Shown piece after piece: positions 1 through 64,000 of a DNA stretch of 64,000 nucleotides. The position numbers and the translations under genes were made by a program. The notes beneath the pieces were generated by a model. The model was not told where the DNA came from. It did not search any database and was given only the letters and a program-made list of their open reading frames with translations. Position 1 is the first letter of the stretch, and each line of letters starts with the position of its first letter. Origin of the DNA: Bacteroidales bacterium (lineage in GTDB: Bacteria; Bacteroidota; Bacteroidia; Bacteroidales; UBA932); the NCBI GenBank assembly GCA_017452265.1, contig JAFTMS010000033.1:18745-82744 (forward strand), in the 5' to 3' direction.

Positions 1-1035
1 CCGTATCAGCCTGAAGTGTCGCAGGGTACGCTCCGTTATATATTCGAGTATCAGTCTATGATAGCCGAACTGACGGGCATGGACTGCACCAATGCTTCGA
101 TGTACGACGGTGCGACGGCAGCTGCTGAGGCCATGATGATGGCTATGGCTGCGACAAAGAAGAAGACGCGTGTATTGCTTTCCGAGGGCCTGCTTCCGCA
201 GGTTCTTGAAGTGGTGAAGACCTATGCGAAGTTCAACGGCGTGGAGCTTGGCTTTGTGCCTTGCATCGACGGCGTGACATCGTATGGCGCTCTTGTCGCC
301 GAGCTTGCTGCAGGTGATGTGGCCGGTGTCCTTGTGCCGGGTATAAACAGGTACGGAATCATTGAGGATATGACAGGATTTGCAGATGCTGTTCATGCTC
401 AGAAAGGTCTGCTGATGGTATATTCGGATCCGTCTTCGCTTGCTGTAATCAAGACTCCAGGCGAGTGGGGTGCGGATGTCGTATGCGGAGATTCTCAGTC
501 TCTTGGTGTTCCTCTATGCTTCGGCGGCCCGTATGTCGGCTTCCTTACATGTACGAAGGAGCTTGTCCGCAAGCTTCCGGGACGTATTGTCGGAGAAACG
601 AAAGACGTGGACGGAAAGCGTGCCTATGTGCTCACGCTTCAGGCCCGCGAGCAGCATATACGCCGTGAGAAGGCGACCAGCAACATATGCTCGAACCAGT
701 CTCTTATGGCTCTGTATGTGACTGTATATCTGTCTCTTATGGGCTCGAAAGGTCTTCGTGACGTGAATGAGCTAAGCTATGGTGCCGCTCATTATCTCCA
801 TGACAGCCTTCTTGCGACCGGGCTTTTTGAAAAGGCGTTTGACAAGCCGTTCCTTAAGGAGTTCACGCTTAAGCCGCTTGTGCCTGTGGCTGATCTGCAG
901 GAAGCGCTTCATGCGGAAGGCATCTTCGGAGCCGTCGAGGTGGAGCCGGGGCTTGTAAACTTCTGTGCGACTGAAAAGATACGCAAGGAGGATATTGAAT
1001 ATGTTGTATCAGTAATAAAGAAGTTCAAGGCATGA
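1..1035 (+). CDS. gcvPA: Glycine dehydrogenase (decarboxylating) subunit 1, 5' truncated
   Basis: N-terminal half of the split P-protein of the glycine cleavage system, which decarboxylates glycine and passes the aminomethyl group to lipoyl-GcvH. The frame is open from base 1 and reads [19 protein letters not shown], the conserved P-protein segment, so the true start lies upstream and roughly the first 100 residues are missing. [19 protein letters not shown] and the stretch around [19 protein letters not shown] are typical of this subunit. The stop overlaps the gcvPB start (ATGA), so the two subunits are translationally coupled. gcvT and gcvH are not visible and may lie upstream. Confidence 0.95.
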
Positions 1036-2495
1036 AATATTACGACAAACTGATCTTTGAACTTTCCAAGGAAGGACGATGCGGATATTCATTGCCTTCC
1101 AATGGCTGGGACGCCTCTCTGACCGAACTGCCTGCTGGCCTCGCTCGTGCTAAAGAACCGGCATTGCCTCAGGTGAGCGAGCCGGACGTCGTGCGTCATT
1201 ATACAAATCTTTCCCAGATGAACTTCGGAGTGGATTCCGGATTCTATCCTCTCGGCAGCTGTACGATGAAGTACAATCCGAAGATCAACGAGGAAATATC
1301 GGCGCATCCCGGTTTTGCCGGCCTGCATCCTCTTCAGCCAGCATCTACCGTTCAGGGAGCCTTGAGGCTGTATCGTGACCTCTCTCATGCTCTTTCGGCA
1401 ATAACCGGGATGGCGGAGTTCACGCTAAATCCGTTTGCAGGTGCTCATGGCGAACTGACCGGCCTCATGGTGATACGTCGGTATCATATGTCACGAGGAG
1501 ATTCCAGAAGGACGCGCATCATCGTTCCGGACAGTGCACATGGCACAAATCCGGCTTCTGCGGCTGTCTGCGGCCTTGAAATCGTAGTCGTGAAGTCCAA
1601 GGAAAACGGCCTTGTGGATGTGGACGACCTTCGTCCTCTGCTCGATGATACGATTGCCGGAATCATGATGACGAATCCTAATACGCTCGGACTTTTCGAA
1701 AAGGATATAAAGGAGATTGCCGCCCTCGTTCATGAATGCGGAGGCCTCCTGTATTATGACGGAGCGAACATGAACCCTCTGATGGGCGTCGTGCGTCCAG
1801 GAGACATGGGTTTTGACGTGATGCATCTGAACCTTCACAAGACATTCTCGACGCCTCATGGCGGCGGTGGTCCAGGTGCCGGACCAGTGGGTGTAGCTGC
1901 TCATCTTGTTCAGCATCTCCCTGCTCCAAAGGTTATGGAGGCGGAGGACGGTTCGCTGTATGTGGCCGGAGATGACGGTCAGGCATGTGGCCGCATATCA
2001 GGATTCATGGGCAATTTCGGTGTGCTTCTGAGGGCATATACATACATACTTATGATCGGAAGGCAGAACATCAGGATGGTCGGCCCACTGTCTGTCCTCG
2101 GGGCGAACTATGTCAAGGAATCGCTCAGGGACTGCTTCAGGCTTCCTGTTCCGACCGTCTGCAAGCATGAATTCGTGTTTGACGGACTGCTCGACCAGTC
2201 GACGGGAGTGACGACTCTCGATGTCGCCAAGAGGCTTCTGGACTATGGCTTCCATGCGCCTACGATATACTTCCCGCTTCTGTTCCATCAGGCTATCATG
2301 ATCGAGCCGACGGAAACGGAGTCGAAGGAGACGCTGGACTGCTTCATAAATATGATGAGGCATATTGCTGCTGAAGCATTGTCGGATCCTGATACCCTCA
2401 AGACGGCGCCTCACACGACGCCTGTACGACGCCTTGACGAAACCACCGCGGCCCGCCAGCCCGTGCTCCGCTATCATTCCGAAACGTCATTCTGA
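1032..2495 (+). CDS. gcvPB: Glycine dehydrogenase (decarboxylating) subunit 2
   Basis: C-terminal, PLP-carrying half of the split glycine decarboxylase, 487 aa, normal length. The PLP lysine is Lys270 in [16 protein letters not shown]. It pairs with GcvPA (overlapping start) and lies upstream of lpdA, giving the P and L proteins of glycine cleavage together. The last residues (HSETSF) and the stop are read from a dispersed GTCATTCTGA-type repeat, so the extreme C-terminus is repeat-derived. Family assignment is secure; the effect of the altered tail is not known. Confidence 0.96.
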
Positions 2496-2516
2496 ATCAA
2501 GAGAAGAATCCGATAC
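2480..2516 (+). repeat. Dispersed GTCATTCTGA-type repeat at the gcvPB stop codon
   Basis: Short element containing GTCATTCTGA and ending in GAAGAATCC, similar to the one at 35048-35089. Its TGA is the stop codon of gcvPB. Elements of this look are common interspersed repeats in bacterial genomes, including Bacteroidetes; no function can be read from one copy. Confidence 0.5.
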
Positions 2517-2523
2517 CTTTGAT

Positions 2524-3867
2524 ATGAAGATAATAATAATAGGCGCCGGCCCCGGCGGATACGAAACTGCTCTTCTTGCAGCCAGAAGGGGAGTGGAAGT
2601 GGTTCTGGTGGAATCCGGACACGTCGGCGGCACATGCCTCAACGAAGGCTGCATCCCGACAAAGTCCTTCTGCCGTAATGCACAGATTCTCGACGAACTG
2701 CGCGCTGCTTCCGCCTTCGGAGTCACCGACCTTTCGTATGGCTTTGATTTCAGCGCTGTCCGGGCACGAAAGGATGCTGTTGTGGAGCAGCTCCGTGGCG
2801 GTGTGGAAGGCCTGCTGAACCATAAGAACATCACTCTGGTCAGAGGCAAGGCCTCCTTCAAGGATGCGCACACCATAATCGTGGATGATGAAGAGTACTC
2901 GGCCGACTATATTATCATAGCCACAGGCTCCGTTTCCGCCTCCCTTCCGATTCCCGGAGCAGATCTTCCGGATGTGCTGACTTCCCGTGAAATCCTTGAT
3001 ATAGAGGAAGTTCCCAAGAGGCTGTGCGTCATCGGCGGAGGCGTCATAGGTCTTGAATTCGCCTCGATATTCCGCAGTTTCGGAAGCGAGGTCACGGTGC
3101 TGGAATATTGCAGGGATATTCTCCCGCATTTCGATTCAGACTTGGCAAAACGCTTGAAGCAGAGCCTCGGAAAACGTGGAATTGATATGGTTACGCAGGC
3201 TCAGGTGCTTTCAATCACTAAGGACGCATCTTGTCTTGTGACTTATTCTCGTAAAGGCAAGGAGGAGACTGTCGTGGCCGACAAGGTGCTCATGGCTGTC
3301 GGACGCCGTGCCAATGTGTCGTCTCTGAATCTTGCGGACATCGGCCTGGAATTCACTCCTAAGGGAATATCTGTCAATGATGTGATGCAGACGAACCTGC
3401 CGCATATTTATGCAGTCGGAGACATAAACGGAAAGATGATGCTCGCACATGCGGCGACCTTCCAGGGTGTCGTTGCCCTTGACCATATCATGGGTGTCAG
3501 CAACGGAATAGACCTTTCTGTGATGCCGGCTGCCGTGTTCACGTCACCGGAAGCTGCTTCCGTCGGCATGACCGAAGATGAGTGCAAGGAGAAAGGATTG
3601 GCGGTGAAGTGCCTCAAGTCATTCTTCAGAGCGAACGGAAAGGCTGTCGCCATGGGCGAGACCGATGGCTTCTGCAAGCTTGTCGTGGAACTCTCCGGCC
3701 GCATCCTCGGCTGCCACATCTATGGCCCTCATGCTTCCGACATAGTACAGGAAGCCTGCGCCATGATTAGCCGTGGAGCGTCTCTTGAAGAATTCCAGAA
3801 CATCATCCATGCCCACCCGACGCTGACGGAAGTCCTTCAGAGCGCTTCGGCCATGATGGAGATATGA
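2524..3867 (+). CDS. lpdA: Dihydrolipoyl dehydrogenase
   Basis: FAD-dependent L protein that reoxidises dihydrolipoyl groups of GcvH or 2-oxoacid dehydrogenases. The open frame extends further upstream, but ATG 2524 starts directly at the FAD fold (MKIIIIGAGPGGYETA), so 447 aa is the likely product. Redox disulfide Cys38/Cys43 lies in GGTCLNEGCIPTKS, the NAD-binding GGGVIGLEFASIF follows mid-protein, and the C-terminal dimer motif HAHPTLTEV carries the catalytic His. It is 28 bp downstream of gcvPB, consistent with one glycine-cleavage operon. Confidence 0.96.
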   Translation: MKIIIIGAGPGGYETALLAARRGVEVVLVESGHVGGTCLNEGCIPTKSFCRNAQILDELRAASAFGVTDLSYGFDFSAVRARKDAVVEQLRGGVEGLLNHKNITLVRGKASFKDAHTIIVDDEEYSADYIIIATGSVSASLPIPGADLPDVLTSREILDIEEVPKRLCVIGGGVIGLEFASIFRSFGSEVTVLEYCRDILPHFDSDLAKRLKQSLGKRGIDMVTQAQVLSITKDASCLVTYSRKGKEETVVADKVLMAVGRRANVSSLNLADIGLEFTPKGISVNDVMQTNLPHIYAVGDINGKMMLAHAATFQGVVALDHIMGVSNGIDLSVMPAAVFTSPEAASVGMTEDECKEKGLAVKCLKSFFRANGKAVAMGETDGFCKLVVELSGRILGCHIYGPHASDIVQEACAMISRGASLEEFQNIIHAHPTLTEVLQSASAMMEI

Positions 3868-3900
3868 TTCTCTGCTGGTGGCCGAAGCGGCTTCCGCATG

Positions 3901-6054
3901 TCATTCCGTAAATTCCATTTCTTCGAACAGATACTCCGCACCTCCGATCTTTTCGATGGTGAAGAGGACATATCTTATGTCGAGAGCTATGTTTCTGCAT
4001 ATTTCGGGATCGAACACGATGTCGCTCATGGTTCCTTCCCAGACGCGGTCGAAGTTGAGGCCTATGAGGTCGCCGTCTGCATTGATGACTGGACTTCCTG
4101 AATTGCCGCCGGTGGTGTGGTTGGTGGCGATGAAGCATACGGGCACTTCGCCGGAAGCGTCTGCCCAGCGTCCGTAATCCTTTGAGGCATATGCGTCACG
4201 AAGCCTCTGCGGGATGTTGTAGTCGAATATGTCCGGATTGTCCTTCTCCATGATTCCCTTTATCGTCGACGAAGGAGTGTAATATATTCCGTCGGCAGGG
4301 GAGTAGCCCTTCACATGACCGTATGCCACTCTAAGGGTGAGGTTCGCGTCCGGGTAGAAGTCCTTTGCAATACGCTGGGTGCGGGAATATGTCATCTGTC
4401 CGCGCATGTAGTCCCTGTAGGCGAGCTGAAGCTCCTGGTTCAGTCTGCGTGTGTGGGGACGGATGCTTCCTGTATACCATTTGAGGTATTCGCTGAAGAA
4501 TACGGCTGCCTTGTCGTTCATGACCGCCTCCTTGTCCTCTGCCGTCAGTGCCGCCACTTTGGACGGGTCTGTGAATATGGTGCTGCTGAAGAGGTCTTCC
4601 GCCCAGGCCTGCGTGTTCCCGTACTTCTTCATCTGTGCCTTGTGGTATTCCGGCTTGAAATCCTCGGGAACGTTTCTGTCGAAGGCGTCCACAAGTGCTA
4701 TGAATGATTCCTTGTCGACAGGCATATGATAATCCTTGTAGAAGGCTGCCGCAATCTCATCGGCCCTCTTCCTGTCGAATGAGGCGGCGACGGCACCTGT
4801 GCTGTCGGTCAGTTCGGTGTACTGGCTGCCGAAGCTGTTTGCAAATGCTGCGATTTCAATGCTTCTGACGGTCTCGCTGTAATAGTCCGTGGCGAACTGG
4901 TATGGCTCCAGCTCTGCGTATATTCCTGCAATCTTCTCCACGATGCCGTCGAATTCTCCGCCTTCAGCCCAGCTTCTGAAGGCTTTTTCATATTCCTGCT
5001 TCGTACGCACCGTGTTCATCTTCCTGATGCCCTTCACCTCTCCCTGCCACTTCTTCCATGCGTTCGAGACGTTGGCGTTCTTCGACGAATATTGTATGCG
5101 CACCTTCTGGCTTTCGGCCTGATGTCTGTTCATTATGTCCAGACGGAGGGTACGGAGCGCTATCTTGTGCGGATCTCCGATTTCCTCGATATAGCGTACG
5201 CCTTCGGAATGGATATATTCCTGTGTCCTGCCGGGGAAGCCGTAAATGAATGTAAAATCGCCTTCCTGCACGCCTGCAGTGGATATCTTGAAATATTTCT
5301 TAGGTCTGTACGGAACGTTGTCCTCTGAATACGGAGCAGGGTTGTTGTCCTTGTCGGCATATATCCTGAATATAGAGAAATCGCCTGTATGGCGCGGCCA
5401 CATCCAGTTGTCCGTATCTCCGCCGAACTTTCCGATTGATGAAGGCGGCGCACCGACCAGACGTACGTCGGCATATTCACGATACAGGAACAGGAAATAC
5501 TGGTTTCCGTAATACAGGGCCTCGACCGTTGCCCTCATGCCTTTGCCTTCGGCTGTGGCCTCCTTGATGAGCGCTTCCGAATTGCGCTTCACCAGCTCCA
5601 CCCTCTGTTCTTCGCTCATTTCCGGAGCATAACCCTCCAGAACCTGTGCTGTCACGTCCTCCATACGCTCCAGAAAGCTCACTGTCAGCCCTTTGTTTGG
5701 CAGTTCTTCCTCTCGGCTCATTGCCCAGAAGCCGTCGCGCAGATAGTCGTGCTCCACGCTGCTGTGGCGCTGGATCTGGCCGTATCCGCAGTGATGGTTG
5801 GTCAGAAGCAGACCTTCCGGCGAAACAAGCTCTCCGGTGCAGCCCCGTCCGAACAGGACGACGGCATCCTTGAGCGATGCCTGGTTCACGCTGTAGATGT
5901 CCTCCGCATCGAGACTGAAGCCCTTCTCCTGCATGTCCACAATCCTCTGTGAGATGAGGGACGGAAGCCACATGCCTTCGTCGGCCCTTGCGAATGCTGC
6001 TGCCGCCATACCCATGACGGCGGTCATAAGAACTTTGAAATGTCTGATATTCAT
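3901..6054 (-). CDS. S46 family dipeptidyl-peptidase (DPP11-like)
   Basis: Secreted or periplasmic serine exopeptidase that removes dipeptides from peptide N-termini, a hallmark of proteolytic Bacteroidetes. The start is set at 6054, where a signal peptide begins (MNIRHFKVLMTAVMGMAAAAFARA); the upstream open frame runs through a repeat and the neighbouring gene. 717 aa is typical of S46. The catalytic His is in TNHHCGYG (87/88), the Asp in WPRHTGDFS, and Ser652 in GGNSGSPV. Arg670 lies 18 residues after the Ser, the position where DPP11 has Arg (acidic P1) and DPP7 has Gly, so Asp/Glu specificity is inferred. Follows the glycosylase gene by 4 bp. Confidence 0.93.
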   Translation of the reverse strand: MNIRHFKVLMTAVMGMAAAAFARADEGMWLPSLISQRIVDMQEKGFSLDAEDIYSVNQASLKDAVVLFGRGCTGELVSPEGLLLTNHHCGYGQIQRHSSVEHDYLRDGFWAMSREEELPNKGLTVSFLERMEDVTAQVLEGYAPEMSEEQRVELVKRNSEALIKEATAEGKGMRATVEALYYGNQYFLFLYREYADVRLVGAPPSSIGKFGGDTDNWMWPRHTGDFSIFRIYADKDNNPAPYSEDNVPYRPKKYFKISTAGVQEGDFTFIYGFPGRTQEYIHSEGVRYIEEIGDPHKIALRTLRLDIMNRHQAESQKVRIQYSSKNANVSNAWKKWQGEVKGIRKMNTVRTKQEYEKAFRSWAEGGEFDGIVEKIAGIYAELEPYQFATDYYSETVRSIEIAAFANSFGSQYTELTDSTGAVAASFDRKRADEIAAAFYKDYHMPVDKESFIALVDAFDRNVPEDFKPEYHKAQMKKYGNTQAWAEDLFSSTIFTDPSKVAALTAEDKEAVMNDKAAVFFSEYLKWYTGSIRPHTRRLNQELQLAYRDYMRGQMTYSRTQRIAKDFYPDANLTLRVAYGHVKGYSPADGIYYTPSSTIKGIMEKDNPDIFDYNIPQRLRDAYASKDYGRWADASGEVPVCFIATNHTTGGNSGSPVINADGDLIGLNFDRVWEGTMSDIVFDPEICRNIALDIRYVLFTIEKIGGAEYLFEEMEFTE

Positions 6055-6058
6055 ATTG

Positions 6059-6799
6059 TTAATATTTTGTCTTGTTGTTTGGGATTGCCACGCCGCTATG
6101 CTCCTCGCAATGACGTGCTTTGCGAGGGCTTGCAAGCAATCCTTCCGCTTCGTACATCCTGCGGTACAGTTCCGCCTTCTTTTCAAGCGGCAGCGGATAT
6201 GCCCGTGACGAGGACGGCATTCTCCAAAGCCTGAGGTATCGCGTGCACTTTTCCTGCAAAACTGCTCCTGGTGCCTCCGGATTTTGGGGTACCGCGAGCA
6301 TTTCAGCATCAAAACTGCACTCGGCCCATCCACCGACTGCCGGCTCGCTGCATCCGAATGCCTCGCATATGACTTCGGTCGCCTTCTGCCCGGTCGTCAC
6401 TATGGCCTGGCACGAAGGAATACGTGCGAGCAGAGCATGCAGATCCGTGGCGCGCACCACTTCCAGAAACTTGTCGGAAGCGTTGTCCTTCAGCCTCCTC
6501 ACCTCGCACGCCGTGTCGTAAAGCGCAATGCCTTTCTGTGAACAGAATTCCATTATCCTCTCCCTGTCGAACCGCTTCAGCTTACGTCCCAGCTCGTCTT
6601 CCGCCACGAAATGCTCCCTGTCTCCGTAGAAGATCAGCCCGTCGATCCTCCAGTGGTCGTTGATCCAGTTCGGATAGAAGAAGTCCATGGACCATCTCTC
6701 CCGTTTCGGAGGAAAGCTCCCGAGCATGAGAATCCGCGCCTCTTCCGGAAGAAAAGGCTCAAGAGGATGCTTCTCGACAGGTGTCACAAGATGTTCCAT
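6059..6799 (-). CDS. Uracil-DNA glycosylase superfamily protein
   Basis: About 246 aa. ARILMLGSFPPKRERWSMDFFYPN is a motif region of the uracil-DNA glycosylase fold (short prokaryotic UDG/MUG-like family in Bacteroidetes); a later Val-Thr-Thr-Gly-Gln-Lys element fits the second active-site loop. It probably acts in base excision repair, but substrate is unknown. ATG 6799 is chosen because a TATATTTG box ends 5 bp before it, which would give a nearly leaderless transcript. The C-terminus (ARHCEEHSGVAIPN) is translated from a dispersed repeat and is unlikely to be ancestral. Transcribed with the S46 peptidase gene. Confidence 0.75.
   Translation of the reverse strand: MEHLVTPVEKHPLEPFLPEEARILMLGSFPPKRERWSMDFFYPNWINDHWRIDGLIFYGDREHFVAEDELGRKLKRFDRERIMEFCSQKGIALYDTACEVRRLKDNASDKFLEVVRATDLHALLARIPSCQAIVTTGQKATEVICEAFGCSEPAVGGWAECSFDAEMLAVPQNPEAPGAVLQEKCTRYLRLWRMPSSSRAYPLPLEKKAELYRRMYEAEGLLASPRKARHCEEHSGVAIPNNKTKY
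6081..6118 (-). repeat. Dispersed CGTCATTGCGAGGAG-type repeat fused to the glycosylase gene
   Basis: On the minus strand the sequence reads CGTCATTGCGAGGAGCATAG followed by CGGCGTGGCAATCCC, the form of a repeat scattered through many bacterial genomes. Here it lies inside the 3' end of the glycosylase ORF and supplies its last residues. It also falls just upstream of the S46 peptidase gene. Confidence 0.65.
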
Positions 6800-6803
6800 G
6801 ACA

Positions 6804-6811
6804 CAAATATA
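6804..6811 (-). promoter_or_regulatory. TATATTTG -7 box of the glycosylase gene
   Basis: Matches the Bacteroidetes TAnnTTTG box on the minus strand. It ends only 4 bases before the ATG at 6799, so transcription would begin at or beside the start codon. No clear -33 TTG. Confidence 0.45.
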
Positions 6812-6831
6812 CGTATTTTTTCCATATAAAG

Positions 6832-6865
6832 ACATCCGCCCGGAGAATCACTTCTGCGGGCGGAT
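6832..6865 (-). terminator. Hairpin downstream of the thioredoxin gene
   Basis: Nine-bp perfect stem CATCCGCCC / GGGCGGATG with a 16-base loop, followed on the minus strand by TCTTTATAT. It lies between the thioredoxin lipoprotein gene and the glycosylase gene; the T-run is short, so it is a moderate terminator. Confidence 0.55.
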
Positions 6866-6953
6866 GCAGTCCGTTCAATATTTATGTCTGACATCTAAAT
6901 GCACACTCATAAGACGCATGAACTGTGCCAAATGCTACAAGATGCCGTAAAAT

Positions 6954-7424
6954 TCATTTCTTTTCCAGCAGAATCGTTTCGATTTCGGTCTTGAAGCGGG
7001 ATTTGTCGCGTGAGCCTACCGTAAGCGTCGGCTCTCCATCGAGCGGAATATACAATATGGCCGGAATCGAGCTTATGCCGAATGCCTTGGCCAGTTCGGG
7101 ATCCTTGTCGATGTCCACCTTGTATATGACCACTTTCCCGTCGTATTCTGCCGCAAGTTCGTTCATTATCGGTGCTATCCTCTGGCATGGGCCGCACCAT
7201 GTCGCATAGAAGTCCACAACGGCCGGTTTGTCACCGAGGTATGTCAGCTCCTGTGCGCTGATGTCATAGACCTTGGCCGCGAACTCCTGTGCATTGAGTT
7301 CGGTGACCTTCCTGATTTCTTTCATTTCCTTTTCCTTCTTGTTTTCCGCGCCGGCGTTTCCGCATGATGCAAAACTCAGGATTGAGATGACAGCCAGCGC
7401 CGCAGTCATATAAATCGTCTTCAT
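6954..7424 (-). CDS. Thioredoxin-family lipoprotein
   Basis: 156 aa. A lipoprotein signal (hydrophobic segment then FAS-Cys21) predicts a membrane-anchored periplasmic protein. A charged linker (29-36) precedes a thioredoxin fold with WCGPC (Cys77/Cys80) and the cis-proline loop SIPAILY. It likely reduces or exchanges disulfides outside the cytoplasm; partner unknown. A TATATTTG promoter box lies 17-24 bp upstream. It may serve peroxide defence together with the neighbouring catalase, but that is context only. Confidence 0.9.
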   Translation of the reverse strand: MKTIYMTAALAVISILSFASCGNAGAENKKEKEMKEIRKVTELNAQEFAAKVYDISAQELTYLGDKPAVVDFYATWCGPCQRIAPIMNELAAEYDGKVVIYKVDIDKDPELAKAFGISSIPAILYIPLDGEPTLTVGSRDKSRFKTEIETILLEKK

Positions 7425-7440
7425 ATCGTTTGAATTTTTG

Positions 7441-7448
7441 CAAATATA
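7441..7448 (-). promoter_or_regulatory. TATATTTG -7 box of the thioredoxin gene
   Basis: Minus-strand TATATTTGC, 16 bases before the ATG. No -33 TTG at the ideal distance. Confidence 0.55.
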
Positions 7449-7454
7449 CCATTT

Positions 7455-8960
7455 TTATTTCAACTCGTCTACCGGATCCTTCGCCATAAGCGCTTCGTCA
7501 AGACTGATTCCCAGCGCTGAAGCCATGCAGATGCCGTAGGCCGGATCCGCCATATAGCAGTTGCGCGTATGCCTCTGCTTTATGAACAGCGGACTGTCTC
7601 CCATCGCACGTGCCGTATTTGCACATGTAGCCTTCTGATCCTCTTCGGACATGAGCCTCCACAGCTTGCCCGGCTGGGTGTAGTAGTCATCATCATATTC
7701 ACGCTCGTCATAATTGTACACATCGCCTCCAGGAAGCGGCGGCTCCTTCATTTCAGGCGACTCCTTCCATTCTCCGAAGCTGTTCGGCTCATACGGAACC
7801 GTGCCTCCGTAGTTGTCGTCCGTACGCATCTGGCCGTCCCTATGGTATGAATGGAAAGGACAGCGCGGCTTGTTCACCGGGATGAGATTGTGATTCACGC
7901 CGAGCCTGTAACGCTGTGCGTCTCCGTATGAGAAAAGCCTGCCCTGCAGCATCTTGTCCGGCGAAAATCCGATTCCGTCGATGATGTTCATGGGGTTGAA
8001 CGCAGCCTGCTCCACTTCTGCGAAGAAGTTTTCGGGATTTCGGTTCAGTTCGAGTATGCCCACATCTATGAGCGGAAAATCCCCGTGGTACCACACTTTC
8101 GTAAGGTCGAACGGATTCACTTTGTAATTCCTTGCCTCTTCCTCTGTCATAAGCTGCACCTGCATGAGCCAGCGCGGATAATTGCCGCGCTCGATTGCCT
8201 CGTAAAGGTCCCTCTGATGCGATTCCCTGTCCTTCGCTATCAGAGCCTCCGCTTCTTCGTCAGTCAGGTTCTTTATGCCCTGGAGCGTGCGAAGATGGAA
8301 CTTCACCCATGTACGTTCGTTCTTTTCATTGAGGAAGCTGTAGGTGTGACTGCCGAATCCGTGCATATGCCTGAAAGAGAATGGGATGCCGCGAGGGCTC
8401 ATGGTGATTGTCACCTGGTGGAGGGTTTCGGGAAGAAGTGTCCAGAAATCCCAGTTGTTTGTGGCGCTGCGCATACCTGTGCGCGGATCACGCTTGATGG
8501 CATGGTTCAGGTCGGGAAACTTGAGCGGATCGCGGAGGAAGAATACCGGTGTGTTGTTTCCGACAAGATCCCAGTTGCCGGTGTCGGTGTAGAACTTCAT
8601 AGCAAAGCCTCTGATGTCTCTTTCCGCATCGGCGGCTCCGCGTTCCCCTGCAACGGTCGAAAACCTCACGAAACATTCCGTCTGTTTGCCTACATGGGCG
8701 AAGATCGAGGCACGTGTCCATTTCGTTATGTCGTTCGTGATCGTGAAAGTGCCGTATGCTCCTGAACCTTTTGCGTGCATGCGTCTTTCTGGGATGACCT
8801 CCCGGTCGAAATGCGCCAGCTTCTCGATGAGCCAGGGGTCCTGCATTGTTACAGAGCCTGGCCTTCCGGCAGTCTGTGTGTTCTGGTTGTCTGCAATCGG
8901 ACGTCCGTTTTCAGATGTGAGTCCGTGCACATGCTTTGGGGATGACTTCATATCTTTCAT
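7455..8960 (-). CDS. katA: Monofunctional haem catalase
   Basis: Disproportionates hydrogen peroxide. 501 aa, small-subunit catalase. Distal His62 is in [15 protein letters not shown], the distal Asn in [13 protein letters not shown], and the proximal haem Tyr in [14 protein letters not shown]. There is no signal peptide. Start 8960 is the most upstream ATG of the family-length ORF; Met4 is an alternative. It lies 54 bp after the His-rich metal transporter gene on the same strand with no obvious promoter between, suggesting co-transcription. Confidence 0.97.
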
Positions 8961-9014
8961 GATCTAAGAGATTATGTCACCCCGCAATCCAAATCGAATG
9001 CCAGAATGCCGGAG

Positions 9015-10211
9015 CTACATTATGAGCATGGCTGCAAAAGCCGCAATGAGGGCCACAGCGCAGTTGATGACCTTGGCCCAGAGGAAGCTCTTCTTGCTTT
9101 CGGCAATGAGCGGAAGGGAGGCATGTCCGTCCTGTGAGATGCAACTCGCAAGAAGTACCGGGAACGGCACGACACCGGCGGCATAGAGCGTGACGAATAT
9201 CATGTGAGGGCCGGATTCCGGGATTATGCCTATGGCTGTCGCGAGAAGGATCATCAGCACGGTGTTGTCGCTTATCCAGCTGCTTATGTCCATGAACTGG
9301 AGCAGGACGCCGATGACCAGAAGCACGCCGAAGGTCCACGCGAATATCGTCGGAAGATGCTTTTTCACGATGTGGTTCCACATGTGTTCCTCGACGAAAT
9401 GGTCTGATGCAAACAGGAGGACAAAGAGTACTATTATGCTGAGACCGGCAAACAGCACGTTCATCCAGTCCTCGCTGAGAAGGTCTATGGTGAATGCCGC
9501 TTCGTGTTCATGCTCATGCGTATGTCCATCGCACGTGCACTCTGCCGTGTGCTCATGACTTTCGTGCGCATGTCCCTCATGTACGCTGTGGTCATGTCCG
9601 AGGTGTCCGCTGGCGAGGGCGGCGATGAATACGGCAAGGCCCATGAACATGACGATGCGCTTCCAGCCGTAATGACGCTTCTTTGCTTCATCTTCCGCCT
9701 TCTCCGCTTCCTGATGATGGTGGTGCTCATGACAGCCGTCTCCTTCATGCACTGCATATCCGTCGCTGCATTCTCCTGCCTCTCCGCAGTCCGTATGGTC
9801 ATGTTTGTGGCAGTGCCTTTTGTGCAGCCTGTCTCCGATGGCGTCCGTCAGTATGCCGACGACGACCGCAATGACGAACAGCACGACGAACAGGATAAGC
9901 GCCTGTTCGGGAATCATCGCAAGCATCATGAAGGCCTCGTCACCCGATGACGCTATCATCATTGCGACCAGGGCGCCGAAACTGAACAGACGATGCGTAT
10001 AAAGAGAGACTGTCGCGAATCCTCCCATGCATCCCGGCACAGAGCCGAGAAGGGCCGCTATCACGACCTGTCCCACCTTTGTCTTGCGGAGGCCCCTGAA
10101 GACCATGCCTCGTGATTCGATGTTGAGGGATTCGATCATCATCATCATCACGACCACGAGGCCTGTGATGAGGATGGAATTTCGGAGTATGTCTATGAAC
10201 AGATGCAGCAT
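9015..10211 (-). CDS. His-rich putative manganese/metal transporter (DUF2899, ArsP_2-like)
   Basis: 398 aa membrane protein with about eight hydrophobic segments. It contains the Gly-Ser-Val-Pro-Gly-Cys-Met-Gly-Gly-Phe motif and IIPESGPH, as in the family annotated as putative manganese transporter or arsenic efflux. Two loops (about 131-166 and 202-238) are packed with His, Asp, Glu and Cys and could bind metal. Substrate and direction cannot be read from sequence. It follows the DUF1573 gene by 10 bp and precedes catalase, so a role in metal balance during peroxide stress is inferred. Confidence 0.78.
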   Translation of the reverse strand: MLHLFIDILRNSILITGLVVVMMMMIESLNIESRGMVFRGLRKTKVGQVVIAALLGSVPGCMGGFATVSLYTHRLFSFGALVAMMIASSGDEAFMMLAMIPEQALILFVVLFVIAVVVGILTDAIGDRLHKRHCHKHDHTDCGEAGECSDGYAVHEGDGCHEHHHHQEAEKAEDEAKKRHYGWKRIVMFMGLAVFIAALASGHLGHDHSVHEGHAHESHEHTAECTCDGHTHEHEHEAAFTIDLLSEDWMNVLFAGLSIIVLFVLLFASDHFVEEHMWNHIVKKHLPTIFAWTFGVLLVIGVLLQFMDISSWISDNTVLMILLATAIGIIPESGPHMIFVTLYAAGVVPFPVLLASCISQDGHASLPLIAESKKSFLWAKVINCAVALIAAFAAMLIM

Positions 10212-10221
10212 GAGTCGCGTA

Positions 10222-11319
10222 TTATTCCAGCCAGCCGGCTATGAAAAGGTTTACAATGGGACGAAGCGGTGAGTTTGTCGTGAGAGTTACGATCGTGAGC
10301 GTTTCTCCGACGGGCATGGAGGATGTGTCTACGTGCACTCTGAAGCTCACTTCCTCGCCCGGTCTGGCCACCGGTATATCGCTGTGCGACCAACAACATG
10401 CGTCTGTATTCACTTGATATACACGGAAATCCTGCTGTCCTTCGTTCTTGAAGCTGAATGTCGCGTGCACTTCCTGTCCTCGCTTTATCTTGCCGAAGGA
10501 AAAAGTGCTGTTCTCGAACATCGGACGTGCTCCCTTGGACTTCTCTTCGTGGGTCATGTTGTCGAAATTCTCTTTGGTGAACGCCCATATGCCTATACTG
10601 CTGCTTCCATCCGCATTCTTATATGCCTTTCCGTCCACAAGGGGAGTGGCCCAGTACGTGTTTTTCCCCCAGATGCTTCTGTCTGCAGTCACCGTGAAGG
10701 ACATTTCAGCCGTCTCTCCGGCCGGTATCGGATTTGGGGATACAGATATGTCCAGATGCTCGGAAACATCCTTGAAGGATACTCTGACCGGCTTCTGGGA
10801 CAGATTCGCGACCATTACCGATTCGCTCTTCCGGCCGCCCTGCTCAAGATTGCCGCATTTGATGAGAGCTTCCTTCAGTCCAAGGCCGCCGTAGCTGACG
10901 GGATACATTTCTGCGAGAGGTTTCTTTTCGCTCATGGAAACGCCTCGCAGCTTCAGGATCACCGGCTTCTTCACGTCAGAAAAATATACAGTAAGGCTTT
11001 TGTCGAAAGGATACGGTCCCTCGTCATTTGAATATGTGGCCGAAATCTTTCCCGTCTTGCCTGGGAGGATGGGTTCGCGTGTCCATTTCACGTCCGTGCA
11101 GCCGCATGTAGTGGTGACATTGTATATAAGTGCAGGCTTCGAACCGGTGTTTGTCACCGTGAATGTACATGAAACGGGGCCGCTGTCCAGCATTATATCC
11201 CCGAAGTTATGCACCATACGGTCTATCTCAAGCCCGTCACCGATCTTTTCCTGAGCTGCAATGGAGCCGGATAAGACCGTCAGCAGGAAAGCCGTCAAAA
11301 GAACTCTTATATTATACAT
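10222..11319 (-). CDS. Exported DUF1573 domain protein
   Basis: 365 aa. A signal peptide (about residues 1-22) is followed by ASH/MSP-like beta-sandwich domains of the DUF1573 type (HNFGDIMLDSGPVSCTFTVTNTG; a second copy later, FSFGKIKRGQEVHATFSFKN). These are common exported proteins in Bacteroidetes with no settled function. It is the first gene of a run with the transporter and catalase. A TATCTTTG box lies 28-36 bp upstream. Confidence 0.8.
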   Translation of the reverse strand: MYNIRVLLTAFLLTVLSGSIAAQEKIGDGLEIDRMVHNFGDIMLDSGPVSCTFTVTNTGSKPALIYNVTTTCGCTDVKWTREPILPGKTGKISATYSNDEGPYPFDKSLTVYFSDVKKPVILKLRGVSMSEKKPLAEMYPVSYGGLGLKEALIKCGNLEQGGRKSESVMVANLSQKPVRVSFKDVSEHLDISVSPNPIPAGETAEMSFTVTADRSIWGKNTYWATPLVDGKAYKNADGSSSIGIWAFTKENFDNMTHEEKSKGARPMFENSTFSFGKIKRGQEVHATFSFKNEGQQDFRVYQVNTDACCWSHSDIPVARPGEEVSFRVHVDTSSMPVGETLTIVTLTTNSPLRPIVNLFIAGWLE

Positions 11320-11347
11320 AATGGTCTGAATCTTTTAATTGCAGACA

Positions 11348-11355
11348 CAAAGATA
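11348..11355 (-). promoter_or_regulatory. TATCTTTG -7 box of the DUF1573 gene
   Basis: Minus-strand TATCTTTGTG, 28 bases before the ATG; no convincing -33 TTG. Confidence 0.5.
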
Positions 11356-11390
11356 ACACAAAACATCCGATAAAACATTCGACGGGTGGT

Positions 11391-11419
11391 TTGATTATTG
11401 AAAATATTGACTAAATTTG
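11391..11419 (+). promoter_or_regulatory. Promoter of the ferredoxin gene
   Basis: TTG at 11391-11393, 18-base spacer, TAAATTTG at 11412-11419; about 45 bases upstream of the ferredoxin ATG. Confidence 0.6.
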
Positions 11420-11463
11420 CCACGCAAAACATAATGGCAACTTAACTTTAAAAGGATAAAGAA

Positions 11464-11634
11464 ATGGCTTACAGAATTACAGAAGACTGCGCAGCTTGCG
11501 GTACTTGCATGGGTGAGTGCCCTACAGGCTCGATTTCAGAGGGCGACATCTACAAGATCGACCCTAACACATGCATTGACTGCGGCGCTTGCGCTGACGC
11601 TTGCCCTATGGGTGCAATCGTACCGGGCGAATAA
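11464..11634 (+). CDS. 2[4Fe-4S] ferredoxin
   Basis: 56 aa clostridial-type ferredoxin with two CxxCxxCxxxC clusters: Cys9/12/15/19 (CAACGTCMGEC) and Cys37/40/43/47 (CIDCGACADAC). Likely the electron carrier for the pyruvate:ferredoxin oxidoreductase encoded at 16.6-20.1 kb. The start follows an AAAAGGATAAAG purine stretch, and the gene has its own promoter and a strong terminator, so it is a monocistronic, probably highly expressed unit. Confidence 0.96.
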   Translation: MAYRITEDCAACGTCMGECPTGSISEGDIYKIDPNTCIDCGACADACPMGAIVPGE

Positions 11635-11655
11635 TCTTTGCATAAAGCAACAGAT

Positions 11656-11702
11656 GGGAGTGACTAAAAAGTCTTATTGACTGATTAGTCACTCCCTTTT
11701 TA
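11656..11702 (+). terminator. Rho-independent terminator of the ferredoxin gene
   Basis: 12-bp perfect stem GGGAGTGACTAA / TTAGTCACTCCC (11656-11667 and 11685-11696) followed by TTTTTATTT. Confidence 0.9.
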
Positions 11703-11734
11703 TTTATATTTTACCTCCTGTGTAATATAAAAAT

Positions 11735-11834
11735 CTTAACTTTCGCAAATGCGAAAGACCTTGTATTTCGACCTTGGTCGAGGTTGGTCGCGAGCGATAA
11801 GCAAACAGCCCAGTGGGCTTTTGCAGCGAGCAGC
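11735..11834 (+). repeat. Dispersed structured repeat, copy 1
   Basis: About 100 bp shared with 63691-63810. Both copies start CTTAACT, carry a CTTTCGC...GCGAAAG-type hairpin, then GAGCGATAAGCAAACAG and TTTTGCAGCGAGCAGC. The core hairpin (11801-11824) has inner stem AGCCC/GGGCT; the other copy has AGTCC/GGACT, a compensatory change. It lies in the 393-bp gap between convergent ferredoxin and M16 peptidase genes, which otherwise holds only terminators and a 10-bp inverted repeat (GTTTCGCAAG / CTTGCGAAAC). Confidence 0.7.
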
Positions 11835-11967
11835 TTCCCGAGGAAAGGGATTTAGGGATAGGGACACGTAGACAAAGAAAGTGCGGTGGGGAAAAGTTTC
11901 GCAAGCTTCACCAACTTTCAGATTAAGAATAACTTACACTTGCGAAACTTGAGTAAAAATGAAAAGA

Positions 11968-12004
11968 GGCTGACCTCAAAGTCAATTTGACTTTTTAGTC
12001 AGCC
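11968..12004 (-). terminator. Terminator of the M16 peptidase gene
   Basis: GGCTGAC / GTCAGCC outer stem with inner AAAGTCAA / TTGACTTT; on the minus strand it is followed by TCTTTTCATTTTT. Confidence 0.7.
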
Positions 12005-12027
12005 TTATTCAAGATATGTAATAATGA

Positions 12028-14823
12028 TTATTCTTCAGGGAATGATGTGAGGTTGATTACATTGCCCTGTGACAGAATTTCCTGAAGGGCAGCCTTGACA
12101 TCCTCTGCAGTGAGTGAATTTACGGCAGCTTCATGCTCCGCATTACGGTCGATGCCGTACTGATACCATGTCTGTAGGCATCCGAGCCAGTAGCTGTTGT
12201 TGATACGTGACTCAGGGATGTTCTTCTTCATATTCTCGATAGCCATGTTGAAATGCTCTGTCGTAGGGCCGTTTTCAGCAAGTTCCTTGAGCCCCTTGAC
12301 TGCAAGTGCGCTGAGCTTTTCCACAGACTCAGGGTTCGTGTTGAAGTAGACCTGTGCGATAAGACGCTCCTCAGGATTCCTCTGTGCAACGATGGATGTG
12401 CCGACGCCGTATGTGCCTCCCTCATCCTCACGGATCGTCTTAGTGTAGATCATGTCGAGGATATAGTTTGCGGCGTCAAGGGCAACGCTCTTCTTTGTGT
12501 CCACCGGAGTGTAGGCGGTGTAGAGCTGGAGCACTGTAGACTTAGGAGCCTCCATCTTGAGCTTCACGGTCTCGTTCACCTCACCCTTTGCGAAGGAGAT
12601 GATGTTCTCCTTGTTCACCTCAGTAGCCTTCTTGCCCTTAGGAAGAGCACCGATGTACTTCTCGACAAGAGGCTTGAGTGTCGCAAGGTCCACGTTTCCG
12701 ACGATAGTCACTGTCGCACCTGCGGCATCCTTGAAGAGTTCACGGTATACACGCTCGATAGTAGCAAGATCAGCCTTTGCAAGAGTCTCATCAGTGAGAT
12801 CGACAACACGCGGATTGCCACCGTAGAGAACCTTGCTCATTTCGATAGAGAACTGGAAATCCGGATCGGACTTGAGGTTCGGGAGAAGAGCGTTGATCTG
12901 GTTGATGCCGGTCATGTACTCGCTCTCGTCGAAGCGTGGGGCCGTGAAGTAGAGATATGCAATCTGGAGTGCAGTTTCAATATCCTTAGGCGTACTCTGT
13001 CCGCTCACTCCATGACGTGTGCTGCCGATGTAAGGCTCGACGGCAAGCGACTTTCCTGCAAGCATCTTAGGCACGGTCTTGCCTGCGAACTTCGATATAC
13101 CTGAATTCTGGAGGTAGAGTCCCCAGATGTTGTCCTCGAATGACGGCATGTCTTCGGTAGCGATGAGTGTCTTTCCTCCCTCCTTGGAGATATTGAAGAG
13201 AATCTGATCCTTCTTGTGCTGTGTCGGAAGCACGACTACCTTCACACCGTTCTTGAGAGTCCACTCTGTCGCTCCGTAGATGCTCTGCGACTCCTTCGTC
13301 ACCTTCGAACCCTTGAGCTTGCCGCTGATGAAAGGCTCGTTTACGCTTTCCTCGACATTAGCCTGGATTTCAGCAGTCTTTGCAGCTTCAAGGACACCCC
13401 TGATCTCCTGCTCTGTAGGGATTATCGAACCCTCCTTTGACGGGCCGTAGTAGATTACTACGAGGTTCTCGTCGGTGATGAGCTCGGCAGCAAGCTGGTT
13501 GAGCAACTGGGCGTTGAACTGACTGGTAATCATCTGTACAAGCTGAAGGGCAGTCTCCGGCTCAAGATAAGGCTCGTTGTCGTAGAAATTGTTGAGCAGA
13601 GGCTGCACGAAGTCGCTGTTCTTACGCGTAGAAGCTGCCTCGACCGCCTTTTCGTATCTGTTTATGATGTTGTCGGTGGCACGCTGTACCTCGCTGTCAT
13701 TGAAGCCGAACCTCTTCATCTTCTCGATTTCCGTCATGAATGCTTCGAGTGCATTGACTGTCTCGCCTTCCTTGAACATCACCTGTCCGTTCAGGGCGTC
13801 GCATTCGTCGCAGATAGGGTAGAAGTACAGACCGGCCTGGATGAAAGGAGATGTCGGATCGGAAGCGATGTCAGTGAATCTCTCGTCCATGATCTGCTCC
13901 ACATATTCCTTGATGAGGTTTGTCATGAAGCCCACGTCGGTGCTGTTGTACTCTTCCGGCATAGGTTCGCTCTTCCATGCAAGTTCCACATATGAATACT
14001 GGGCCTCAGGGTCTGTGACTATGCCGACAATCGGCTCTGCATTGTCCGCAATCTTCACGACAGGCTTGTCGTTAGGAGTCGTAGGCACAGGAATCTCGCT
14101 GAAGAGAGTCTTGATCTTTGCCTCCACTGCGTCAACGTCGATGTCTCCAACTACGATTACTGCCTGATTGTCAGGCCTGTACCACTTCTCGTGGAAGTCC
14201 GTAAGACTCTTGTATTCAAAGTTTGCAAGCTGATCGTAGCTTCCGATGAGGGTGCGCTTTGCATATGGAGTGTCCCCGAAATAGTATTGACGTGCCGCCA
14301 TGTACATCCTCCAGTCCGCTCCGTCCCTTGAACGCTTTTCCTCTGTGATGACACCGCGCTCCGCATCGATTTCAGCAGGATCGCATGTCACGAAGCCTGA
14401 CCAGTCGTGAAGAACGAGAAGGCATGAGTCCACGATGCTCTCCCTTACGACAGGGATGTTGTTCAGCATGTACTGGGTTACCTCGAAGCCTGTAGATGCG
14501 TTGATGTTGCGGCCGAACTCGGCGCCGATGCTCTGGAGATACTCCAGCATCGATTTGCCCGGGAAGTTCTTCGTGCCATTGAAGCACATGTGCTCGAAGA
14601 AGTGGGCGAGACCGTCCTGATGGTCTTCCTCCTGATGCGCTCCTGCGTTTGTGGCAAGCCAGAATTCAGCCCTCTGTGCAGGCTGCTCGTTGTGGCGGAT
14701 GTAGTATGTCAGTCCGTTCTCAAGCTTTCCCACCCTTACGGCAGGGTCGTTTGGAAGCGGTGTCTGACCGAATGCAACCGCAGCGGCAAAGATAGCCGCG
14801 ATGAAAGTAAAGATTCTTTTCAT
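12028..14823 (-). CDS. M16 family zinc metallopeptidase, exported
   Basis: 931 aa pitrilysin/insulinase-type peptidase. Signal peptide about 1-19. The inverted zinc motif HFFEH (His74, Glu77, His78) lies in GLAHFFEHMCFNG, and the downstream zinc Glu lies in the region around EIDAERGVITEEKRS. The length fits the two-repeat, about 930-residue Bacteroidetes family whose C-terminal half is non-catalytic. It degrades peptides in the periplasm or at the envelope. It is divergent from a LysR-type gene, with promoter boxes 13 bases apart, so that regulator may control it. Confidence 0.94.
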   Translation of the reverse strand: MKRIFTFIAAIFAAAVAFGQTPLPNDPAVRVGKLENGLTYYIRHNEQPAQRAEFWLATNAGAHQEEDHQDGLAHFFEHMCFNGTKNFPGKSMLEYLQSIGAEFGRNINASTGFEVTQYMLNNIPVVRESIVDSCLLVLHDWSGFVTCDPAEIDAERGVITEEKRSRDGADWRMYMAARQYYFGDTPYAKRTLIGSYDQLANFEYKSLTDFHEKWYRPDNQAVIVVGDIDVDAVEAKIKTLFSEIPVPTTPNDKPVVKIADNAEPIVGIVTDPEAQYSYVELAWKSEPMPEEYNSTDVGFMTNLIKEYVEQIMDERFTDIASDPTSPFIQAGLYFYPICDECDALNGQVMFKEGETVNALEAFMTEIEKMKRFGFNDSEVQRATDNIINRYEKAVEAASTRKNSDFVQPLLNNFYDNEPYLEPETALQLVQMITSQFNAQLLNQLAAELITDENLVVIYYGPSKEGSIIPTEQEIRGVLEAAKTAEIQANVEESVNEPFISGKLKGSKVTKESQSIYGATEWTLKNGVKVVVLPTQHKKDQILFNISKEGGKTLIATEDMPSFEDNIWGLYLQNSGISKFAGKTVPKMLAGKSLAVEPYIGSTRHGVSGQSTPKDIETALQIAYLYFTAPRFDESEYMTGINQINALLPNLKSDPDFQFSIEMSKVLYGGNPRVVDLTDETLAKADLATIERVYRELFKDAAGATVTIVGNVDLATLKPLVEKYIGALPKGKKATEVNKENIISFAKGEVNETVKLKMEAPKSTVLQLYTAYTPVDTKKSVALDAANYILDMIYTKTIREDEGGTYGVGTSIVAQRNPEERLIAQVYFNTNPESVEKLSALAVKGLKELAENGPTTEHFNMAIENMKKNIPESRINNSYWLGCLQTWYQYGIDRNAEHEAAVNSLTAEDVKAALQEILSQGNVINLTSFPEE

Positions 14824-14893
14824 GCTTTATTGGATTATGTTAATTCGTTTTCGTCTTTGTTTACCATAAGACGCACTTTTGCGCCTAAAGCTG

Positions 14894-14901
14894 CAAAGGT
14901 A
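14894..14901 (-). promoter_or_regulatory. TACCTTTG -7 box of the M16 peptidase gene
   Basis: Minus-strand TACCTTTGC, about 70 bases upstream of the M16 ATG, back to back with the LysR promoter. Confidence 0.55.
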
Positions 14902-14913
14902 ATGAAAAAATTG

Positions 14914-14921
14914 TATCTTTG
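14914..14921 (+). promoter_or_regulatory. TATCTTTG -7 box of the LysR gene
   Basis: Ends 4 bases before ATG 14926, which argues for a leaderless transcript and against the upstream in-frame ATG at 14902. Confidence 0.5.
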
Positions 14922-14925
14922 CCTC

Positions 14926-15540
14926 ATGTTTGAGGATTCAAGACTTAATATATTTGTCGCCGTGGCGAAGGAAGGCAGTTTCACAAAGGCTGCCGCTTCG
15001 CTCGGGATATCCCAGCCTTCCGTCAGTCAGAATGTCGCTGACATAGAGAAGGCGACGGGCATGAGGCTTTTCGAAAGGAGGAGGGGAGAGGTTGTGCTGA
15101 CACCTCAGGGGGAGATATTCATGAAATACGCTGCTGAAATCCTCGGTTCATATGCCCGGACGGAAAGAACTTTCACGAAAACGTCGCCGGCCACAGTGAG
15201 GATCTCTGCTTCTGAAGAAATATATACCTATATAATAGGGCCTGTCCTTGACGATTTCATGAAACTGCATCCGGAAGTGCTCTTCGAACGCTGTCTGTGG
15301 GATGATGCGGACTTGAGGCTTCAACTGGCTCCTTCCGCGAAGTCTCCTTTCGAAATACGTGAAGACTGCATCGCAAAGATCAGGATGGCGCTGAGTCCGG
15401 CACCAAAGGAAATGGGTGACTTTTCAACCACCCATGAAACTGTTTCCTATTTCGACCTTCTGTTCCAGCCCTCGCAGTCCTTCTCCTGCACAAGACTCTG
15501 TCGCCTCATCGAGGAATTCTTCGTTTCAGCTATTTCCTGA
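14926..15540 (+). CDS. Short LysR-type transcriptional regulator
   Basis: The N-terminal winged helix-turn-helix is typical of LysR (VAVAKEGSFTKAAASLGISQ, then SVSQNVADIEKATGMRLFER). The protein is 204 aa, about 100 shorter than a full LysR: only part of the effector-binding domain remains (RISASEEIYTYIIGPVLDDF). Short LysR forms do occur in Bacteroidales, so it need not be broken. It is divergent from the M16 peptidase gene, and its stop overlaps the convergent esterase stop by 11 bp. Confidence 0.85.
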   Translation: MFEDSRLNIFVAVAKEGSFTKAAASLGISQPSVSQNVADIEKATGMRLFERRRGEVVLTPQGEIFMKYAAEILGSYARTERTFTKTSPATVRISASEEIYTYIIGPVLDDFMKLHPEVLFERCLWDDADLRLQLAPSAKSPFEIREDCIAKIRMALSPAPKEMGDFSTTHETVSYFDLLFQPSQSFSCTRLCRLIEEFFVSAIS

Positions 15541-16549
15541 GGTCTTTGAGCCAGCGCTCGAGCGAAGCCTCGAATTGAGGACGTGCATATGAAAACACGT
15601 CATTGCCCTTTCCTTTGAACTTTTCCGACGAGAAGCCCCAGCCGTGTCCGCCCTTAGGGAAGATGTGCATCTCCACCGGAACCTTGCAGTCGAGAAGCCT
15701 CATGTAATAGTTGATGCTGTTTGCAACCGGGACGACTGTGTCGTCGGTGCAGTGAGCAATGAATGACGTCGGCGTGTTTTCTGTGATCTGGTTCTGGAGG
15801 GTGTAATGCTTAAGCAGTTCAGCATGCTTGTTCTGTGCTGCTTCGTATTCCGTCACCTTCACGTCCTTGTCGTTCCATATTTCATCCTTTCCGATCAGTC
15901 TGCTTCTTGTGCCTTCATGAGTGATGCCATGCTCAAGTGAGATCACCGGATATATGAGGATTGAGAAGTCCGGCCTTGTGACGTCATCGACATACAGGTT
16001 CGTGGCACTTGCGGCAAGATGTCCTCCTGCGGAGAATCCCATCACGCCGATCTGGTCCACTCCCCATTCCTGCGCATGTGCACGGCAGTAGCGTAAAGCG
16101 TTCTGGACGTCTGCAAGAGGCACTTCCCAATGGCCGTTCGGAAGCCTGTACTTCACCACGCATACGGTTATGCCTTTGCTGAGGAACCAGTCGGCGACAT
16201 ATGTTCCTTCATTGTATGACGATACGATTCCGTATCCGCCGCCGGGACATACTATCACCATCTGACCGTTGGGCTTCTTAGGGAAATAGAGGTCGCATCT
16301 GGCAAGGTCAGAGATGTTTCCGAGGTTTCCGTTTGCCGGCAGTGTCTCCGAGCCTGCAAGACCGTTTGCCTCTGTCATTTCAAATCCTGCGTAAATGATT
16401 TTTTCTCCATATACGGCATCGATGTTTCCGTCGAAACTGTCAGAATAAAGGAGTACGGTTTCGTCCGGACGGAGCTTCGTGTTCGGCTGTGCGTATGCCG
16501 ATGATACTGCCATTACCAGGGCTGCAAATATGCTTGCTGTACGTTTCAT
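15530..16549 (-). CDS. Secreted alpha/beta hydrolase (acetyl-xylan-esterase-like)
   Basis: 339 aa with an N-terminal signal peptide (about 1-20). Oxyanion-region motif CPGGGYG, nucleophile Ser in GVMGFSAGGHLA, Asp in CTDDTVVP, and His in PKGGHGWG. This resembles the BD-FAE/Axe family that deacetylates plant polysaccharides or other esters. Substrate is not determined; no PUL genes lie beside it. Confidence 0.85.
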   Translation of the reverse strand: MKRTASIFAALVMAVSSAYAQPNTKLRPDETVLLYSDSFDGNIDAVYGEKIIYAGFEMTEANGLAGSETLPANGNLGNISDLARCDLYFPKKPNGQMVIVCPGGGYGIVSSYNEGTYVADWFLSKGITVCVVKYRLPNGHWEVPLADVQNALRYCRAHAQEWGVDQIGVMGFSAGGHLAASATNLYVDDVTRPDFSILIYPVISLEHGITHEGTRSRLIGKDEIWNDKDVKVTEYEAAQNKHAELLKHYTLQNQITENTPTSFIAHCTDDTVVPVANSINYYMRLLDCKVPVEMHIFPKGGHGWGFSSEKFKGKGNDVFSYARPQFEASLERWLKDLRK

Positions 16550-16566
16550 GTCTGTTCATATTAAGG

Positions 16567-16593
16567 AAAAGCCCCGTTTGATGCGGGGCTTTT
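16567..16593 (-). terminator. Terminator of nifJ
   Basis: AAAAGCCCCG / CGGGGCTTTT stem with a 7-base loop; symmetrical, but it lies 11 bp downstream of the nifJ stop. Confidence 0.9.
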
Positions 16594-16604
16594 CGTATGG
16601 TTGA

Positions 16605-19600
16605 TTACTGAGCTGCAAGTCTCTTGTAGGTTTCGAGACGTACCTTTGCGAATTCCTCTGTCTTCTGGAGAAGTTCGTCGGCGCTCTCCGGGAACATCTT
16701 GTAGAGGGATGCGAAACGTACCTCGCCTTTGAGGAAGTCCTGGAACTTGCTCCAGTCTGGCTCCTTGCTGTCGAGAGTGAAAGGATTCTTTCCTGTACCC
16801 TCAAGAGCAGGATTGTACCTGTAGAGGTGCCAGTATCCGCACTCGACTGCGAGCTTCTCCTCCTTCTGGCTGAGTCCCATGCCGGCCTTGAGACCGTGGT
16901 TGATACATGGAGCGTAGCAGATCACGAGTGACGGTCCGTCGTATGCCTCAGCCTCCTTGATAGCGTTGAAGTACTGTGCCGGTGATGCACCCATCGCCAC
17001 CTGTGCGACGTATACATATCCGTAGCTCATCGCCATCATTCCGAGATCCTTCTTGCGAACCCTCTTTCCTGAGGCTGCGAACTTCGCGATCGCACCTGCA
17101 GGAGTTGCCTTTGATGACTGTCCGCCGGTATTTGAATATACCTCAGTGTCGAGAACGAGGATGTTTACATTCTCACCTGAAGCGAGCACGTGGTCGAGTC
17201 CGCCGTATCCGATGTCGTATGAAGCACCGTCACCGCCGATGATCCACTGGCTGCGTGCCGGGATGAACGTCTTGTACTCCACAAGGCCCTTGCAGACGTC
17301 GCATCCGCATGCCTCGCAGAGAGGAATGAGCTGGTCTGCAACCTCGCGTGTAACCTTTGCGTCGTTCTTGTTCTCAAGCCACTTTGTGAAGAGGGCCTTC
17401 ATTTCGTCTGTGCAGCAGCTGCAGCTTAGTCCCTGCTCCATGAGCTTCGCAACCGTCATTCTTGCCCTGTCTGAACCGAGCTTCATACCGAGACCGAACT
17501 CGCAGAAGTCCTCGAAGAGTGAGTTTGCCCATGCAGGTCCGTGTCCGTTTGCGTCTGTGCAGTAAGGAGCTGCCGGGAATGATGCACCGTAGATAGAAGA
17601 GCATCCTGTTGCGTTGGCAATCATCATGTGGTCACCGAAGAGCTGTGTGATGGTCTTGATGTATGGTGTCTCACCGCAGCCTGCACATGCTCCCGAGTAC
17701 TCGAAGAGAGGCTGTGCGAACTGAGCGTTCTTGATGTTTCCTGTCTTAGGCTGCACGTTGTCCTTGTAGCCGATGTGCGAGTGGAGCCAGTCGAAGTTCT
17801 TCTGCTCTTCCTCCTGCGTGCCGAGAGGCTTCATCACGAGAGCCTTCTCCTTTGAAGGACAGACGTCGGCACAGTTGCCGCAGCCTGTACAGTCGAGGAC
17901 AGATACGCTGATGCCGAACTTGTACTCCTTGAATACGGCCTTGCCCTGCTGGAGCTTTACACCCTCAGGTGCGTTTGCCGCCTCTTCTTCAGTAAGGAGG
18001 AACGGACGGATTGCAGCGTGAGGGCAGACGAATGCACAGTTGTTGCACTGGATACAGTTCTCAGCCTGCCACTCAGGAACCTTCACTGCCACACCGCGCT
18101 TCTCATAAGCTGTTGTGCCTGCCGGGATTGTTCCGTCTGCCTGATCCTTGAATGCGCTTACAGGAAGAGTGTCGCCGCACTGTGCGTTCACGGCATCTGC
18201 GATGTTCTTCACGAATTCAGGAGCAAGACGGTCTTTGTTAGGGTTCTCGAACTTCGCTGTGATGTTCTTCCAGTCGGCAGGAATCTCCACCTTGGTGTAC
18301 TCACCGCCTCTGTCGACGGCAGCGTAGTTCATGTTCACGATGTGCTCACCCTTCTTGCCGTAGCTCTTCACGATGGCCTTCTTCATGTATGCCACAGCCT
18401 CCTCGTAAGGGATGATGCCAGTGATCTTGAAGAATGCAGACTGGAGGATTGTGTTTGTACGTCCGCCGAGTCCGATCTCAGCAGCGATCTTTGTCGCGTT
18501 GATGATATAGAGGGTGATGTTCTTCTTTCCGATGATTGCCTTGCAGTGGTCAGGAATTCTCTTGAGGGTTTCTTCCTCATCCCAGAGACTGTTGAGAAGG
18601 AGAGTGCCGTTCTCCTTGATGCCCTTGAGCACGTCATACTTTGTGAGGTATGAAGGCACATGGCAGGCAACGAAATCAGGAGTACCTACGAGGTAAGGAG
18701 CCTTGATAGGGGCGTCGCCGAAACGCAGGTGAGAGCAGGTGTATCCGCCTGACTTCTTTGAGTCGTAGTCGAAATATGCCTGGCAGTACTTAGGAGTATG
18801 CTCACCGATGATCTTGATGGTGTTCTTGTTGGCTCCGACCGTACCGTCCGAACCGAGACCGTAGAACTTGCACTCTGTTGTGCCCGGCTTCACGATAGAG
18901 AACTCTTCCTTCTGAGGGAGGGACTTGAATGTGACATCGTCCACGATGCCGAGCGTGAATCCGTCCTTAGGCTCTGCGAGCTCGAGGTTTTCGTATACTG
19001 AAACAATCTGTGCCGGAGTCGTGTCCTTTGATGAGAGACCATAACGGCCGCCTACTACGAGCGGTGCGTTCTCCGCGCCCTGGAAGAGGGCCTTGATGTC
19101 GAGGTAGAGAGGCTCTGCAAGTGCGCCCGGCTCCTTTGTCCTGTCGAGGACGGCGATCCTCTTCACGCTCTTCGGGAGGGCCTTCATGAAATACTTCGCT
19201 GAGAAAGGCCTGTAAAGACGTACGATCATGACGCCGACCTTCTTTCCCTGTGATGCGAGGTAGTCGATTGTCTCCTTGATTGTCTCGGTCACTGAGCCCA
19301 TTGCGATGATGATGTTCTCTGCCTCAGGATCTCCGTAGTAGTCGAAAGGACGATACTCGCGGCCTGTAAGCTCGCTGATCTCGCCCATGTAGCGTGCCAC
19401 TACGTCAGGAACTGCATCGTAATACTGGTTGCATGCTTCGCGTGCCTGGAAATACACGTCGCTGTTCTGTGCAGTGCCTCGTGTCACAGGAGCGTCCGGT
19501 GAAAGCGCCTTTGCGCGGAACTTTGCGAGTGACTTGGTGCTTACCATTCCCTTGAGAGCCTCCTCGTCGATAAGCTCGATCTTCTGGATCTCGTGTGAAG

Positions 19601-20132
19601 TACGGAAACCGTCGAAGAAATGGAGGAAAGGAATGCTTGACTTGATGGTCGAAAGATGAGCGACAGCTGCCATGTCAAGAGCCTCCTGTACAGAAGCGGA
19701 TGCGAGCATTGCGAAGCCTGTCTGGCGGCATGCCATCACGTCCTGATGGTCGCCGAATATGGAGAGGGCGTGCGATGCAAGTGCACGTGCCGACACGTGG
19801 AACACGGTCGGAAGCATCTCGCCGGCAATCTTGTACATGTTAGGGATCATAAGGAGAAGACCCTGCGATGCGGTGAATGTCGTTGTAAGGGCGCCTGCCT
19901 GGAGCGAGCCGTGTACTGCGCCGGCAGCACCGCCTTCACTCTGCATCTCGGTTACCTTCACGACCTCGCCGAAGAGGTTCTTCTTGCCCTGAGCCGCCCA
20001 CTCGTCCACGTACTCTGCCATGGTCGATGAAGGCGTGATTGGGTAAATGGCTGCGTGCTCGCTGAAGAGATACGCGATGTGCGCTGCAGCCCAGTTACCG
20101 TCACAAGTGACGAATTTCTTTTCGTTTGCCAT
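16605..20132 (-). CDS. nifJ: Pyruvate:ferredoxin (flavodoxin) oxidoreductase
   Basis: Single-chain PFOR, 1175 aa: pyruvate + CoA + oxidised ferredoxin gives acetyl-CoA + CO2 + reduced ferredoxin, the main anaerobic pyruvate route. Domain order is normal: N-terminal pyrimidine-binding domain (AAIYPITPSSTMAEYVDEWA), transketolase-C-like domain, the gamma domain, two [4Fe-4S] motifs (CIQCNNCAFVCPH; CTGCGNCADVCPS), and the C-terminal TPP domain (GGDGASYDIGYGG, then EVYSNTGGQSSKATP). Own promoter and terminator. Confidence 0.98.
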   Translation of the reverse strand: MANEKKFVTCDGNWAAAHIAYLFSEHAAIYPITPSSTMAEYVDEWAAQGKKNLFGEVVKVTEMQSEGGAAGAVHGSLQAGALTTTFTASQGLLLMIPNMYKIAGEMLPTVFHVSARALASHALSIFGDHQDVMACRQTGFAMLASASVQEALDMAAVAHLSTIKSSIPFLHFFDGFRTSHEIQKIELIDEEALKGMVSTKSLAKFRAKALSPDAPVTRGTAQNSDVYFQAREACNQYYDAVPDVVARYMGEISELTGREYRPFDYYGDPEAENIIIAMGSVTETIKETIDYLASQGKKVGVMIVRLYRPFSAKYFMKALPKSVKRIAVLDRTKEPGALAEPLYLDIKALFQGAENAPLVVGGRYGLSSKDTTPAQIVSVYENLELAEPKDGFTLGIVDDVTFKSLPQKEEFSIVKPGTTECKFYGLGSDGTVGANKNTIKIIGEHTPKYCQAYFDYDSKKSGGYTCSHLRFGDAPIKAPYLVGTPDFVACHVPSYLTKYDVLKGIKENGTLLLNSLWDEEETLKRIPDHCKAIIGKKNITLYIINATKIAAEIGLGGRTNTILQSAFFKITGIIPYEEAVAYMKKAIVKSYGKKGEHIVNMNYAAVDRGGEYTKVEIPADWKNITAKFENPNKDRLAPEFVKNIADAVNAQCGDTLPVSAFKDQADGTIPAGTTAYEKRGVAVKVPEWQAENCIQCNNCAFVCPHAAIRPFLLTEEEAANAPEGVKLQQGKAVFKEYKFGISVSVLDCTGCGNCADVCPSKEKALVMKPLGTQEEEQKNFDWLHSHIGYKDNVQPKTGNIKNAQFAQPLFEYSGACAGCGETPYIKTITQLFGDHMMIANATGCSSIYGASFPAAPYCTDANGHGPAWANSLFEDFCEFGLGMKLGSDRARMTVAKLMEQGLSCSCCTDEMKALFTKWLENKNDAKVTREVADQLIPLCEACGCDVCKGLVEYKTFIPARSQWIIGGDGASYDIGYGGLDHVLASGENVNILVLDTEVYSNTGGQSSKATPAGAIAKFAASGKRVRKKDLGMMAMSYGYVYVAQVAMGASPAQYFNAIKEAEAYDGPSLVICYAPCINHGLKAGMGLSQKEEKLAVECGYWHLYRYNPALEGTGKNPFTLDSKEPDWSKFQDFLKGEVRFASLYKMFPESADELLQKTEEFAKVRLETYKRLAAQ

Positions 20133-20205
20133 AATCGTTAATTGTTTATGTTGTATTATAATTTGTCATAATCCCGTGTACGTGCACGGTGAAAACAATA
20201 TCGTA

Positions 20206-20213
20206 CAAATTTA
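20206..20213 (-). promoter_or_regulatory. TAAATTTG -7 box of nifJ
   Basis: About 73 bases upstream of the nifJ ATG. The leader contains an imperfect 16-bp palindrome (minus strand CCGTGCACGTACACGG, about 20175-20190) that could be an operator or leader hairpin. Confidence 0.55.
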
Positions 20214-20233
20214 GGTATTTTTTGCCGATAATC

Positions 20234-20283
20234 GTTAAAAAAAAAGAAAAAGTTCCAGAACCGGTAAGGGAACGGTCTGGAAC
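20234..20283 (-). terminator. Terminator of fabD
   Basis: GTTCCAGA-type stem (20252-20283); on the minus strand TTCTGGAAC is followed by TTTTTCTTTTTTTTT. Confidence 0.88.
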
Positions 20284-20301
20284 TCAGTTTCGGATGCCTT
20301 T

Positions 20302-21186
20302 CTACAAGCTCTGATGGCCTTCGATTGCGACCGGCTCGGTGGCGATTTTTGCCACGAGTCCCTGAAGCACCTTGCCAGGGCCGAGCTCGATGAAATGGTC
20401 TGCCCCGTCGGCAATCATGTTCTTCACGCTCTGCGTCCAGCGTACCGGAGATGTAAGCTGTGCAAGGAGGTTTGCCTTGATTTCTTCGGGATCGGTCGAC
20501 GGCTGTGCAGTGACATTCTGATATACAGGGCAGATAGGCGTGCTGAATACGGCCTTCTCGGTGCCTTCCGCAAGCTCTGCGCGGGCCGGCTCCATGAGAG
20601 GGGAGTGGAATGCACCGCCGACAGGAAGCGGAAGTGCGCGTTTTGCGCCGGCTTCCTTCATCTTCACGCATGCTGCCTCGACAGCCTCCTTCTCGCCTGA
20701 AATCACGATCTGGCCGTCGCAGTTGTAGTTTGCCGCCACGACAACTCCTTCTGTCTCAGCGCAGATCTGCTCCACCTTTTCCGTCGGAAGGGCTATGACG
20801 GCTGCCATTGTGCCCGGTGTGATCTCGCAAGCCTTCTGCATTGCCTGTGCGCGGATCGACACGAGCTTGAGTCCCTCTTCGAAGTCCATGGCGCCGGCGG
20901 CGACAAGGGCTGAGAACTCGCCGAGCGAGTGGCCGGCCACCATGTCCGGAGCAAAGTCCGGAAGGCATTTTGCCAGCAGGACGGAGTGCAGGAAGATGGC
21001 CGGCTGGGTGACTTTTGTCTGCTTGAGGTCGTCAGCAGTGCCTTCGAACATTATGTCAGTGATTCTGAATCCGAGGATTTCGTTTGCCTTTTCGAGCATC
21101 GCGTGTGCTACGGTGTTGTTCTCGTAAAGGTCTTTGGCCATACCCGGGAACTGTGATCCCTGGCCGGGAAAAACGTATGATTTCAT
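20302..21186 (-). CDS. fabD: Malonyl-CoA:ACP transacylase
   Basis: 294 aa, full length. Transfers malonate from CoA to acyl carrier protein for fatty acid elongation. The start GQGSQFPGMAKDL forms the oxyanion loop; nucleophile Ser87 is in GHSLGEFSA; the catalytic His is in GGAFHSPLM. Monocistronic, with a TACCTTTG promoter box and its own terminator. Confidence 0.97.
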   Translation of the reverse strand: MKSYVFPGQGSQFPGMAKDLYENNTVAHAMLEKANEILGFRITDIMFEGTADDLKQTKVTQPAIFLHSVLLAKCLPDFAPDMVAGHSLGEFSALVAAGAMDFEEGLKLVSIRAQAMQKACEITPGTMAAVIALPTEKVEQICAETEGVVVAANYNCDGQIVISGEKEAVEAACVKMKEAGAKRALPLPVGGAFHSPLMEPARAELAEGTEKAVFSTPICPVYQNVTAQPSTDPEEIKANLLAQLTSPVRWTQSVKNMIADGADHFIELGPGKVLQGLVAKIATEPVAIEGHQSL

Positions 21187-21213
21187 AATGACTTTGTGTG
21201 TAATTTACGGATG

Positions 21214-21221
21214 CAAAGGTA
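21214..21221 (-). promoter_or_regulatory. TACCTTTG -7 box of fabD
   Basis: Minus-strand TATACCTTTGC, 27 bases before the ATG. Confidence 0.6.
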
Positions 21222-21302
21222 TAAAATATTGTTTTGCTGCGCGAAAGTTTCGCCCCATTGCGGAATAATTGACAATAATGTGGCGAAATCGTCAAAAATT
21301 GC

Positions 21303-21310
21303 TACCTTTG
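21303..21310 (+). promoter_or_regulatory. TACCTTTG -7 box of tRNA-Arg
   Basis: Ends 11 bases before the tRNA 5' end; no clear -33 TTG. Confidence 0.6.
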
Positions 21311-21321
21311 CAAAGATATCC

Positions 21322-21393
21322 GGCCCTATAGTTTAATGGATAGAATTTCAGATTCCGGTTCTGACGGTTGCGGTTCGATTCCGCATGGGGCTA
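21322..21393 (+). tRNA. tRNA-Arg (anticodon CCG)
   Basis: Cloverleaf: acceptor GGCCCTA / TGGGGCT, U8, D-arm with AATGGATA loop, anticodon stem TCAGA/TCTGA with loop TTCCGGT (CCG at 34-36, reads CGG), T-arm TGCGG-TTCGATT-CCGCA, discriminator A. CCA is not encoded. Pair 1-72 is G.U, which is uncommon. Followed by a terminator. Confidence 0.9.
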
Positions 21394-21402
21394 CAACATC
21401 AA

Positions 21403-21430
21403 TCCCCGGCCTGGCCGGGGATTTCTTTTT
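21403..21430 (+). terminator. Terminator of tRNA-Arg
   Basis: TCCCCGGCC / GGCCGGGGA stem followed by TTTCTTTTTTT. Confidence 0.92.
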
Positions 21431-22111
21431 TTACAGGTTCTGGATCAGCACTCCGACGACCCTGAATATGTTTATGATTTCTTCACGCGGAAGTTCGAAA
21501 TCCGGAAAGTGATCCTTGTTTTCAGCTATGCATCGGAGCGTTGCCCCGTTGTCTACAATCCTGCGGACCACCATGCCTTGCGACATCGTGTCGATGACGT
21601 AGATCTCACCGTTGATTATGGTTGAGTCCATCTGAATCTTGCGAAGTGCAAGAAGGTAGCCTCTGCATATCCTCGGCGCCATTGCATCGCCCGGGCAGGT
21701 CGCAAACAGGTCATGCTTCTGGAAATGCGGCACCGGCGGGAGACGGTCAACGAGTTCCGAATTGGTCACATATTCATATATGTTTATTTCAGGGGCTCTG
21801 AAAAGCCTTGCCGGGATTACGGGAATATACTCGTCATGGCTCAGTTCCGGGTGGCTTTCCGTATGGTCTTCCGGATGAGCGGAGGCTTTTGTGTCGAACA
21901 TTGGTCCTTCGCCTGTGAGCAGCCAGTTCACCCTGAAACCGAACGCCTTGTTCCATTTTGCAGCGGAATTCTTGCCGAACGGTCTTCCGTTCAGCTGGTT
22001 GCTTACAGCTGCCTGCTGGACTTCAAGAACCTTTGCGACTTCCTGCTGGGACATGCCCATTTCCGCAAAATACTCCTTTATTTTCTTGCCGATGGCTATG
22101 GTTGGTATCAT
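21431..22111 (-). CDS. XRE-family regulator with degenerate S24/LexA-like domain
   Basis: 226 aa. The N-terminal HTH (about 7-45: MSQQEVAKVLEVQQAAVSNQ) is followed by a C-terminal S24-like fold. Where LexA/CI-type proteins have a nucleophile Ser in GxSM, this one has Ala143 (PGDAMAP), and the general-base Lys position is Arg183 (VVRRI). Self-cleavage is therefore not expected; it may act as a ligand- or oligomer-controlled repressor. A 13-bp inverted repeat overlapping two promoter boxes lies just upstream and is a candidate operator. Confidence 0.85.
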   Translation of the reverse strand: MIPTIAIGKKIKEYFAEMGMSQQEVAKVLEVQQAAVSNQLNGRPFGKNSAAKWNKAFGFRVNWLLTGEGPMFDTKASAHPEDHTESHPELSHDEYIPVIPARLFRAPEINIYEYVTNSELVDRLPPVPHFQKHDLFATCPGDAMAPRICRGYLLALRKIQMDSTIINGEIYVIDTMSQGMVVRRIVDNGATLRCIAENKDHFPDFELPREEIINIFRVVGVLIQNL

Positions 22112-22157
22112 TTTATTTACAAATTTTGTATAAAAAGTGTTGTTTATTACAAAATCG

Positions 22158-22204
22158 GTGTTATATTTGCGAGGTCAATCGCTAATCCGAGGCAAATATA
22201 ACAC
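22158..22204. promoter_or_regulatory. Inverted repeat carrying two face-to-face promoter boxes
   Basis: Left arm GTGTTATATTTGC (22158-22170) and right arm GCAAATATAACAC (22192-22204) are perfect inverted copies 21 bp apart. Each contains TATATTTG: the plus-strand copy fires toward the small membrane peptide at 22264, the minus-strand copy toward the XRE/S24 regulator. The two transcripts would start nearly opposite each other. Probable autoregulatory operator. Confidence 0.6.
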
Positions 22205-22263
22205 TTTTTGGCGACGCGTAGACAAAAAAGTAACAAAAATAGTAATTTCAAGCTGTTGACGTG

Positions 22264-22434
22264 ATGGAAAAGATTCTTTCAGGATTATGTTTTATTGCAG
22301 GTGCGGTATTCTTCATCATCGCATTGCTCGGTGCGTGGCGTTATTTCTTCACAATGGCTTTCTGCTTTGCCGGAGGCATCCTCATTTCCGAAAACGAAAC
22401 GAGCAGGACTCCCATGAACAGAGACAGGAAGTAG
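22264..22434 (+). CDS. Small membrane peptide, unknown function
   Basis: 56 aa: one or two hydrophobic helices (FIAGAVFFIIALLGAWRYFF and the following FTMAFCFAGGILI) and a charged tail (NRDRK). Not a recognised family. It is divergent from the XRE/S24 regulator and shares its repeat-flanked promoter region, so it may be the controlled target. ATG 22264 follows a weak purine region, and no other ORF fits the space. Confidence 0.5.
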   Translation: MEKILSGLCFIAGAVFFIIALLGAWRYFFTMAFCFAGGILISENETSRTPMNRDRK

Positions 22435-22477
22435 GTGTCCCCACTTCCTGCCTGATATCCATGTTCCTGCCTGACAT

Positions 22478-24766
22478 CTATCTGCACCACTGATCCAGCC
22501 ATCTGAAATATTCCCTGTGCCACATCAGCGCGTTCTGCGGCTTCAGTATCCAGTGATTCTCATCAGGGAAAATAAGCAGTCTTGACGGCACTCCCATCAT
22601 CTGTGCCGCATTGTAGGCAGCCATTCCTTCATCCACAGGCACCCTGTAGTCCATTCCTCCGTGTATTACCATGAGCGGCGTATGCCATCTGGTCACGAGC
22701 TTGTGCGGCGAGAGGGCATAATGACGCACGGCCTTAGGCTCGCTGCTCCATGGTGAACCTCCCTGCCTGATTCCTCCGAACGTCACTCCGTCACCGGCCG
22801 GGCCGACAGGAGCATCAGCGGTTCCGACGCGTGGATCGATTTCAGCCTCGTGAACTCCTCCGTTGTCGAAATTCGGGAACCACATTTCCTCGGTCGTCAT
22901 ATACATATGCTCCTCATTGAATATGCCTGCATGCGCGATGAATGCGTCAAATGTGTTTTCGTGTGTTCCGCAGAGATAGTATACGGAATATCCGCCGTAG
23001 CTTGCTCCGCATGCCGCCATCTTTCCTACATACTGCTCCGCCTTCAGTTCACGCGCCGCAGCGAGGTAGTCCTGCATGTTGAGTCCCGGATAATCGCCGG
23101 ATATCTGTTCCGTCCATTCCTGTCCGAAGGCTGTCGTTCCGCGTCTGTTCGGCAGCACGACCACATATCCCTGAGCTGCCATGAGGCGGTAGTTCCATCG
23201 GTACGACCATCCCTGGCTTATCGTGCCCTGAGGGCCTCCGAGGCAGATGAGGATTGACGGATATTCCTTTGAAGGGTCGAACTTCGGCGGGTAGAGCACC
23301 CATGTGAGCATGTCTTTGCCGTCGACTGTCTTCACGTAACGTGCCTCGGTCTGATGTGGTGCAAGCTGTGAAAGTATATGGTCGTTCTCAGTGGTTACAG
23401 GAGTATATGTCACTGAGCTTCCGATGTTTACAGCTACAAGCTCCGTCGGGAAGTCCAGGCTGCACCAGGTCGTGTAGAGAGTCCTGGTGCCGTCTTCTGA
23501 TTCTGCAACATGGAAAGGCGAGCCGAAGTCGTTCCAGCGGTCTTCTTCCGTAAGGCGTATGATTTCCCATCCCTCGGCCTCGCAGACTGCTTCGAAGATG
23601 CCCTGAAGGCCTTCCGCAAGCGAATTGAAGTAAATGCTCTTCGAATCTTCTGCCCATACGGGACCTGCCGCATTGTACTTGAAGTCGTTCGTGATGTCGA
23701 GTATGTTGCTGAACGAAGGCATGCCCGAGCTCCAGTCCACGTCCGCAACGATGAGCCTCTGCTTGTCTGCCTCATATCCGTCGCGCTCCATGCTGATCCA
23801 GCATATCCTGCTGCCGTCCGGGCTCCAGACAGGATCCGTGTCGTAACCTCCGCCCATCTCGATGACCTCTGTCTGCGCCGTCTCTATATTATAGATGTAT
23901 ATCTCTGTGTCTGTGGAAAAGGCGTATCTCTTTCCCGTGAGCTTGCGGCACGAATAGGCTATGAACCTGCTGTCCGGGCTCCATGCGAGCTGTTCGATGC
24001 CGCTGAACGGCTCTGTCGGAAGCTCATAAAGCTCATCTTCTCCGGCCAGGATGTCCGTCGAGTTCGATGGCTCTATGGTCTTCGTGCCGTCGAAGCTGAA
24101 GTCTGCGATGAATGTGTGCGGAATTTCCATGACGGTGTGGTCCCAATGGCGATACATCAGGTCGTCTGTCGTATATGCCGTTGCCTTGTCGAGATCTCCG
24201 TAGCAGTCTGCAGGGGATTTTACGGCGCTCTTCACGGTGCTCACGTACATGAGCTTCTTCTGGTCCGGTGAAAGCTTGAAATCGCTGATTCCAGCCGGTA
24301 CTTCGCTGACCTTCTGCACTTTGGAGAGCTTCCACGAGCCTTTCCGGCAGCTTGTTTCAGCGGTGTACAGCTGTCCGCCCATGAGGAAGGCCAGGTGCCT
24401 GCCGTCTGCGCTCCATCTCGCATTTGAAATGCTCTTGCCGGATTCCGTAAGCTGCTGCTGGTCAGAGCCGTCGAGATTGCAGACGAACAGGTTGCGGCAT
24501 GACCGGTTGTCTTCCACGGATGTGTAGCTTACTCCATATAATATGTGTTTCCCATCCGGGGATACTTGCGGGTCCGAAAGTCTGCCGAAAGCGAGAAGTG
24601 CCTCCGGTGTCATATGCCCGTCCTCGATGCTGATGCTGCTTCTGGCGATGTATCCCTCGCCGTCAAATGGTTTTTCCTCCTTCTTCATGACCATTACGAT
24701 TCCGATTGCGATTCCAACGAGTATCAGCAGTCTGATCACCCTGGAAATTGTCGATGATTTCTTCAT
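22478..24766 (-). CDS. S9 family serine peptidase (DPP/acylaminoacyl-peptidase-like)
   Basis: 762 aa. An N-terminal membrane anchor (hydrophobic 9-26) is followed by a WD40-like beta-propeller (repeats such as SPDGKHILYG and SPDSRFIAYS) and a C-terminal alpha/beta hydrolase domain. Nucleophile Ser589 in CGASYGGYS; Asp in HGGMDYRVP; His in FPDENHWI. Cleaves short peptides, probably in the periplasm. Last gene of a tight recG-WYL-S9 operon (2-bp gaps). Confidence 0.92.
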   Translation of the reverse strand: MKKSSTISRVIRLLILVGIAIGIVMVMKKEEKPFDGEGYIARSSISIEDGHMTPEALLAFGRLSDPQVSPDGKHILYGVSYTSVEDNRSCRNLFVCNLDGSDQQQLTESGKSISNARWSADGRHLAFLMGGQLYTAETSCRKGSWKLSKVQKVSEVPAGISDFKLSPDQKKLMYVSTVKSAVKSPADCYGDLDKATAYTTDDLMYRHWDHTVMEIPHTFIADFSFDGTKTIEPSNSTDILAGEDELYELPTEPFSGIEQLAWSPDSRFIAYSCRKLTGKRYAFSTDTEIYIYNIETAQTEVIEMGGGYDTDPVWSPDGSRICWISMERDGYEADKQRLIVADVDWSSGMPSFSNILDITNDFKYNAAGPVWAEDSKSIYFNSLAEGLQGIFEAVCEAEGWEIIRLTEEDRWNDFGSPFHVAESEDGTRTLYTTWCSLDFPTELVAVNIGSSVTYTPVTTENDHILSQLAPHQTEARYVKTVDGKDMLTWVLYPPKFDPSKEYPSILICLGGPQGTISQGWSYRWNYRLMAAQGYVVVLPNRRGTTAFGQEWTEQISGDYPGLNMQDYLAAARELKAEQYVGKMAACGASYGGYSVYYLCGTHENTFDAFIAHAGIFNEEHMYMTTEEMWFPNFDNGGVHEAEIDPRVGTADAPVGPAGDGVTFGGIRQGGSPWSSEPKAVRHYALSPHKLVTRWHTPLMVIHGGMDYRVPVDEGMAAYNAAQMMGVPSRLLIFPDENHWILKPQNALMWHREYFRWLDQWCR

Positions 24767-24768
24767 AT

Positions 24769-25677
24769 TTATTCTGTCTTTATATACATCTGTGCGGCCT
24801 TTGCAAGCTCTTGCGCCACGGCTTCCCGGACCGGTTCCGGCGAGAGGACCTCAAGCCTGCTTCCGTATTTGCAGAACTCCATGATGAGGTTGTCGTTCGG
24901 GCATACGAATATGCTGAACGTCACGGAATCCCCGTCTGAGGATATCTCCGTCTGGCTGCGGTGGATGGGCAGGTCACGGAGGAAACGTGCCTCCGTCTGC
25001 GATGTCCTGAATGTGATCTTCTGCCCCGGGCCTTCGGGAAGGTATATGCCGAAACTGGTGGCGAACAGCTCGTCCACATCGAAGCCCTTCTTCATGCGGA
25101 AGGTCCTGTCCGTTATTTCAAGACTCATCACCCTGTCCAGACCGTAAACGCGCATGGCCTCTCTCTCGACGCAGTATGCGACTATGTACCAGCGCTTTGC
25201 AAATTCCTTTACGGCATACGGACGAAGGGTGTAGCGGCTTTCCTGCGAGCTTGTGTATTTCCTGTATCCGATTATGATCTCATGCCCTTCAGTCATGGCT
25301 TCCATGACGTTCGTCAGGTAGCTGTGGCCCGAAGGTATGTCCTCCACCGATACTCTTCCGGAGAGCCTTTCCTTGCCGAGCGATAGCATGTTGCTGACCG
25401 TGAACGTGTTTATGAGCCATGCCGCGTTGGCATTCTCATCCGACACATCTTCCGAATATTCGATGTAATAGCGGTTCGTGCTGCGGTCACAGCCTATCTT
25501 TATGCCGAACACCTCCTCGATGCTGATACGGTGGTTGTTGAATGTGCGGCGTGAATACGGAGTGTCGAAACGGTTCTCCCATCTGTCCATGATTTCGTCA
25601 AGGCTCAGTCCGCGCTCACCGGCACGGATAAAGGTCTGCACAAGCCATATATATTTCTTAAGCAGTTCTGTTACCAT
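24769..25677 (-). CDS. WYL-domain transcriptional regulator
   Basis: 302 aa. N-terminal winged-helix-like part (SRRTFNNHRISIEEVFG), then a WYL domain (about 135-220: KRWYIVAYCVEREAMRVYGLDR) and a WCX-like C-terminal region. WYL domains sense nucleic acid or small ligands and often regulate DNA repair or defence genes. It sits between recG and the S9 peptidase with 2-bp gaps, so co-expression with recG is clear, but its targets are not. Confidence 0.85.
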   Translation of the reverse strand: MVTELLKKYIWLVQTFIRAGERGLSLDEIMDRWENRFDTPYSRRTFNNHRISIEEVFGIKIGCDRSTNRYYIEYSEDVSDENANAAWLINTFTVSNMLSLGKERLSGRVSVEDIPSGHSYLTNVMEAMTEGHEIIIGYRKYTSSQESRYTLRPYAVKEFAKRWYIVAYCVEREAMRVYGLDRVMSLEITDRTFRMKKGFDVDELFATSFGIYLPEGPGQKITFRTSQTEARFLRDLPIHRSQTEISSDGDSVTFSIFVCPNDNLIMEFCKYGSRLEVLSPEPVREAVAQELAKAAQMYIKTE

Positions 25678-25679
25678 CT

Positions 25680-27797
25680 CTAACTTATTTTGCTGTAATC
25701 CTTTATCTGGTATTTGTCTTTACGCAGTTCCTTCCTGAGGAGCTGGTTGCGGTCCGAGTGCAGCGTCGGATCCTCCTTCAGCACGGCGTCGGCGCAGTCC
25801 CTCGCGGCATTGAGGATGAGTCCGTCCTTGGCTATGGACGCTATGTTCAGGCTTATCGGCAGACCGCTCTGCTGCGTTCCCTCGAGGTCTCCCGGCCCGC
25901 GCATCTTCATGTCTTCCTCCGCCAGTTCGAATCCGTTCTCCGTGGCGCACATCAGCTCGATGCGGTGGCGTGACTCCTTGCTCAGCTTGTGCCCCGTCAT
26001 CAGTACGCAGTATGACTTCTCGCTGCCTCGCCCCACACGTCCGCGCAGCTGGTGCAGCTGGCTCAGCCCGAATCGTTCCGCGCTTTCGATGACCATGACC
26101 GAAGCGTTGGGCACATCCACTCCCACCTCTATCACAGAAGTGGCGATGAGTATGTCCGCCCTTCCTGCCGCAAAAGCGTCCATGTTGAACTGCTTGACGT
26201 CGTTGAGCTGCTTTCCGTGCACTACGGCTGTCTTGTACGGCGGAAAAGGGAAGTTTCTTATGATTTCTTCGGCTCCAGCTTCAAGGCTTTGATAGTCAAG
26301 CTTCTCTGTTTCGTTTATAAGGGGATATACGACGAATATCTGCCTTCCGAGAGCGATCTGGTCCTTCATGAACTTATAAAGCGCCGGCCTCTTTCCGTCT
26401 GTTGCGTGAATGGTCTGCACAGGCTTTCTGCCCGGGGGCAGTTCGTCGATCACCGACACGTCCAGATCCCCGTATAGAGTCATTGCAAGGGTGCGCGGAA
26501 TAGGTGTTGCCGTCATCACGAGCACGTGCGGAGGTGCGCCGCAGGTGGATTTGCGCCACAGCTTGGAGCGTTGCTCCACGCCGAACCTGTGCTGCTCGTC
26601 TATGATGGCCAGCCCGAGATTTCTGAATATCACATTGTCCTCGATGAGGGCATGAGTGCCTACGATAATGCCTATGGAACCGTCCTCAAGGCCGGCATGG
26701 ACTTCCCGGCGCTCGGACGTCTTCGAACTTCCGGTCAGCAGGGCGGAACGCACGCCTGTCGGCGCGAGGAACTTCTGTATGTTCTTGAAATGCTGCTGCG
26801 CGAGGACTTCCGTCGGTGCCATGATGCAGGCCTGATATCCGTTTCCTATGGCGATCAGGGCGCTCAGCACGGCTACCATGGTCTTCCCGCTTCCCACATC
26901 CCCCTGAAGCAGCCTGTTCATCTGGTGGCCGCTCTTCATGTCGTTGCGGATCTCGGTTATTACCCTTTTCTGCGCCCCTGTGAGAGGGAATGGCAGCGAT
27001 TCGTAGCAGCGGTTGAACTCTTCGCCCACACGGGGCATCTGTATGCCGTGCTCTCCGCGGCTTCTGACGTATTTCTGTTTCAGAAGGGAAAGCTGCAGAT
27101 AGAAGAGCTCCTCGAACTTGAGCCTGTATTTCGCCTTCTCGAGGGCCTGCATGTCTTTCGGGAAATGTATGTTCCTCAGTGCGAAATGTATCGGCACGAG
27201 TCCGCACTGCCTCATTATGTATTCGGGAAGCGATTCCTCCACGTATCCGAGGCATCTTTCGAGCGCCGTCTCCATCATCTTCGTCATCGCCTTGCCCGTG
27301 ACCCCGGCGTTCTTGAGCTTCTCCGTGCTTGTGTATACACCTGTCATGCCTCCTGTCACCGTACTGCCGCTCCCTGCCACCGACACCGCATCCACCTCAG
27401 GATGCACGAGGTTCACGCGCCCGTTGAAGGCCGTCGGCTTCCCGAAGAACACGAACTCGCTTCCGACCGTAAGCTTCTCCTGCATCCATTTGATTCCCTT
27501 GAAATACACCGTCTCCATCTCCCCGGAACCGTCTCCGATCCATACGCTCATCCTCCGCATGTCGTGCATCTCCACCCTCAGCACCTGCGCCCGTATCTGC
27601 ACATACGCCATGTCCGGCCTCGCGTCCGCTATCCTCACGAACGAGCTTCTGTCGATATAGCGGAACGGGTACAGACGGAGAAGCTCCCCGGCCGTCTCCA
27701 CGCCGAGTTCCTTCTTCAGCAGGGCCGCCCGCTTGGGGCCGACTCCCGGAAGAAACTGTATGCTCATGTCAAGTCCGTCATGTCCCATGGTCTGCAA
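25680..27797 (-). CDS. recG: ATP-dependent DNA helicase RecG
   Basis: Branch-migration helicase that regresses stalled forks. About 700 aa. N-terminal wedge/OB domain, then Walker A GDVGSGKT, DEQH box (IIDEQHRFGVEQRSKL), and motif VI QLRGRVGRG. The ORF starts at 27797 (MQTMGHDG...); the Met at 27767 (MSIQFLPGVGPKRA) is an equally good start and matches usual family N-termini. First gene of recG-WYL-S9. Confidence 0.96.
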   Translation of the reverse strand: MQTMGHDGLDMSIQFLPGVGPKRAALLKKELGVETAGELLRLYPFRYIDRSSFVRIADARPDMAYVQIRAQVLRVEMHDMRRMSVWIGDGSGEMETVYFKGIKWMQEKLTVGSEFVFFGKPTAFNGRVNLVHPEVDAVSVAGSGSTVTGGMTGVYTSTEKLKNAGVTGKAMTKMMETALERCLGYVEESLPEYIMRQCGLVPIHFALRNIHFPKDMQALEKAKYRLKFEELFYLQLSLLKQKYVRSRGEHGIQMPRVGEEFNRCYESLPFPLTGAQKRVITEIRNDMKSGHQMNRLLQGDVGSGKTMVAVLSALIAIGNGYQACIMAPTEVLAQQHFKNIQKFLAPTGVRSALLTGSSKTSERREVHAGLEDGSIGIIVGTHALIEDNVIFRNLGLAIIDEQHRFGVEQRSKLWRKSTCGAPPHVLVMTATPIPRTLAMTLYGDLDVSVIDELPPGRKPVQTIHATDGKRPALYKFMKDQIALGRQIFVVYPLINETEKLDYQSLEAGAEEIIRNFPFPPYKTAVVHGKQLNDVKQFNMDAFAAGRADILIATSVIEVGVDVPNASVMVIESAERFGLSQLHQLRGRVGRGSEKSYCVLMTGHKLSKESRHRIELMCATENGFELAEEDMKMRGPGDLEGTQQSGLPISLNIASIAKDGLILNAARDCADAVLKEDPTLHSDRNQLLRKELRKDKYQIKDYSKIS

Positions 27798-27819
27798 ATC
27801 AAATCAAGCACGTAAAGAT

Positions 27820-27881
27820 AATAAAAATACTTGTAAGGCAAATAAAAATACTTGAAGTAAAATAAAATCACTTATCCGTTA
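27820..27881. repeat. Three tandem ~21-bp AT-rich iterons between recG and pdxA
   Basis: AATAAAAATACTTG begins at 27820 and 27841, and a diverged AATAAAATCACTT at 27861. They lie in the 157-bp divergent intergenic region, immediately upstream of the pdxA -7 box. Could bind a regulator; no known site recognised. Confidence 0.5.
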
Positions 27882-27889
27882 ACTTTTAT

Positions 27890-27897
27890 TATATTTG
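27890..27897 (+). promoter_or_regulatory. TATATTTG -7 box of the pdxA operon
   Basis: TATATTTGCAGG, 58 bases upstream of the pdxA ATG. The secA promoter has the same TATATTTGCAGGTTGT start. Confidence 0.6.
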
Positions 27898-27954
27898 CAG
27901 GTTGTTTGCAGGTTAACAGCGCAAACCATCGTCAATTTCATAAAGGAAAGTCAC

Positions 27955-29037
27955 ATGGCAAAGAAATTAGTAGTAGGAATCACTCAGGGTGACGGCAACG
28001 GAATCGGTTACGAGGTGATCATCAAGGCCCTCGCCGACGAGCGTATGCTCGATCTCTGCACACCGGTGATATACGGTTCGTCAAAGATATTCGGATTCTA
28101 CAGGAAGCAGATCCACAACATCGAGCAGGTGGGCACCAACGTCATCAATTCGGCGAAGGACGTGCACCCGAAGAGGATAAACATCGTCAACTGCCTGCCG
28201 GAGAACGTGTTCGTTGAGCCTGGCCAGCCGACGCCGGAGTCCGCCAAGTCGGCGATGACCTCCCTCCACAGGGCCGTCGACGACATAAAGAACGGCTACA
28301 TCGACGTCCTCGTCACGGCTCCGATCAACAAGAGGGCCATGGTCGGCGAAGGATTCGGATATACGGGCCACACGGAGTATCTGGAACAGGAGTTCGGCGT
28401 GGACGAGGTCGCCATGATAATGGTCTGCGACCAGCTCAAGGTGGGTGTCGTGACAGGCCACATTCCGCTCAAGGACGTTCCGGGAAGGATCACGACAGAG
28501 AACATACTCAAGAAGCTCCGCATAATGAAGTCTTCGCTCCGGCGGGATTTCGGAATCGACGCTCCGAAGATTGCGGTGCTCGGTCTGAATCCTCACTGCG
28601 GCGACGGCGGCCTTCTCGGAGACGAGGAGCAGCAGATTATCCTGCCGGCCGTGAAGGCTGCGAACGAGGAGGGCATCATGGCGTTCGGCCCTTATTCTCC
28701 GGACGGATTCTTCGGCCTGGGAAATTACGCGAAGTACGATGCCGTGCTTGCGATGTATCACGACCAGGGCCTCACCCCGTTCAAGGCGATAGCTTTCGAG
28801 GAAGGCGTCAACTATACGGCAGGTCTTCCTATCGTAAGGACGTCTCCGGATCACGGAACCGCATACGAAATGGCAGGGCGCGACATGGCGGATCCGCGCT
28901 CGATGATGTCCGCAATATACACAGCCATAGATATTTACAATCGTCGTGCGGATTATGACGACCTTGTGGAGAACCGCATGCGCATAAAGATGCCGGATAC
29001 TGAAATCAAGCCTCGCGGCGGAAGGATCATCGAGTGA
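27955..29037 (+). CDS. pdxA: 4-hydroxythreonine-4-phosphate dehydrogenase
   Basis: 360 aa. NAD-dependent step of the DXP-dependent pyridoxal phosphate pathway. The start is set at ATG 27955 after AAAGGAAAG, giving MAKKLVVGITQGDGNGIGYE. Metal-binding His residues occur in GYTGHTEY and AMYHDQGLTPFK, and the C-terminal SPDHGTAYEMAG is a family signature. Its TGA overlaps the rnhA ATG (TGATG). Confidence 0.96.
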   Translation: MAKKLVVGITQGDGNGIGYEVIIKALADERMLDLCTPVIYGSSKIFGFYRKQIHNIEQVGTNVINSAKDVHPKRINIVNCLPENVFVEPGQPTPESAKSAMTSLHRAVDDIKNGYIDVLVTAPINKRAMVGEGFGYTGHTEYLEQEFGVDEVAMIMVCDQLKVGVVTGHIPLKDVPGRITTENILKKLRIMKSSLRRDFGIDAPKIAVLGLNPHCGDGGLLGDEEQQIILPAVKAANEEGIMAFGPYSPDGFFGLGNYAKYDAVLAMYHDQGLTPFKAIAFEEGVNYTAGLPIVRTSPDHGTAYEMAGRDMADPRSMMSAIYTAIDIYNRRADYDDLVENRMRIKMPDTEIKPRGGRIIE

Positions 29038-29549
29038 TGGCGGAGAATTCCCAGCAGGCAAGGCCGCCCATATTCCTTTATACGGACGGCGCTTCGAGCG
29101 GCAATCCCGGCCCCGGAGGCTATGGTGTCGTGCTGAAATGTGCCGGCCGTGTCATGGAGATGTCAGAGGGCTTCAGCCTTACGACCAACAACAGGATGGA
29201 GCTTCTGGCCGTGATAAAGGGACTGGAGGCCATCAGATGGCAGAATGCGGAGGTGCATGTCTACAGCGATTCGTCCTATGTGGTGAACGCCATAAACAAG
29301 GGCTGGCTGGAGGGATGGATACGCAAGGGCTTCGCTAAGGTGAAGAATCCTGATCTGTGGATGCGTTTCGCGCCGCTGATGCATAAGCACAGGGTGGCAT
29401 TCCATTGGATAAAGGGTCATGCGGGCCATCCGGAGAACGAACGGTGCGATGCCCTGGCCGTCGCTGCGGGAGCGGGCGCGGTCGCCGCAGGAAGGCAGCT
29501 TCCGCCCGACCCGGGTTATAAACCAGATGAAAACAACGTATTGATATGA
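29037..29549 (+). CDS. rnhA: Ribonuclease HI
   Basis: 170 aa. Degrades RNA in RNA:DNA hybrids. The DEDD active site is visible: Asp in LYTDGASSGNPGPGGYG, Glu in NNRMELLAV, Asp in HVYSDSSYV, Asp in NERCDALA. ATG 29037 overlaps the pdxA stop; a GTG three bases earlier is possible but less likely. The short C-terminal Pro-rich tail (LPPDPGYKPDENN) follows the core. Confidence 0.95.
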   Translation: MAENSQQARPPIFLYTDGASSGNPGPGGYGVVLKCAGRVMEMSEGFSLTTNNRMELLAVIKGLEAIRWQNAEVHVYSDSSYVVNAINKGWLEGWIRKGFAKVKNPDLWMRFAPLMHKHRVAFHWIKGHAGHPENERCDALAVAAGAGAVAAGRQLPPDPGYKPDENNVLI

Positions 29550-30109
29550 ATGTAATTAAGACGGAAATACCTGGCGTCGTGATAATCGAGCCAAGGATAT
29601 TCGGAGACAGCAGAGGCTATTTCTTCGAATCTTTTTCAGAGCGCGACTTCTGCGCTGACGTAAAGGAAGTCAGGTTCGTGCAGGACAATGAGAGCAAGTC
29701 CTGCTACGGAGTCATCCGCGGCCTGCATTTCCAGAAGCCGCCTCATGCTCAGAGCAAGCTGGTGCGCGTCGTGAAGGGACGGGTGCTCGACGTTGCGGTG
29801 GATGTGCGCAGAGGCTCTCCGACCTTCGGGAAGCATGTGGCCGTGGAGCTCACGGAAGAGAACCACAGGCAGTTCTTCATCCCCCGCGGTTTCGCGCACG
29901 GATTCGCGGTGCTGAGCGATGAGGCCGTGTTCCAGTACAAGTGCGACAACTACTATGCTCCTCAGAGCGAGGGCGCGATAGCCTGGGACGACCCCGACCT
30001 CGGAATCGACTGGGGTGTGCCGGCGGACAAGGCCATCCTTTCGGGGAAGGATCTGAAGCATCCGCGCCTGAAGGATGCACAATGGCTTTTTGAGTATAAC
30101 GAAGAATAG
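29546..30109 (+). CDS. rmlC: dTDP-4-dehydrorhamnose 3,5-epimerase
   Basis: 187 aa cupin epimerase of the dTDP-L-rhamnose pathway. Conserved GVIRGLHFQKPPHAQSKLV carries the catalytic His, and the following region has VAVDVRRGSPTFGK and FIPRGFAHGFAVLS. The start overlaps the rnhA stop (ATGA). rmlA and an intact rmlB are not in this window, and the adjacent rmlD-like gene is degenerate. Confidence 0.95.
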   Translation: MNVIKTEIPGVVIIEPRIFGDSRGYFFESFSERDFCADVKEVRFVQDNESKSCYGVIRGLHFQKPPHAQSKLVRVVKGRVLDVAVDVRRGSPTFGKHVAVELTEENHRQFFIPRGFAHGFAVLSDEAVFQYKCDNYYAPQSEGAIAWDDPDLGIDWGVPADKAILSGKDLKHPRLKDAQWLFEYNEE

Positions 30110-30117
30110 ATACCGAC

Positions 30118-30870
30118 ATGAACATCTTGATGACAGGCTGCGGCGGACAGCCGGGACGTGAACTGGTCAGGGCATCACACGGCTACGACCATACCTATAT
30201 ATATACATGCGGCGACGGTCTCTTCGCATTGGATGTCACCGATGCTTCGGCTGTGGAGAGGCTTGTCATGGAGAACGGAGTCGATGTCATCATCAGCTGC
30301 GGTGAAGATACCTGCGGAATCCGCATCCTCGCCGGTGCGGCTGCAAAGACCGGAGCCCTTCTCATGCTGGTGTCTGCGGCCGGGGATTCCGAAGCCGGGC
30401 AGGCGGTCATGGATTCGGGATGCAGGTACATGATCTTCCGCACCTCATGGCTCTACGGCGACGGAGCGGACAGCCCGCTGAAGGCCCTCGCGGACAAGAC
30501 GGCCTCCGTGCCGGTTCTGGACGTCCCGTGTGACCGTATAGGCTCGCCGACGTATGTCCCGGATCTTGCCGACGCCATCTTCGCGGTGATAGAGAGCGGA
30601 AAACTGGACCGTACCGGTGTGTACGACGTCACGGACGAAGGCGTGTGCTCGTGTTACGACTTCGTGAAGGAGGCCTGCGACATCACGGGCCATCTCTGCG
30701 AAATACATCCGTGCTCGGGTGCGGAGTGCCCTCCGTACTCCCGCGTGCCGCAGTCGGCGGTGTCCGACAATTCCTTGATAAGGAACACCTTCGGCATCAT
30801 CATGCCGCATTGGAGGGATTCCCTTTCGTTCTGCTTGAGCAGGATGGCGGGAAAGGGCCTTCTTGATTAG
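30118..30870 (+). CDS. RmlD-like protein lacking the catalytic residues
   Basis: 250 aa, about 40 shorter than dTDP-4-dehydrorhamnose reductase. The Rossmann start (MNILMTGCGGQPGREL), RTSWLYG, GSPTYVPDLADAIF and the C-terminal part align well with RmlD. The middle does not: the usual STDYVF and YGxxKxxGE elements with catalytic Thr, Tyr and Lys are missing (the sequence goes from LLMLVSAAGDSEAGQAVM to RYMIFRTSW). It probably cannot reduce the sugar; a binding or structural role, or decay, is possible. Eight bp downstream of rmlC. Confidence 0.75.
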   Translation: MNILMTGCGGQPGRELVRASHGYDHTYIYTCGDGLFALDVTDASAVERLVMENGVDVIISCGEDTCGIRILAGAAAKTGALLMLVSAAGDSEAGQAVMDSGCRYMIFRTSWLYGDGADSPLKALADKTASVPVLDVPCDRIGSPTYVPDLADAIFAVIESGKLDRTGVYDVTDEGVCSCYDFVKEACDITGHLCEIHPCSGAECPPYSRVPQSAVSDNSLIRNTFGIIMPHWRDSLSFCLSRMAGKGLLD

Positions 30871-30893
30871 TGAAACATTTAAAGAACAGTGAT

Positions 30894-31640
30894 ATGAAGA
30901 GATTTTCTATCTGTATTCTGGCGGCTGTCCTTGCGCTCGCCACATCGGCAGGAGCTTCCGCAAGAGGCTTCCGTTCCGGCGGAGTGGGGACCGGCATAAA
31001 CTTCGGCTATCTCAATTCGGCCTACAGGACCGTGGACTGGGCCACAGACGAACTGACCGACAAGAGCGGCATGAACGGCCTCTACGTGGGCATGAACCAT
31101 GACGCCACCCTGATACACGATGCCCTCTACCTTGAGACGGGACTCTACTACACCTTCCTGAACGAGGCCAGAAGGGAGACGCTTACATTCCTCAGCAACA
31201 AGCTGATAGGCGACAGGACGGAGCATTATCTGAACCTTCCCGTGCGCGTGAAGTACTCCTTCCCTGTGTCCCACTGGCTCAAGGTCTTCGCATACGGCGG
31301 CCCCACGATGTCCATCGGCCTTTCGTCGAAGCTGAACTACAGGACGAGGCTCACGGACGACCAGGCAGCAAGGATATCATACAACTATTACAACGGCGAC
31401 ATCCAGTCCAAGAACATGCCTGAAGGGGCTCTGACGTGGTTCGACGACCAGCTTCCGCCGTCACAGTACAGGCGCTTCGACGTACTGCTCGGCGGCGCCT
31501 TAGGAGCTGAATTCTTCGACATGCTGGAAGTCCACATCGGCTATGACTGGGGCCTGATCAACCGTAACAAGGGAGACTACGCCGAAGACTTCAAGACGAG
31601 GAGGAACCAGTTCTATTTCAGCGTCGGCCTCCGTTTCTGA
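30894..31640 (+). CDS. Outer membrane beta-barrel protein (PorT/OMP_b-brl-like)
   Basis: 248 aa. Signal peptide about 1-22 (cut near ASARG). The mature protein alternates aromatic-rich strands (YLETGLYYTFLNEA; YLNLPVRVKYSFP; GAEFFDMLEVHIGYDWG) and ends in VGLRF with a terminal Phe, the outer-membrane barrel signature. ATG 30894 is used; the GTG at the rmlD stop would add residues before the signal peptide. Function unknown. Confidence 0.8.
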   Translation: MKRFSICILAAVLALATSAGASARGFRSGGVGTGINFGYLNSAYRTVDWATDELTDKSGMNGLYVGMNHDATLIHDALYLETGLYYTFLNEARRETLTFLSNKLIGDRTEHYLNLPVRVKYSFPVSHWLKVFAYGGPTMSIGLSSKLNYRTRLTDDQAARISYNYYNGDIQSKNMPEGALTWFDDQLPPSQYRRFDVLLGGALGAEFFDMLEVHIGYDWGLINRNKGDYAEDFKTRRNQFYFSVGLRF

Positions 31641-31648
31641 TTTGTTTT

Positions 31649-31679
31649 TTGGATAAATCACAGATTGTCACTATATTTG
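31649..31679 (+). promoter_or_regulatory. Promoter of secA
   Basis: TTG at 31649-31651, 20-base spacer, TATATTTG at 31672-31679: a full match to the Bacteroides consensus. Confidence 0.8.
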
Positions 31680-31752
31680 CAGGTTGTCTGCGCCATGTGC
31701 GCAGGCGGCCTGCATTTTTGAAATACAAACCTGCATTTTGGAAAAATAAAAA
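31679..31752 (+). promoter_or_regulatory. Structured secA leader
   Basis: The 5' leader holds a two-tier hairpin (GCAGG...CCTGC outside CTGCGC/GCGCAG, about 31679-31713), then a 21-bp direct duplication starting CCTGCATTTT at 31709 and 31730. No leader peptide is evident. A regulatory role is inferred from structure only. Confidence 0.45.
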
Positions 31753-31760
31753 TATACGAT

Positions 31761-34700
31761 ATGTCATTTACAGACGTTTTCAAGAAACTTTTCGGTACCA
31801 AGGCGGACCGTGACATGAAGGCCCTCAGGCCGACGCTCAACAAGGTGCTCGAAGCATACAAGACCATAGACGCACTTACCGACGACCAGCTGAGGGAAAG
31901 GTGTCAGGGGCTTAAGAACAGGATTCAGGAGGCCATCGCGGCAGATGAAGGCCGTATAGCCCGGATCAGGGAGGAACTGGAGCAGGAAATCCCGCTCAGT
32001 CAGAAGGAGGCTCTTGCCACTGAGCAGGACAAGCTCGTCAAGAAGGTAGATGAAACGATCGAGAAGGTTCTCGATGAGATACTTCCGGATGCTTTCGCGA
32101 TAATGAAGTCGACTGCACGCCGCTTCAAGGAGAATGAGGTCATATGGGTGAAGGCGACGGATTTCGACCGTAACCTCAGCGCGACAAAGGACTTCGTGAC
32201 CATAGAGGGCGGCTATGCTGTATGGAAGAACCACTGGATGGCAGGCGGAAACGAGGTCACATGGGACATGGTGCATTATGACGTGCAGCTCATCGGCGGT
32301 ATAGTCCTGCATCAGGGAAAGATTGCCGAGATGGCGACAGGTGAAGGAAAGACCCTCGTGGCGACCCTTCCTGTATTCCTCAATGCATTGGCCGGCAAAG
32401 GCGTGCATGTGGTGACCGTGAACGACTACCTCTCCAAGCGAGACTCAGAGTGGATGGGCCCTCTCTACATGTTCCACGGCCTTTCGGTGGACTGCATCGA
32501 CAAGCATCAGCCGAACAGCGACGCCCGCAGGAAGGCATACGCCTGCAACATCACCTTCGGTACCAACAACGAGTTCGGTTTCGACTACCTTCGTGACAAC
32601 ATGGCCACGTCCATGAACGACCTCGTGCAGCGCAAGCATCATTATGCCATCGTCGACGAGGTGGACTCCGTGCTCATCGACGACGCACGTACCCCTCTCA
32701 TCATCTCCGGCCCGGTGCCTAAGGGCGAGGATCAGCAGTTCATGGAGTACAAGCCGCTTGTGGAGCGTCTCTACAGCATGCAGAAGACCCTCGTGAACCA
32801 GCTTCTCAACGATGCGAAGAGGCTTATTGCGGACGGCAACGAGAAGGACGGAGGCGTGCTTCTGTTCAGGGCGTTCAAGGGTTATCCTAAATACAAGCCG
32901 CTCATCAAGTTCCTCAGTGAGCCGGGTATGAAGCAGCTTCTGCAGAAGGTCGAGAACTACTATATTCAGGACAACGAGCGCGAAATGCCGTTCATCACCG
33001 ACGAGCTGTACTTCGTCATCAACGAGAAGCAGCACTCTGTAGACATGACCGACAAGGGACGCGACCTCATAACCGGCAATCTGTCGGATTCCAACTTCTT
33101 CGTGCTTCCGGACGTGGGAGCGGCCATCGCCGAGGTGCAGAAATCATGCATGACTCCGGAGGACAAGCAGGCGAAGAAGGACGAGATCCTTGCCGATTTC
33201 GCCCTCAAGTCCGAGCGCGTGCACACGGTGAACCAGCTCCTCAAGGCCTACACGATGTTCGACAAGGAGATCGACTACATCATCCAGGACGGCAAGGTGA
33301 AGATCGTGGACGAGCAGACAGGCCGTATCATGGAGGGACGCCGCTGGAGCGACGGACTGCATCAGGCGGTCGAGGCCAAGGAGAACGTGAAGGTGGAGGC
33401 GGCGACGCAGACGTTCGCGACCATCACCCTTCAGAACTATTTCCGCATGTACCACAAGCTTGCCGGAATGACAGGTACCGCCGAGACGGAGGCAGGCGAG
33501 TTCTGGTCGATCTACAAGCTCGATGTGGTGGTGATCCCGACCAACAGGCCGATCGCCCGCATAGACCAGAACGACCTTATCTATAAGACGAAGAAGGCCA
33601 AGTACGAGGCCGTGATCAACAATGTCGTCGAACTTACGGAGCAGGGAAGGCCTGTGCTCGTGGGTACGACCGACGTGGAGACTTCCGAACTCCTCAGCCG
33701 TATGCTCCGCCTGCGCGGAATCCAGCATCAGGTGCTGAACGCCAAGCAGCACGCACGTGAGGCCGAAGTCGTCAAACATGCCGGTGAACCTTCTACGGTG
33801 ACCATCGCGACGAACATGGCCGGCCGTGGTACCGACATCAAGCTTCCGGACGAGGTGAAGGAAGCCGGCGGACTCGCCATCATCGGTACGGAACGCCACG
33901 ACAGCCGCCGTGTGGACCGTCAGCTCCGTGGTCGTGCAGGACGTCAGGGAGACCCGGGTTCGTCAATCTTCTATGTGTCTCTTGAGGACAAGCTCATGCG
34001 TCTGTTCGGTGCGGAGAGAATCGCCGGAATGGTGGACAAGATGGGAATGCGGGACGATGAGGCTCTGGAGGCTTCGATGCTCAACAGCTCGATAGAGAGG
34101 GCGCAGAAGAAGGTCGAGGAGAACAACTTCGGAATACGTAAGAGACTCCTTGAATACGACGACGTCATGAATTCGCAGCGTGAGGTCATCTATACGAAAA
34201 GACGCAACGCCCTTTCTGGAGAGAGAGTGGAGATCGACGTGATGAACATGATGCAGGACACTGCGCAGATTCTTGTCGAAAAATCGGAAGGAATGGATTA
34301 CGACTCATTCTCGGCTGCGGTCATGATGGCCCTTTCGACCGACCTCGGCTTCGAGGAGGACTTCTACAGCTCGGCCAAGCCGAAGGAACTGACGGAAAGG
34401 CTTCATGCACATATGCTTGAGACATATCAGCGCCGCATGGACGCAATGGTCCAGAGGGCTTATCCTATCATCAAGGACGTGTATGAGAAGCAGGGAGCCA
34501 TCTATCAGAACATCGCGATTCCGATTTCGGACGGCCGCAAGATGCTGACCCTTTCCGTGAACCTCAAGAAGGCTTACGAGAATGAGGGCAAGGAGATTGC
34601 GAGGGCCTTGAGCAAGACCATCACCCTCTGGCAGATCGACGAGAAGTGGAAGGAGCATCTCCGCGACATGGACGACCTCAAGCAGTCCGTCCAGAATGCG

Positions 34701-35045
34701 ACATACGAGCAGAAGGATCCGCTCCTCATCTACAAGTTCGAGAGCTTCAACCTCTTCAGCCAGATGCTGGAGAATCTCAACAAGGACGTGCTTTCGTTCC
34801 TCCTCCGCGCATTCATTCCGCTGCGTGATGCCAATGAGGCTCCGCGCCAGCAGCTCCAGCAGGCTCCGCCGCAGCGCAGGCCTGACATGAGCCAGATGCA
34901 GACCTCGCGTACGGATCTCGTGACCAACGGAGGCCAGCAGAGAAGCAATGCGCCGGTGCATGTGGAGAAGCAGGTGGGACGTAACGACCCATGTCCGTGC
35001 GGTTCGGGAAAGAAGTATAAGAACTGCCACGGCAAACAGGCGTAG
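31761..35045 (+). CDS. secA: Preprotein translocase ATPase SecA
   Basis: 1094 aa, the long Bacteroidetes form. Motor of Sec-dependent protein export at the inner membrane. Walker [14 protein letters not shown], Walker B/DEVD in [17 protein letters not shown], motif VI region [15 protein letters not shown], and a C-terminal zinc finger [16 protein letters not shown] that binds SecB or ribosomes. Monocistronic from a consensus promoter. Confidence 0.98.
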
Positions 35046-35047
35046 CC

Positions 35048-35089
35048 GTCATTCTGAGGAACCGCGAAGCGGCGACGTGAGAATCTAAT
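35048..35089 (+). repeat. Dispersed GTCATTCTGAG-type repeat after secA
   Basis: Starts GTCATTCTGAG two bases after the secA stop and ends GAGAATCT, with a GCG-rich inner hairpin (CCGCGAAGCGG). Same family as the element at the gcvPB stop. Confidence 0.6.
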
Positions 35090-35110
35090 GTAATTATAAA
35101 TATAAGTAAT

Positions 35111-35533
35111 ATGGCAAAGACAGAACCCGTAGTGAATGCAAATTCCATCAGCAGGATATCGGCTGGTACAGTGATCAAGGGCGAAATCATATCGCCGAAC
35201 GACCTGCGTATCGACGGCACCTTCGAAGGCAAGATCCAGAGCAAGGGCCGCGTCGTGATAGGCGAGAGCGCCAACATCAAGGGCGACGTGGTCTGCGAGA
35301 ACGTGGATCTCTGGGGCAAGCTCGAAGGCAACGTGTTCGTGAAGGCCACCCTTGCCCTCAAGGAAGGATGCGAGGTGAACGGCAATCTCCATGTTAAGAA
35401 GCTTTCGGTAGACCTTGGAGCCACTTTCAACGGCACCTGCAAGATGATTTCAGAATCGGATTTCGACAAGATTGTAGGCGTAGAGGCCAAGGCACAGCAG
35501 AAGTCTGCACAGGTTTCCGCACCGGCTAACTGA
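35111..35533 (+). CDS. Bactofilin
   Basis: 140 aa polymer-forming cytoskeletal protein (DUF583). A short N-terminal tail is followed by a right-handed beta-helix with regular Gly-anchored turns (SPNDLRIDGTFEGKIQSKGR; IGESANIKGDVVCENVDLWG). Bactofilins assemble filaments at the inner membrane and position wall-modifying enzymes. No M23 peptidase partner is next to it. Confidence 0.92.
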   Translation: MAKTEPVVNANSISRISAGTVIKGEIISPNDLRIDGTFEGKIQSKGRVVIGESANIKGDVVCENVDLWGKLEGNVFVKATLALKEGCEVNGNLHVKKLSVDLGATFNGTCKMISESDFDKIVGVEAKAQQKSAQVSAPAN

Positions 35534-35588
35534 GAAATCATTTCCTGATGGTTTGCTTGATAAGTGCGACAAAAAACTGCAAAAAGTT

Positions 35589-35618
35589 TTGGATATTCAA
35601 AAATTGTCCGTATATTTG
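35589..35618 (+). promoter_or_regulatory. Promoter of tRNA-Val
   Basis: TTG 35589-35591, 19-base spacer, TATATTTG 35611-35618; consensus match. Confidence 0.8.
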
Positions 35619-35630
35619 CAGTCCTGTTTC

Positions 35631-35705
35631 GGGAGCGTAGCTCAGTTGGTTCAGAGCGTCTGCCTTACAAGCAGAGGGTCGGGGGTTCGAATCCCTCCGC
35701 TCCCA
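35631..35705 (+). tRNA. tRNA-Val (anticodon TAC)
   Basis: 75-nt cloverleaf: acceptor GGGAGCG / CGCTCCC, D-arm GCTCAGTTGGTTCAGAGC, anticodon stem TCTGC/GCAGA with loop CTTACAA (TAC), T-arm GGGGG-TTCGAAT-CCCTC, discriminator A; CCA not encoded. Confidence 0.96.
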
Positions 35706-35711
35706 CACAAG

Positions 35712-35747
35712 AAAGACCGCCTTTCCATATCGGAGAGGCGGTCTTTT
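35712..35747 (+). terminator. Terminator of tRNA-Val
   Basis: AAAGACCGCCT / AGGCGGTCTTT stem followed by TGTCTTCTT. Confidence 0.8.
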
Positions 35748-35786
35748 GTCTTCTTCAAGTTGCCATAAACCAATGACTTACAGATT

Positions 35787-36692
35787 ATGGCATCATCAAA
35801 GACTCAAGGATTGTTCTGCTATATGGAGCAGATCATCATGCTTTACCGCAATCGCGGACAGCACCGCACGTGCGAGACCTATGAGACCACATTGAACAGC
35901 TTCAGAAGATTCCGTGACGGCACAGATATTCCGCTTTCAGAAATCGATTCAGGCCTGCTCGAAGACTATCAGCAGCATCTGATGAGGCTCGAACTTTCTC
36001 CCAACACGATCTCCTTCTACCACAAGCATCTCCGTGCCGTCTACAACCGCGCCGTCGACGAGGGGCTTGTTGCCGACAGCCGCCCTTTCCGACGCGTCAG
36101 CACGTCCGTGGAGAAGACGGTCAAGCGCGCCGTCCCGCTGAATGTCATCCGGCGGCTGAAGTCGATGAAGCTCGCCCCCGGCTCGTCCGACGCCCTTGCA
36201 CGTGACATCTTCCTTTTCAGCTTCTACACCCGCGGCATGTCCTTCATCGACATCGCGTATCTCCGGAAGAAAGATCTCTGTGACGGCATACTTCGCTACC
36301 GCCGGCAGAAGACCGGACAGCTTCTGATGATGCGTTGGGAACCATGTATGCAGGGAATTCTCGACAAACATGCGTCCGTTCCCTCTTCGCCCTATCTTTT
36401 TTCCCTGATAAAGGACCCGTCCGGCGATGTCCGCCATCAGTATCAGAATGCCCTCTTCCTTGTGAACCGCCATATAAAGTCCCTGGGGCGACGTCTCGGC
36501 CTGGACCAGCCGCTTACATTGTACTGTGCGCGCCATTCATGGGCCAGCATCGCACGTGAAAACGGCATTCCGGTCTCAGTGATAAGCGAAGGAATGGGAC
36601 ATGGCTCCGAAAAGACCACGCAAATCTATCTTGCCTCGCTGAAGACGGAAGTCATCGACAAGGCGAACAGGAAGATACTCAGGCTGCTGTGA
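35787..36692 (+). CDS. Tyrosine recombinase, probable DNA invertase of the capsule promoter
   Basis: 301 aa. N-terminal SAM-like core-binding domain (about 10-95), C-terminal catalytic domain with Arg149 (FYTRGMSFID), Lys in RRQKTG, Arg in YCARHSWAS, His in MGHGSEKT and nucleophile Tyr281 (TTQIYLASL). It is the Bacteroidales integrase type found beside invertible capsule promoters. Its 3' end is 28 bp from the left 23-bp inverted repeat of the switch ahead of upxY, so inversion of that segment is its likely job. Adjacent tRNA-Val is not duplicated elsewhere in the window, so island integration is less likely. Confidence 0.9.
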   Translation: MASSKTQGLFCYMEQIIMLYRNRGQHRTCETYETTLNSFRRFRDGTDIPLSEIDSGLLEDYQQHLMRLELSPNTISFYHKHLRAVYNRAVDEGLVADSRPFRRVSTSVEKTVKRAVPLNVIRRLKSMKLAPGSSDALARDIFLFSFYTRGMSFIDIAYLRKKDLCDGILRYRRQKTGQLLMMRWEPCMQGILDKHASVPSSPYLFSLIKDPSGDVRHQYQNALFLVNRHIKSLGRRLGLDQPLTLYCARHSWASIARENGIPVSVISEGMGHGSEKTTQIYLASLKTEVIDKANRKILRLL

Positions 36693-36720
36693 CAATGGAG
36701 GGTTTCGTGAGGGGAAGGTG

Positions 36721-36743
36721 TCAATCTTCTGTGAGAAGATTGA
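36721..36743. repeat. Left inverted repeat of the invertible promoter segment
   Basis: 23 bp whose reverse complement is exactly 36883-36905. Each arm is itself nearly palindromic (CAATCTTCT / AGAAGATTG) around an asymmetric centre, GTG here and CAC on the right, which would make recombination directional and yield inversion. Confidence 0.9.
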
Positions 36744-36882
36744 CTTTTAAAACGGATGTCTGTAATACAGGATGTTACAGACATCCGCAATGCGGAAATC
36801 CCTTATGGAGGCGTGTGAGGTCAAGATTTTCCTCCTCGGATGTAGCAATATTCAATATTAATTCCTATTTTTGCAGATGACA
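36744..36882. promoter_or_regulatory. Invertible promoter segment (139 bp)
   Basis: Contains TATTTTTG at 36866-36873, pointing right toward upxY, so the sequenced orientation is ON; no good -33 TTG is present. It also holds a 13-bp perfect hairpin CGGATGTCTGTAA / TTACAGACATCCG (36753-36787). Read on the minus strand that hairpin is followed by TTTT, so after inversion it would face upxY as a terminator while the promoter faces the recombinase. Confidence 0.8.
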
Positions 36883-36905
36883 TCAATCTTCTCACAGAAG
36901 ATTGA
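36883..36905. repeat. Right inverted repeat of the invertible promoter segment
   Basis: Exact inverse of 36721-36743; lies 15 bp upstream of the upxY ATG. Confidence 0.9.
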
Positions 36906-36920
36906 TATCTCCAGTGTGAT

Positions 36921-37568
36921 ATGGATATTGTGGAGAGAACAGGATTGTGTGTGATGGAAAGTAATGGCTTGGAATTATCTAATGGCCTGAAACTCAGCGC
37001 TAAAAGCTCGGTTTCGGGGAGCCAGAGGAACGCCCGTGAGGCTCTGGAGTGGTTCGCGATGAGCGCTACTTTCGGCCGCGCCCTCAAGGCAAAGGAAACA
37101 ATCGAAAGCCACTCCATCCGTTGCTTCGTCCCGATGAAATATGCCATCGTTTCCGACCATAGACAAGGCAAGGTCAGACGCCTCGTCCCCGCAATCAGCA
37201 ATCTCATCTTCGTCTACACCACCAAGACCATCATCCAGAATCTCAAATCCTCCATTCCCTGGCTACAATATCTGACAAGACACGATGACGGCCGTAATGT
37301 CCCCATCATCGTTCCGGAGTACCAGATGCAGCAGTTCATGGCCGTATGCGAGACTCACGATGAACATCTCGTGTACCTTGCCCCCGAAGAGGTCAATCTC
37401 GAAGCTGGAACACCGGTCAGAATAGTCGGAACCCCGTTCGACGGTGTTGAGGGCACTTTTGTAAAGGTGGAGAAGAGCCATAGGAAGCGCGTCGTCGTGC
37501 TGGTGCAGGGAGTCGCCGCAGTCATGATCACAGAACTCACAGACGGTTACTTGCAGGTCTTGGATTGA
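36921..37568 (+). CDS. upxY: UpxY-family NusG-like transcription antiterminator
   Basis: 215 aa. The NGN-type domain (REALEWFAMSATFGRALKAKE, then SIRCFVPMKYAIV) and KOW-like C-terminal region (AGTPVRIVGTPFDGVEGTF) fit the UpxY proteins that keep RNA polymerase going through long capsule operons. Start ATG 36921; Met at 36954 is an alternative. It lies just downstream of the invertible promoter and heads the capsule operon, as in other Bacteroidales loci. No upxZ-like gene was recognised. Confidence 0.93.
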   Translation: MDIVERTGLCVMESNGLELSNGLKLSAKSSVSGSQRNAREALEWFAMSATFGRALKAKETIESHSIRCFVPMKYAIVSDHRQGKVRRLVPAISNLIFVYTTKTIIQNLKSSIPWLQYLTRHDDGRNVPIIVPEYQMQQFMAVCETHDEHLVYLAPEEVNLEAGTPVRIVGTPFDGVEGTFVKVEKSHRKRVVVLVQGVAAVMITELTDGYLQVLD

Positions 37569-37575
37569 AAAGCGT

Positions 37576-37968
37576 ATGTTCAACGAAGTCAACCGGTTGT
37601 TTGCCACCAAGCTGAAGAAGATCCTACGGCTTGAGCTCCACAACGAAGACAGAATCAACCTCTACTGCGTAGGGGAGTATTGGGCCGCCTTCGATAAATC
37701 GGCATACATGCTCGAGCGCCTCGTACCCGACGCCGACCCACCTATGGTCCTCAACGTCAAAGGCTACCCCTTCCCCCTCGTCATGTACAACGTCTACTAC
37801 CGCACCATCGACGAGATGTGCTACCGCTGCGCGATGGCCCGGAGGAATCTCGAATACATCCAGTTCCTCACCACCCCCATCGACGACACCTCCTACAACC
37901 TCTGGTACGATCAGATCCTCGCCAACGAAACCGACGAGGACGACGAGGACGACGACCACCTCAGCTGA
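37576..37968 (+). CDS. Unrecognised acidic-tailed protein coupled to upxY
   Basis: 130 aa, 7 bp after upxY. Not similar to UpxZ as far as can be judged. It contains YCVGEYWAAFDKSAYMLERL, a Cys pair in EMCYRCAMARR, and a Glu/Asp-rich tail (NETDEDDEDDDHLS). The plus-strand reading is preferred over the overlapping minus-strand frame because of its position and spacing in the operon. It may be a small regulator of the locus; no function is claimed. Confidence 0.6.
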   Translation: MFNEVNRLFATKLKKILRLELHNEDRINLYCVGEYWAAFDKSAYMLERLVPDADPPMVLNVKGYPFPLVMYNVYYRTIDEMCYRCAMARRNLEYIQFLTTPIDDTSYNLWYDQILANETDEDDEDDDHLS

Positions 37969-38178
37969 CCTGCCAGATTCAATCGCCAGCGTCACCGCAA
38001 GGTAACCTGCCGCCAAGCATTCCCTGCACCACCATAGGATCGCCTTGTAATTGGAGATGCCGTTAGTGTCGCAAAAGCACTTGAATGATAAACGCTCCGG
38101 ACTGGACAGTACCGCCGCCCGATAGGCTTCGACGATCTGACGACGACCCTCGCTTGATATTGAATCGAATGTTTGCAT
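37969..38178 (-). pseudogene. Truncated IS-type DNA-binding ORF (TnpA-like)
   Basis: Minus-strand start at 38178 reads MQTFDSISSEGRRQIVEAYR, then SFKCFCDTNGISNYKAILWW, a helix-turn-helix of the kind found in IS66-like accessory ORFs (compare SIQAYCSRNNVPYK at 63.9 kb). Homology-looking sequence ends near 37969, where the frame runs antisense into the neighbouring gene, so it looks cut off. A TAGCTTTGC promoter box lies upstream on the minus strand (about 38199-38207). Confidence 0.5.
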
Positions 38179-38329
38179 ATCTGAAAAAAGATTAGAGATG
38201 CAAAGCTAAAGGATCAGTCGCCATACATCAAGACGTAACTCTGGAGACGCTTACAGCTTACACGACCCACGACGAAGCCTCTGAAAATCAGAGACTAAGC
38301 GTTAGCTCGCGGAATTGTGGACGTGTACC
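38179..38329. other. Non-coding junction between IS debris and rmlB remnant
   Basis: No credible gene. It contains the minus-strand TAGCTTTGC box and a small hairpin CTCTGA-AAA-TCAGAG (about 38280-38294). Probably the scar of a past insertion or deletion. Confidence 0.4.
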
Positions 38330-38458
38330 AGCCTTCAGTTCGAGGAAGGCATCGAAAAGACTGTGCGCTGGTATCTCGACAACCAGGAGTGGATGGACAA
38401 CATAACTTCTGGGGAGTATGAGAAGTATTATCAGGAAATGTATAATGGAAAAAACTAG
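38330..38458 (+). pseudogene. 3' remnant of dTDP-glucose 4,6-dehydratase (rmlB)
   Basis: In one plus frame the sequence reads SLQFEEGIEKTVRWYLDNQ and then [20 protein letters not shown] before TAG, the typical C-terminus of RmlB. Upstream of about 38330 the similarity stops abruptly and there is no start. The remnant overlaps the fcl start by 14 bp, so an rmlB-fcl order once existed here. Confidence 0.75.
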
Positions 38459-39386
38459 TAAAATTTATGTGGCAGGGCACCGCGGAATGGTGGGCTCTGC
38501 CATTGTGCGTGAATTGAAGCGCCATGGATATGAGAATATCATCACCCGTACACATAAGGAACTTGACCTGACAAGACAGGCCGAAGTCGAAGCCTTCTTC
38601 CAACAGGAGAAACCCGAGTACGTCTTCCTGGCAGCAGCCAAGGTCGGTGGCATCATAGCCAACCAGACCGCACTGGCCGACTTCATGTACGACAACATGA
38701 TACTCGAAATGAACGTCATCCATGCAGCATGGCAGAACGGCTGCAAGAAACTCGAATTCCTCGGTTCCAGCTGCATCTACCCTCGCATGGCCCCACAGCC
38801 TATGCCCGAGAGTTGCCTGCTCACTTCCGAACTCGAAAAGACCAACGAGGCATACGCACTGGCCAAAATCAGCGGCCTTAAATACTGCGAATACCTCAAC
38901 TGCCAGTACGGCACCGACTTCATCAGCCTCATGCCCACCAACCTCTACGGCCCCAACGACAACTACCACCCTGAGCACTCCCACGTGCTCCCGGCCCTCA
39001 TCCGTCGTTTCCACGAAGCCAAAGAGGCAGGCCTTGCCGAAGTCACCTGCTGGGGAGACGGCAGCCCGCTCCGTGAATTCCTCTATGTGGACGACCTTGC
39101 CAACCTATGTGTCTTCCTCATGAACAACTACAGCGGCAACGAGACCGTCAATGCCGGCACCGGCAAGGAAATCACCATCAAAGGCCTCACAGAACTCGTG
39201 GCCAAAGTAGTAGGCTTCACAGGCGAAATCAAGTGGGACACCACCCGTCCTAACGGCACCCCACGCAAGCTCCTCGACGTATCCAAAGCCAAATCACTTG
39301 GCTGGACCTACAAGACCGAGCTCGAAGACGGCATCCGTCTGGCCTACGACGACTTCCTCCACAACCCAATGCGAGCAGAACGATAA
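38445..39386 (+). CDS. fcl: GDP-L-fucose synthase
   Basis: 313 aa. Converts GDP-4-keto-6-deoxymannose to GDP-L-fucose (epimerase and NADPH reductase). Rossmann motif [11 protein letters not shown] (11-17), GSSCIYP, and catalytic YALAK in [14 protein letters not shown] 38445 starts the family-typical N-terminus; the longer frame adds residues read from the rmlB remnant. Precedes gmd, giving the de novo GDP-fucose pair. Confidence 0.96.
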
Positions 39387-39403
39387 TAAAACCTCCAAAA
39401 TAG

Positions 39404-40522
39404 ATGAAGAACATAGCCCTAATAACAGGTGTTACCGGACAAGACGGTTCCTACCTCAGTGAGTTTCTCCTTGAAAAAGGATATGATGTGCACGGCATCA
39501 TCCGCCGAAGTTCAGTAGATTACCGCGAACGAATCGCCCATCTTGAAGGCACCCCTAACTTCCACCTCCACTATGCCGACATGTCCGACTCCATGTCGCT
39601 CGTCAAGCTCGTGGGCAAGGTACAGCCAACCGAGATCTACAACCTTGCGGCCCAGTCCCACGTGCAGGTATCCTTCGATGCCCCTGAGTTCACAGCCGAT
39701 GTCGATGCCGTAGGCGTTCTTCGCCTCCTCGAAGCCGTCCGCACCAACCACCTGGAGAAGACCTGCAAGATCTATCAGGCATCCACCTCCGAACTCTACG
39801 GCAAGGTAGAAGAGGTTCCTCAGAACGAGAACACCCCATTCCACCCTTACTCACCATACGCTGTAGCCAAGCTCTACGGCTTCTGGATTGTCAAAGAGTA
39901 TCGTGAAGCCTACAACATGTATTGCTGCTCAGGTATCCTCTTCAACCACGAGTCTGAGAGAAGAGGCGAAACCTTCGTAACTCGTAAGATCACCCTTGCA
40001 GCAGCACGTATCGCCCAGGGCAAGCAGGACTGCCTCTATCTCGGCAATATGGACTCCCTTCGCGACTGGGGTTATGCCAAGGACTATGTAGAGTGCATGT
40101 GGCTCATCCTCCAGCAGGAGAAGCCAGAGGACTTCGTCATTGCAACTGGCGTGCAGCACTCAGTGCGTGAGTTCACCCAGCTCGCTTTCCACCATGCCGG
40201 CATCGAACTCAAGTTTGAAGGCAAGGACATGGACGAAAAAGGTATCTGCGTTTCCGTCATCAACCCTGCCAACGAGCACCTCATCGGCAAGACCCTCGTA
40301 GCCGTGTCCGAAGACTTCTATCGTCCAACAGACGTAGTCAACCTCTGGGGCGACCCAACCAAAGCCAAGGCCAAGCTCGGCTGGAATCCACAGACCACCT
40401 CATTCGAACAGCTCGTCGAGATCATGGTAGAGCACGACATGGCCAAGGTAGCAGCCGAAGATGTGGCATCAAGGGTGCGCACCAACCTTGCTGAATACCT
40501 CGAAAAGGGAATCGTGAAATAA
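39404..40522 (+). CDS. gmd: GDP-mannose 4,6-dehydratase
   Basis: 372 aa. Makes GDP-4-keto-6-deoxy-D-mannose, the substrate of Fcl. Cofactor motif [22 protein letters not shown], catalytic YxxxK in [11 protein letters not shown], and [18 protein letters not shown]. 17 bp downstream of fcl. Confidence 0.97.
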
Positions 40523-40531
40523 AACACATCT

Positions 40532-41752
40532 ATGAGCAAGGCAATAGAGAAGAAGTACATACTTCCGTTCATACTTGTTACAAGCCTCTTCCTTTTATGG
40601 GGGCTTGCCAACAATATGACAGATACATTGTTGGCCGCTTTCAAGCGCATCATGGATATGACTGACACGCAGACCAGTCTTATCCTTTCTGCTTTCTACG
40701 GCTCCTACTTTTGTTTTGCTATACCAGCCGCACTCTTTATCCGTAAGTACAGTTATAGAGCCGGAGTTATACTCGGACTTGTCCTGTATGCGATAGGTGC
40801 TCTTTTATTTTACCCGGCAGCCCAGGCTGCAAGCTACGGCTTCTACCTGATTGCCATATATATAATGGCTGGCGGATGCTCTGTACTCGAGACCACAGCC
40901 AACCCTTATATCATGTCTATGGGTATCCCCGAGACAGCTACCCGCAGACTCAACATTGCCCAGTCTTTCAACCCTGTCGGCAGTATTGCCGGTATTTTAG
41001 CCAGCAAGTACCTCATACTGGATAATATATCTCTATATTCTGTGAGCAAGACATATACTGCTTTAGGGTGCTTACTGCTGCTTATCATAATAATGATGCT
41101 TTTTGCTAAAATGCCTCAGGGACGAGATGCTGAAGCAAACGGGTCTCTCAAGGCCACCCTTTCCCGTCTCATTCACAACAAGCGCTATGTATATGGCGTC
41201 GTTGCCCAATTTTTCTATGTTGGAGCACAAGTTGGAGTATGGTCATATACCATCCGGATTGTGATGCAGGAGATGAATGTCCTGGAAGCACAAGCAAGTG
41301 ATATATTCCTAATAAGTATGGTTGCATTCTGCATGTCACGGTTCTTCTATACATGGTTGATGAAGTGGGTGAAACCAACTAAACTTTTGGCTGTATCCGG
41401 AGTTTTGTCAATGGCTTGTTCTGTTGTAGTGGCTTGCTTGGAAGGCAATGGAATACTGATGGTCGTTGCGCTAGTTCTCATAAGTCTCTTTATGAGTCTG
41501 ATGTTTCCTACAATCTATGGTACAGCCTTAGAAAGCATTACTGCCGGATCTTATCCGGACGACTCCAAGATAGCCGCCAGTATCCTTATCATGTCAATTC
41601 TAGGCGGTGCCTTGATACCTTCTTTGCAAGGTCTCTTGTCTGATGCGACAAGTATTTATGTGTCATATCTTGTGCCGGCATTTTGCTTTGCAGTAGTGCT
41701 ATGTTACGCAATCAGTGTTATACGAGATGAAAAGATACTGTCAAAGAATTGA
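40532..41752 (+). CDS. FucP-like sugar/H+ symporter (MFS)
   Basis: 406 aa, about 12 TM helices. LFLLWGLANNMTDTLLAAFK and the GGCSVLETTANPYIMSMG segment are characteristic of the L-fucose permease (FHS) family, whose members also carry other sugars. Inclusion of an importer in a capsule operon beside gmd/fcl suggests scavenging of free fucose or a similar sugar for the polymer. Its 3' end overlaps the mutarotase gene by 26 bp. Confidence 0.88.
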   Translation: MSKAIEKKYILPFILVTSLFLLWGLANNMTDTLLAAFKRIMDMTDTQTSLILSAFYGSYFCFAIPAALFIRKYSYRAGVILGLVLYAIGALLFYPAAQAASYGFYLIAIYIMAGGCSVLETTANPYIMSMGIPETATRRLNIAQSFNPVGSIAGILASKYLILDNISLYSVSKTYTALGCLLLLIIIMMLFAKMPQGRDAEANGSLKATLSRLIHNKRYVYGVVAQFFYVGAQVGVWSYTIRIVMQEMNVLEAQASDIFLISMVAFCMSRFFYTWLMKWVKPTKLLAVSGVLSMACSVVVACLEGNGILMVVALVLISLFMSLMFPTIYGTALESITAGSYPDDSKIAASILIMSILGGALIPSLQGLLSDATSIYVSYLVPAFCFAVVLCYAISVIRDEKILSKN

Positions 41753-42062
41753 GTTGCCGGACAATCAGGAACTGATAGAACAGTATATTGATGTACACAA
41801 GAATGTTTGGCCGGAGATAATAGAAGGCCAAAAGGCTGTCGGTATAATCCAGATGCAGATATTCGGATTGGGTAGAAGTTTCTTCATGATATGTGACACT
41901 ATAGATTCTTTTGACTGGGAACGCGATATGATGAGGTTGGCAGAAATGCCTAGACAAGCAGAATGGGAGGCTTATGTGTCTCAGTTTCAGGGATGTGACT
42001 CCAATATGCTGTCGAAAGAGAAATGGCAATTGATGGATATGATTTTTGACTCTAATCAGTAA
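41727..42062 (+). CDS. L-rhamnose/L-fucose-type mutarotase (DUF718)
   Basis: 111 aa. Interconverts sugar anomers. RYCQRIELPDNQELIEQYID, VHKNVWPEI and WQLMDMIF fit the RhaM-like family; the conserved His in DVHKNVW is the expected acid/base. ATG 41727 lies inside the permease gene's 3' end; a GTG four codons earlier is unlikely. The overlap with the permease gene supports a shared sugar substrate. Confidence 0.85.
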   Translation: MKRYCQRIELPDNQELIEQYIDVHKNVWPEIIEGQKAVGIIQMQIFGLGRSFFMICDTIDSFDWERDMMRLAEMPRQAEWEAYVSQFQGCDSNMLSKEKWQLMDMIFDSNQ

Positions 42063-42065
42063 TTT

Positions 42066-43316
42066 ATGCCTAAAAAAGTTTTTGTTTCAGGATGTTATGA
42101 CCTTCTGCATAGCGGACATGTTGAATTCTTTCACCAGGCCTCGCAGTTTGGTGATCTATATGTCGGTATAGGATCTGATGCTACCTATTTAGAGTATAAG
42201 CACCGCAAACCTATGTTTCCACAAGAGGAGCGTCTCTTTATGGTACTCAACATCAAAGCAGTCAAGGAGGCCTATATAAATGAAGGAAGCGGTGTCATCG
42301 ACTTCATCCCAACACTCGATATCGTGAAGCCAGATATTTTTGTCGTCAATGCTGAAGGGGGCAGTCAGGCTAAGCGTCAACTCTGTGAGGATAGGGGCAT
42401 CCAATATATCGAACTGGAGCGCACCCCACATGCCGGCCTCCAAGCCCGCAGTTCCAGCAGCCTCAAAGCTGCATTGAACCAAGAGCAACCAATGGCCGCC
42501 AATAGCCAAAAGCCAACAGCCAATAGCGCGATTCCAACAAGGTTGGATCTCGCCGGCACCTGGATCGATCAACCCTACGTCAGCCAGCACCACCCCGGAT
42601 GGGCACTCACCATCTCCTTGGAACCCACCTTCGAAGTGCGCGACCGTTGTGGCCTCAGCACCAGCACCCGCAAGATGATCCAGAAGATCTGGCCTATGAA
42701 GCTCCCCAAGATGGATCCCGAGATGCTTGCCCGCTTGGTCTTCTGCTTCGAGAACAACCCCGAGCGCGAAGACGGGCTCATCTCTGGAGCACAAGACGCC
42801 ATCGGCATCTGCGTCCCCGGCCTCTGCCGTCACTATTACGACAATAACTTCTGGCCAAAGAAGATAGAGAGTACCACCGACGAGATGACCCTCCGTTTCC
42901 TCGAAGAACACCTCGTTATGGTACCCCTCGAACCTCGAGCCCTCGGCTGCAGTGTGGTAGAAGGCAAAGACATCACCCCATCCAAGGTCAAAGCCCTTGC
43001 CGATGCTGCCGATGCCTGCTGGAGCGCCATCATGGCCAAAGACCTTACCGCCTTTGCAGCAGCCTACCGAGCCTCTTTTGAGGCACAGGTATCCATGTTT
43101 CCGGGAATGGTGCATCCCACATACCTTGACCACCCCGAAACAGACGGCAGCTATATAGCCGATGCCATAGCACATTATAGTGCTATGCCCGAAGTCCTTG
43201 CTTGGAAGATGCCCGGAGCAGGAGGTGGCGGATACCTTGCTTTGGTCGTGGAAGATGCCAAGGCATTTGTGAAGAAACATCCAGAGGCGTTTGAGTTGAG
43301 GATTAGAAGGGAATAA
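42066..43316 (+). CDS. Cytidylyltransferase-like / GHMP-kinase-like fusion protein
   Basis: 416 aa. Residues 1-135 form a nucleotidylyltransferase domain with HxGH (His15/His18 in DLLHSGHVEFF) and an RSSSSLK element matching the ISSTxIR motif. A low-complexity linker (about 140-155) is encoded by 7-bp repeats. From PTRLDLAG (157-164) to PGAGGGGYLAL (about 383-393) it resembles GHMP sugar kinases such as the kinase half of Fkp, though the ATP loop is unusual (RCGLSTSTRK). It likely phosphorylates and activates a sugar taken in by the neighbouring permease. Substrate and nucleotide are unknown. Confidence 0.75.
   Translation: MPKKVFVSGCYDLLHSGHVEFFHQASQFGDLYVGIGSDATYLEYKHRKPMFPQEERLFMVLNIKAVKEAYINEGSGVIDFIPTLDIVKPDIFVVNAEGGSQAKRQLCEDRGIQYIELERTPHAGLQARSSSSLKAALNQEQPMAANSQKPTANSAIPTRLDLAGTWIDQPYVSQHHPGWALTISLEPTFEVRDRCGLSTSTRKMIQKIWPMKLPKMDPEMLARLVFCFENNPEREDGLISGAQDAIGICVPGLCRHYYDNNFWPKKIESTTDEMTLRFLEEHLVMVPLEPRALGCSVVEGKDITPSKVKALADAADACWSAIMAKDLTAFAAAYRASFEAQVSMFPGMVHPTYLDHPETDGSYIADAIAHYSAMPEVLAWKMPGAGGGGYLALVVEDAKAFVKKHPEAFELRIRRE
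42498..42527 (+). repeat. 7-bp tandem repeat in the fusion protein linker
   Basis: Four units GCCAATA, GCCAAAA, GCCAACA, GCCAATA plus GC. Because 7 is not a multiple of 3, gain or loss of a unit would shift the frame between the two domains. Confidence 0.75.
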
Positions 43317-43318
43317 TG

Positions 43319-43350
43319 ATTGTCATCCCGAACTTGTTTCGGGATCTGTA
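43319..43350 (+). repeat. Dispersed GTCATCCCGAA palindromic repeat
   Basis: TCCCGAA-cttg-TTTCGGGA palindrome inside the widespread GTCATCCCGAAC...GGGATCT form, starting three bases after the fusion gene stop. Read through, it encodes the typical VIPNLFRDL string. Confidence 0.7.
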
Positions 43351-43405
43351 CAACCCGTTTCAGCATCTGCCCCAACCGTCAACTGTCAGAACTGTAAGAA
43401 ATTCA

Positions 43406-43630
43406 ATGACAAACTCCGACAACTGGCAAACCAACTTCGAAGCCCTCGAGGCCCATGTAGCCCAGACGGGACACTTTCCTAACAAGCACACCAAACTGAA
43501 CAACTGGTGTCGTTATCAGCGGAAAAGGATAAAAGCTGGGACAATGCCTATAGAACAGAAAGTCCTGTTTGAAGCCTTGGCATCCAGCCGTTCGAACGAA
43601 CATACGGGAGGGAGGAATAAGAAAAATTAG
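43406..43630 (+). CDS. Small helicase-associated-domain-like protein
   Basis: 74 aa. WQTNFEALEAHVAQTGHFPN and LNNWCRYQRKRIKAG match the layout of a single helicase-associated (HA) repeat (W..F..L......GH.P......L..W...QR). Such stand-alone domains may bind nucleic acid. The start is ATG 43406, after the repeat; the longer frame only adds repeat-derived residues. It ends in a basic tail (GGRNKKN). Role unknown. Confidence 0.6.
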   Translation: MTNSDNWQTNFEALEAHVAQTGHFPNKHTKLNNWCRYQRKRIKAGTMPIEQKVLFEALASSRSNEHTGGRNKKN

Positions 43631-43708
43631 AGTTACGCGTTAACAGTTAATATCTGTTTAAAAAGTTGATAGTGCACAAGTCATAAACACCATTAAAGAA
43701 TCAAACTT

Positions 43709-44203
43709 ATGAAACGTCAAGTGTTTTTTAGTTTTCATTATGATAGGGATGTTTGGAGAGCTTCTCAAATTAGAAATATGGGAAAAGTGGATAATAGTTC
43801 TACTTTTAGCGATAATGATTGGGAAGAAGTAAGATATAAGTCTGATGCTAAGATAAAGGAGTGGATAGATAGTCAATTGGCTATGCGTTCTTGTTTAGTT
43901 GTTCTTGTAGGTTATGAAACATCTCAGCGCAAATGGGTTAAGTACGAGATTGAACAAGCAATGAAATTACGCAAAGGGATTGTTGGTATTCGAATAAATC
44001 GCTTAAAAGACAGAAAAGACAATCAAGACCCCATGGGAAGTAACCCTTTTTATAACATCTTAACGTCATCAGGCAACAGATTGTCGAATTATGTGAAACT
44101 ATTCGAATCTGGCTATAGCACAAGTACATATGTTTATGATGATATAAAGAATAACATCGAAAGTTTAATAGAAGATGCTATTTCTCATAAGTGGGATTAC
44201 TAA
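43709..44203 (+). CDS. TIR-like domain protein (ThsB/MTH538-type)
   Basis: 164 aa. VFFSFHYDRDVWRASQIRNM is the start of the TIR-like family (PF08937/DUF1863) that includes Thoeris ThsB, followed by SCLVVLVGYETSQRKWVKYE with the candidate catalytic Glu80 in KWVKYEIEQA. Such proteins make NAD-derived signals or act as NADases on phage infection. First gene of an AT-rich three-gene cassette between sugar-nucleotide genes and wzx; the next start is 23 bp away. Confidence 0.85.
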   Translation: MKRQVFFSFHYDRDVWRASQIRNMGKVDNSSTFSDNDWEEVRYKSDAKIKEWIDSQLAMRSCLVVLVGYETSQRKWVKYEIEQAMKLRKGIVGIRINRLKDRKDNQDPMGSNPFYNILTSSGNRLSNYVKLFESGYSTSTYVYDDIKNNIESLIEDAISHKWDY

Positions 44204-44226
44204 ATTTAACTCAGCTACCGCAGGTT

Positions 44227-44751
44227 ATGAATAAGTTTGAGTATTCTGAAGATGACCGCTTGTATCTCCAAATGATGCAAGACAATATTTCACGCATGGC
44301 CTCTAATAGTGCTAACTGCAAAACATGGACAGTCACTATTGTAGCAGCATTCCTTGCCATTGGTTGTGGAGTAGATAAACTGAATGGTTGGATTGCTTTG
44401 GCGTTTATTCCAATCGTAGTTTTCTGGTATTTGGATACCTTTTATTTGCATTTGGAACGTGGAATGAGGAATCGGCAAAAGGATTTTCTGAATAAGGCAA
44501 AAGAATTATTATCTCTGAACACCAATGCGGCAGATGAACAAGTAATAGATGACTATAATAAAGCACTATTCCAGTTTGCTCCGTTAGTCTCTGTTGAAGA
44601 AGATAAAACAAAAGGTATCGTTTCCACAACAGACAGATTCTTTTCCAAGTCGATAGCTCCTTTTTATGGTAGTATTGCCATTTGTGTGTTAGTTGTCTTA
44701 TTGGTACTTAATTGGGAACTATTACTCCAATTGTTATGCTGTTCAGATTAG
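44227..44751 (+). CDS. Three-TM membrane protein of the TIR cassette
   Basis: 174 aa. After a soluble N-terminus (SEDDRLYLQMMQDNISRMAS) come TM1 about 33-49 and TM2 about 55-72, a charged cytosolic stretch with RGMRNRQKDFLNKAKELLSL, and TM3 about 148-170. No family recognised; the layout resembles 2TM effector proteins of signalling-based defence systems. ATG 44227 is chosen over an in-frame GTG within the upstream gene. Five bp separate it from the second TIR gene. Confidence 0.75.
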   Translation: MNKFEYSEDDRLYLQMMQDNISRMASNSANCKTWTVTIVAAFLAIGCGVDKLNGWIALAFIPIVVFWYLDTFYLHLERGMRNRQKDFLNKAKELLSLNTNAADEQVIDDYNKALFQFAPLVSVEEDKTKGIVSTTDRFFSKSIAPFYGSIAICVLVVLLVLNWELLLQLLCCSD

Positions 44752-44756
44752 TATAG

Positions 44757-45890
44757 ATGTCCATTTTTTATCGTAAACAGAATCATCGGGATTTGCTCTT
44801 TAAGAAGGACTTGCATCTTAAAAGACGTACAAAGGAGATTTTGGAAGTTCTTCCTGCTGAATATGGATTCGATGACTTTTTACAGGCTTTTATAGATTGC
44901 TACCCGGCAGCTTGGGAAGACATCATCAATTATTGTACTGAGAGAAGGAGTGATTTTTATCGCAGAAGGAATAAGGGACTTCGTACAGTGCCTTTTTATT
45001 CACCACCTTTGTATTTGAAAAGAAACTGTGGTTGGAATAGAAGACGTATTGAAGTATTGTCTGATGGGGAACGACAGAACAGATATAACAAACTGGTAGA
45101 AAAGGGGCAGAAGAAAAAATCACAACGGGATACGAGAATAATGAAGAATCTGGAAAGAGTACAGGAAGTAACCCCTTCGTATGTGAGAGATTTGATTACT
45201 GCTTATTTCCAGACTCGGGAAAAAGATACCTTGAATATCAATGCTCGTTATTTGATTTTATTAGAGGCCTCTCAGTTTCATAGTAAAGAGACCATTGAGT
45301 TTCTTCACTGTGTAGCAACTTGTGATAAAAATGATGAACTTCGGGATATAGCCTATCAATCATTAGTCCGAATGGGTGAACATCCTTGGAAGGTAAGGAA
45401 AAGAAAAGGTCGTCAGAAGGCTTCTCAATTGAAAAGAATCGACCTTCAGAAAAATCCTACAGAGTTGTTACAGTTGATTTATATCAATCAACAGGTGCTT
45501 TATCAAAGTTATGACGTATTCCTTTCGCATAGTTCCTTGGATGTAAAAGAATTGCTGGAGTTAAAACAAACATTGAACAAGCAAAATTTAGTCGTTTATA
45601 TTGACTGGATAAATGATGAGGTTATGCTGAATAGACCAAATCAGAATGAAGATACATGGAATGCATTGGAATTGCGAATGCGTCAATCAAAGATGCTTTT
45701 GTATGTGATGACTGACAATAGCATCTGTTCACCATATACAGAAAGAGAGGTCAATTATTTTAAGAGTCTTTCCAAACGTGTAGTAGTATACCAACCGCAT
45801 GGAACTACGTTGACCAAGCCAGAATATATTAAGAACTGTGAATCATTGAATTTGGAGCAACTAAGGAATATATCTAACATATATGTCTAA
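44757..45890 (+). CDS. Large protein with C-terminal TIR domain
   Basis: 377 aa. Residues 1-245 form a basic, mostly helical region not recognised, including HEAT-like text (SKETIEFLHCVATCDKNDEL). The C-terminal TIR domain starts at about 250 (YDVFLSHSSLDVKELLELKQ), with YIDWINDEV, LYVMTDNSICSPYTEREVNY (candidate catalytic Glu329 or Glu331) and a final beta strand RVVVYQP. Likely effector or sensor of the cassette. Its end overlaps the wzx start by 8 bp, so the cassette is transcriptionally embedded in the capsule operon. Confidence 0.85.
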   Translation: MSIFYRKQNHRDLLFKKDLHLKRRTKEILEVLPAEYGFDDFLQAFIDCYPAAWEDIINYCTERRSDFYRRRNKGLRTVPFYSPPLYLKRNCGWNRRRIEVLSDGERQNRYNKLVEKGQKKKSQRDTRIMKNLERVQEVTPSYVRDLITAYFQTREKDTLNINARYLILLEASQFHSKETIEFLHCVATCDKNDELRDIAYQSLVRMGEHPWKVRKRKGRQKASQLKRIDLQKNPTELLQLIYINQQVLYQSYDVFLSHSSLDVKELLELKQTLNKQNLVVYIDWINDEVMLNRPNQNEDTWNALELRMRQSKMLLYVMTDNSICSPYTEREVNYFKSLSKRVVVYQPHGTTLTKPEYIKNCESLNLEQLRNISNIYV

Positions 45891-47406
45891 TAGTATAATA
45901 GCAAAAAATACGATATTTTTGTATATAAGGATGCTGCTAACAATGGCAGTAACTCTATATACTTCACGTGTAGTGCTTGCAACATTAGGTGTAGAAGATT
46001 ATGGTCTTTACAATGTTGTGGGTGGAGTTGTTACGATGTTCGCTTTTTTAAATGGAACTCTATCCGGAGCTACCCAACGTTTTATTACATATGAGATAGG
46101 AGTTGGAAATCAAGAAAACTTGAATAGAGTGTTTAATACCGCTATGTGTATACATTGGATGGTAGCTATATTAGTATTTGTTTTAGCTGAAACAGTAGGT
46201 TTATGGTTTTTGTATAACAAATTAGTCATATCCGCAGAGAGGCTTACAGCAGCTCTTTGGGTATATCAGTTTTCTGTCCTTTCTACCATGGTGCTAATAG
46301 TGAGTTTGCCTTATAATGCTTGTATTATTGCCCATGAAAAGATGTCAGCTTTTGCGTATATTAGTATTATAGAAGTGCTCCTTAAATTGGTGATTGTATA
46401 TTTGCTGAGCTTGACTAAATATGATAAATTGATTGTTTATGCTTTTCTTCTTTTCTTAGTACAGCTACTTATAAGAGGTATATATACCATTTACAGTAAA
46501 CGAAATTTTGAAGAAACTCATTATTCGTTAAAGTTAGACAGATCATTGGCTAAGGAAATGGTTGGTTTCACAGGATGGTCTTTTTTTGGTGGTTTAGCAA
46601 GTGTTGGAATGGGCCAGGGTATAAATGTTTTGTTAAATGTATTCTTCTCTCCAGTAGTGATAGCAGCCCGTGCTATAGCTCAACAGGTTGAAAATGCAAT
46701 TTTTAGCTTTGTGCAGAATTTTCAAACGGCAATGAATCCACAAATAATGAAAAATTATGCATCTAACAATTTACAGCAAATGCATAATCTTGTTTTTGCA
46801 AGTTGCAGATATTCGTATTATTTGTTGTTTATGATTGTTTTGCCCATCGCTCTTGAAACTCCTTTCATTCTATCCGTGTGGTTAGAAGAAGTACCAGAGT
46901 ATACTATTTCATTTTTGCGAATAACAATGTTGATAGGATTGGTCAATAGTCTATCCACTCCATTAATGACAGCAGCTAATGCCTCTGGACATATCAAGAA
47001 ATATCAAATTGTTGTCGGGACTATTCTTATATTGATAGTGCCGATAGCTTATGTGGCTCTTAAGCTTGGTGGTACACCAGAATCGGTATTATGGATATAT
47101 TTGGGAGTTGTTGTTTTGGCACAATGTGCTCGTTTAATGATAGTGAGAGGCCTTGTGAATCTTTCAATAAGAAAATTTTGCGTATCAGTCATAATTCCTG
47201 TGTTGAAGGTGAGTTTAATAAGTGTTATACTTCCTGTTTTTATTAACCATTATTTAGGAGATGCTATTATCAATATTCTGGTAGTTTGTTTAGTTTCTGT
47301 GCTATCAGTGCTTTTGACCATTTATTTTATTGGAATTAATCAATCAGAACGTGAGTTTTTAAATCAAAAAGTCAAAGTTGTTCTACAAAGGTTGAAAATT
47401 AAGTAA
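45883..47406 (+). CDS. wzx: Wzx-type polysaccharide flippase
   Basis: 507 aa, 12-14 TM helices, MATE/MOP superfamily. FLYIRMLLTMAVTLYTSRVV and GVEDYGLYNVVGGVVTMFAF are typical of O-unit flippases of Bacteroidetes. Moves lipid-linked repeat units across the inner membrane for Wzy. Its start overlaps the TIR gene by 8 bp and its stop overlaps the next ATG. Confidence 0.93.
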   Translation: MSNSIIAKNTIFLYIRMLLTMAVTLYTSRVVLATLGVEDYGLYNVVGGVVTMFAFLNGTLSGATQRFITYEIGVGNQENLNRVFNTAMCIHWMVAILVFVLAETVGLWFLYNKLVISAERLTAALWVYQFSVLSTMVLIVSLPYNACIIAHEKMSAFAYISIIEVLLKLVIVYLLSLTKYDKLIVYAFLLFLVQLLIRGIYTIYSKRNFEETHYSLKLDRSLAKEMVGFTGWSFFGGLASVGMGQGINVLLNVFFSPVVIAARAIAQQVENAIFSFVQNFQTAMNPQIMKNYASNNLQQMHNLVFASCRYSYYLLFMIVLPIALETPFILSVWLEEVPEYTISFLRITMLIGLVNSLSTPLMTAANASGHIKKYQIVVGTILILIVPIAYVALKLGGTPESVLWIYLGVVVLAQCARLMIVRGLVNLSIRKFCVSVIIPVLKVSLISVILPVFINHYLGDAIINILVVCLVSVLSVLLTIYFIGINQSEREFLNQKVKVVLQRLKIK

Positions 47407-48389
47407 TGAATAAAAGAATAGAATATTTTGAGTTCTTAAGAGGTGTAGCCATTCTGATGGTTATAGCTATCCATACATATACTTCTGGTAATTTTACATC
47501 TGTAGAAGGGACAATAAGTATAATTACTCGTCAAACATTGAATTGTGCCGTGCCTATTTTCTTGGCTCTTTCTGGATTTTTTTTAGGGCGAAAGAAATTT
47601 GATAGCAAACAAGCCATTATAACTTTTTGGAAAAAACAAATACCGAAAGTGTATGTCCCTTGTATAATTTGGTCTTTGCCGATATTAGCTTTAGATATTC
47701 GTTCGGGGGGGGTAATTCTTTGGAAACAAGTCGTTTATATGGCAATATGCGGTTTTAGTATTTATTATTTTATAGCTCTGATAATTCAGTACTATCTTCT
47801 GTTGCCATTACTACAAAGACACTTGAGACGTAATCTTATAATCTCTATTATCCTATCAGCAATATCAGTATGCATTGTAACCTACACAAATTCTGTGAAA
47901 GCAATGTCATTACCTCTCATTTTTTATGCAGGTCCTTTTGTCGTCTGGTTTGTTTTTTATATGTTAGGGGTTTATTATTCACGTATTGAGAGGACATATT
48001 CGTTAAAGTGTTCTATATTTATAGTGTTATTAGGTTTTCTCTTAGAATGTATTGAAACATACCTTTTAAACACAAGATACACAGGTGGAGTTGGCATTAA
48101 ACTTTCATCTTTCATATATTCATATGGCATCGTGCTAATAGCATTGCATCCACAATCAGAGTCTCTATATAGAAAGAATATTTTAACTACCTTAATTGCA
48201 TATATTGGTAAAATATCCTTCAGTATTTACTTGATACATTGTTATTTCATAGCTATGGTAGATCGCGTTTATTATTCAACCTCGTGGTTGCTTCGATGGG
48301 CTTTAGTATCATTGATTACAGTGGTTTTTATAGTGTTCGCGAGAAAGATTCTACCTCAGAAGATTACTAGATATATTGGATTTTCATGA
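47406..48389 (+). CDS. Acyltransferase 3 family O-acetylase with poly-G tract
   Basis: 327 aa, about 10 TM helices. Start motif RIEYFEFLRGVAILMVIAIH holds the Arg and catalytic His of integral-membrane acyltransferases; it probably O-acetylates the capsule repeat. In-frame G8 at 47705-47712 (residues about 100-103): loss of one G gives GGG GGG TAA, gain of one reads on out of frame, so expression can be switched by slippage. Confidence 0.9.
   Translation: MNKRIEYFEFLRGVAILMVIAIHTYTSGNFTSVEGTISIITRQTLNCAVPIFLALSGFFLGRKKFDSKQAIITFWKKQIPKVYVPCIIWSLPILALDIRSGGVILWKQVVYMAICGFSIYYFIALIIQYYLLLPLLQRHLRRNLIISIILSAISVCIVTYTNSVKAMSLPLIFYAGPFVVWFVFYMLGVYYSRIERTYSLKCSIFIVLLGFLLECIETYLLNTRYTGGVGIKLSSFIYSYGIVLIALHPQSESLYRKNILTTLIAYIGKISFSIYLIHCYFIAMVDRVYYSTSWLLRWALVSLITVVFIVFARKILPQKITRYIGFS
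47705..47712 (+). repeat. Poly-G tract G8 in the acyltransferase gene
   Basis: Eight consecutive G in AT-rich coding DNA, in frame as sequenced; candidate slipped-strand contingency tract. Confidence 0.85.
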
Positions 48390-49669
48390 TAAATATAGTC
48401 AATAAGCAAGATTGTTGTGGATGTACAGCTTGCGTACAACGCTGTCCTAAACAGTGCATTTCGCTTCAAGGGGATGAGGAAGGTTTCTTGTATCCTAAAG
48501 TAAACGTTGATGATTGCATTGAGTGCGGACTCTGTGAAAAAGTATGTCCTGTAATTCACCCATACGAGAAAAGAATTCCACTTCATACTTTCGCTGCTAT
48601 CAATAATGATGAAGAGATAAGGATGCAAAGTTCCTCTGGAGGTGTTTTTACACTCATTGCAGAAAAAGTAATAGATGATGGTGGTGTCGTTTTTGGTGCA
48701 CGTTTCGATGAAAAATGGCAGGTAGTTTTAGATTATACGGAAACAAAGGATGGTCTGGCTGCTTTCAGAGGAAGTAAATATGTGCAAGCACGTATAGAGG
48801 ATACATATAAGCAATGTGAGAAGTTTTTGAAGGAAGAACGTAAAGTATTATATTCTGGCACTCCTTGTCAAATTTCTGGCTTAAAGCATTTCCTTAGGAA
48901 AGAGTATGATAATCTGCTGACAGTAGATTTCGTGTGTCATGGTGTTCCAAGTCCGAAAGCTTGGAGAAAATATTTGTCAGAACTCACATCTAAAGAGTTT
49001 GTTCAACAAATTTCGATGAGAGCCAAAAATCGTGGATGGAAAGATTTTTCTTTTAAGGTAGATTATGATAAAGATAAATCGGCTCTATCGTTTATCTCGT
49101 TGGCTACTGATAATGCATATATGAAAGCTTTTCTAAGTGACTTAATTCTTAGACCCTCGTGTCATTCATGTGTGGCAAAAGAATGTAGTTCAAATTCCGA
49201 TATTACAATAGCCGATTTCTGGGGAATATGGGAGGTGAATCCGGCCTTTTATGATGACAAGGGGACATCTGTAGTATTAATCCATAATCAAAAGTTAGAA
49301 GCATTCTTTAAAAACCTAAACCTCAGGTATTCTAAGACTTCCTATGAAGATGTAGTTAAATATAATTCTGCATTGGTCAGAAGTTCAAGACCCCATAAAT
49401 ATAGAAAGTTATTTTGGACGGAATTTGAAGAAACAAAAAGCTTCTCAAAATTAGTGTCAAAGCATACTTTCCCCAGAGGGTTACAGGCGATAAAATATGT
49501 AATCAAGATAATCCTGAAAAAGATAGTAGGGGGGGGTAAAATAAATGCTTTGTCACTTCCATCTCGCATTAATAAGCAAGAAATTAATAGTATTTACTTC
49601 CGCGAGAAGAGAAATAGTTGGAAGAATTATGAGGTTATCATAGAGCTTAAGATAATCAGTAATAATTGA
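48386..49669 (+). CDS. F420-hydrogenase beta-subunit-like Fe-S protein, poly-G tract
   Basis: 427 aa. Two N-terminal [4Fe-4S] motifs (CCGCTACVQRCP; CIECGLCEKVCP) then FrhB-like N and C domains (SSSGGVFTLIAEKVI; DFVCHGVPSPKAWRKYL). In capsule loci these sit beside pyruvyl transferases and are thought to reduce or help modify the polymer; the exact reaction is not settled. In-frame G8 at 49529-49536 (about residue 382) precedes a 42-residue tail; both frame shifts meet a stop within three codons. Confidence 0.85.
   Translation: MINIVNKQDCCGCTACVQRCPKQCISLQGDEEGFLYPKVNVDDCIECGLCEKVCPVIHPYEKRIPLHTFAAINNDEEIRMQSSSGGVFTLIAEKVIDDGGVVFGARFDEKWQVVLDYTETKDGLAAFRGSKYVQARIEDTYKQCEKFLKEERKVLYSGTPCQISGLKHFLRKEYDNLLTVDFVCHGVPSPKAWRKYLSELTSKEFVQQISMRAKNRGWKDFSFKVDYDKDKSALSFISLATDNAYMKAFLSDLILRPSCHSCVAKECSSNSDITIADFWGIWEVNPAFYDDKGTSVVLIHNQKLEAFFKNLNLRYSKTSYEDVVKYNSALVRSSRPHKYRKLFWTEFEETKSFSKLVSKHTFPRGLQAIKYVIKIILKKIVGGGKINALSLPSRINKQEINSIYFREKRNSWKNYEVIIELKIISNN
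49529..49536 (+). repeat. Poly-G tract G8 in the F420-hydrogenase-like gene
   Basis: Context TA-G8-TAAAATAA, identical to the tract at 59183. One G more gives TAA at once; one G fewer gives GTA AAA TAA. Confidence 0.85.
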
Positions 49670-49708
49670 TGTATTTTTTTTGTATTAAAAAGGGAAAGAC
49701 ATACTTTT

Positions 49709-50830
49709 ATGAAAGTAGGAATAGTTACTATGCCATTATGTGCTAATTATGGGGGAACTTTGCAGAATTGGGCTTTGCAACAAGTGCTGATTAAATTAGG
49801 ACATGAGCCCTTAACTCTTAGATTCCCTGTCGATTATCAGGGAATGTCTTCTTGTCGTTATTGGCTTAAGATTTTTCCATATCAGGTTGTTCGTTTCATA
49901 TATCATAAGATAACTGATGGTAAATGTGTGAAGCCTTTACTTATTGGTACATGGAGAAGGAATGTACAAGGCATGGAAGAATTTGTCAAAAGATATATAT
50001 CAACCACGGATTTCATAACAGATTTATCCATGGATGATGTTTATAAAAATGACCTTGAAGCCTTGGTTGTTGGAAGCGATCAGATATGGCGTCCAATAAT
50101 GTATGATGCTGCAAATTATTTCTTTTTTGGATTTGCAAAGAATCATGATATTATTAGAGTGGCTTATGCTCCTTCCATAGCGTTGGACTATTGGCCTTTT
50201 AGTAAAGAAACGACAATTCAACTAAGAGAGTTAGTAAGTAAATTTTCCGCTGTCTCTGTGCGTGAGGAATCTTCGGTTGAGCTTGTGAGAGAGAATCTTC
50301 ATATTGACGCACAATGGGTTCTTGATCCTACAATGCTGCTGAGAAAAGAAGATTATTTGTCATTATGTAAAGAATTGCCTCGAAATAAAGAACCTTTTGT
50401 TTTTGCATATATCTTGGATATGACAGAGGAAAAGCAACAAATGGCTGAAAAGATGGCGAAAGAGTATGGTTGTAAGATATTGTATCTTACAGCTGATAAG
50501 GTTAAAGCTGAAGATACAATAGAAAAATGGCTGGCTAACTTCCGTGATGCAGTTTATGTAGTAACCGATAGTTATCATGGTACAGTGTTTTCTCTAATCT
50601 TTAAAAAACAATTCTATTGTTTTTATAATGATAAACGAGGAAATGCACGTATGGATACTTTAAAGAAAATTTCAGGGGAAAATAATAGATTTATAAATAG
50701 AATGATTGATGAACTTAATCCTGATATTGAATATGAAAGTATAGAAAAGAATATAAATAGATTTCGTGAAGATAGTATTACTTTTCTTAAAAAAGCTTTA
50801 AATGAGAGTCAATCAAGTAGAAAAAAATGA
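49709..50830 (+). CDS. Polysaccharide pyruvyl transferase family protein
   Basis: 373 aa. PLCANYGGTLQNWALQQVLI, VVGSDQIWRP, and VVTDSYHGTVFSLIFKKQFY are the family's sequence marks. Adds a pyruvate ketal (or a related sugar transfer) to the repeat unit, giving a negative charge. Paired with the upstream Fe-S protein as usual in such loci. Confidence 0.9.
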   Translation: MKVGIVTMPLCANYGGTLQNWALQQVLIKLGHEPLTLRFPVDYQGMSSCRYWLKIFPYQVVRFIYHKITDGKCVKPLLIGTWRRNVQGMEEFVKRYISTTDFITDLSMDDVYKNDLEALVVGSDQIWRPIMYDAANYFFFGFAKNHDIIRVAYAPSIALDYWPFSKETTIQLRELVSKFSAVSVREESSVELVRENLHIDAQWVLDPTMLLRKEDYLSLCKELPRNKEPFVFAYILDMTEEKQQMAEKMAKEYGCKILYLTADKVKAEDTIEKWLANFRDAVYVVTDSYHGTVFSLIFKKQFYCFYNDKRGNARMDTLKKISGENNRFINRMIDELNPDIEYESIEKNINRFREDSITFLKKALNESQSSRKK

Positions 50831-50834
50831 ACTA

Positions 50835-52007
50835 ATGAAAAAAATACTTTTTGTATTTCACGTTTCAACGATTGGTGGAGGTAGTTACTGTTTGCTTAAT
50901 ATTCTGAAATCGTTAGATAGGACAACTGTGAAACCATACGTGTTATTGTGTGAAAATGGTCCGCTTGTAGATGAGATAAAGAAGCTTGGTATAGAAGTTT
51001 TTTTTCTTAAGGATATGCGAATGGTACCTTATAATTGGAGTCTACTGACAAAGAGTGCTTTGATGAATACTTATCATATCAATCGTTCTTTTAAGGATTT
51101 TAGAAAAATTGTTTTAGATTTAGGTGTGGACATCGTTTATATAAATACCATGATGCTCTATCCTTATTTGAAACAAGCAAAGACTTTAAAGAAGAAGACA
51201 GTAATACATATACGCGAGCACTGGCCAGAAGGCGAGCATAAATGGCAAAGGGAGCGTGCTATAAAACATATTAAAAAGTATGCGGATCACATTGTTGCAA
51301 TCAATACATATAGTGCATCAATGCTTGAAGAACGTGCGAATGATGTAGTTGTTGTGTATGATTGGGTAGATTTTTCCGAGAGATATGAACCCATTTCTCT
51401 TAACAAGATCTTTCTTGAGGATGTATCTAAAAAGAAAATTTATCTGTTTACAGGAGGAATGGCAAGGATAAAAGGTGGATATCAGGTTTTAAAATGTTTT
51501 ACAGAAAAAATAAAAGGAGAAGATAAGCGTCTACTTTTTTTGGGATACGATATGGATAGACCGACAGGAGGTTTTAATGGATTTCTTAAACGCTTTCTTT
51601 TTAAATTAGGCTATGAGATTAACGAAATGAAAATACGTCAGATTGTAGCTAATGATAAGAGAATAAAATGTATTCCGGCAACCTATAAGTTGGTTGATAT
51701 TATTAATCAATCGTATTGTATGTTATCATACTTCACGAAACCGCATGCTAATTTAGCGATGGTGGAGTGTTTAATCTTGGGAACTCCTGTTGTTGCAGCA
51801 TGGACAGAAGAGGCAGATGAATACTCGCAAGGAGCTAGTCATGTCTGTTTTTTCGAAATGAATAATATGGATTCTTTTGCAGAAGCAGTATTAAGAATGG
51901 ATGAAAAACTACAAGATAACAATCCAAAGCCTGCAAAAGAACTAGAGGTTCTTTTTTCTCGTGACTATAATGTAGATAATTTAAATAATCTTATTGAACA
52001 GATATAG
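50835..52007 (+). CDS. Glycosyltransferase family 4
   Basis: 390 aa GT-B enzyme. N-terminal ILFVFHVSTIGGGSYCLLN binds acceptor; the C-terminal part holds GGMARIKGGYQVLKCF and MVECLILGTPVVAAW with the donor-binding Glu. Start ATG 50835 follows AAAAAAATGAACTA; the upstream in-frame extension overlaps the pyruvyl transferase gene. Sugar specificity unknown. Confidence 0.88.
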   Translation: MKKILFVFHVSTIGGGSYCLLNILKSLDRTTVKPYVLLCENGPLVDEIKKLGIEVFFLKDMRMVPYNWSLLTKSALMNTYHINRSFKDFRKIVLDLGVDIVYINTMMLYPYLKQAKTLKKKTVIHIREHWPEGEHKWQRERAIKHIKKYADHIVAINTYSASMLEERANDVVVVYDWVDFSERYEPISLNKIFLEDVSKKKIYLFTGGMARIKGGYQVLKCFTEKIKGEDKRLLFLGYDMDRPTGGFNGFLKRFLFKLGYEINEMKIRQIVANDKRIKCIPATYKLVDIINQSYCMLSYFTKPHANLAMVECLILGTPVVAAWTEEADEYSQGASHVCFFEMNNMDSFAEAVLRMDEKLQDNNPKPAKELEVLFSRDYNVDNLNNLIEQI

Positions 52008-52031
52008 TCCAGTTACATAACTCCTTTCATT

Positions 52032-53123
52032 ATGAAGCTTATTATTATTGCTTTCCTATACTTTGCCATAATGTATCTTTATAGAAAAAAAGTAACCCCC
52101 TATGCGTACTTTTTGATTGTTTTCATTGTTATGGCCTTTCAAAGTAATGTTACGGGTGATTTTTACTCTTATGCAGAAAGCTTTTATAAATACAATGTCT
52201 TTAGAGTAAATTTTAACGACAACGAGGTTGGGTGGTATTGTCTTAATCGACTGTTCGGATTCTCTAATTTTTTTGTCTTCTATTTCTTTGTTGCTTTGTT
52301 TGAATTTTATGTTCTTTCTAAGTTTACAAAGAAATATGTCCCAAAGGTATTATGGATATTACCTGCCGTTCTTTTCTTTTTTGATATGAACATGATGTTC
52401 TTCCAAATGAAGGGACTACGTCAAGCACTTGCTATTGAATTAGGTGTCTTAGCTATTTATACAATAGGGAGAGGAGTATCTTTGAAGAATATTATTTTAT
52501 CAATGGGAATATCTGCCTTAGCCTTTTTAATGCATCAAACAGGTTTGGTCGTGTTTGCTTATGTATTGTTTTATATTATATTTGAAAAATTGAGACTACT
52601 ATACTTCAATATTAAAATAGGAGCCTATTTATTATCTATAGCTGCAGTTGTGCTCTTTTACTCGCTATATGTGTCAAAAATATATTTAGTGGAAACTATA
52701 CAACCAATTTTGCTGCAATTGGATCTTGGAGGATTAGAAGGGTATTTTGGCGATTTAGGAGAGGCAAGCTATAATATTTTAATAGATGTGGTAAAAGGTT
52801 ATTTTGTATTCTATATCGCTTATAGTTTGAAATATACATATGGAATGCAAAGATATATCACAATGCTTTGCTTAATAGGTGCGTTCCTTGATATGTTCCT
52901 ATTTGGTATGGGAAATCTTTATAGAGTTCCTTTATTCTTAACGATTTATGGTATTTTTGTCTATCCGAATGTAGTCAATATACTTTGGCACAATAGAAAA
53001 AGAGTTGAAGCTTTGGCTTTTTTAGTCCTTTCAATTGCATATGCAGTGAGGACTTTTGTTGCAATTTCTATGAGAGGAAACCCCGATATGTTAGATACTT
53101 ATCAATTTTCTTTTGGATTATAA
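52032..53123 (+). CDS. wzy: EpsG-type Wzy polysaccharide polymerase
   Basis: 363 aa, about 10-11 TM helices. FQMKGLRQALAIELGVLAIY is the EpsG-family signature loop, and DFYSYAESFY resembles the first periplasmic loop. Polymerises repeat units in the periplasm. Placed centrally among the glycosyltransferases. Confidence 0.88.
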   Translation: MKLIIIAFLYFAIMYLYRKKVTPYAYFLIVFIVMAFQSNVTGDFYSYAESFYKYNVFRVNFNDNEVGWYCLNRLFGFSNFFVFYFFVALFEFYVLSKFTKKYVPKVLWILPAVLFFFDMNMMFFQMKGLRQALAIELGVLAIYTIGRGVSLKNIILSMGISALAFLMHQTGLVVFAYVLFYIIFEKLRLLYFNIKIGAYLLSIAAVVLFYSLYVSKIYLVETIQPILLQLDLGGLEGYFGDLGEASYNILIDVVKGYFVFYIAYSLKYTYGMQRYITMLCLIGAFLDMFLFGMGNLYRVPLFLTIYGIFVYPNVVNILWHNRKRVEALAFLVLSIAYAVRTFVAISMRGNPDMLDTYQFSFGL

Positions 53124-53199
53124 GGGGATAAAGATATGTTGAGTGCTTACCTGTTTTCTTCGATATACAATATTTTTTCTTGAACTAATTTTAATAAAT

Positions 53200-54039
53200 A
53201 TGATTATATGTGAACATAAAATTGCCATAATTATGGCAACATATAATGGAGAACGATTTTTAGCAGAACAAATTGAGTCAATAATAAATCAGTCAGAAAA
53301 AGATTGGAAATTATATATAAGAGATGATGGCTCACAGGATAAAACCATTGAAATAATACAAGAGTATAGCCAAAAGGATTCTCGTATCATTAATATAGAG
53401 GATAAGGAGACTCATTTAGGACCTGGGAAGAGTTTCTTTAAAGCACTCGAACAGATTGATGCAGAATTGTATATGTTTTCAGACCAAGATGATTTCTGGC
53501 TTCCTGATAAGATTGAAGTATCATTAAACGCCTATAATTCAATAAAAGAATCCAAAACAAGACCAATAATAGTTCATACTGATATTTCTGTCACTGATGA
53601 GAATCTCAATATTATAAGAAAATCAAGGTGGGATGATGTGAATTTAGACCCTAACAAACTTAAGTCTTATAACTATCTTGCACAATATTGTTATACTCAG
53701 GGCTGTACACTGCTGTTTAATAATAGTGCGAAAAAACTAGCAATACCTATTGCAGACTATGCATCAATGCACGATTGGTGGATTTCGACGAGATGTATAA
53801 AGGCTGGTGGTATAATTGAATCAGTTTATACTCCTACAATGCTTTACAGACAACACAGCAATAATGTTGTAGGAATGCACTATGACAATATAGATTTCTT
53901 TTCAAGAAAAAAAGAAGGACTAAAAAACAATATAAAGAGATACTCTCGTTTAAAGCAAGATGGGTATGGCTCGTTATTAAAATATATATTCTATAAGTTT
54001 CTGTTGAAAGTACACACATCCAGAAAACATAGAAGATAG
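53200..54039 (+). CDS. Glycosyltransferase family 2
   Basis: 279 aa GT-A enzyme, rhamnosyltransferase-like: IAIIMATYNGERFLAEQIES, LYIRDDGSQDKT, and the DxD region MFSDQDDFWLPDK. The start at 53200 places the fold at the N-terminus; the longer frame from a GTG adds an unlikely hydrophobic extension. Confidence 0.92.
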   Translation: MIICEHKIAIIMATYNGERFLAEQIESIINQSEKDWKLYIRDDGSQDKTIEIIQEYSQKDSRIINIEDKETHLGPGKSFFKALEQIDAELYMFSDQDDFWLPDKIEVSLNAYNSIKESKTRPIIVHTDISVTDENLNIIRKSRWDDVNLDPNKLKSYNYLAQYCYTQGCTLLFNNSAKKLAIPIADYASMHDWWISTRCIKAGGIIESVYTPTMLYRQHSNNVVGMHYDNIDFFSRKKEGLKNNIKRYSRLKQDGYGSLLKYIFYKFLLKVHTSRKHRR

Positions 54040-54083
54040 TGAATCGATTATATTTTAAATCACCTGTTTAAATCATTATTTAG

Positions 54084-54965
54084 ATGCTAAGACCAATTAA
54101 AGAATGGGTGTTGGATAATGTATTATCGCTAATACCTGACAAGGCATATTTAAAACTAAAGTATAGGGTTGTCATGCATAAAAAGCTGAACCTGAATAAC
54201 CCTAAAACCTTCAACGAAAAGCTCCAGTGGCTGAAGTTATATAACCGCAAGCCAGAATATACAACAATGGTAGACAAGTATGCGGTAAAAGAGTATGTTG
54301 CCTCTAAGATTGGTGAATCATACATAATACCCACTCTTGGTGTTTGGGACAAACCAGAAGATATTGATTGGGATTCTATGCCTAATCAGTTTGTGTTGAA
54401 AACAACTCATGGGGGGGGGAATTTAGGTGTAGTCGTAGTTAAAGATAAGTTATCAATAGACAAGGAAGTGATTATTCAGAATCTTAAAAAGTCCATGAAA
54501 CTTGATCTTTATAAAAGAAATCGCGAATGGCCTTATAAGAATGTACCAAAACGGATTCTTGCAGAAGCATTTCTAGAGGATAAGACAACACAAGAATTAC
54601 GTGATTACAAATTCTTTTGTTTTGATGGAAAGGTAAAAGCACTCTTTATAGCAACGGATAGGCAAACACGTGAGGAACCATACTTCAACTTCTTCGATGG
54701 GGATTTCAATAGTTTAGATTTTAAGCAAGGTCACCCTAGAAATGTGGTTCTTCCTGAAAAGCCTTCAACATTTGAAAAAATGAAGGAAGTGGCAGCAACA
54801 TTGTCCAAAGGTATTCCTCATGTTAGAGTGGATTTATACGAAGTTAATGGTCGTGTTTATTTTGGAGAAATGACATTCTTTCATTTTGGAGGTATTGTAC
54901 CGTTTGAGCCGGAAGTGTGGGATTATAAGTTTGGAGAAATGATAAAAATACCAATGATTAATTGA
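54084..54965 (+). CDS. TupA-like ATP-grasp protein with poly-G tract
   Basis: 293 aa. PKTFNEKLQWLKLYNRKPEY and FVLKTTHGGGNLGVVVVKD fit the TupA-like ATP-grasp family found in capsule loci; it probably ligates an amino acid or similar group to a sugar, by analogy. In-frame G9 at 54411-54419 encodes the Gly loop itself (HGGGN), so any slip kills the active site. Confidence 0.85.
   Translation: MLRPIKEWVLDNVLSLIPDKAYLKLKYRVVMHKKLNLNNPKTFNEKLQWLKLYNRKPEYTTMVDKYAVKEYVASKIGESYIIPTLGVWDKPEDIDWDSMPNQFVLKTTHGGGNLGVVVVKDKLSIDKEVIIQNLKKSMKLDLYKRNREWPYKNVPKRILAEAFLEDKTTQELRDYKFFCFDGKVKALFIATDRQTREEPYFNFFDGDFNSLDFKQGHPRNVVLPEKPSTFEKMKEVAATLSKGIPHVRVDLYEVNGRVYFGEMTFFHFGGIVPFEPEVWDYKFGEMIKIPMIN
54411..54419 (+). 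repeat. Poly-G tract G9 in the ATP-grasp gene
   Basis: Nine G encoding three Gly of the nucleotide-binding loop; longest of four G tracts in the locus. Confidence 0.85.
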
Positions 54966-56143
54966 TGAAAATACTATTTATACATAATTCTTATAGTGAA
55001 AAGACACCTTCGGGTGAAGAACATGCATCTCGTGAACTTGCAGCTCTACTTGAAGAGCATGGACATGAGGTGAGGTGGTTTAAGCGAAGTTCAGATGAAG
55101 TGCGTTCATCGAAGAAGTTAACTGTTGCCTCCTTTTTTACAGGGGTTTATAATCCTTTTATAAAAAAGGAATTGGCAAAAATTATCGACGACTTTAAACC
55201 AGATGTTGCACAGGTACAGAATTTATATCCATTGATTTCTTCGAGTATCTTTGGTGTATTAAGGAAATATCACATACCTGTAGTGATGAGATGTCCAAAC
55301 TATAGACTTTTCTGCCCTTCGGGTTTGAGCCTTGATAAGAGTGGTCAGGTGTGCGAACGTTGTTGGAGGAAGGGACACGAGTGGTGGTGTATCAAGGGTA
55401 ATTGTGAGAATTCTATACCTAAAAGTGTGGGTTATGCTTTGCGAAACTCATTCAATAGAATTACAGGAAAAATAAGTGATGGAGTTGATGTCTTTATCGT
55501 GCAGTCAGAGTTTCAAAAAAAGAAATTTATTGGACAAGGTATACCTGAGCATAAAATCGGAATAGTGCCAGGCATATCGCCCAATGTTACCCCTCGTAGT
55601 GACGTATATATGGGCGAATGGGTGAGTTTCGTAGGGAGAGTGAGTGCAGAAAAGGGTATTTATGAGTTCATTGAGGCTGCCCGCCTTAATCCGGGTATTC
55701 CCTTTAAGGTGGCAGGTTCTTTAGATGCTAACTTTGAAAAACCTCAGGATATACCTAACAACTTGGAGTTCGTTGGTTTCTTGAAAGGTGCCGATTTAGA
55801 TGATTTTTATTTGAAGTCACGTATCATCGTTGTACCAAGTAAATGGTATGAAGGTTTTCCTAACGTTATTCTTAGAGGCTTTCTGCTTAATAGGCCTGTG
55901 GTTACTACTAATATTGGTGCAATGCAAAGTATTGTTGAAACTGGTGTTAATGGTATTTTAGTTGAACCAGGGAGTGTTGAAGATTTATCAAAAGCTATTA
56001 GTGAATTATACCCACAGATTAATCTTTGTCGAAAGTATGGAGAGGCGGGCAGAGAGAAGTCATTGACTGCATATTCTCGTGAGCAGATTTATGATTATTT
56101 AATGGAGATTTATAGTCGAGCGAGAAATAATAGTTTTGCCTAA
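54965..56143 (+). CDS. Glycosyltransferase family 4
   Basis: 392 aa GT-B enzyme. ILFIHNSYSEKTPSGEEHAS at the N-terminus; VSFVGRVSAEKGIYEFIEAA and PNVILRGFLLNRPVVTTNIG in the donor domain. A Cys-rich insert (CPNYRLFCPSG, CERCWRKGHEWWC) between 105 and 150 is common in this subfamily. ATG 54965 overlaps the previous TGA. Confidence 0.9.
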   Translation: MKILFIHNSYSEKTPSGEEHASRELAALLEEHGHEVRWFKRSSDEVRSSKKLTVASFFTGVYNPFIKKELAKIIDDFKPDVAQVQNLYPLISSSIFGVLRKYHIPVVMRCPNYRLFCPSGLSLDKSGQVCERCWRKGHEWWCIKGNCENSIPKSVGYALRNSFNRITGKISDGVDVFIVQSEFQKKKFIGQGIPEHKIGIVPGISPNVTPRSDVYMGEWVSFVGRVSAEKGIYEFIEAARLNPGIPFKVAGSLDANFEKPQDIPNNLEFVGFLKGADLDDFYLKSRIIVVPSKWYEGFPNVILRGFLLNRPVVTTNIGAMQSIVETGVNGILVEPGSVEDLSKAISELYPQINLCRKYGEAGREKSLTAYSREQIYDYLMEIYSRARNNSFA

Positions 56144-56370
56144 TGTCCTACTTCATCGAACTTCAATCCATCTATAAACACCCAGTGATGGTGAATGTGG
56201 AGCATGTCGCTTACATTGAGCCTGCTGATAAAGGGTGTAAAGTGCATCTGTGTGGGACGAGAATATCTTCCTCTGAGTCTGGAGGCAGCATCAGGAGTGT
56301 GTCTGGTGGCATGGAGACTATCTATGTGCAGGAATCATACGAAACTGTAAAACGCAAGATCAATGAGTGA
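56143..56370 (+). CDS. Small unrecognised protein coupled to KAP NTPase
   Basis: 75 aa, mostly beta: FIELQSIYKHPVMVNVEHVA, YIEPADKGCKVHLCG, Gly/Ser-rich middle, then IYVQESYETVKRKINE. The pattern (residue-binding strand, I..I, C-terminal E.VK) loosely recalls small FlbD-like proteins, but no family is claimed. Overlaps the NTPase start by 8 bp and the GT4 stop by 1, so the pair is translationally coupled. Confidence 0.65.
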   Translation: MSYFIELQSIYKHPVMVNVEHVAYIEPADKGCKVHLCGTRISSSESGGSIRSVSGGMETIYVQESYETVKRKINE

Positions 56371-57763
56371 GTTTTATGTACCTATAGATGGGGCTATCAA
56401 GGATTTTGCCAGGCATATCAATGCTAATCCTCGTACCATTCTGTCATCTAAGTTTGGTGATGGCAAGAGTTTCTTCCTTCAGAAGATAAAGGAGGATGAA
56501 GGATTGAAGGATGAGTATGAGTTCTTGACCATCTATCCGGTCAATTATCAGGTGGTAGGGAATAAGGATATTTTTGAACTTATCAAGCGAGATATCTTAT
56601 TCCAACTGATGCTGCATGATATGATTAGTGGGAATGTGGTGCTGAAAGAGTCCGAGGCATTTTCGTGGTTTGTATATATGAATGGCAAGAGCCTTGTTGC
56701 TGATTTGCTACCTTATGTTGCTGAGTTGGGGCTGGAGCCAGATGAATGTGCCAAGGTGCTTACTGCTATGAAGGGGCTCAAACTGTTCAAGGGTATTAAG
56801 GAGAAGTTTGAGAAATTCAAGAAGGAGCAGCTGGTATCTGACGATGACAGGATTGAGGCATTCTTGGATAAGGCAGATGCTAGTTTTATCTATGAGTGTG
56901 ATGTGATTACTCAAATTATCCAAAAGACTATCACGGATTTCCAGAAGCGGACACACAAGAAGGTGGCTCTAATCGTCGAAGACTTGGATAGAATAGATCC
57001 TGCTCATCTGTTCCGTATCTTGAATGTGCTGTCAGCACATATTGATTATGGATATAAGTATTTTGTGAAGCCTGATGCTTCCTTGGTGGGAAATAAGTTT
57101 GGTCTTGATAATATCGTGTTGGTTATTGACTACAATAATCTGCGACATATTTATAGGCACTTTTATGGTGAACGTACGGACTTCAATGGATATATCAGCA
57201 AATTCCTTAGTAGTGTACCATTTGCCTATTCATTGGAAAAACAGAAGTGTGAGTATGTGGTTTCAAAGCTGTCGGAGCTTACCGGACTTGATAAGGACAT
57301 TGTTAATTTGGTCTTCCCCGAGAGTGATTTAGTCTCCAAGACTATCCGTGAAATTGTCCAGTCATTCGAGATTTCGCAAAGTGTTGTGAGAGTGCCAGTG
57401 GCTATAATTGATGATGAGCCTGTGGCATTATCCACCTCATTTATCCGAGTGATGGCTATTCTCAGACGACTGAAATATACAGATGCTGAGATAAGAAAGA
57501 ATATACTGGCATTAAAAGAAGAGAAGCAGGAATTGTTTGTAAGGTATATTTTACCGTATGTCTTTATGCATCAGAAGAATTGTAAAGGAGGCAGATGTAT
57601 GATTTGCATTAATAATGAGGAAAAGAGGGCTCATCAGGTTCAGTTACTGTTAAACAAAGATTCTGGAACAGCATCTATTGAAACAATGTATATGAGACAA
57701 GGTAATGAGGTGGAAACTAACTTCTATCAGTTGCTTGATTCGTTGTTTGATTATATAGCATAA
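56363..57763 (+). CDS. KAP-family P-loop NTPase
   Basis: 466 aa. Walker A SSKFGDGKSFFL (Lys35, Ser36), Walker B VALIVEDLDRIDP (Asp207) followed by LFRILNVLSAH, the KAP-NTPase layout. A helical insertion lies at about 95-185. A Cys cluster near the C-terminus (CKGGRCMICIN) could bind zinc. No TM helices seen. KAP NTPases often serve phage defence or membrane-associated complexes; nothing here is a capsule enzyme, so this gene and its small partner look like an inserted module. Confidence 0.75.
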   Translation: MSEFYVPIDGAIKDFARHINANPRTILSSKFGDGKSFFLQKIKEDEGLKDEYEFLTIYPVNYQVVGNKDIFELIKRDILFQLMLHDMISGNVVLKESEAFSWFVYMNGKSLVADLLPYVAELGLEPDECAKVLTAMKGLKLFKGIKEKFEKFKKEQLVSDDDRIEAFLDKADASFIYECDVITQIIQKTITDFQKRTHKKVALIVEDLDRIDPAHLFRILNVLSAHIDYGYKYFVKPDASLVGNKFGLDNIVLVIDYNNLRHIYRHFYGERTDFNGYISKFLSSVPFAYSLEKQKCEYVVSKLSELTGLDKDIVNLVFPESDLVSKTIREIVQSFEISQSVVRVPVAIIDDEPVALSTSFIRVMAILRRLKYTDAEIRKNILALKEEKQELFVRYILPYVFMHQKNCKGGRCMICINNEEKRAHQVQLLLNKDSGTASIETMYMRQGNEVETNFYQLLDSLFDYIA

Positions 57764-57791
57764 GAAACATGAAGAAAACAAAATTAACGAA

Positions 57792-58580
57792 ATGAAATAC
57801 AATCCTAAGTTTGACTTTTATAGAGTAGGGAAGGCACCGGTTCTTGTAACAAGCCAAGAGGATGCTGCCAATAGAGTAAAAGAGTTGATCCGCAAAGGGG
57901 AAAAGGGTTACATCTGCATTTCTACCATGCGAACTGTGGTTGTTGCCAATAAGGAGCCGAAATATCTTGAGGTAATGGAGAACTCATTATTTAACACTCC
58001 TGATGGTACTCCTTTGGTGTGGTGTGGACGTGCATGGGGCATCAAGCAGGCAGAGCGTGCTTGTGGCCCTCATTTGTTTGATGACCTTTTGGAAGATAAA
58101 GATTCGTCTTTGAAGCATTTCCTATTGGGAGATACAGAGGAGACAGAGAAGAAGTTGAAGGAGAAGTGTGAAAAAGAGTATGGCACTCAGATAGTGGGTA
58201 TGTACTCTCCACCTTTTGCTCCTCTGGAAGAATACGATATTCAAGGCATTGCCAAAATGATTAACGATAGTGGGGCAAACATTGTTTGGACTTCGTTGCG
58301 TGCTCCTAAGCAGGATTACTTGAATGCCATGCTGGCTCCTTATGTGAATGATGGGGTGGTGTTGATTGGTGTGGGGGCTGCTTTCAGATATAAGATAGGA
58401 GAGTTGAAAAGCCCGGACGGTCCTTTACAGAAAATAGGATTAGCAGGATTGCTTTTTACAAGAAAGGGCTCTATTCCGATGAAGGAGTTTAAGTGGTATA
58501 TGAAGCATTCATTCTATTTGCTAAAGTATCTCATCGGGATTCTTGGCAAAAGAATAATTGGTAAGAAATATTACGCATAA
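57792..58580 (+). CDS. WecG/TagA/CpsF family glycosyltransferase (GT26)
   Basis: 262 aa. Signature FNTPDGTPLVWCGRAWG (about 73-89) and GVGAAFRYKIGELKSPD in the second half. Adds a sugar, often N-acetylmannosamine-type, to the lipid-linked first sugar. Basic amphipathic C-terminus (LLKYLIGILGKRIIGKKYY) suggests membrane contact. Confidence 0.92.
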   Translation: MKYNPKFDFYRVGKAPVLVTSQEDAANRVKELIRKGEKGYICISTMRTVVVANKEPKYLEVMENSLFNTPDGTPLVWCGRAWGIKQAERACGPHLFDDLLEDKDSSLKHFLLGDTEETEKKLKEKCEKEYGTQIVGMYSPPFAPLEEYDIQGIAKMINDSGANIVWTSLRAPKQDYLNAMLAPYVNDGVVLIGVGAAFRYKIGELKSPDGPLQKIGLAGLLFTRKGSIPMKEFKWYMKHSFYLLKYLIGILGKRIIGKKYYA

Positions 58581-58582
58581 AG

Positions 58583-59242
58583 ATGGAAAAAAAGGAAACA
58601 AGTCTCACATATAAATTCCTCTGCTTATTAGGATTTAAATATCCTGTGGAAGACTATGGTGATGTGTCGTTGTGGAAGGTGGTTAAGCAGTTCTTTACGA
58701 ATTGGTATCATCGTCTGCTGATAAATGCCATGAACTGGGCTGTTTTTGAACCTTTTAATCCAAGAAAATTGAGACCTGCAATCTTGAGAATACTTGGAGC
58801 AAAAGTTGGCAAGGATGTTTTCATAGGTGATTATGTGCGAGTGGATCTCAATCACTCGGATTTGATTACCATAGAGGACGGGGTTCATATAGCAGGTGAT
58901 GTGCGACTGCTTTGCCATAAGAAGGATTTGTCTAAGTACTGTCCTGACCAAGTTTATGGTATGCAACCATATAAATATGGTGAGATACATTTGTGTAAAA
59001 ATTGTGCGATTGGAACAGGTTGCCTAGTAATGCCAGGCGTAACTGTGGGTGAAGGCGCTATAGTAGGTGCCGGAGCAATGGTTACAAAGGATATTCCAGC
59101 ATGGAGTCTTGCACTGGGTAGTCCTGCAAAAGTGGTGAAGACTTTCAGTGAAGGTGCTGAATGTTTGAAAATAAGTGATTTAGGGGGGGGTAAAATAAGG
59201 CTTTATAATTCCCTTAGTATTAACTATCTAGGAGTGGCTTAA
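58583..59242 (+). CDS. Hexapeptide-repeat acyltransferase with poly-G tract
   Basis: 219 aa left-handed beta-helix O-acetyltransferase (LbH): KVGKDVFIGDYVRVDLNHSD, IGTGCLVMPGVTVGEGAIVG, and LGSPAKVVKTF at the end of the fold. G8 at 59183-59190 sits in the tail after the fold (SDLGGGKIRLYNS), so a shift would trim about 16 residues and move the stop away from the next start. Confidence 0.9.
   Translation: MEKKETSLTYKFLCLLGFKYPVEDYGDVSLWKVVKQFFTNWYHRLLINAMNWAVFEPFNPRKLRPAILRILGAKVGKDVFIGDYVRVDLNHSDLITIEDGVHIAGDVRLLCHKKDLSKYCPDQVYGMQPYKYGEIHLCKNCAIGTGCLVMPGVTVGEGAIVGAGAMVTKDIPAWSLALGSPAKVVKTFSEGAECLKISDLGGGKIRLYNSLSINYLGVA
59183..59190 (+). repeat. Poly-G tract G8 in the hexapeptide acyltransferase gene
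   Basis: Context TA-G8-TAAAATAA, identical over 18 bp to the tract at 49529. Both alternative frames stop within three codons. Confidence 0.85.
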
Positions 59243-59246
59243 TACT

Positions 59247-60446
59247 ATGGGAAGAACTGAACTTAATTCACTTAAACGCATCCTATTACTCGACGGAGAA
59301 GGTGTACAAGTAGTGTGCATGGCTCGCGAACTGAATAAGTTGGGGTGTGAGGTTTCGGCTCTATGTGCTCAGAAGGTAAGCAGTGGGTATGCTACCAAGT
59401 ATCTTCATCATAGATATAAGTCACCGGATGTGCGCCTGCAGGAAGAAGCTTTCAAGAGCTATTTCTATGAGCACTTGAAAGAGCATAAGTATGATCTTAT
59501 CATCCCAATGGGTGATGTTTCGGCTTATTTCCTTAGTAGGGAAAAGGAGGCTGTAGAGCAACAGTATGACACGCCCTGTGCGGTAGAGTCGGATGCTACT
59601 TTTGAGTTGGCAAACGACAAGCAGAAGTTGATGGAGGTGTGCAAGAGGTATGATATTGTGCATCCCAAGACGCGTGAACTGAGCATTGAGTCGTTGGATA
59701 GTGTGGCGGATTATGTTGGATTTCCTGCCATGATAAAGCCTAATCTTTCGGCCGGTGCAAGGGGTATTGTGAAGGTGGAGAATAAAGGGGAACTGCATAC
59801 GAAGTTTCCGCCCATTGCTAAGGAGTTTGGGAAGTGTACGCTTCAGCAGTACGTGGAGCAGCCGGACTATTACTATAATGTGATGTTGTTCCGTAGGCGT
59901 GATGGAAAGACAGCTGCATCAACCGTGATAAAAATTCGCAGATTCTTCCCTCTGAAGGGTGGTTCCAGTTGCTATAGTGAGACAGTGGAACATCCGTTCT
60001 TGTTGAAACAGTGCGAACGTTGCTTGGAAAAACTGAACTGGCATGGATTTGCCGATTTTGATGTGTTGGAGGATAAGGTAACGGGAGAACTGAAGATTAT
60101 TGAAATAAATCCTCGTGTGCCTTCGAGCCTTCAGGCTAGCTTTGCTGCAGGGGTGAACTTTGCCAAGATATTTGTGGATGAGTATCTTGGTAGTGGAGCT
60201 GAGGTGTTTGATATGAGCTATTATAAGGTGGGGCAGCAGGTGCGTTGGTTCGGACTGGACGTGATGTGGTTCTTGATGTGCCCGCAACGGTTTTCGTTTC
60301 GTCCTAGCTGGTTCCGCTTCTGGGGTAAGAATGTGAGCTATCATGATGGCACTTTGGCTGACCCTCTGCCCATGATTGCAGGCAGCTTGCAGGGTGTGGT
60401 GAAATATCTCGACCCGAATTTTAGAAAAGCAAAATTGAAAGGATAA
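59247..60446 (+). CDS. ATP-grasp protein (carbamoyl-phosphate-synthase-like)
   Basis: 399 aa. N-terminal Rossmann-like part (RILLLDGEGVQVVCMARELN), ATP-grasp core with FPAMIKPNLSAGARGIVKVE, and metal-binding EINPRVPSSLQASFAAGVN. Likely ligates a carboxylate to an amino sugar or lipid intermediate; substrate unknown. Four bp after the acetyltransferase gene. Confidence 0.85.
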   Translation: MGRTELNSLKRILLLDGEGVQVVCMARELNKLGCEVSALCAQKVSSGYATKYLHHRYKSPDVRLQEEAFKSYFYEHLKEHKYDLIIPMGDVSAYFLSREKEAVEQQYDTPCAVESDATFELANDKQKLMEVCKRYDIVHPKTRELSIESLDSVADYVGFPAMIKPNLSAGARGIVKVENKGELHTKFPPIAKEFGKCTLQQYVEQPDYYYNVMLFRRRDGKTAASTVIKIRRFFPLKGGSSCYSETVEHPFLLKQCERCLEKLNWHGFADFDVLEDKVTGELKIIEINPRVPSSLQASFAAGVNFAKIFVDEYLGSGAEVFDMSYYKVGQQVRWFGLDVMWFLMCPQRFSFRPSWFRFWGKNVSYHDGTLADPLPMIAGSLQGVVKYLDPNFRKAKLKG

Positions 60447-60452
60447 AATTAT

Positions 60453-61328
60453 ATGAAACATATCCTAATTACCGGTGCCAACAGTTTTGTTGGCACCAAT
60501 ATAGAGAAATGGCTCATGAAGGAGCCGGAGGTGTTTGCTGTGGATACGGTGGACACTATGAACGATGCTTGGAAGCAGGTGGATTACACTAAGTATGATG
60601 CTGTATTCCATGTGGCGGGCATTGCGCATGTAGATCCGAAGCCGGAGATGGCTCCACTTTATTATAAAGTTAACCGTGACCTTGCTATCGAGGTGGCTCA
60701 GTGGGCGAAGGAGCATGGGGTGAAGCAGTTTATCTACATGAGTTCGCGCATTGTGTATCATGCCAGCAAGGACATGAAGCCGAATGTGACGACTCCTGAT
60801 ACTGTGCCTAATCCGAATGATTTCTATGGGGATAGTAAACTGCAGGCCGAGAAGGGATTGAATGAACTGGCTTGCGATACGTTCAAGGTGGCTATTATCC
60901 GTCCGCCGATGATTTATGGTCCTGGCAACAAGGGTAACTTGCCTCGATTGGCTTGGCTGGCTCAGAAGACTCAGGTGTTCCCTGCATGGCACAACAAGCG
61001 TTCGATGCTGCATGTGCTGAATCTGGCTGAGTTTGTGAAGCAGCTCATTGTGCGTGAAATGGCTGGTACGTTCTATCCTCAGAATGCGGAATATGCCGAT
61101 ACGGTGGAGATTGTCCGTTGCTTTGCCAAGGAACATGGCCATAAGATCTGGATTACGAAGTTGCTGAATCCGTTCGTATGGTTGGGTTCGTTCTTCTTGC
61201 CTCCTATTCCTAAGATGTTTTCGGATTCTTACTATGTGCAGGAGATGAGTCAGTATGATTTTGACTATCAGGTGATCTCATTTGAGGAGAGCTTGAAGGG
61301 ACTGGATGCGAGAAAGACAATGAGATAA
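60453..61328 (+). CDS. NAD-dependent sugar epimerase/dehydratase
   Basis: 291 aa extended SDR. ILITGANSFVGTNIEKWL at the N-terminus, VFHVAGIAHVDP, catalytic YxxxK in DFYGDSKLQAEKGL, and RPPMIYGPGNKGN. Similar to epimerase-reductases placed before the initiating transferase in Bacteroidetes loci; probably makes the first sugar nucleotide of the repeat. Confidence 0.88.
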   Translation: MKHILITGANSFVGTNIEKWLMKEPEVFAVDTVDTMNDAWKQVDYTKYDAVFHVAGIAHVDPKPEMAPLYYKVNRDLAIEVAQWAKEHGVKQFIYMSSRIVYHASKDMKPNVTTPDTVPNPNDFYGDSKLQAEKGLNELACDTFKVAIIRPPMIYGPGNKGNLPRLAWLAQKTQVFPAWHNKRSMLHVLNLAEFVKQLIVREMAGTFYPQNAEYADTVEIVRCFAKEHGHKIWITKLLNPFVWLGSFFLPPIPKMFSDSYYVQEMSQYDFDYQVISFEESLKGLDARKTMR

Positions 61329-61339
61329 ATGGAAAGACT

Positions 61340-61993
61340 ATGATATATAGATTTTGTAAGCGTTTGTTTGATGTGGGGTGTGCCTTGATAGGTATCATTG
61401 GCACGGCTCCCATCTGGTTGTTCTCTATAGTGGCTACCTTGATTAGCGATTGGGGGCCGCTGTTTTATTTTGCCAACCGTGTGGGCAAGGACAATAAGCA
61501 GTTCAAGATGTGGAAGTTCCGCTCTATGCGGGTGGCTCGTGGGGCAAATGAGGCTTCGTTGCGTCCGGACCAGAACCGTATCTTCTGGTGGGGTAAGTGG
61601 ATGAGAAGGCTGAAGATTGATGAGCTGCCGCAGCTGATAAATATCTTGAACGGCACAATGTCTATCGTGGGGCCTCGTCCGGCTGCTGTGGATCAGGTAG
61701 GCATCACTCGTGGGGGCGAGAATGCAATTGCGGCCACCGTGCCTTGCGGACTGACCAGTCAGTCAAGCCTGTGGGACTACATCTATGGCGACCAGTTCCC
61801 TGATGAGGCTGAATATAACGAGAAGGTGCTCCCCATCCGCCTGAAGCTGGATGTGTACTACGTGAAGCATGCTTCGTTCTTTGGAGATATAAAGCTAATA
61901 ATCTGGACTGTCCTGGCCATTCTATATACTGCCTTAGGCAAGTATCCGCAGTGGATGCACGATAAATTGGTAGAATATTCCAAAGCTGTATAG
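61340..61993 (+). CDS. Initiating sugar-1-phosphate transferase
   Basis: 217 aa polyprenyl-phosphate glycosyl-1-phosphate transferase (PglC/WcaJ core). N-terminal membrane helix (LFDVGCALIGIIGTAPIWLF), then FKMWKFRSMRV, RLKIDELPQLINILNGTMSI and VGPRPA. Starts the repeat unit on undecaprenyl phosphate. Confidence 0.95.
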   Translation: MIYRFCKRLFDVGCALIGIIGTAPIWLFSIVATLISDWGPLFYFANRVGKDNKQFKMWKFRSMRVARGANEASLRPDQNRIFWWGKWMRRLKIDELPQLINILNGTMSIVGPRPAAVDQVGITRGGENAIAATVPCGLTSQSSLWDYIYGDQFPDEAEYNEKVLPIRLKLDVYYVKHASFFGDIKLIIWTVLAILYTALGKYPQWMHDKLVEYSKAV

Positions 61994-62023
61994 TATTTTT
62001 TACTCGACAAAATCATAATAAAT

Positions 62024-62701
62024 ATGAAATACCTATTAGTAGTAGCCCATCCCGACGATGAGGTTCTGGGTGCTGGCGCTTCGATGTGGAAGTGGAGCCA
62101 TCAAGGCGATGTCGTCGAATTGGCGATAATGTGCACAGAAGCGAAGGCGCGTGCGTTCCGTCCGGAGGATAATGAACTGGAGGATGATACTGCTGCCGCA
62201 GTCAAGTCTGTTGGCGTGAGCAGAATTTATGAGGGAACATTCCCGAACATTGAGATGAATACTGTCCCTCATCTGAAGCTGGTCCAGTTCATAGAGTCAG
62301 CTATCAAGGAGAGTGAACCGGATATTGTGATTACGCATCATCCTGCAGATACGAACAATGACCATCTGCAGACGTCGATGGCTTGTCAGGAGGCTGTTCG
62401 ACTGTTCCAACGTCGTCCGGAGGTGAAGCGTGTGAAGGAGCTGTGGTACATGGAGGTTCCGAGTTGCACGGAGTGGAAGATTAATAATGCATTCAATACC
62501 TTCAACCCGAACTGCTTTGTGGAGGTGGGGGCCGAAGGCGTGGAGGCGAAGATAAAGGCATTGTCGATGTATCGTGGTGTGATGCGTCCATACCCTCATC
62601 CTCGTTCGGCCGAGTATATCACTGGCCTTGCTGCCATGAGAGGCGGTCAGTGGGGCTGCAACTATGCTGAGGCCTTTGAGGTTGTACTGCGCAATTATTG
62701 A
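62024..62701 (+). CDS. PIG-L/LmbE family deacetylase
   Basis: 225 aa zinc-dependent de-N-acetylase. Metal and catalytic motif VVAHPDDEVLGAG (His9, Asp11, Asp12) and second His in ITHHPADTNNDHLQ. Removes an acetyl group from an N-acetyl sugar, either on the lipid intermediate or on the polymer. Last capsule-type gene of the locus. Confidence 0.92.
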   Translation: MKYLLVVAHPDDEVLGAGASMWKWSHQGDVVELAIMCTEAKARAFRPEDNELEDDTAAAVKSVGVSRIYEGTFPNIEMNTVPHLKLVQFIESAIKESEPDIVITHHPADTNNDHLQTSMACQEAVRLFQRRPEVKRVKELWYMEVPSCTEWKINNAFNTFNPNCFVEVGAEGVEAKIKALSMYRGVMRPYPHPRSAEYITGLAAMRGGQWGCNYAEAFEVVLRNY

Positions 62702-62771
62702 TGAATCCGATGCCGGTCGATGCCTGCAAGGGATTGCAGAGGACTTTGGAGATTTTCAGATAGAAAAAGTG

Positions 62772-62796
62772 ATTTTCTTAACTTCATTAAGAAAAT
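62772..62796. promoter_or_regulatory. 10-bp inverted repeat upstream of the Panacea gene
   Basis: ATTTTCTTAA (62772-62781) and TTAAGAAAAT (62787-62796), perfect arms with a 5-bp spacer, ending 6 bp before the -7 box at 62803. Position suits an operator for autorepression. Confidence 0.55.
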
Positions 62797-62802
62797 AATT
62801 AC

Positions 62803-62810
62803 TACTTTTG
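62803..62810 (+). promoter_or_regulatory. TACTTTTG -7 box of the Panacea operon
   Basis: 31 bases upstream of ATG 62842; the -33 region falls in the inverted repeat. Confidence 0.55.
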
Positions 62811-62841
62811 TATCGCATTATGTTTGCATATAGTTCTGGAT

Positions 62842-63405
62842 ATGAAGGAGATGGATAACGTATTGAAGATAAAGGCTGTTTTGCTTTATATTCTTCATCA
62901 GAGCGAGAAGGATAGGCATAATGTGTATAGCATTGTAAAAACTGCATATTATGCCCAGCAGTTTCATTTTGTAAAATGGGCGTTGCCACTTTATAAAGAC
63001 AAGATTGCTGCTCTTCAGTTTGGTCCGGTCCCTTCGACGATATACGATGTTCTCAAGATGGCGAGAGGTGACAGGAAAGTGTTGAATTTTTATCGCAACT
63101 CCGACTTGATGTCCGTTGCTGGTGCCATCGGTTTTCAGGATGAAATTTTCTATGCTAAAGAAAATGCAGATTGTGACATTCTGTCCCAATCCAACATTGA
63201 ATGTCTAGATGAAGCGATCGCAAAAGTCGCTTCGATGGACTTCGACGAGATAGTTGCCGATACGCACGGAGACGAGTGGAACCGTGTCTGGAACAGTAAG
63301 AGCCGTTTCATGGACGATATTATGATAGCAAAGGAGGGAGGAGCCGATGACGACATCATCAGTTATCTTCAGGAGGCGTTGGATCTGGAAGAAATGCTTG
63401 GATAA
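62842..63405 (+). CDS. Panacea (DUF4065, SocA-like) domain antitoxin candidate
   Basis: 187 aa. KIKAVLLYILHQSEKDRHNV, YSIVKTAYYAQQFHFVKW and LQFGPVPSTIYDVL are the Panacea-domain pattern; the middle has DILSQSNIECLDEAIAKVAS. Panacea proteins act as antitoxins to many unrelated toxins. ATG 62842 is preferred; ATG 62851 directly after GGAG would leave no ribosome-binding spacing. Stop overlaps the next ATG by one base. Confidence 0.82.
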   Translation: MKEMDNVLKIKAVLLYILHQSEKDRHNVYSIVKTAYYAQQFHFVKWALPLYKDKIAALQFGPVPSTIYDVLKMARGDRKVLNFYRNSDLMSVAGAIGFQDEIFYAKENADCDILSQSNIECLDEAIAKVASMDFDEIVADTHGDEWNRVWNSKSRFMDDIMIAKEGGADDDIISYLQEALDLEEMLG

Positions 63406-63695
63406 TGGGACTGGAAGAGTTTTCTGTACTTAAATCATTGGCAATAGAAGTTGGAAGTGTCTTTAAAATGACAATGTATCCTGAAGATAAGGTTATCCCG
63501 AAAAAGGAAGGTGATGTGTCTAGGGATAAATACTTTGTTATTATCGGAAAGACAGTAGATTCTGTTGTTGTCGGTTCATTACTGATCAATACTAACATCA
63601 ATAGCAGGTTGTTCAATCTTATTTCTCCATACCAGCATTGCATATCACCTGAGTCATATGACTTTCTTAACGGAAAAGAAAGGTATATAACTTAA
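63405..63695 (+). CDS. Putative partner (toxin-like) of the Panacea protein
   Basis: 96 aa, unrecognised. Mostly beta: SVFKMTMYPEDKVIPKKEGD, KYFVIIGKTVDSVVVGSLLI, then NTNINSRLFNLISPYQHCIS and a C-terminal YDFLNGKERYIT. The K/R-rich start and central VIIGK strand recall small SH3-like or MazF-like folds, but this is weak. One-base overlap with the Panacea gene is typical of toxin-antitoxin pairs. The stop codon lies in a dispersed repeat. Confidence 0.6.
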   Translation: MGLEEFSVLKSLAIEVGSVFKMTMYPEDKVIPKKEGDVSRDKYFVIIGKTVDSVVVGSLLINTNINSRLFNLISPYQHCISPESYDFLNGKERYIT

Positions 63696-63810
63696 CTCTC
63701 GCAAGTGCGAAAGTACCTTGTTTTTGAGACCTTTAGGTCGATAGTAAGTCCTTTCCCCGAGGGTCGTGAGCGATAAGCAAACAGTCCAGTGGACTTTTGC
63801 AGCGAGCAGC
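63691..63810 (+). repeat. Dispersed structured repeat, copy 2
   Basis: Same family as 11735-11834, with a core hairpin at 63777-63800 (inner stem AGTCC/GGACT against AGCCC/GGGCT in copy 1). It begins inside the toxin-like gene's last codons. Confidence 0.7.
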
Positions 63811-63858
63811 ACGGAGTGACGGTTAGTGGTCAAAAAAGGGCATGTCCTAAAAGCGTTA

Positions 63859-63866
63859 TAGCTTTG
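63859..63866 (+). promoter_or_regulatory. TAGCTTTG -7 box before the IS-like ORF
   Basis: TAGCTTTGC, 8 bases before the ATG; the same box precedes the truncated TnpA-like ORF at 38178 on the other strand. Confidence 0.45.
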
Positions 63867-63874
63867 CGACAAAA

Positions 63875-64000
63875 ATGCCAAAGATGTACAGCAGCGAAGA
63901 CTTAGAGAGGTTTTACTTCGATTACCAGACAGAATGGATGCCGCGAGGGATGTCGATCCAGGCATATTGTTCACGAAACAATGTTCCCTACAAGGTATTA
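63875..64000 (+). mobile_element. 5' end of an IS66-type accessory ORF (TnpA-like), cut by window end
   Basis: 42 codons visible: a short N-terminus (MYSSEDLERFYFDYQTEW), then a helix-turn-helix RGMSIQAYCSRNNVPYKVL, as in small DNA-binding proteins that accompany IS66-family transposases in Bacteroidetes. No terminal inverted repeat can be defined because the element runs out of the window. Confidence 0.6.

Follow-up and report, generated by a model that had tools for sequence, protein, structure and literature searches.

A cassette of three genes at positions 43709-45890 (+ strand) of the 64,000-nucleotide stretch of Bacteroidales DNA analysed here (the window) probably encodes a Thoeris-like TIR signalling defence module, in which a three-TM protein of the PDC-M50A family acts as the effector in place of ThsA. 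This reading draws on the company that the membrane protein keeps across genomes and on the relatives of the third gene product, a TIR fusion, whose lineage has changed effector partner between ThsA and the membrane protein.

The three genes and their products

ORF calls give three complete, closely spaced genes. The first, g1 (43709-44203, +), encodes a short ThsB-type TIR protein of 164 aa with a candidate catalytic Glu at E80; the second, g2 (44227-44751, +), encodes the three-TM protein of 174 aa, the proposed membrane effector; and the third, g3 (44757-45890, +), encodes 377 aa, in which an N-terminal domain of ~240 aa precedes a C-terminal TIR domain with a candidate catalytic Glu at E331. 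An earlier note on this DNA had described such a trio, with a TIR domain in g1, a second one in the C-terminal part of g3 and a candidate Glu kept in both, and this description is borne out. The genes share a strand and are separated by 23 bp (g1-g2) and 5 bp (g2-g3), which suggests a shared transcript. The 3' end of g3 overlaps the start of a co-directional flippase gene (45883) by 8 bp. The G+C content of the AT-rich cassette (0.360) resembles that of the variable capsule block (0.334 in 45883-55000), not that of the upstream genes (0.502 in 38418-43316) or of the first 35 kb (0.535 in 1-35000). Between the relatives in loci L028 and L030, pN is far below pS for both g3 (0.041/0.223) and g2 (0.107/0.353).

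The g1 protein matches ThsB_TIR in Pfam (PF08937, 5.5e-26), ThsB (PDLC00433, 1e-71) and PDC-M50B (4.3e-59) in PADLOC, and 8wcf (5.2e-37) and ThsB1 (9b7d, 3.4e-17) in the PDB. Its E80 lies within WVKYE, and the ThsB1 of solved structure has WVRYE at the equivalent motif. A PHROGs family of unknown function, phrog_6988, matches g1 (9.4e-13), and an NCBIfam search with g1 and g2 returned no match. The TIR domain of g3 is matched by TIR_2 (1.2e-6, residues 254-343) and ThsB_TIR (1.5e-4, residues 255-350) in Pfam, and PADLOC scores g3 as ThsB (PDLC00425, 1.2e-55) across residues 15-360; a retron-TIR model of NCBIfam is touched far under its cut-off. E331 is invariant in the g3 proteins of alignment A4 (9/9). 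In this alignment, the Trp residues that flank the catalytic Glu in most relatives are absent from the window's g3 and its two nearest relatives, and hence catalysis is less certain for g3 than for g1. For the N-terminal domain, HEAT_2 was matched in one g3 relative (L063) at 4.1e-6, slightly below its cut-off. PDB matches confined to this domain of g3 (an E1 replication protein and a clusterin-associated protein, E 0.02-0.05) were judged to be due to chance.

The g2 protein matches PDC-M50A in PADLOC (1e-23). All four PDC-M50A models were matched by every row (88/88) of alignment A3, which comprises the window's g2 and 87 of 89 reference proteins, one long (L082) and one short (L101) reference having been dropped. 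Hydropathy peaks at residues 31-49, 56-74 and 143-161 agree with the two early and one late TM helices ascribed to g2 previously; across the rows of A3, three peaks were found in 62/88, two in 25/88 and four in 1/88 (threshold 1.4). Six residues are invariant in A3 (R23, N27, S28, F66, D70 and E77) and eight are nearly so (M1, Q18, I21, M24, K32, W34, L69 and S140). A GTG at 44191 is a possible alternative start; relatives, however, start near the ATG. A PHROGs family of unknown function, phrog_19896, also matches g2 (1.4e-22). No Pfam family matched g2 above its cut-off, no SIR2, SLOG, macro or caspase domain was found in it with Pfam, and a PDB search for relatives gave none at E <= 1. The protein is small, with neither a recognised enzymatic domain nor a recognisable ligand-binding domain, and the lack of the latter is a point against its reading a nucleotide signal.

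Two family assignments for g2 had been raised beforehand. A SLATT identity was not borne out: the window's g2 had no Pfam SLATT match at E up to 1, the 88 rows of A3 had none at E up to 0.1 among the best 25 of 35 families, and hhalign against a small set of SLATT_3/SLATT_1 proteins gave a probability of 1.1%. A capsule biosynthesis identity, which would have undermined a defence role, was likewise not found, as no polysaccharide biosynthesis family matched g2 in Pfam or the A3 rows among the best 25 of 35 families.

Genomic partners of the membrane protein and of the TIR fusion

Relatives of g2 are widespread. A scan of genome contigs, in a collection described as holding 84,980 species, confirmed 240, of which the best 80 were kept; by record title, their hosts include Bacteroidota, Bacillota, Cyanobacteria, Acidobacteria, Campylobacterota, an archaeon and others. 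A further 11 relatives came from viral contigs. Our profile called g2 in 98 of the 101 loci L017-L117, the exceptions being L026, L065 and L104. Neighbours were scored in L027-L117 without L065 and L104, giving 90 copies of g2 (two from L105) that are partly non-independent; L070 and L108, for example, show the same neighbourhood. A TIR-labelled gene was immediately adjacent (same strand, <=200 bp) to 71/90 copies and within two genes of 73/90, and TIR labels flanked 21/90 on both sides; the arrangement of a membrane protein between TIR genes thus recurs. For genome contigs alone the figures were 61/79 adjacent and 63/79 within two genes, and for viral contigs alone 10/11 immediately adjacent, while control genes at least five places from g2 carried a TIR label in 6/471 cases.

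The profiles that gave the labels had themselves been iterated on the loci surveyed, and the labels were then checked by Pfam. Among the labelled neighbours, 88 of 92 (up to 450 aa) were scanned, with ThsB_TIR found in 63, TIR_2 in 56 and TIR in 8. Among the unlabelled neighbours, 37 of 41 were scanned and TIR_2 was found in three, indicating that the labels miss some TIR proteins. When 88 TIR-labelled neighbours were aligned, the sole column reported as invariant was that of the candidate catalytic Glu, a statement that may ignore gaps. Several different TIR classes were seen adjoining g2. No labelled TIR lay within two genes of 17/90 copies, six of which were near a contig end. One same-genus stretch (L231) carries g2 between genes that by sequence are rubrerythrin-like and superoxide-dismutase-like, with no TIR label along the stretch.

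The complete trio is rarer. The strict set of g1, g2 and g3 families was found elsewhere in L030 alone, a Bacteroidaceae locus from roe deer colon, where a g1 relative (3e-85, 75.6% identical) is followed by g2, an extra ThsB-type TIR of 226 aa and a g3 relative (4e-87 against the N-terminal part of g3, 59.8% identical over the whole length). The three genes therefore do co-occur outside the window, with a fourth TIR gene added. L028 has g2, a 226-aa TIR and g3. Judged by the N-terminal domain of g3, g2 and g3 occur together in eight of the loci L027-L117 (L027, L028, L030, L032, L034, L039, L063 and L093). L156 has the window order of ThsB-type TIR, g2 and TIR, its g3-type TIR being without the N-terminal domain, and in L155 this order is reversed. 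Occurrence is sporadic: a g2 relative was found in 10/393 genomes of the order, in 3/149 and 8/378 genomes of the family (the eight include one weak match, within a frame of 824 aa) and, within the genus, in the window's own genome and G1139 only. Among plasmid records, 128 matched g2, with four of the matches spanning 80% or more of the query, and a TIR gene adjoins g2 in each of the three that were opened (Parabacteroides distasonis, a Klebsiella and E. coli). Three phage records matched; the one opened, from a tailless Vibrio phage, has an integrase-noted gene and a ThsB-noted gene, followed by g2.

A survey based on g3 was run to avoid bias towards g2, with the window's own genome counted in both the order and the phylum sets. 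The 393 genomes of the order gave six g3 matches, and each of the three full-length ones (G000, G277 and G245) had g2 next door. Among 395 genomes of the phylum there were 39 matches, again with three full-length (G000, G709 and G653); g2 lies beside g3 in G000 and G709, and the contig of G653 starts just before a ThsB-type TIR and g3, with no g2 visible. In viral contigs, 110 stretches matched a pattern for g3 (alignment A2) and none was confirmed. Plasmids gave 50 records matching g3, 28 over at least 80% of its length, and seven were examined, one per species. In four of these (Lactococcus petauri, Enterococcus faecium, Mammaliicoccus lentus and Stenotrophomonas rhizophila), ThsA and a second TIR accompany g3, two have g3 beside g2 (Campylobacter jejuni and Vibrio chagasii), and on the Lactococcus lactis plasmid g3 lies near an IS element, with neither g2 nor ThsA found. 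The ThsA proteins of L. petauri and E. faecium have SIR2_2 and STALD domains (Pfam); those of the other two species rest on tblastn matches with identities of 48% and 46%.

When a tree of 17 g3 proteins (12 with g2, four with ThsA and one with an unknown partner) was built by maximum likelihood, at least two changes of partner were needed, the starred branches alone giving the same result, and 0% of 200 bootstrap trees place either partner group as one side of a branch. This count is a lower bound drawn from few sequences, with two of the four ThsA rows being near-copies. The partner label is clustered on the tree, with two changes against a shuffled mean of 3.7 (10 and 18 of 500 shuffles being as low), suggesting that partner changes are rare rather than frequent. 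As some g3 relatives have g2 as partner and others ThsA, and as the tree requires at least two changes between them, g2 stands in the position that the effector takes in a Thoeris-like system. Other proteins occupy the same place elsewhere, beside TIRs related to that of g3: in L157 TIR genes flank a SLATT_3/SLATT_1 protein, in L159 such a protein separates a TIR gene from a short TIR-like frame, and in L158 TIR-labelled genes enclose a caspase-domain protein.

The polysaccharide locus around the cassette

The cassette lies between a block of sugar-nucleotide genes and a variable block that opens with a flippase. Upstream is a nucleotidyltransferase-domain gene (42066-43316, +; CTP_transf_like, 1.8e-11), and downstream is the flippase-like capsule gene (45883-47406, +), which MatE matches below its cut-off (1.5e-4). 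The capsule genes are preceded by a candidate invertible element beside a tyrosine recombinase gene (35787-36692). The element is a pair of 28-nt inverted repeats (36716-36743 and 36883-36910) that are 93% complementary and 139 nt apart. These features are consistent with a phase-variable promoter, and to that extent the description of the operon as phase-variable stands, as a reading of sequence features. No + strand terminator-like site was listed for 41652-45680; across the region as a whole, the count of such sites did not exceed that of shuffled sequence (7 against a mean of 7.1). A match to the Bacteroidetes-type promoter consensus was not found just before g1, all six matches in the window being elsewhere. 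The cassette may be transcribed together with the low-G+C variable block of the capsule locus, and probably arrived together with it.

The linkage to capsule genes, which the earlier note considered unusual, is real in the window and recurrent but not typical. In L017/L029, from one Bacteroidales genome, a nucleotidyltransferase gene 84% identical to the window's 42066-43316 (blastp) is followed by a Panacea-domain gene, a small gene, g2, a ThsB-type TIR and polysaccharide genes, including a relative of the flippase. In L154, a probable second case, a Polysacc_synt_2 gene and a UDP-GlcNAc 2-epimerase gene enclose a TIR gene and g2, which lie three genes from each other, and L026 has a TIR without g2 and polysaccharide genes on the same stretch. 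Polysaccharide markers were found in just 8/116 loci scanned (seven each in L017 and L029, three each in L154 and L089, two each in L026 and L101, and one each in L043 and L047), in a descriptive scan whose markers were partly drawn from L029, L154 and L026 themselves. They flank g2 on both sides only in L017/L029 and L154; in L089 all three lie to one side. None was found in the stretch of L030, the closest full relative, or in L153 and L229-L232 (the g2 of L230 being seen in one search only). Among 61 genomes of the genus, 19 matched the upstream nucleotidyltransferase, eight besides the window's own genome strongly. Around those eight, blastp found no match to g1, g2 or g3, with some stretches stopping at contig ends, and gene order was too divergent for an empty site to be defined.

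Proposed mechanism, alternatives and known systems

We propose that the TIR proteins would sense an infection cue, g3 probably through its N-terminal domain, and that g1 and/or g3 would use the conserved Glu to turn NAD+ into a nucleotide signal, as expected from their family. Products reported for bacterial TIR proteins include 3'cADPR, His-ADPR and N7-cADPR, and the effectors for which they are reported to be made are SIR2-SLOG ThsA, TM-macro ThsA or caspase-like proteins (PMC12847820, PMC11204291). Either the proposed signal or the TIR assembly itself would then act on g2 at the membrane face. A candidate site comprises R23, N27, S28 and K32, where TM1 begins, and D70 and E77, where TM2 ends, polar residues that would lie on the same side of a TM1-TM2 hairpin. 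Oligomerisation of g2 could then permeabilise the inner membrane and stop the infected cell. A signal-gated membrane effector is the most economical reading of the slot that g2 occupies, its three TMs and the polar residues at one face. The suggestion that a TIR signals and the membrane protein executes is thus the best-supported part of the earlier interpretation, given the position of g2 among TIR genes and of g3 relatives with g2 or ThsA.

The alternatives differ mainly in the role that they assign to g2. The TIR proteins might kill by depleting NAD+ directly, as some bacterial TIR systems are described as doing in PMC12847820, with g2 as a membrane anchor, localiser or regulator; the small size of g2, its lack of a recognised enzymatic domain and the candidate Glu kept in both TIRs fit this idea. 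We consider it unlikely because g2 sits where ThsA does with full-length g3 relatives, and because SLATT or caspase-domain proteins fill its place beside related TIRs. TIR domains form higher-order scaffolds, and it is also conceivable that assembled TIRs bind and activate g2 with no diffusible signal, in keeping with a g2 that has no known ligand domain. The variety of TIR classes found beside g2 fits a shared small molecule more easily, however, and makes activation by contact distinctly improbable.

Two further explanations would remove the trio from defence altogether. Its position within a polysaccharide locus, the absence of a listed terminator-like site and the overlap of g3 with the flippase gene could indicate a function in capsule synthesis or its regulation. 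We regard this as very improbable, as g2 matches no capsule family among those listed, markers flank it on both sides in so few loci, L030 has none and copies occur on plasmids and a phage. Nor is it credible, in our judgement, that the trio is inert hitch-hiking cargo or a decaying remnant, as its sporadic distribution within the family might suggest; the three frames are intact, the residues of the active sites persist and near relatives show a pN lower than pS.

If the reading of g2 as a signal-gated membrane effector is correct, a widespread candidate family would gain a role and partners, a single lineage of TIR sensors would have switched between a membrane protein and an NADase-type ThsA as its effector, and a minimal example of an effector gated in this way would become available for study. 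A bolder version, which we hold only tentatively and think doubtful as a whole, is that the trio is an undescribed type of Thoeris with a two-TIR alarm and, driven by it, a minimal pore or channel of three TMs, that the invariant polar cluster of g2 senses the NAD-derived signal without a ligand domain, and that in this strain the system is wired into a phase-variable capsule operon. Immunity inside the cell would then be switched along with the surface coat, on which phage entry depends. The capsule setting makes such co-regulation of phage entry barriers and suicide defence a testable idea.

Among known systems, type I Thoeris (a SIR2-SLOG ThsA with ThsB) resembles the trio in that full-length g3 relatives on four plasmids accompany ThsA and a second TIR; in the window, by contrast, the putative effector is a three-TM protein and no ThsA was found, tblastn with the L. 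petauri ThsA giving hits in L195, L196, L197 and L204 and none in the window. A search for STALD in the window's own genome gave no match, and neither did its control. Type II Thoeris, with its TM-macro ThsA, also pairs a TIR with a membrane effector, as proposed here, and clustering of the ThsA TM domains to disrupt the membrane is suggested in PMC11204291 and PMC12847820; however, g2 has no macro-domain match and consists of three TMs within 174 aa. Type IV Thoeris combines a TIR with a caspase-like protease (PMC12847820, citing Rousset et al.), and L158 shows a g3-type TIR adjoining a caspase-domain protein, whereas the effector in the window is g2. TIR-SLATT neighbourhoods likewise pair a TIR with a small membrane protein, and SLATT proteins are predicted in PMC9503650 to control membrane permeability, but g2 has no SLATT match among the families listed and a low hhalign probability. 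The trio thus has the TIR proteins of the ThsB kind, together with an effector gene, and not the SIR2-SLOG, TM-macro or caspase-like effector; because ThsA is missing, it is Thoeris-like and not Thoeris proper. This comparison covers types I, II and IV; type III, named in passing in PMC12390725, could conceivably include an effector of the g2 kind.

The closest counterpart is PDC-M50, an unpublished PADLOC candidate with no mechanism given in its listing, which has M50A and M50B side by side, as g2 and g1 are in the window; the window adds g3, an N-domain TIR fusion that scores as ThsB. The earlier view that the layout is not a named system therefore needs qualification. No paper came up under the term PDC-M50 in a literature search, but g2 with a ThsB-type TIR is already a candidate in PADLOC and g3 scores there under the name ThsB. 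What is already known, then, is the g2/g1 part, catalogued as PDC-M50; what is new is the evidence for an effector swap, the two-TIR architecture and the capsule setting.

Other genes of the capsule locus

The capsule locus that holds the g1-g2-g3 cassette contains several further genes of interest. Ahead of the capsule genes, at window positions 35787-36910, a tyrosine recombinase gene adjoins 28-nt inverted repeats that lie 139 nt apart, an arrangement that we regard as a candidate invertible promoter. Between the nucleotidyltransferase gene and the cassette is a small ORF that encodes a helicase-associated (HA) domain (window 43316-43630). Further along, still inside the locus, is a gene resembling KAP-type P-loop NTPases (window 56363-57763; Pfam value of 0.0015, just under the cut-off), which is possibly another defence-type cargo gene. 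At the far end, a gene with a SocA/Panacea antitoxin domain is paired with a small gene (window 62824-63695); a Panacea gene and a small gene likewise directly precede g2, the gene for the proposed membrane effector, in L029, a polysaccharide locus of another Bacteroidales genome.

Relatives of g2 in other settings

Relatives of g2 were also observed on mobile DNA. A 14-kb tailless Vibrio phage carries, in a row, a gene noted as an integrase, a TIR gene noted as ThsB and a g2 relative (L198:1299-2635). Two g2 copies occur near each other on a Vibrio chagasii plasmid (L203:2974-7185), in the order g2 and g3, then a TIR-labelled gene (i.e., one called by our iterated profiles), g2 and a ThsB-type TIR gene. 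A same-genus relative (L231:9120-9560) is flanked by rubrerythrin-like and superoxide-dismutase-like genes, these names being assigned by reading the sequence; no TIR-labelled gene was found around it on a 12.6-kb stretch.

Other neighbours of TIR genes in the compared loci

A set that includes a radical SAM protein recurs beside TIR genes in four loci: L154:5278-7857 (checked against Pfam), L199:8004-10607 (identified from the record annotation), L026:9738-12311 and L107:6932-9607 (both identified by eye). The sets of L107 and L199 look like one and the same element, and one member is annotated in the L199 record as a nucleotide kinase domain protein. Other proteins are encoded between TIR-labelled genes, namely a SLATT protein within L157:2420-4907 and within L159:3546-5237, where the second flanking TIR frame has only 60 aa, and a caspase-domain protein within L158:4527-6467.
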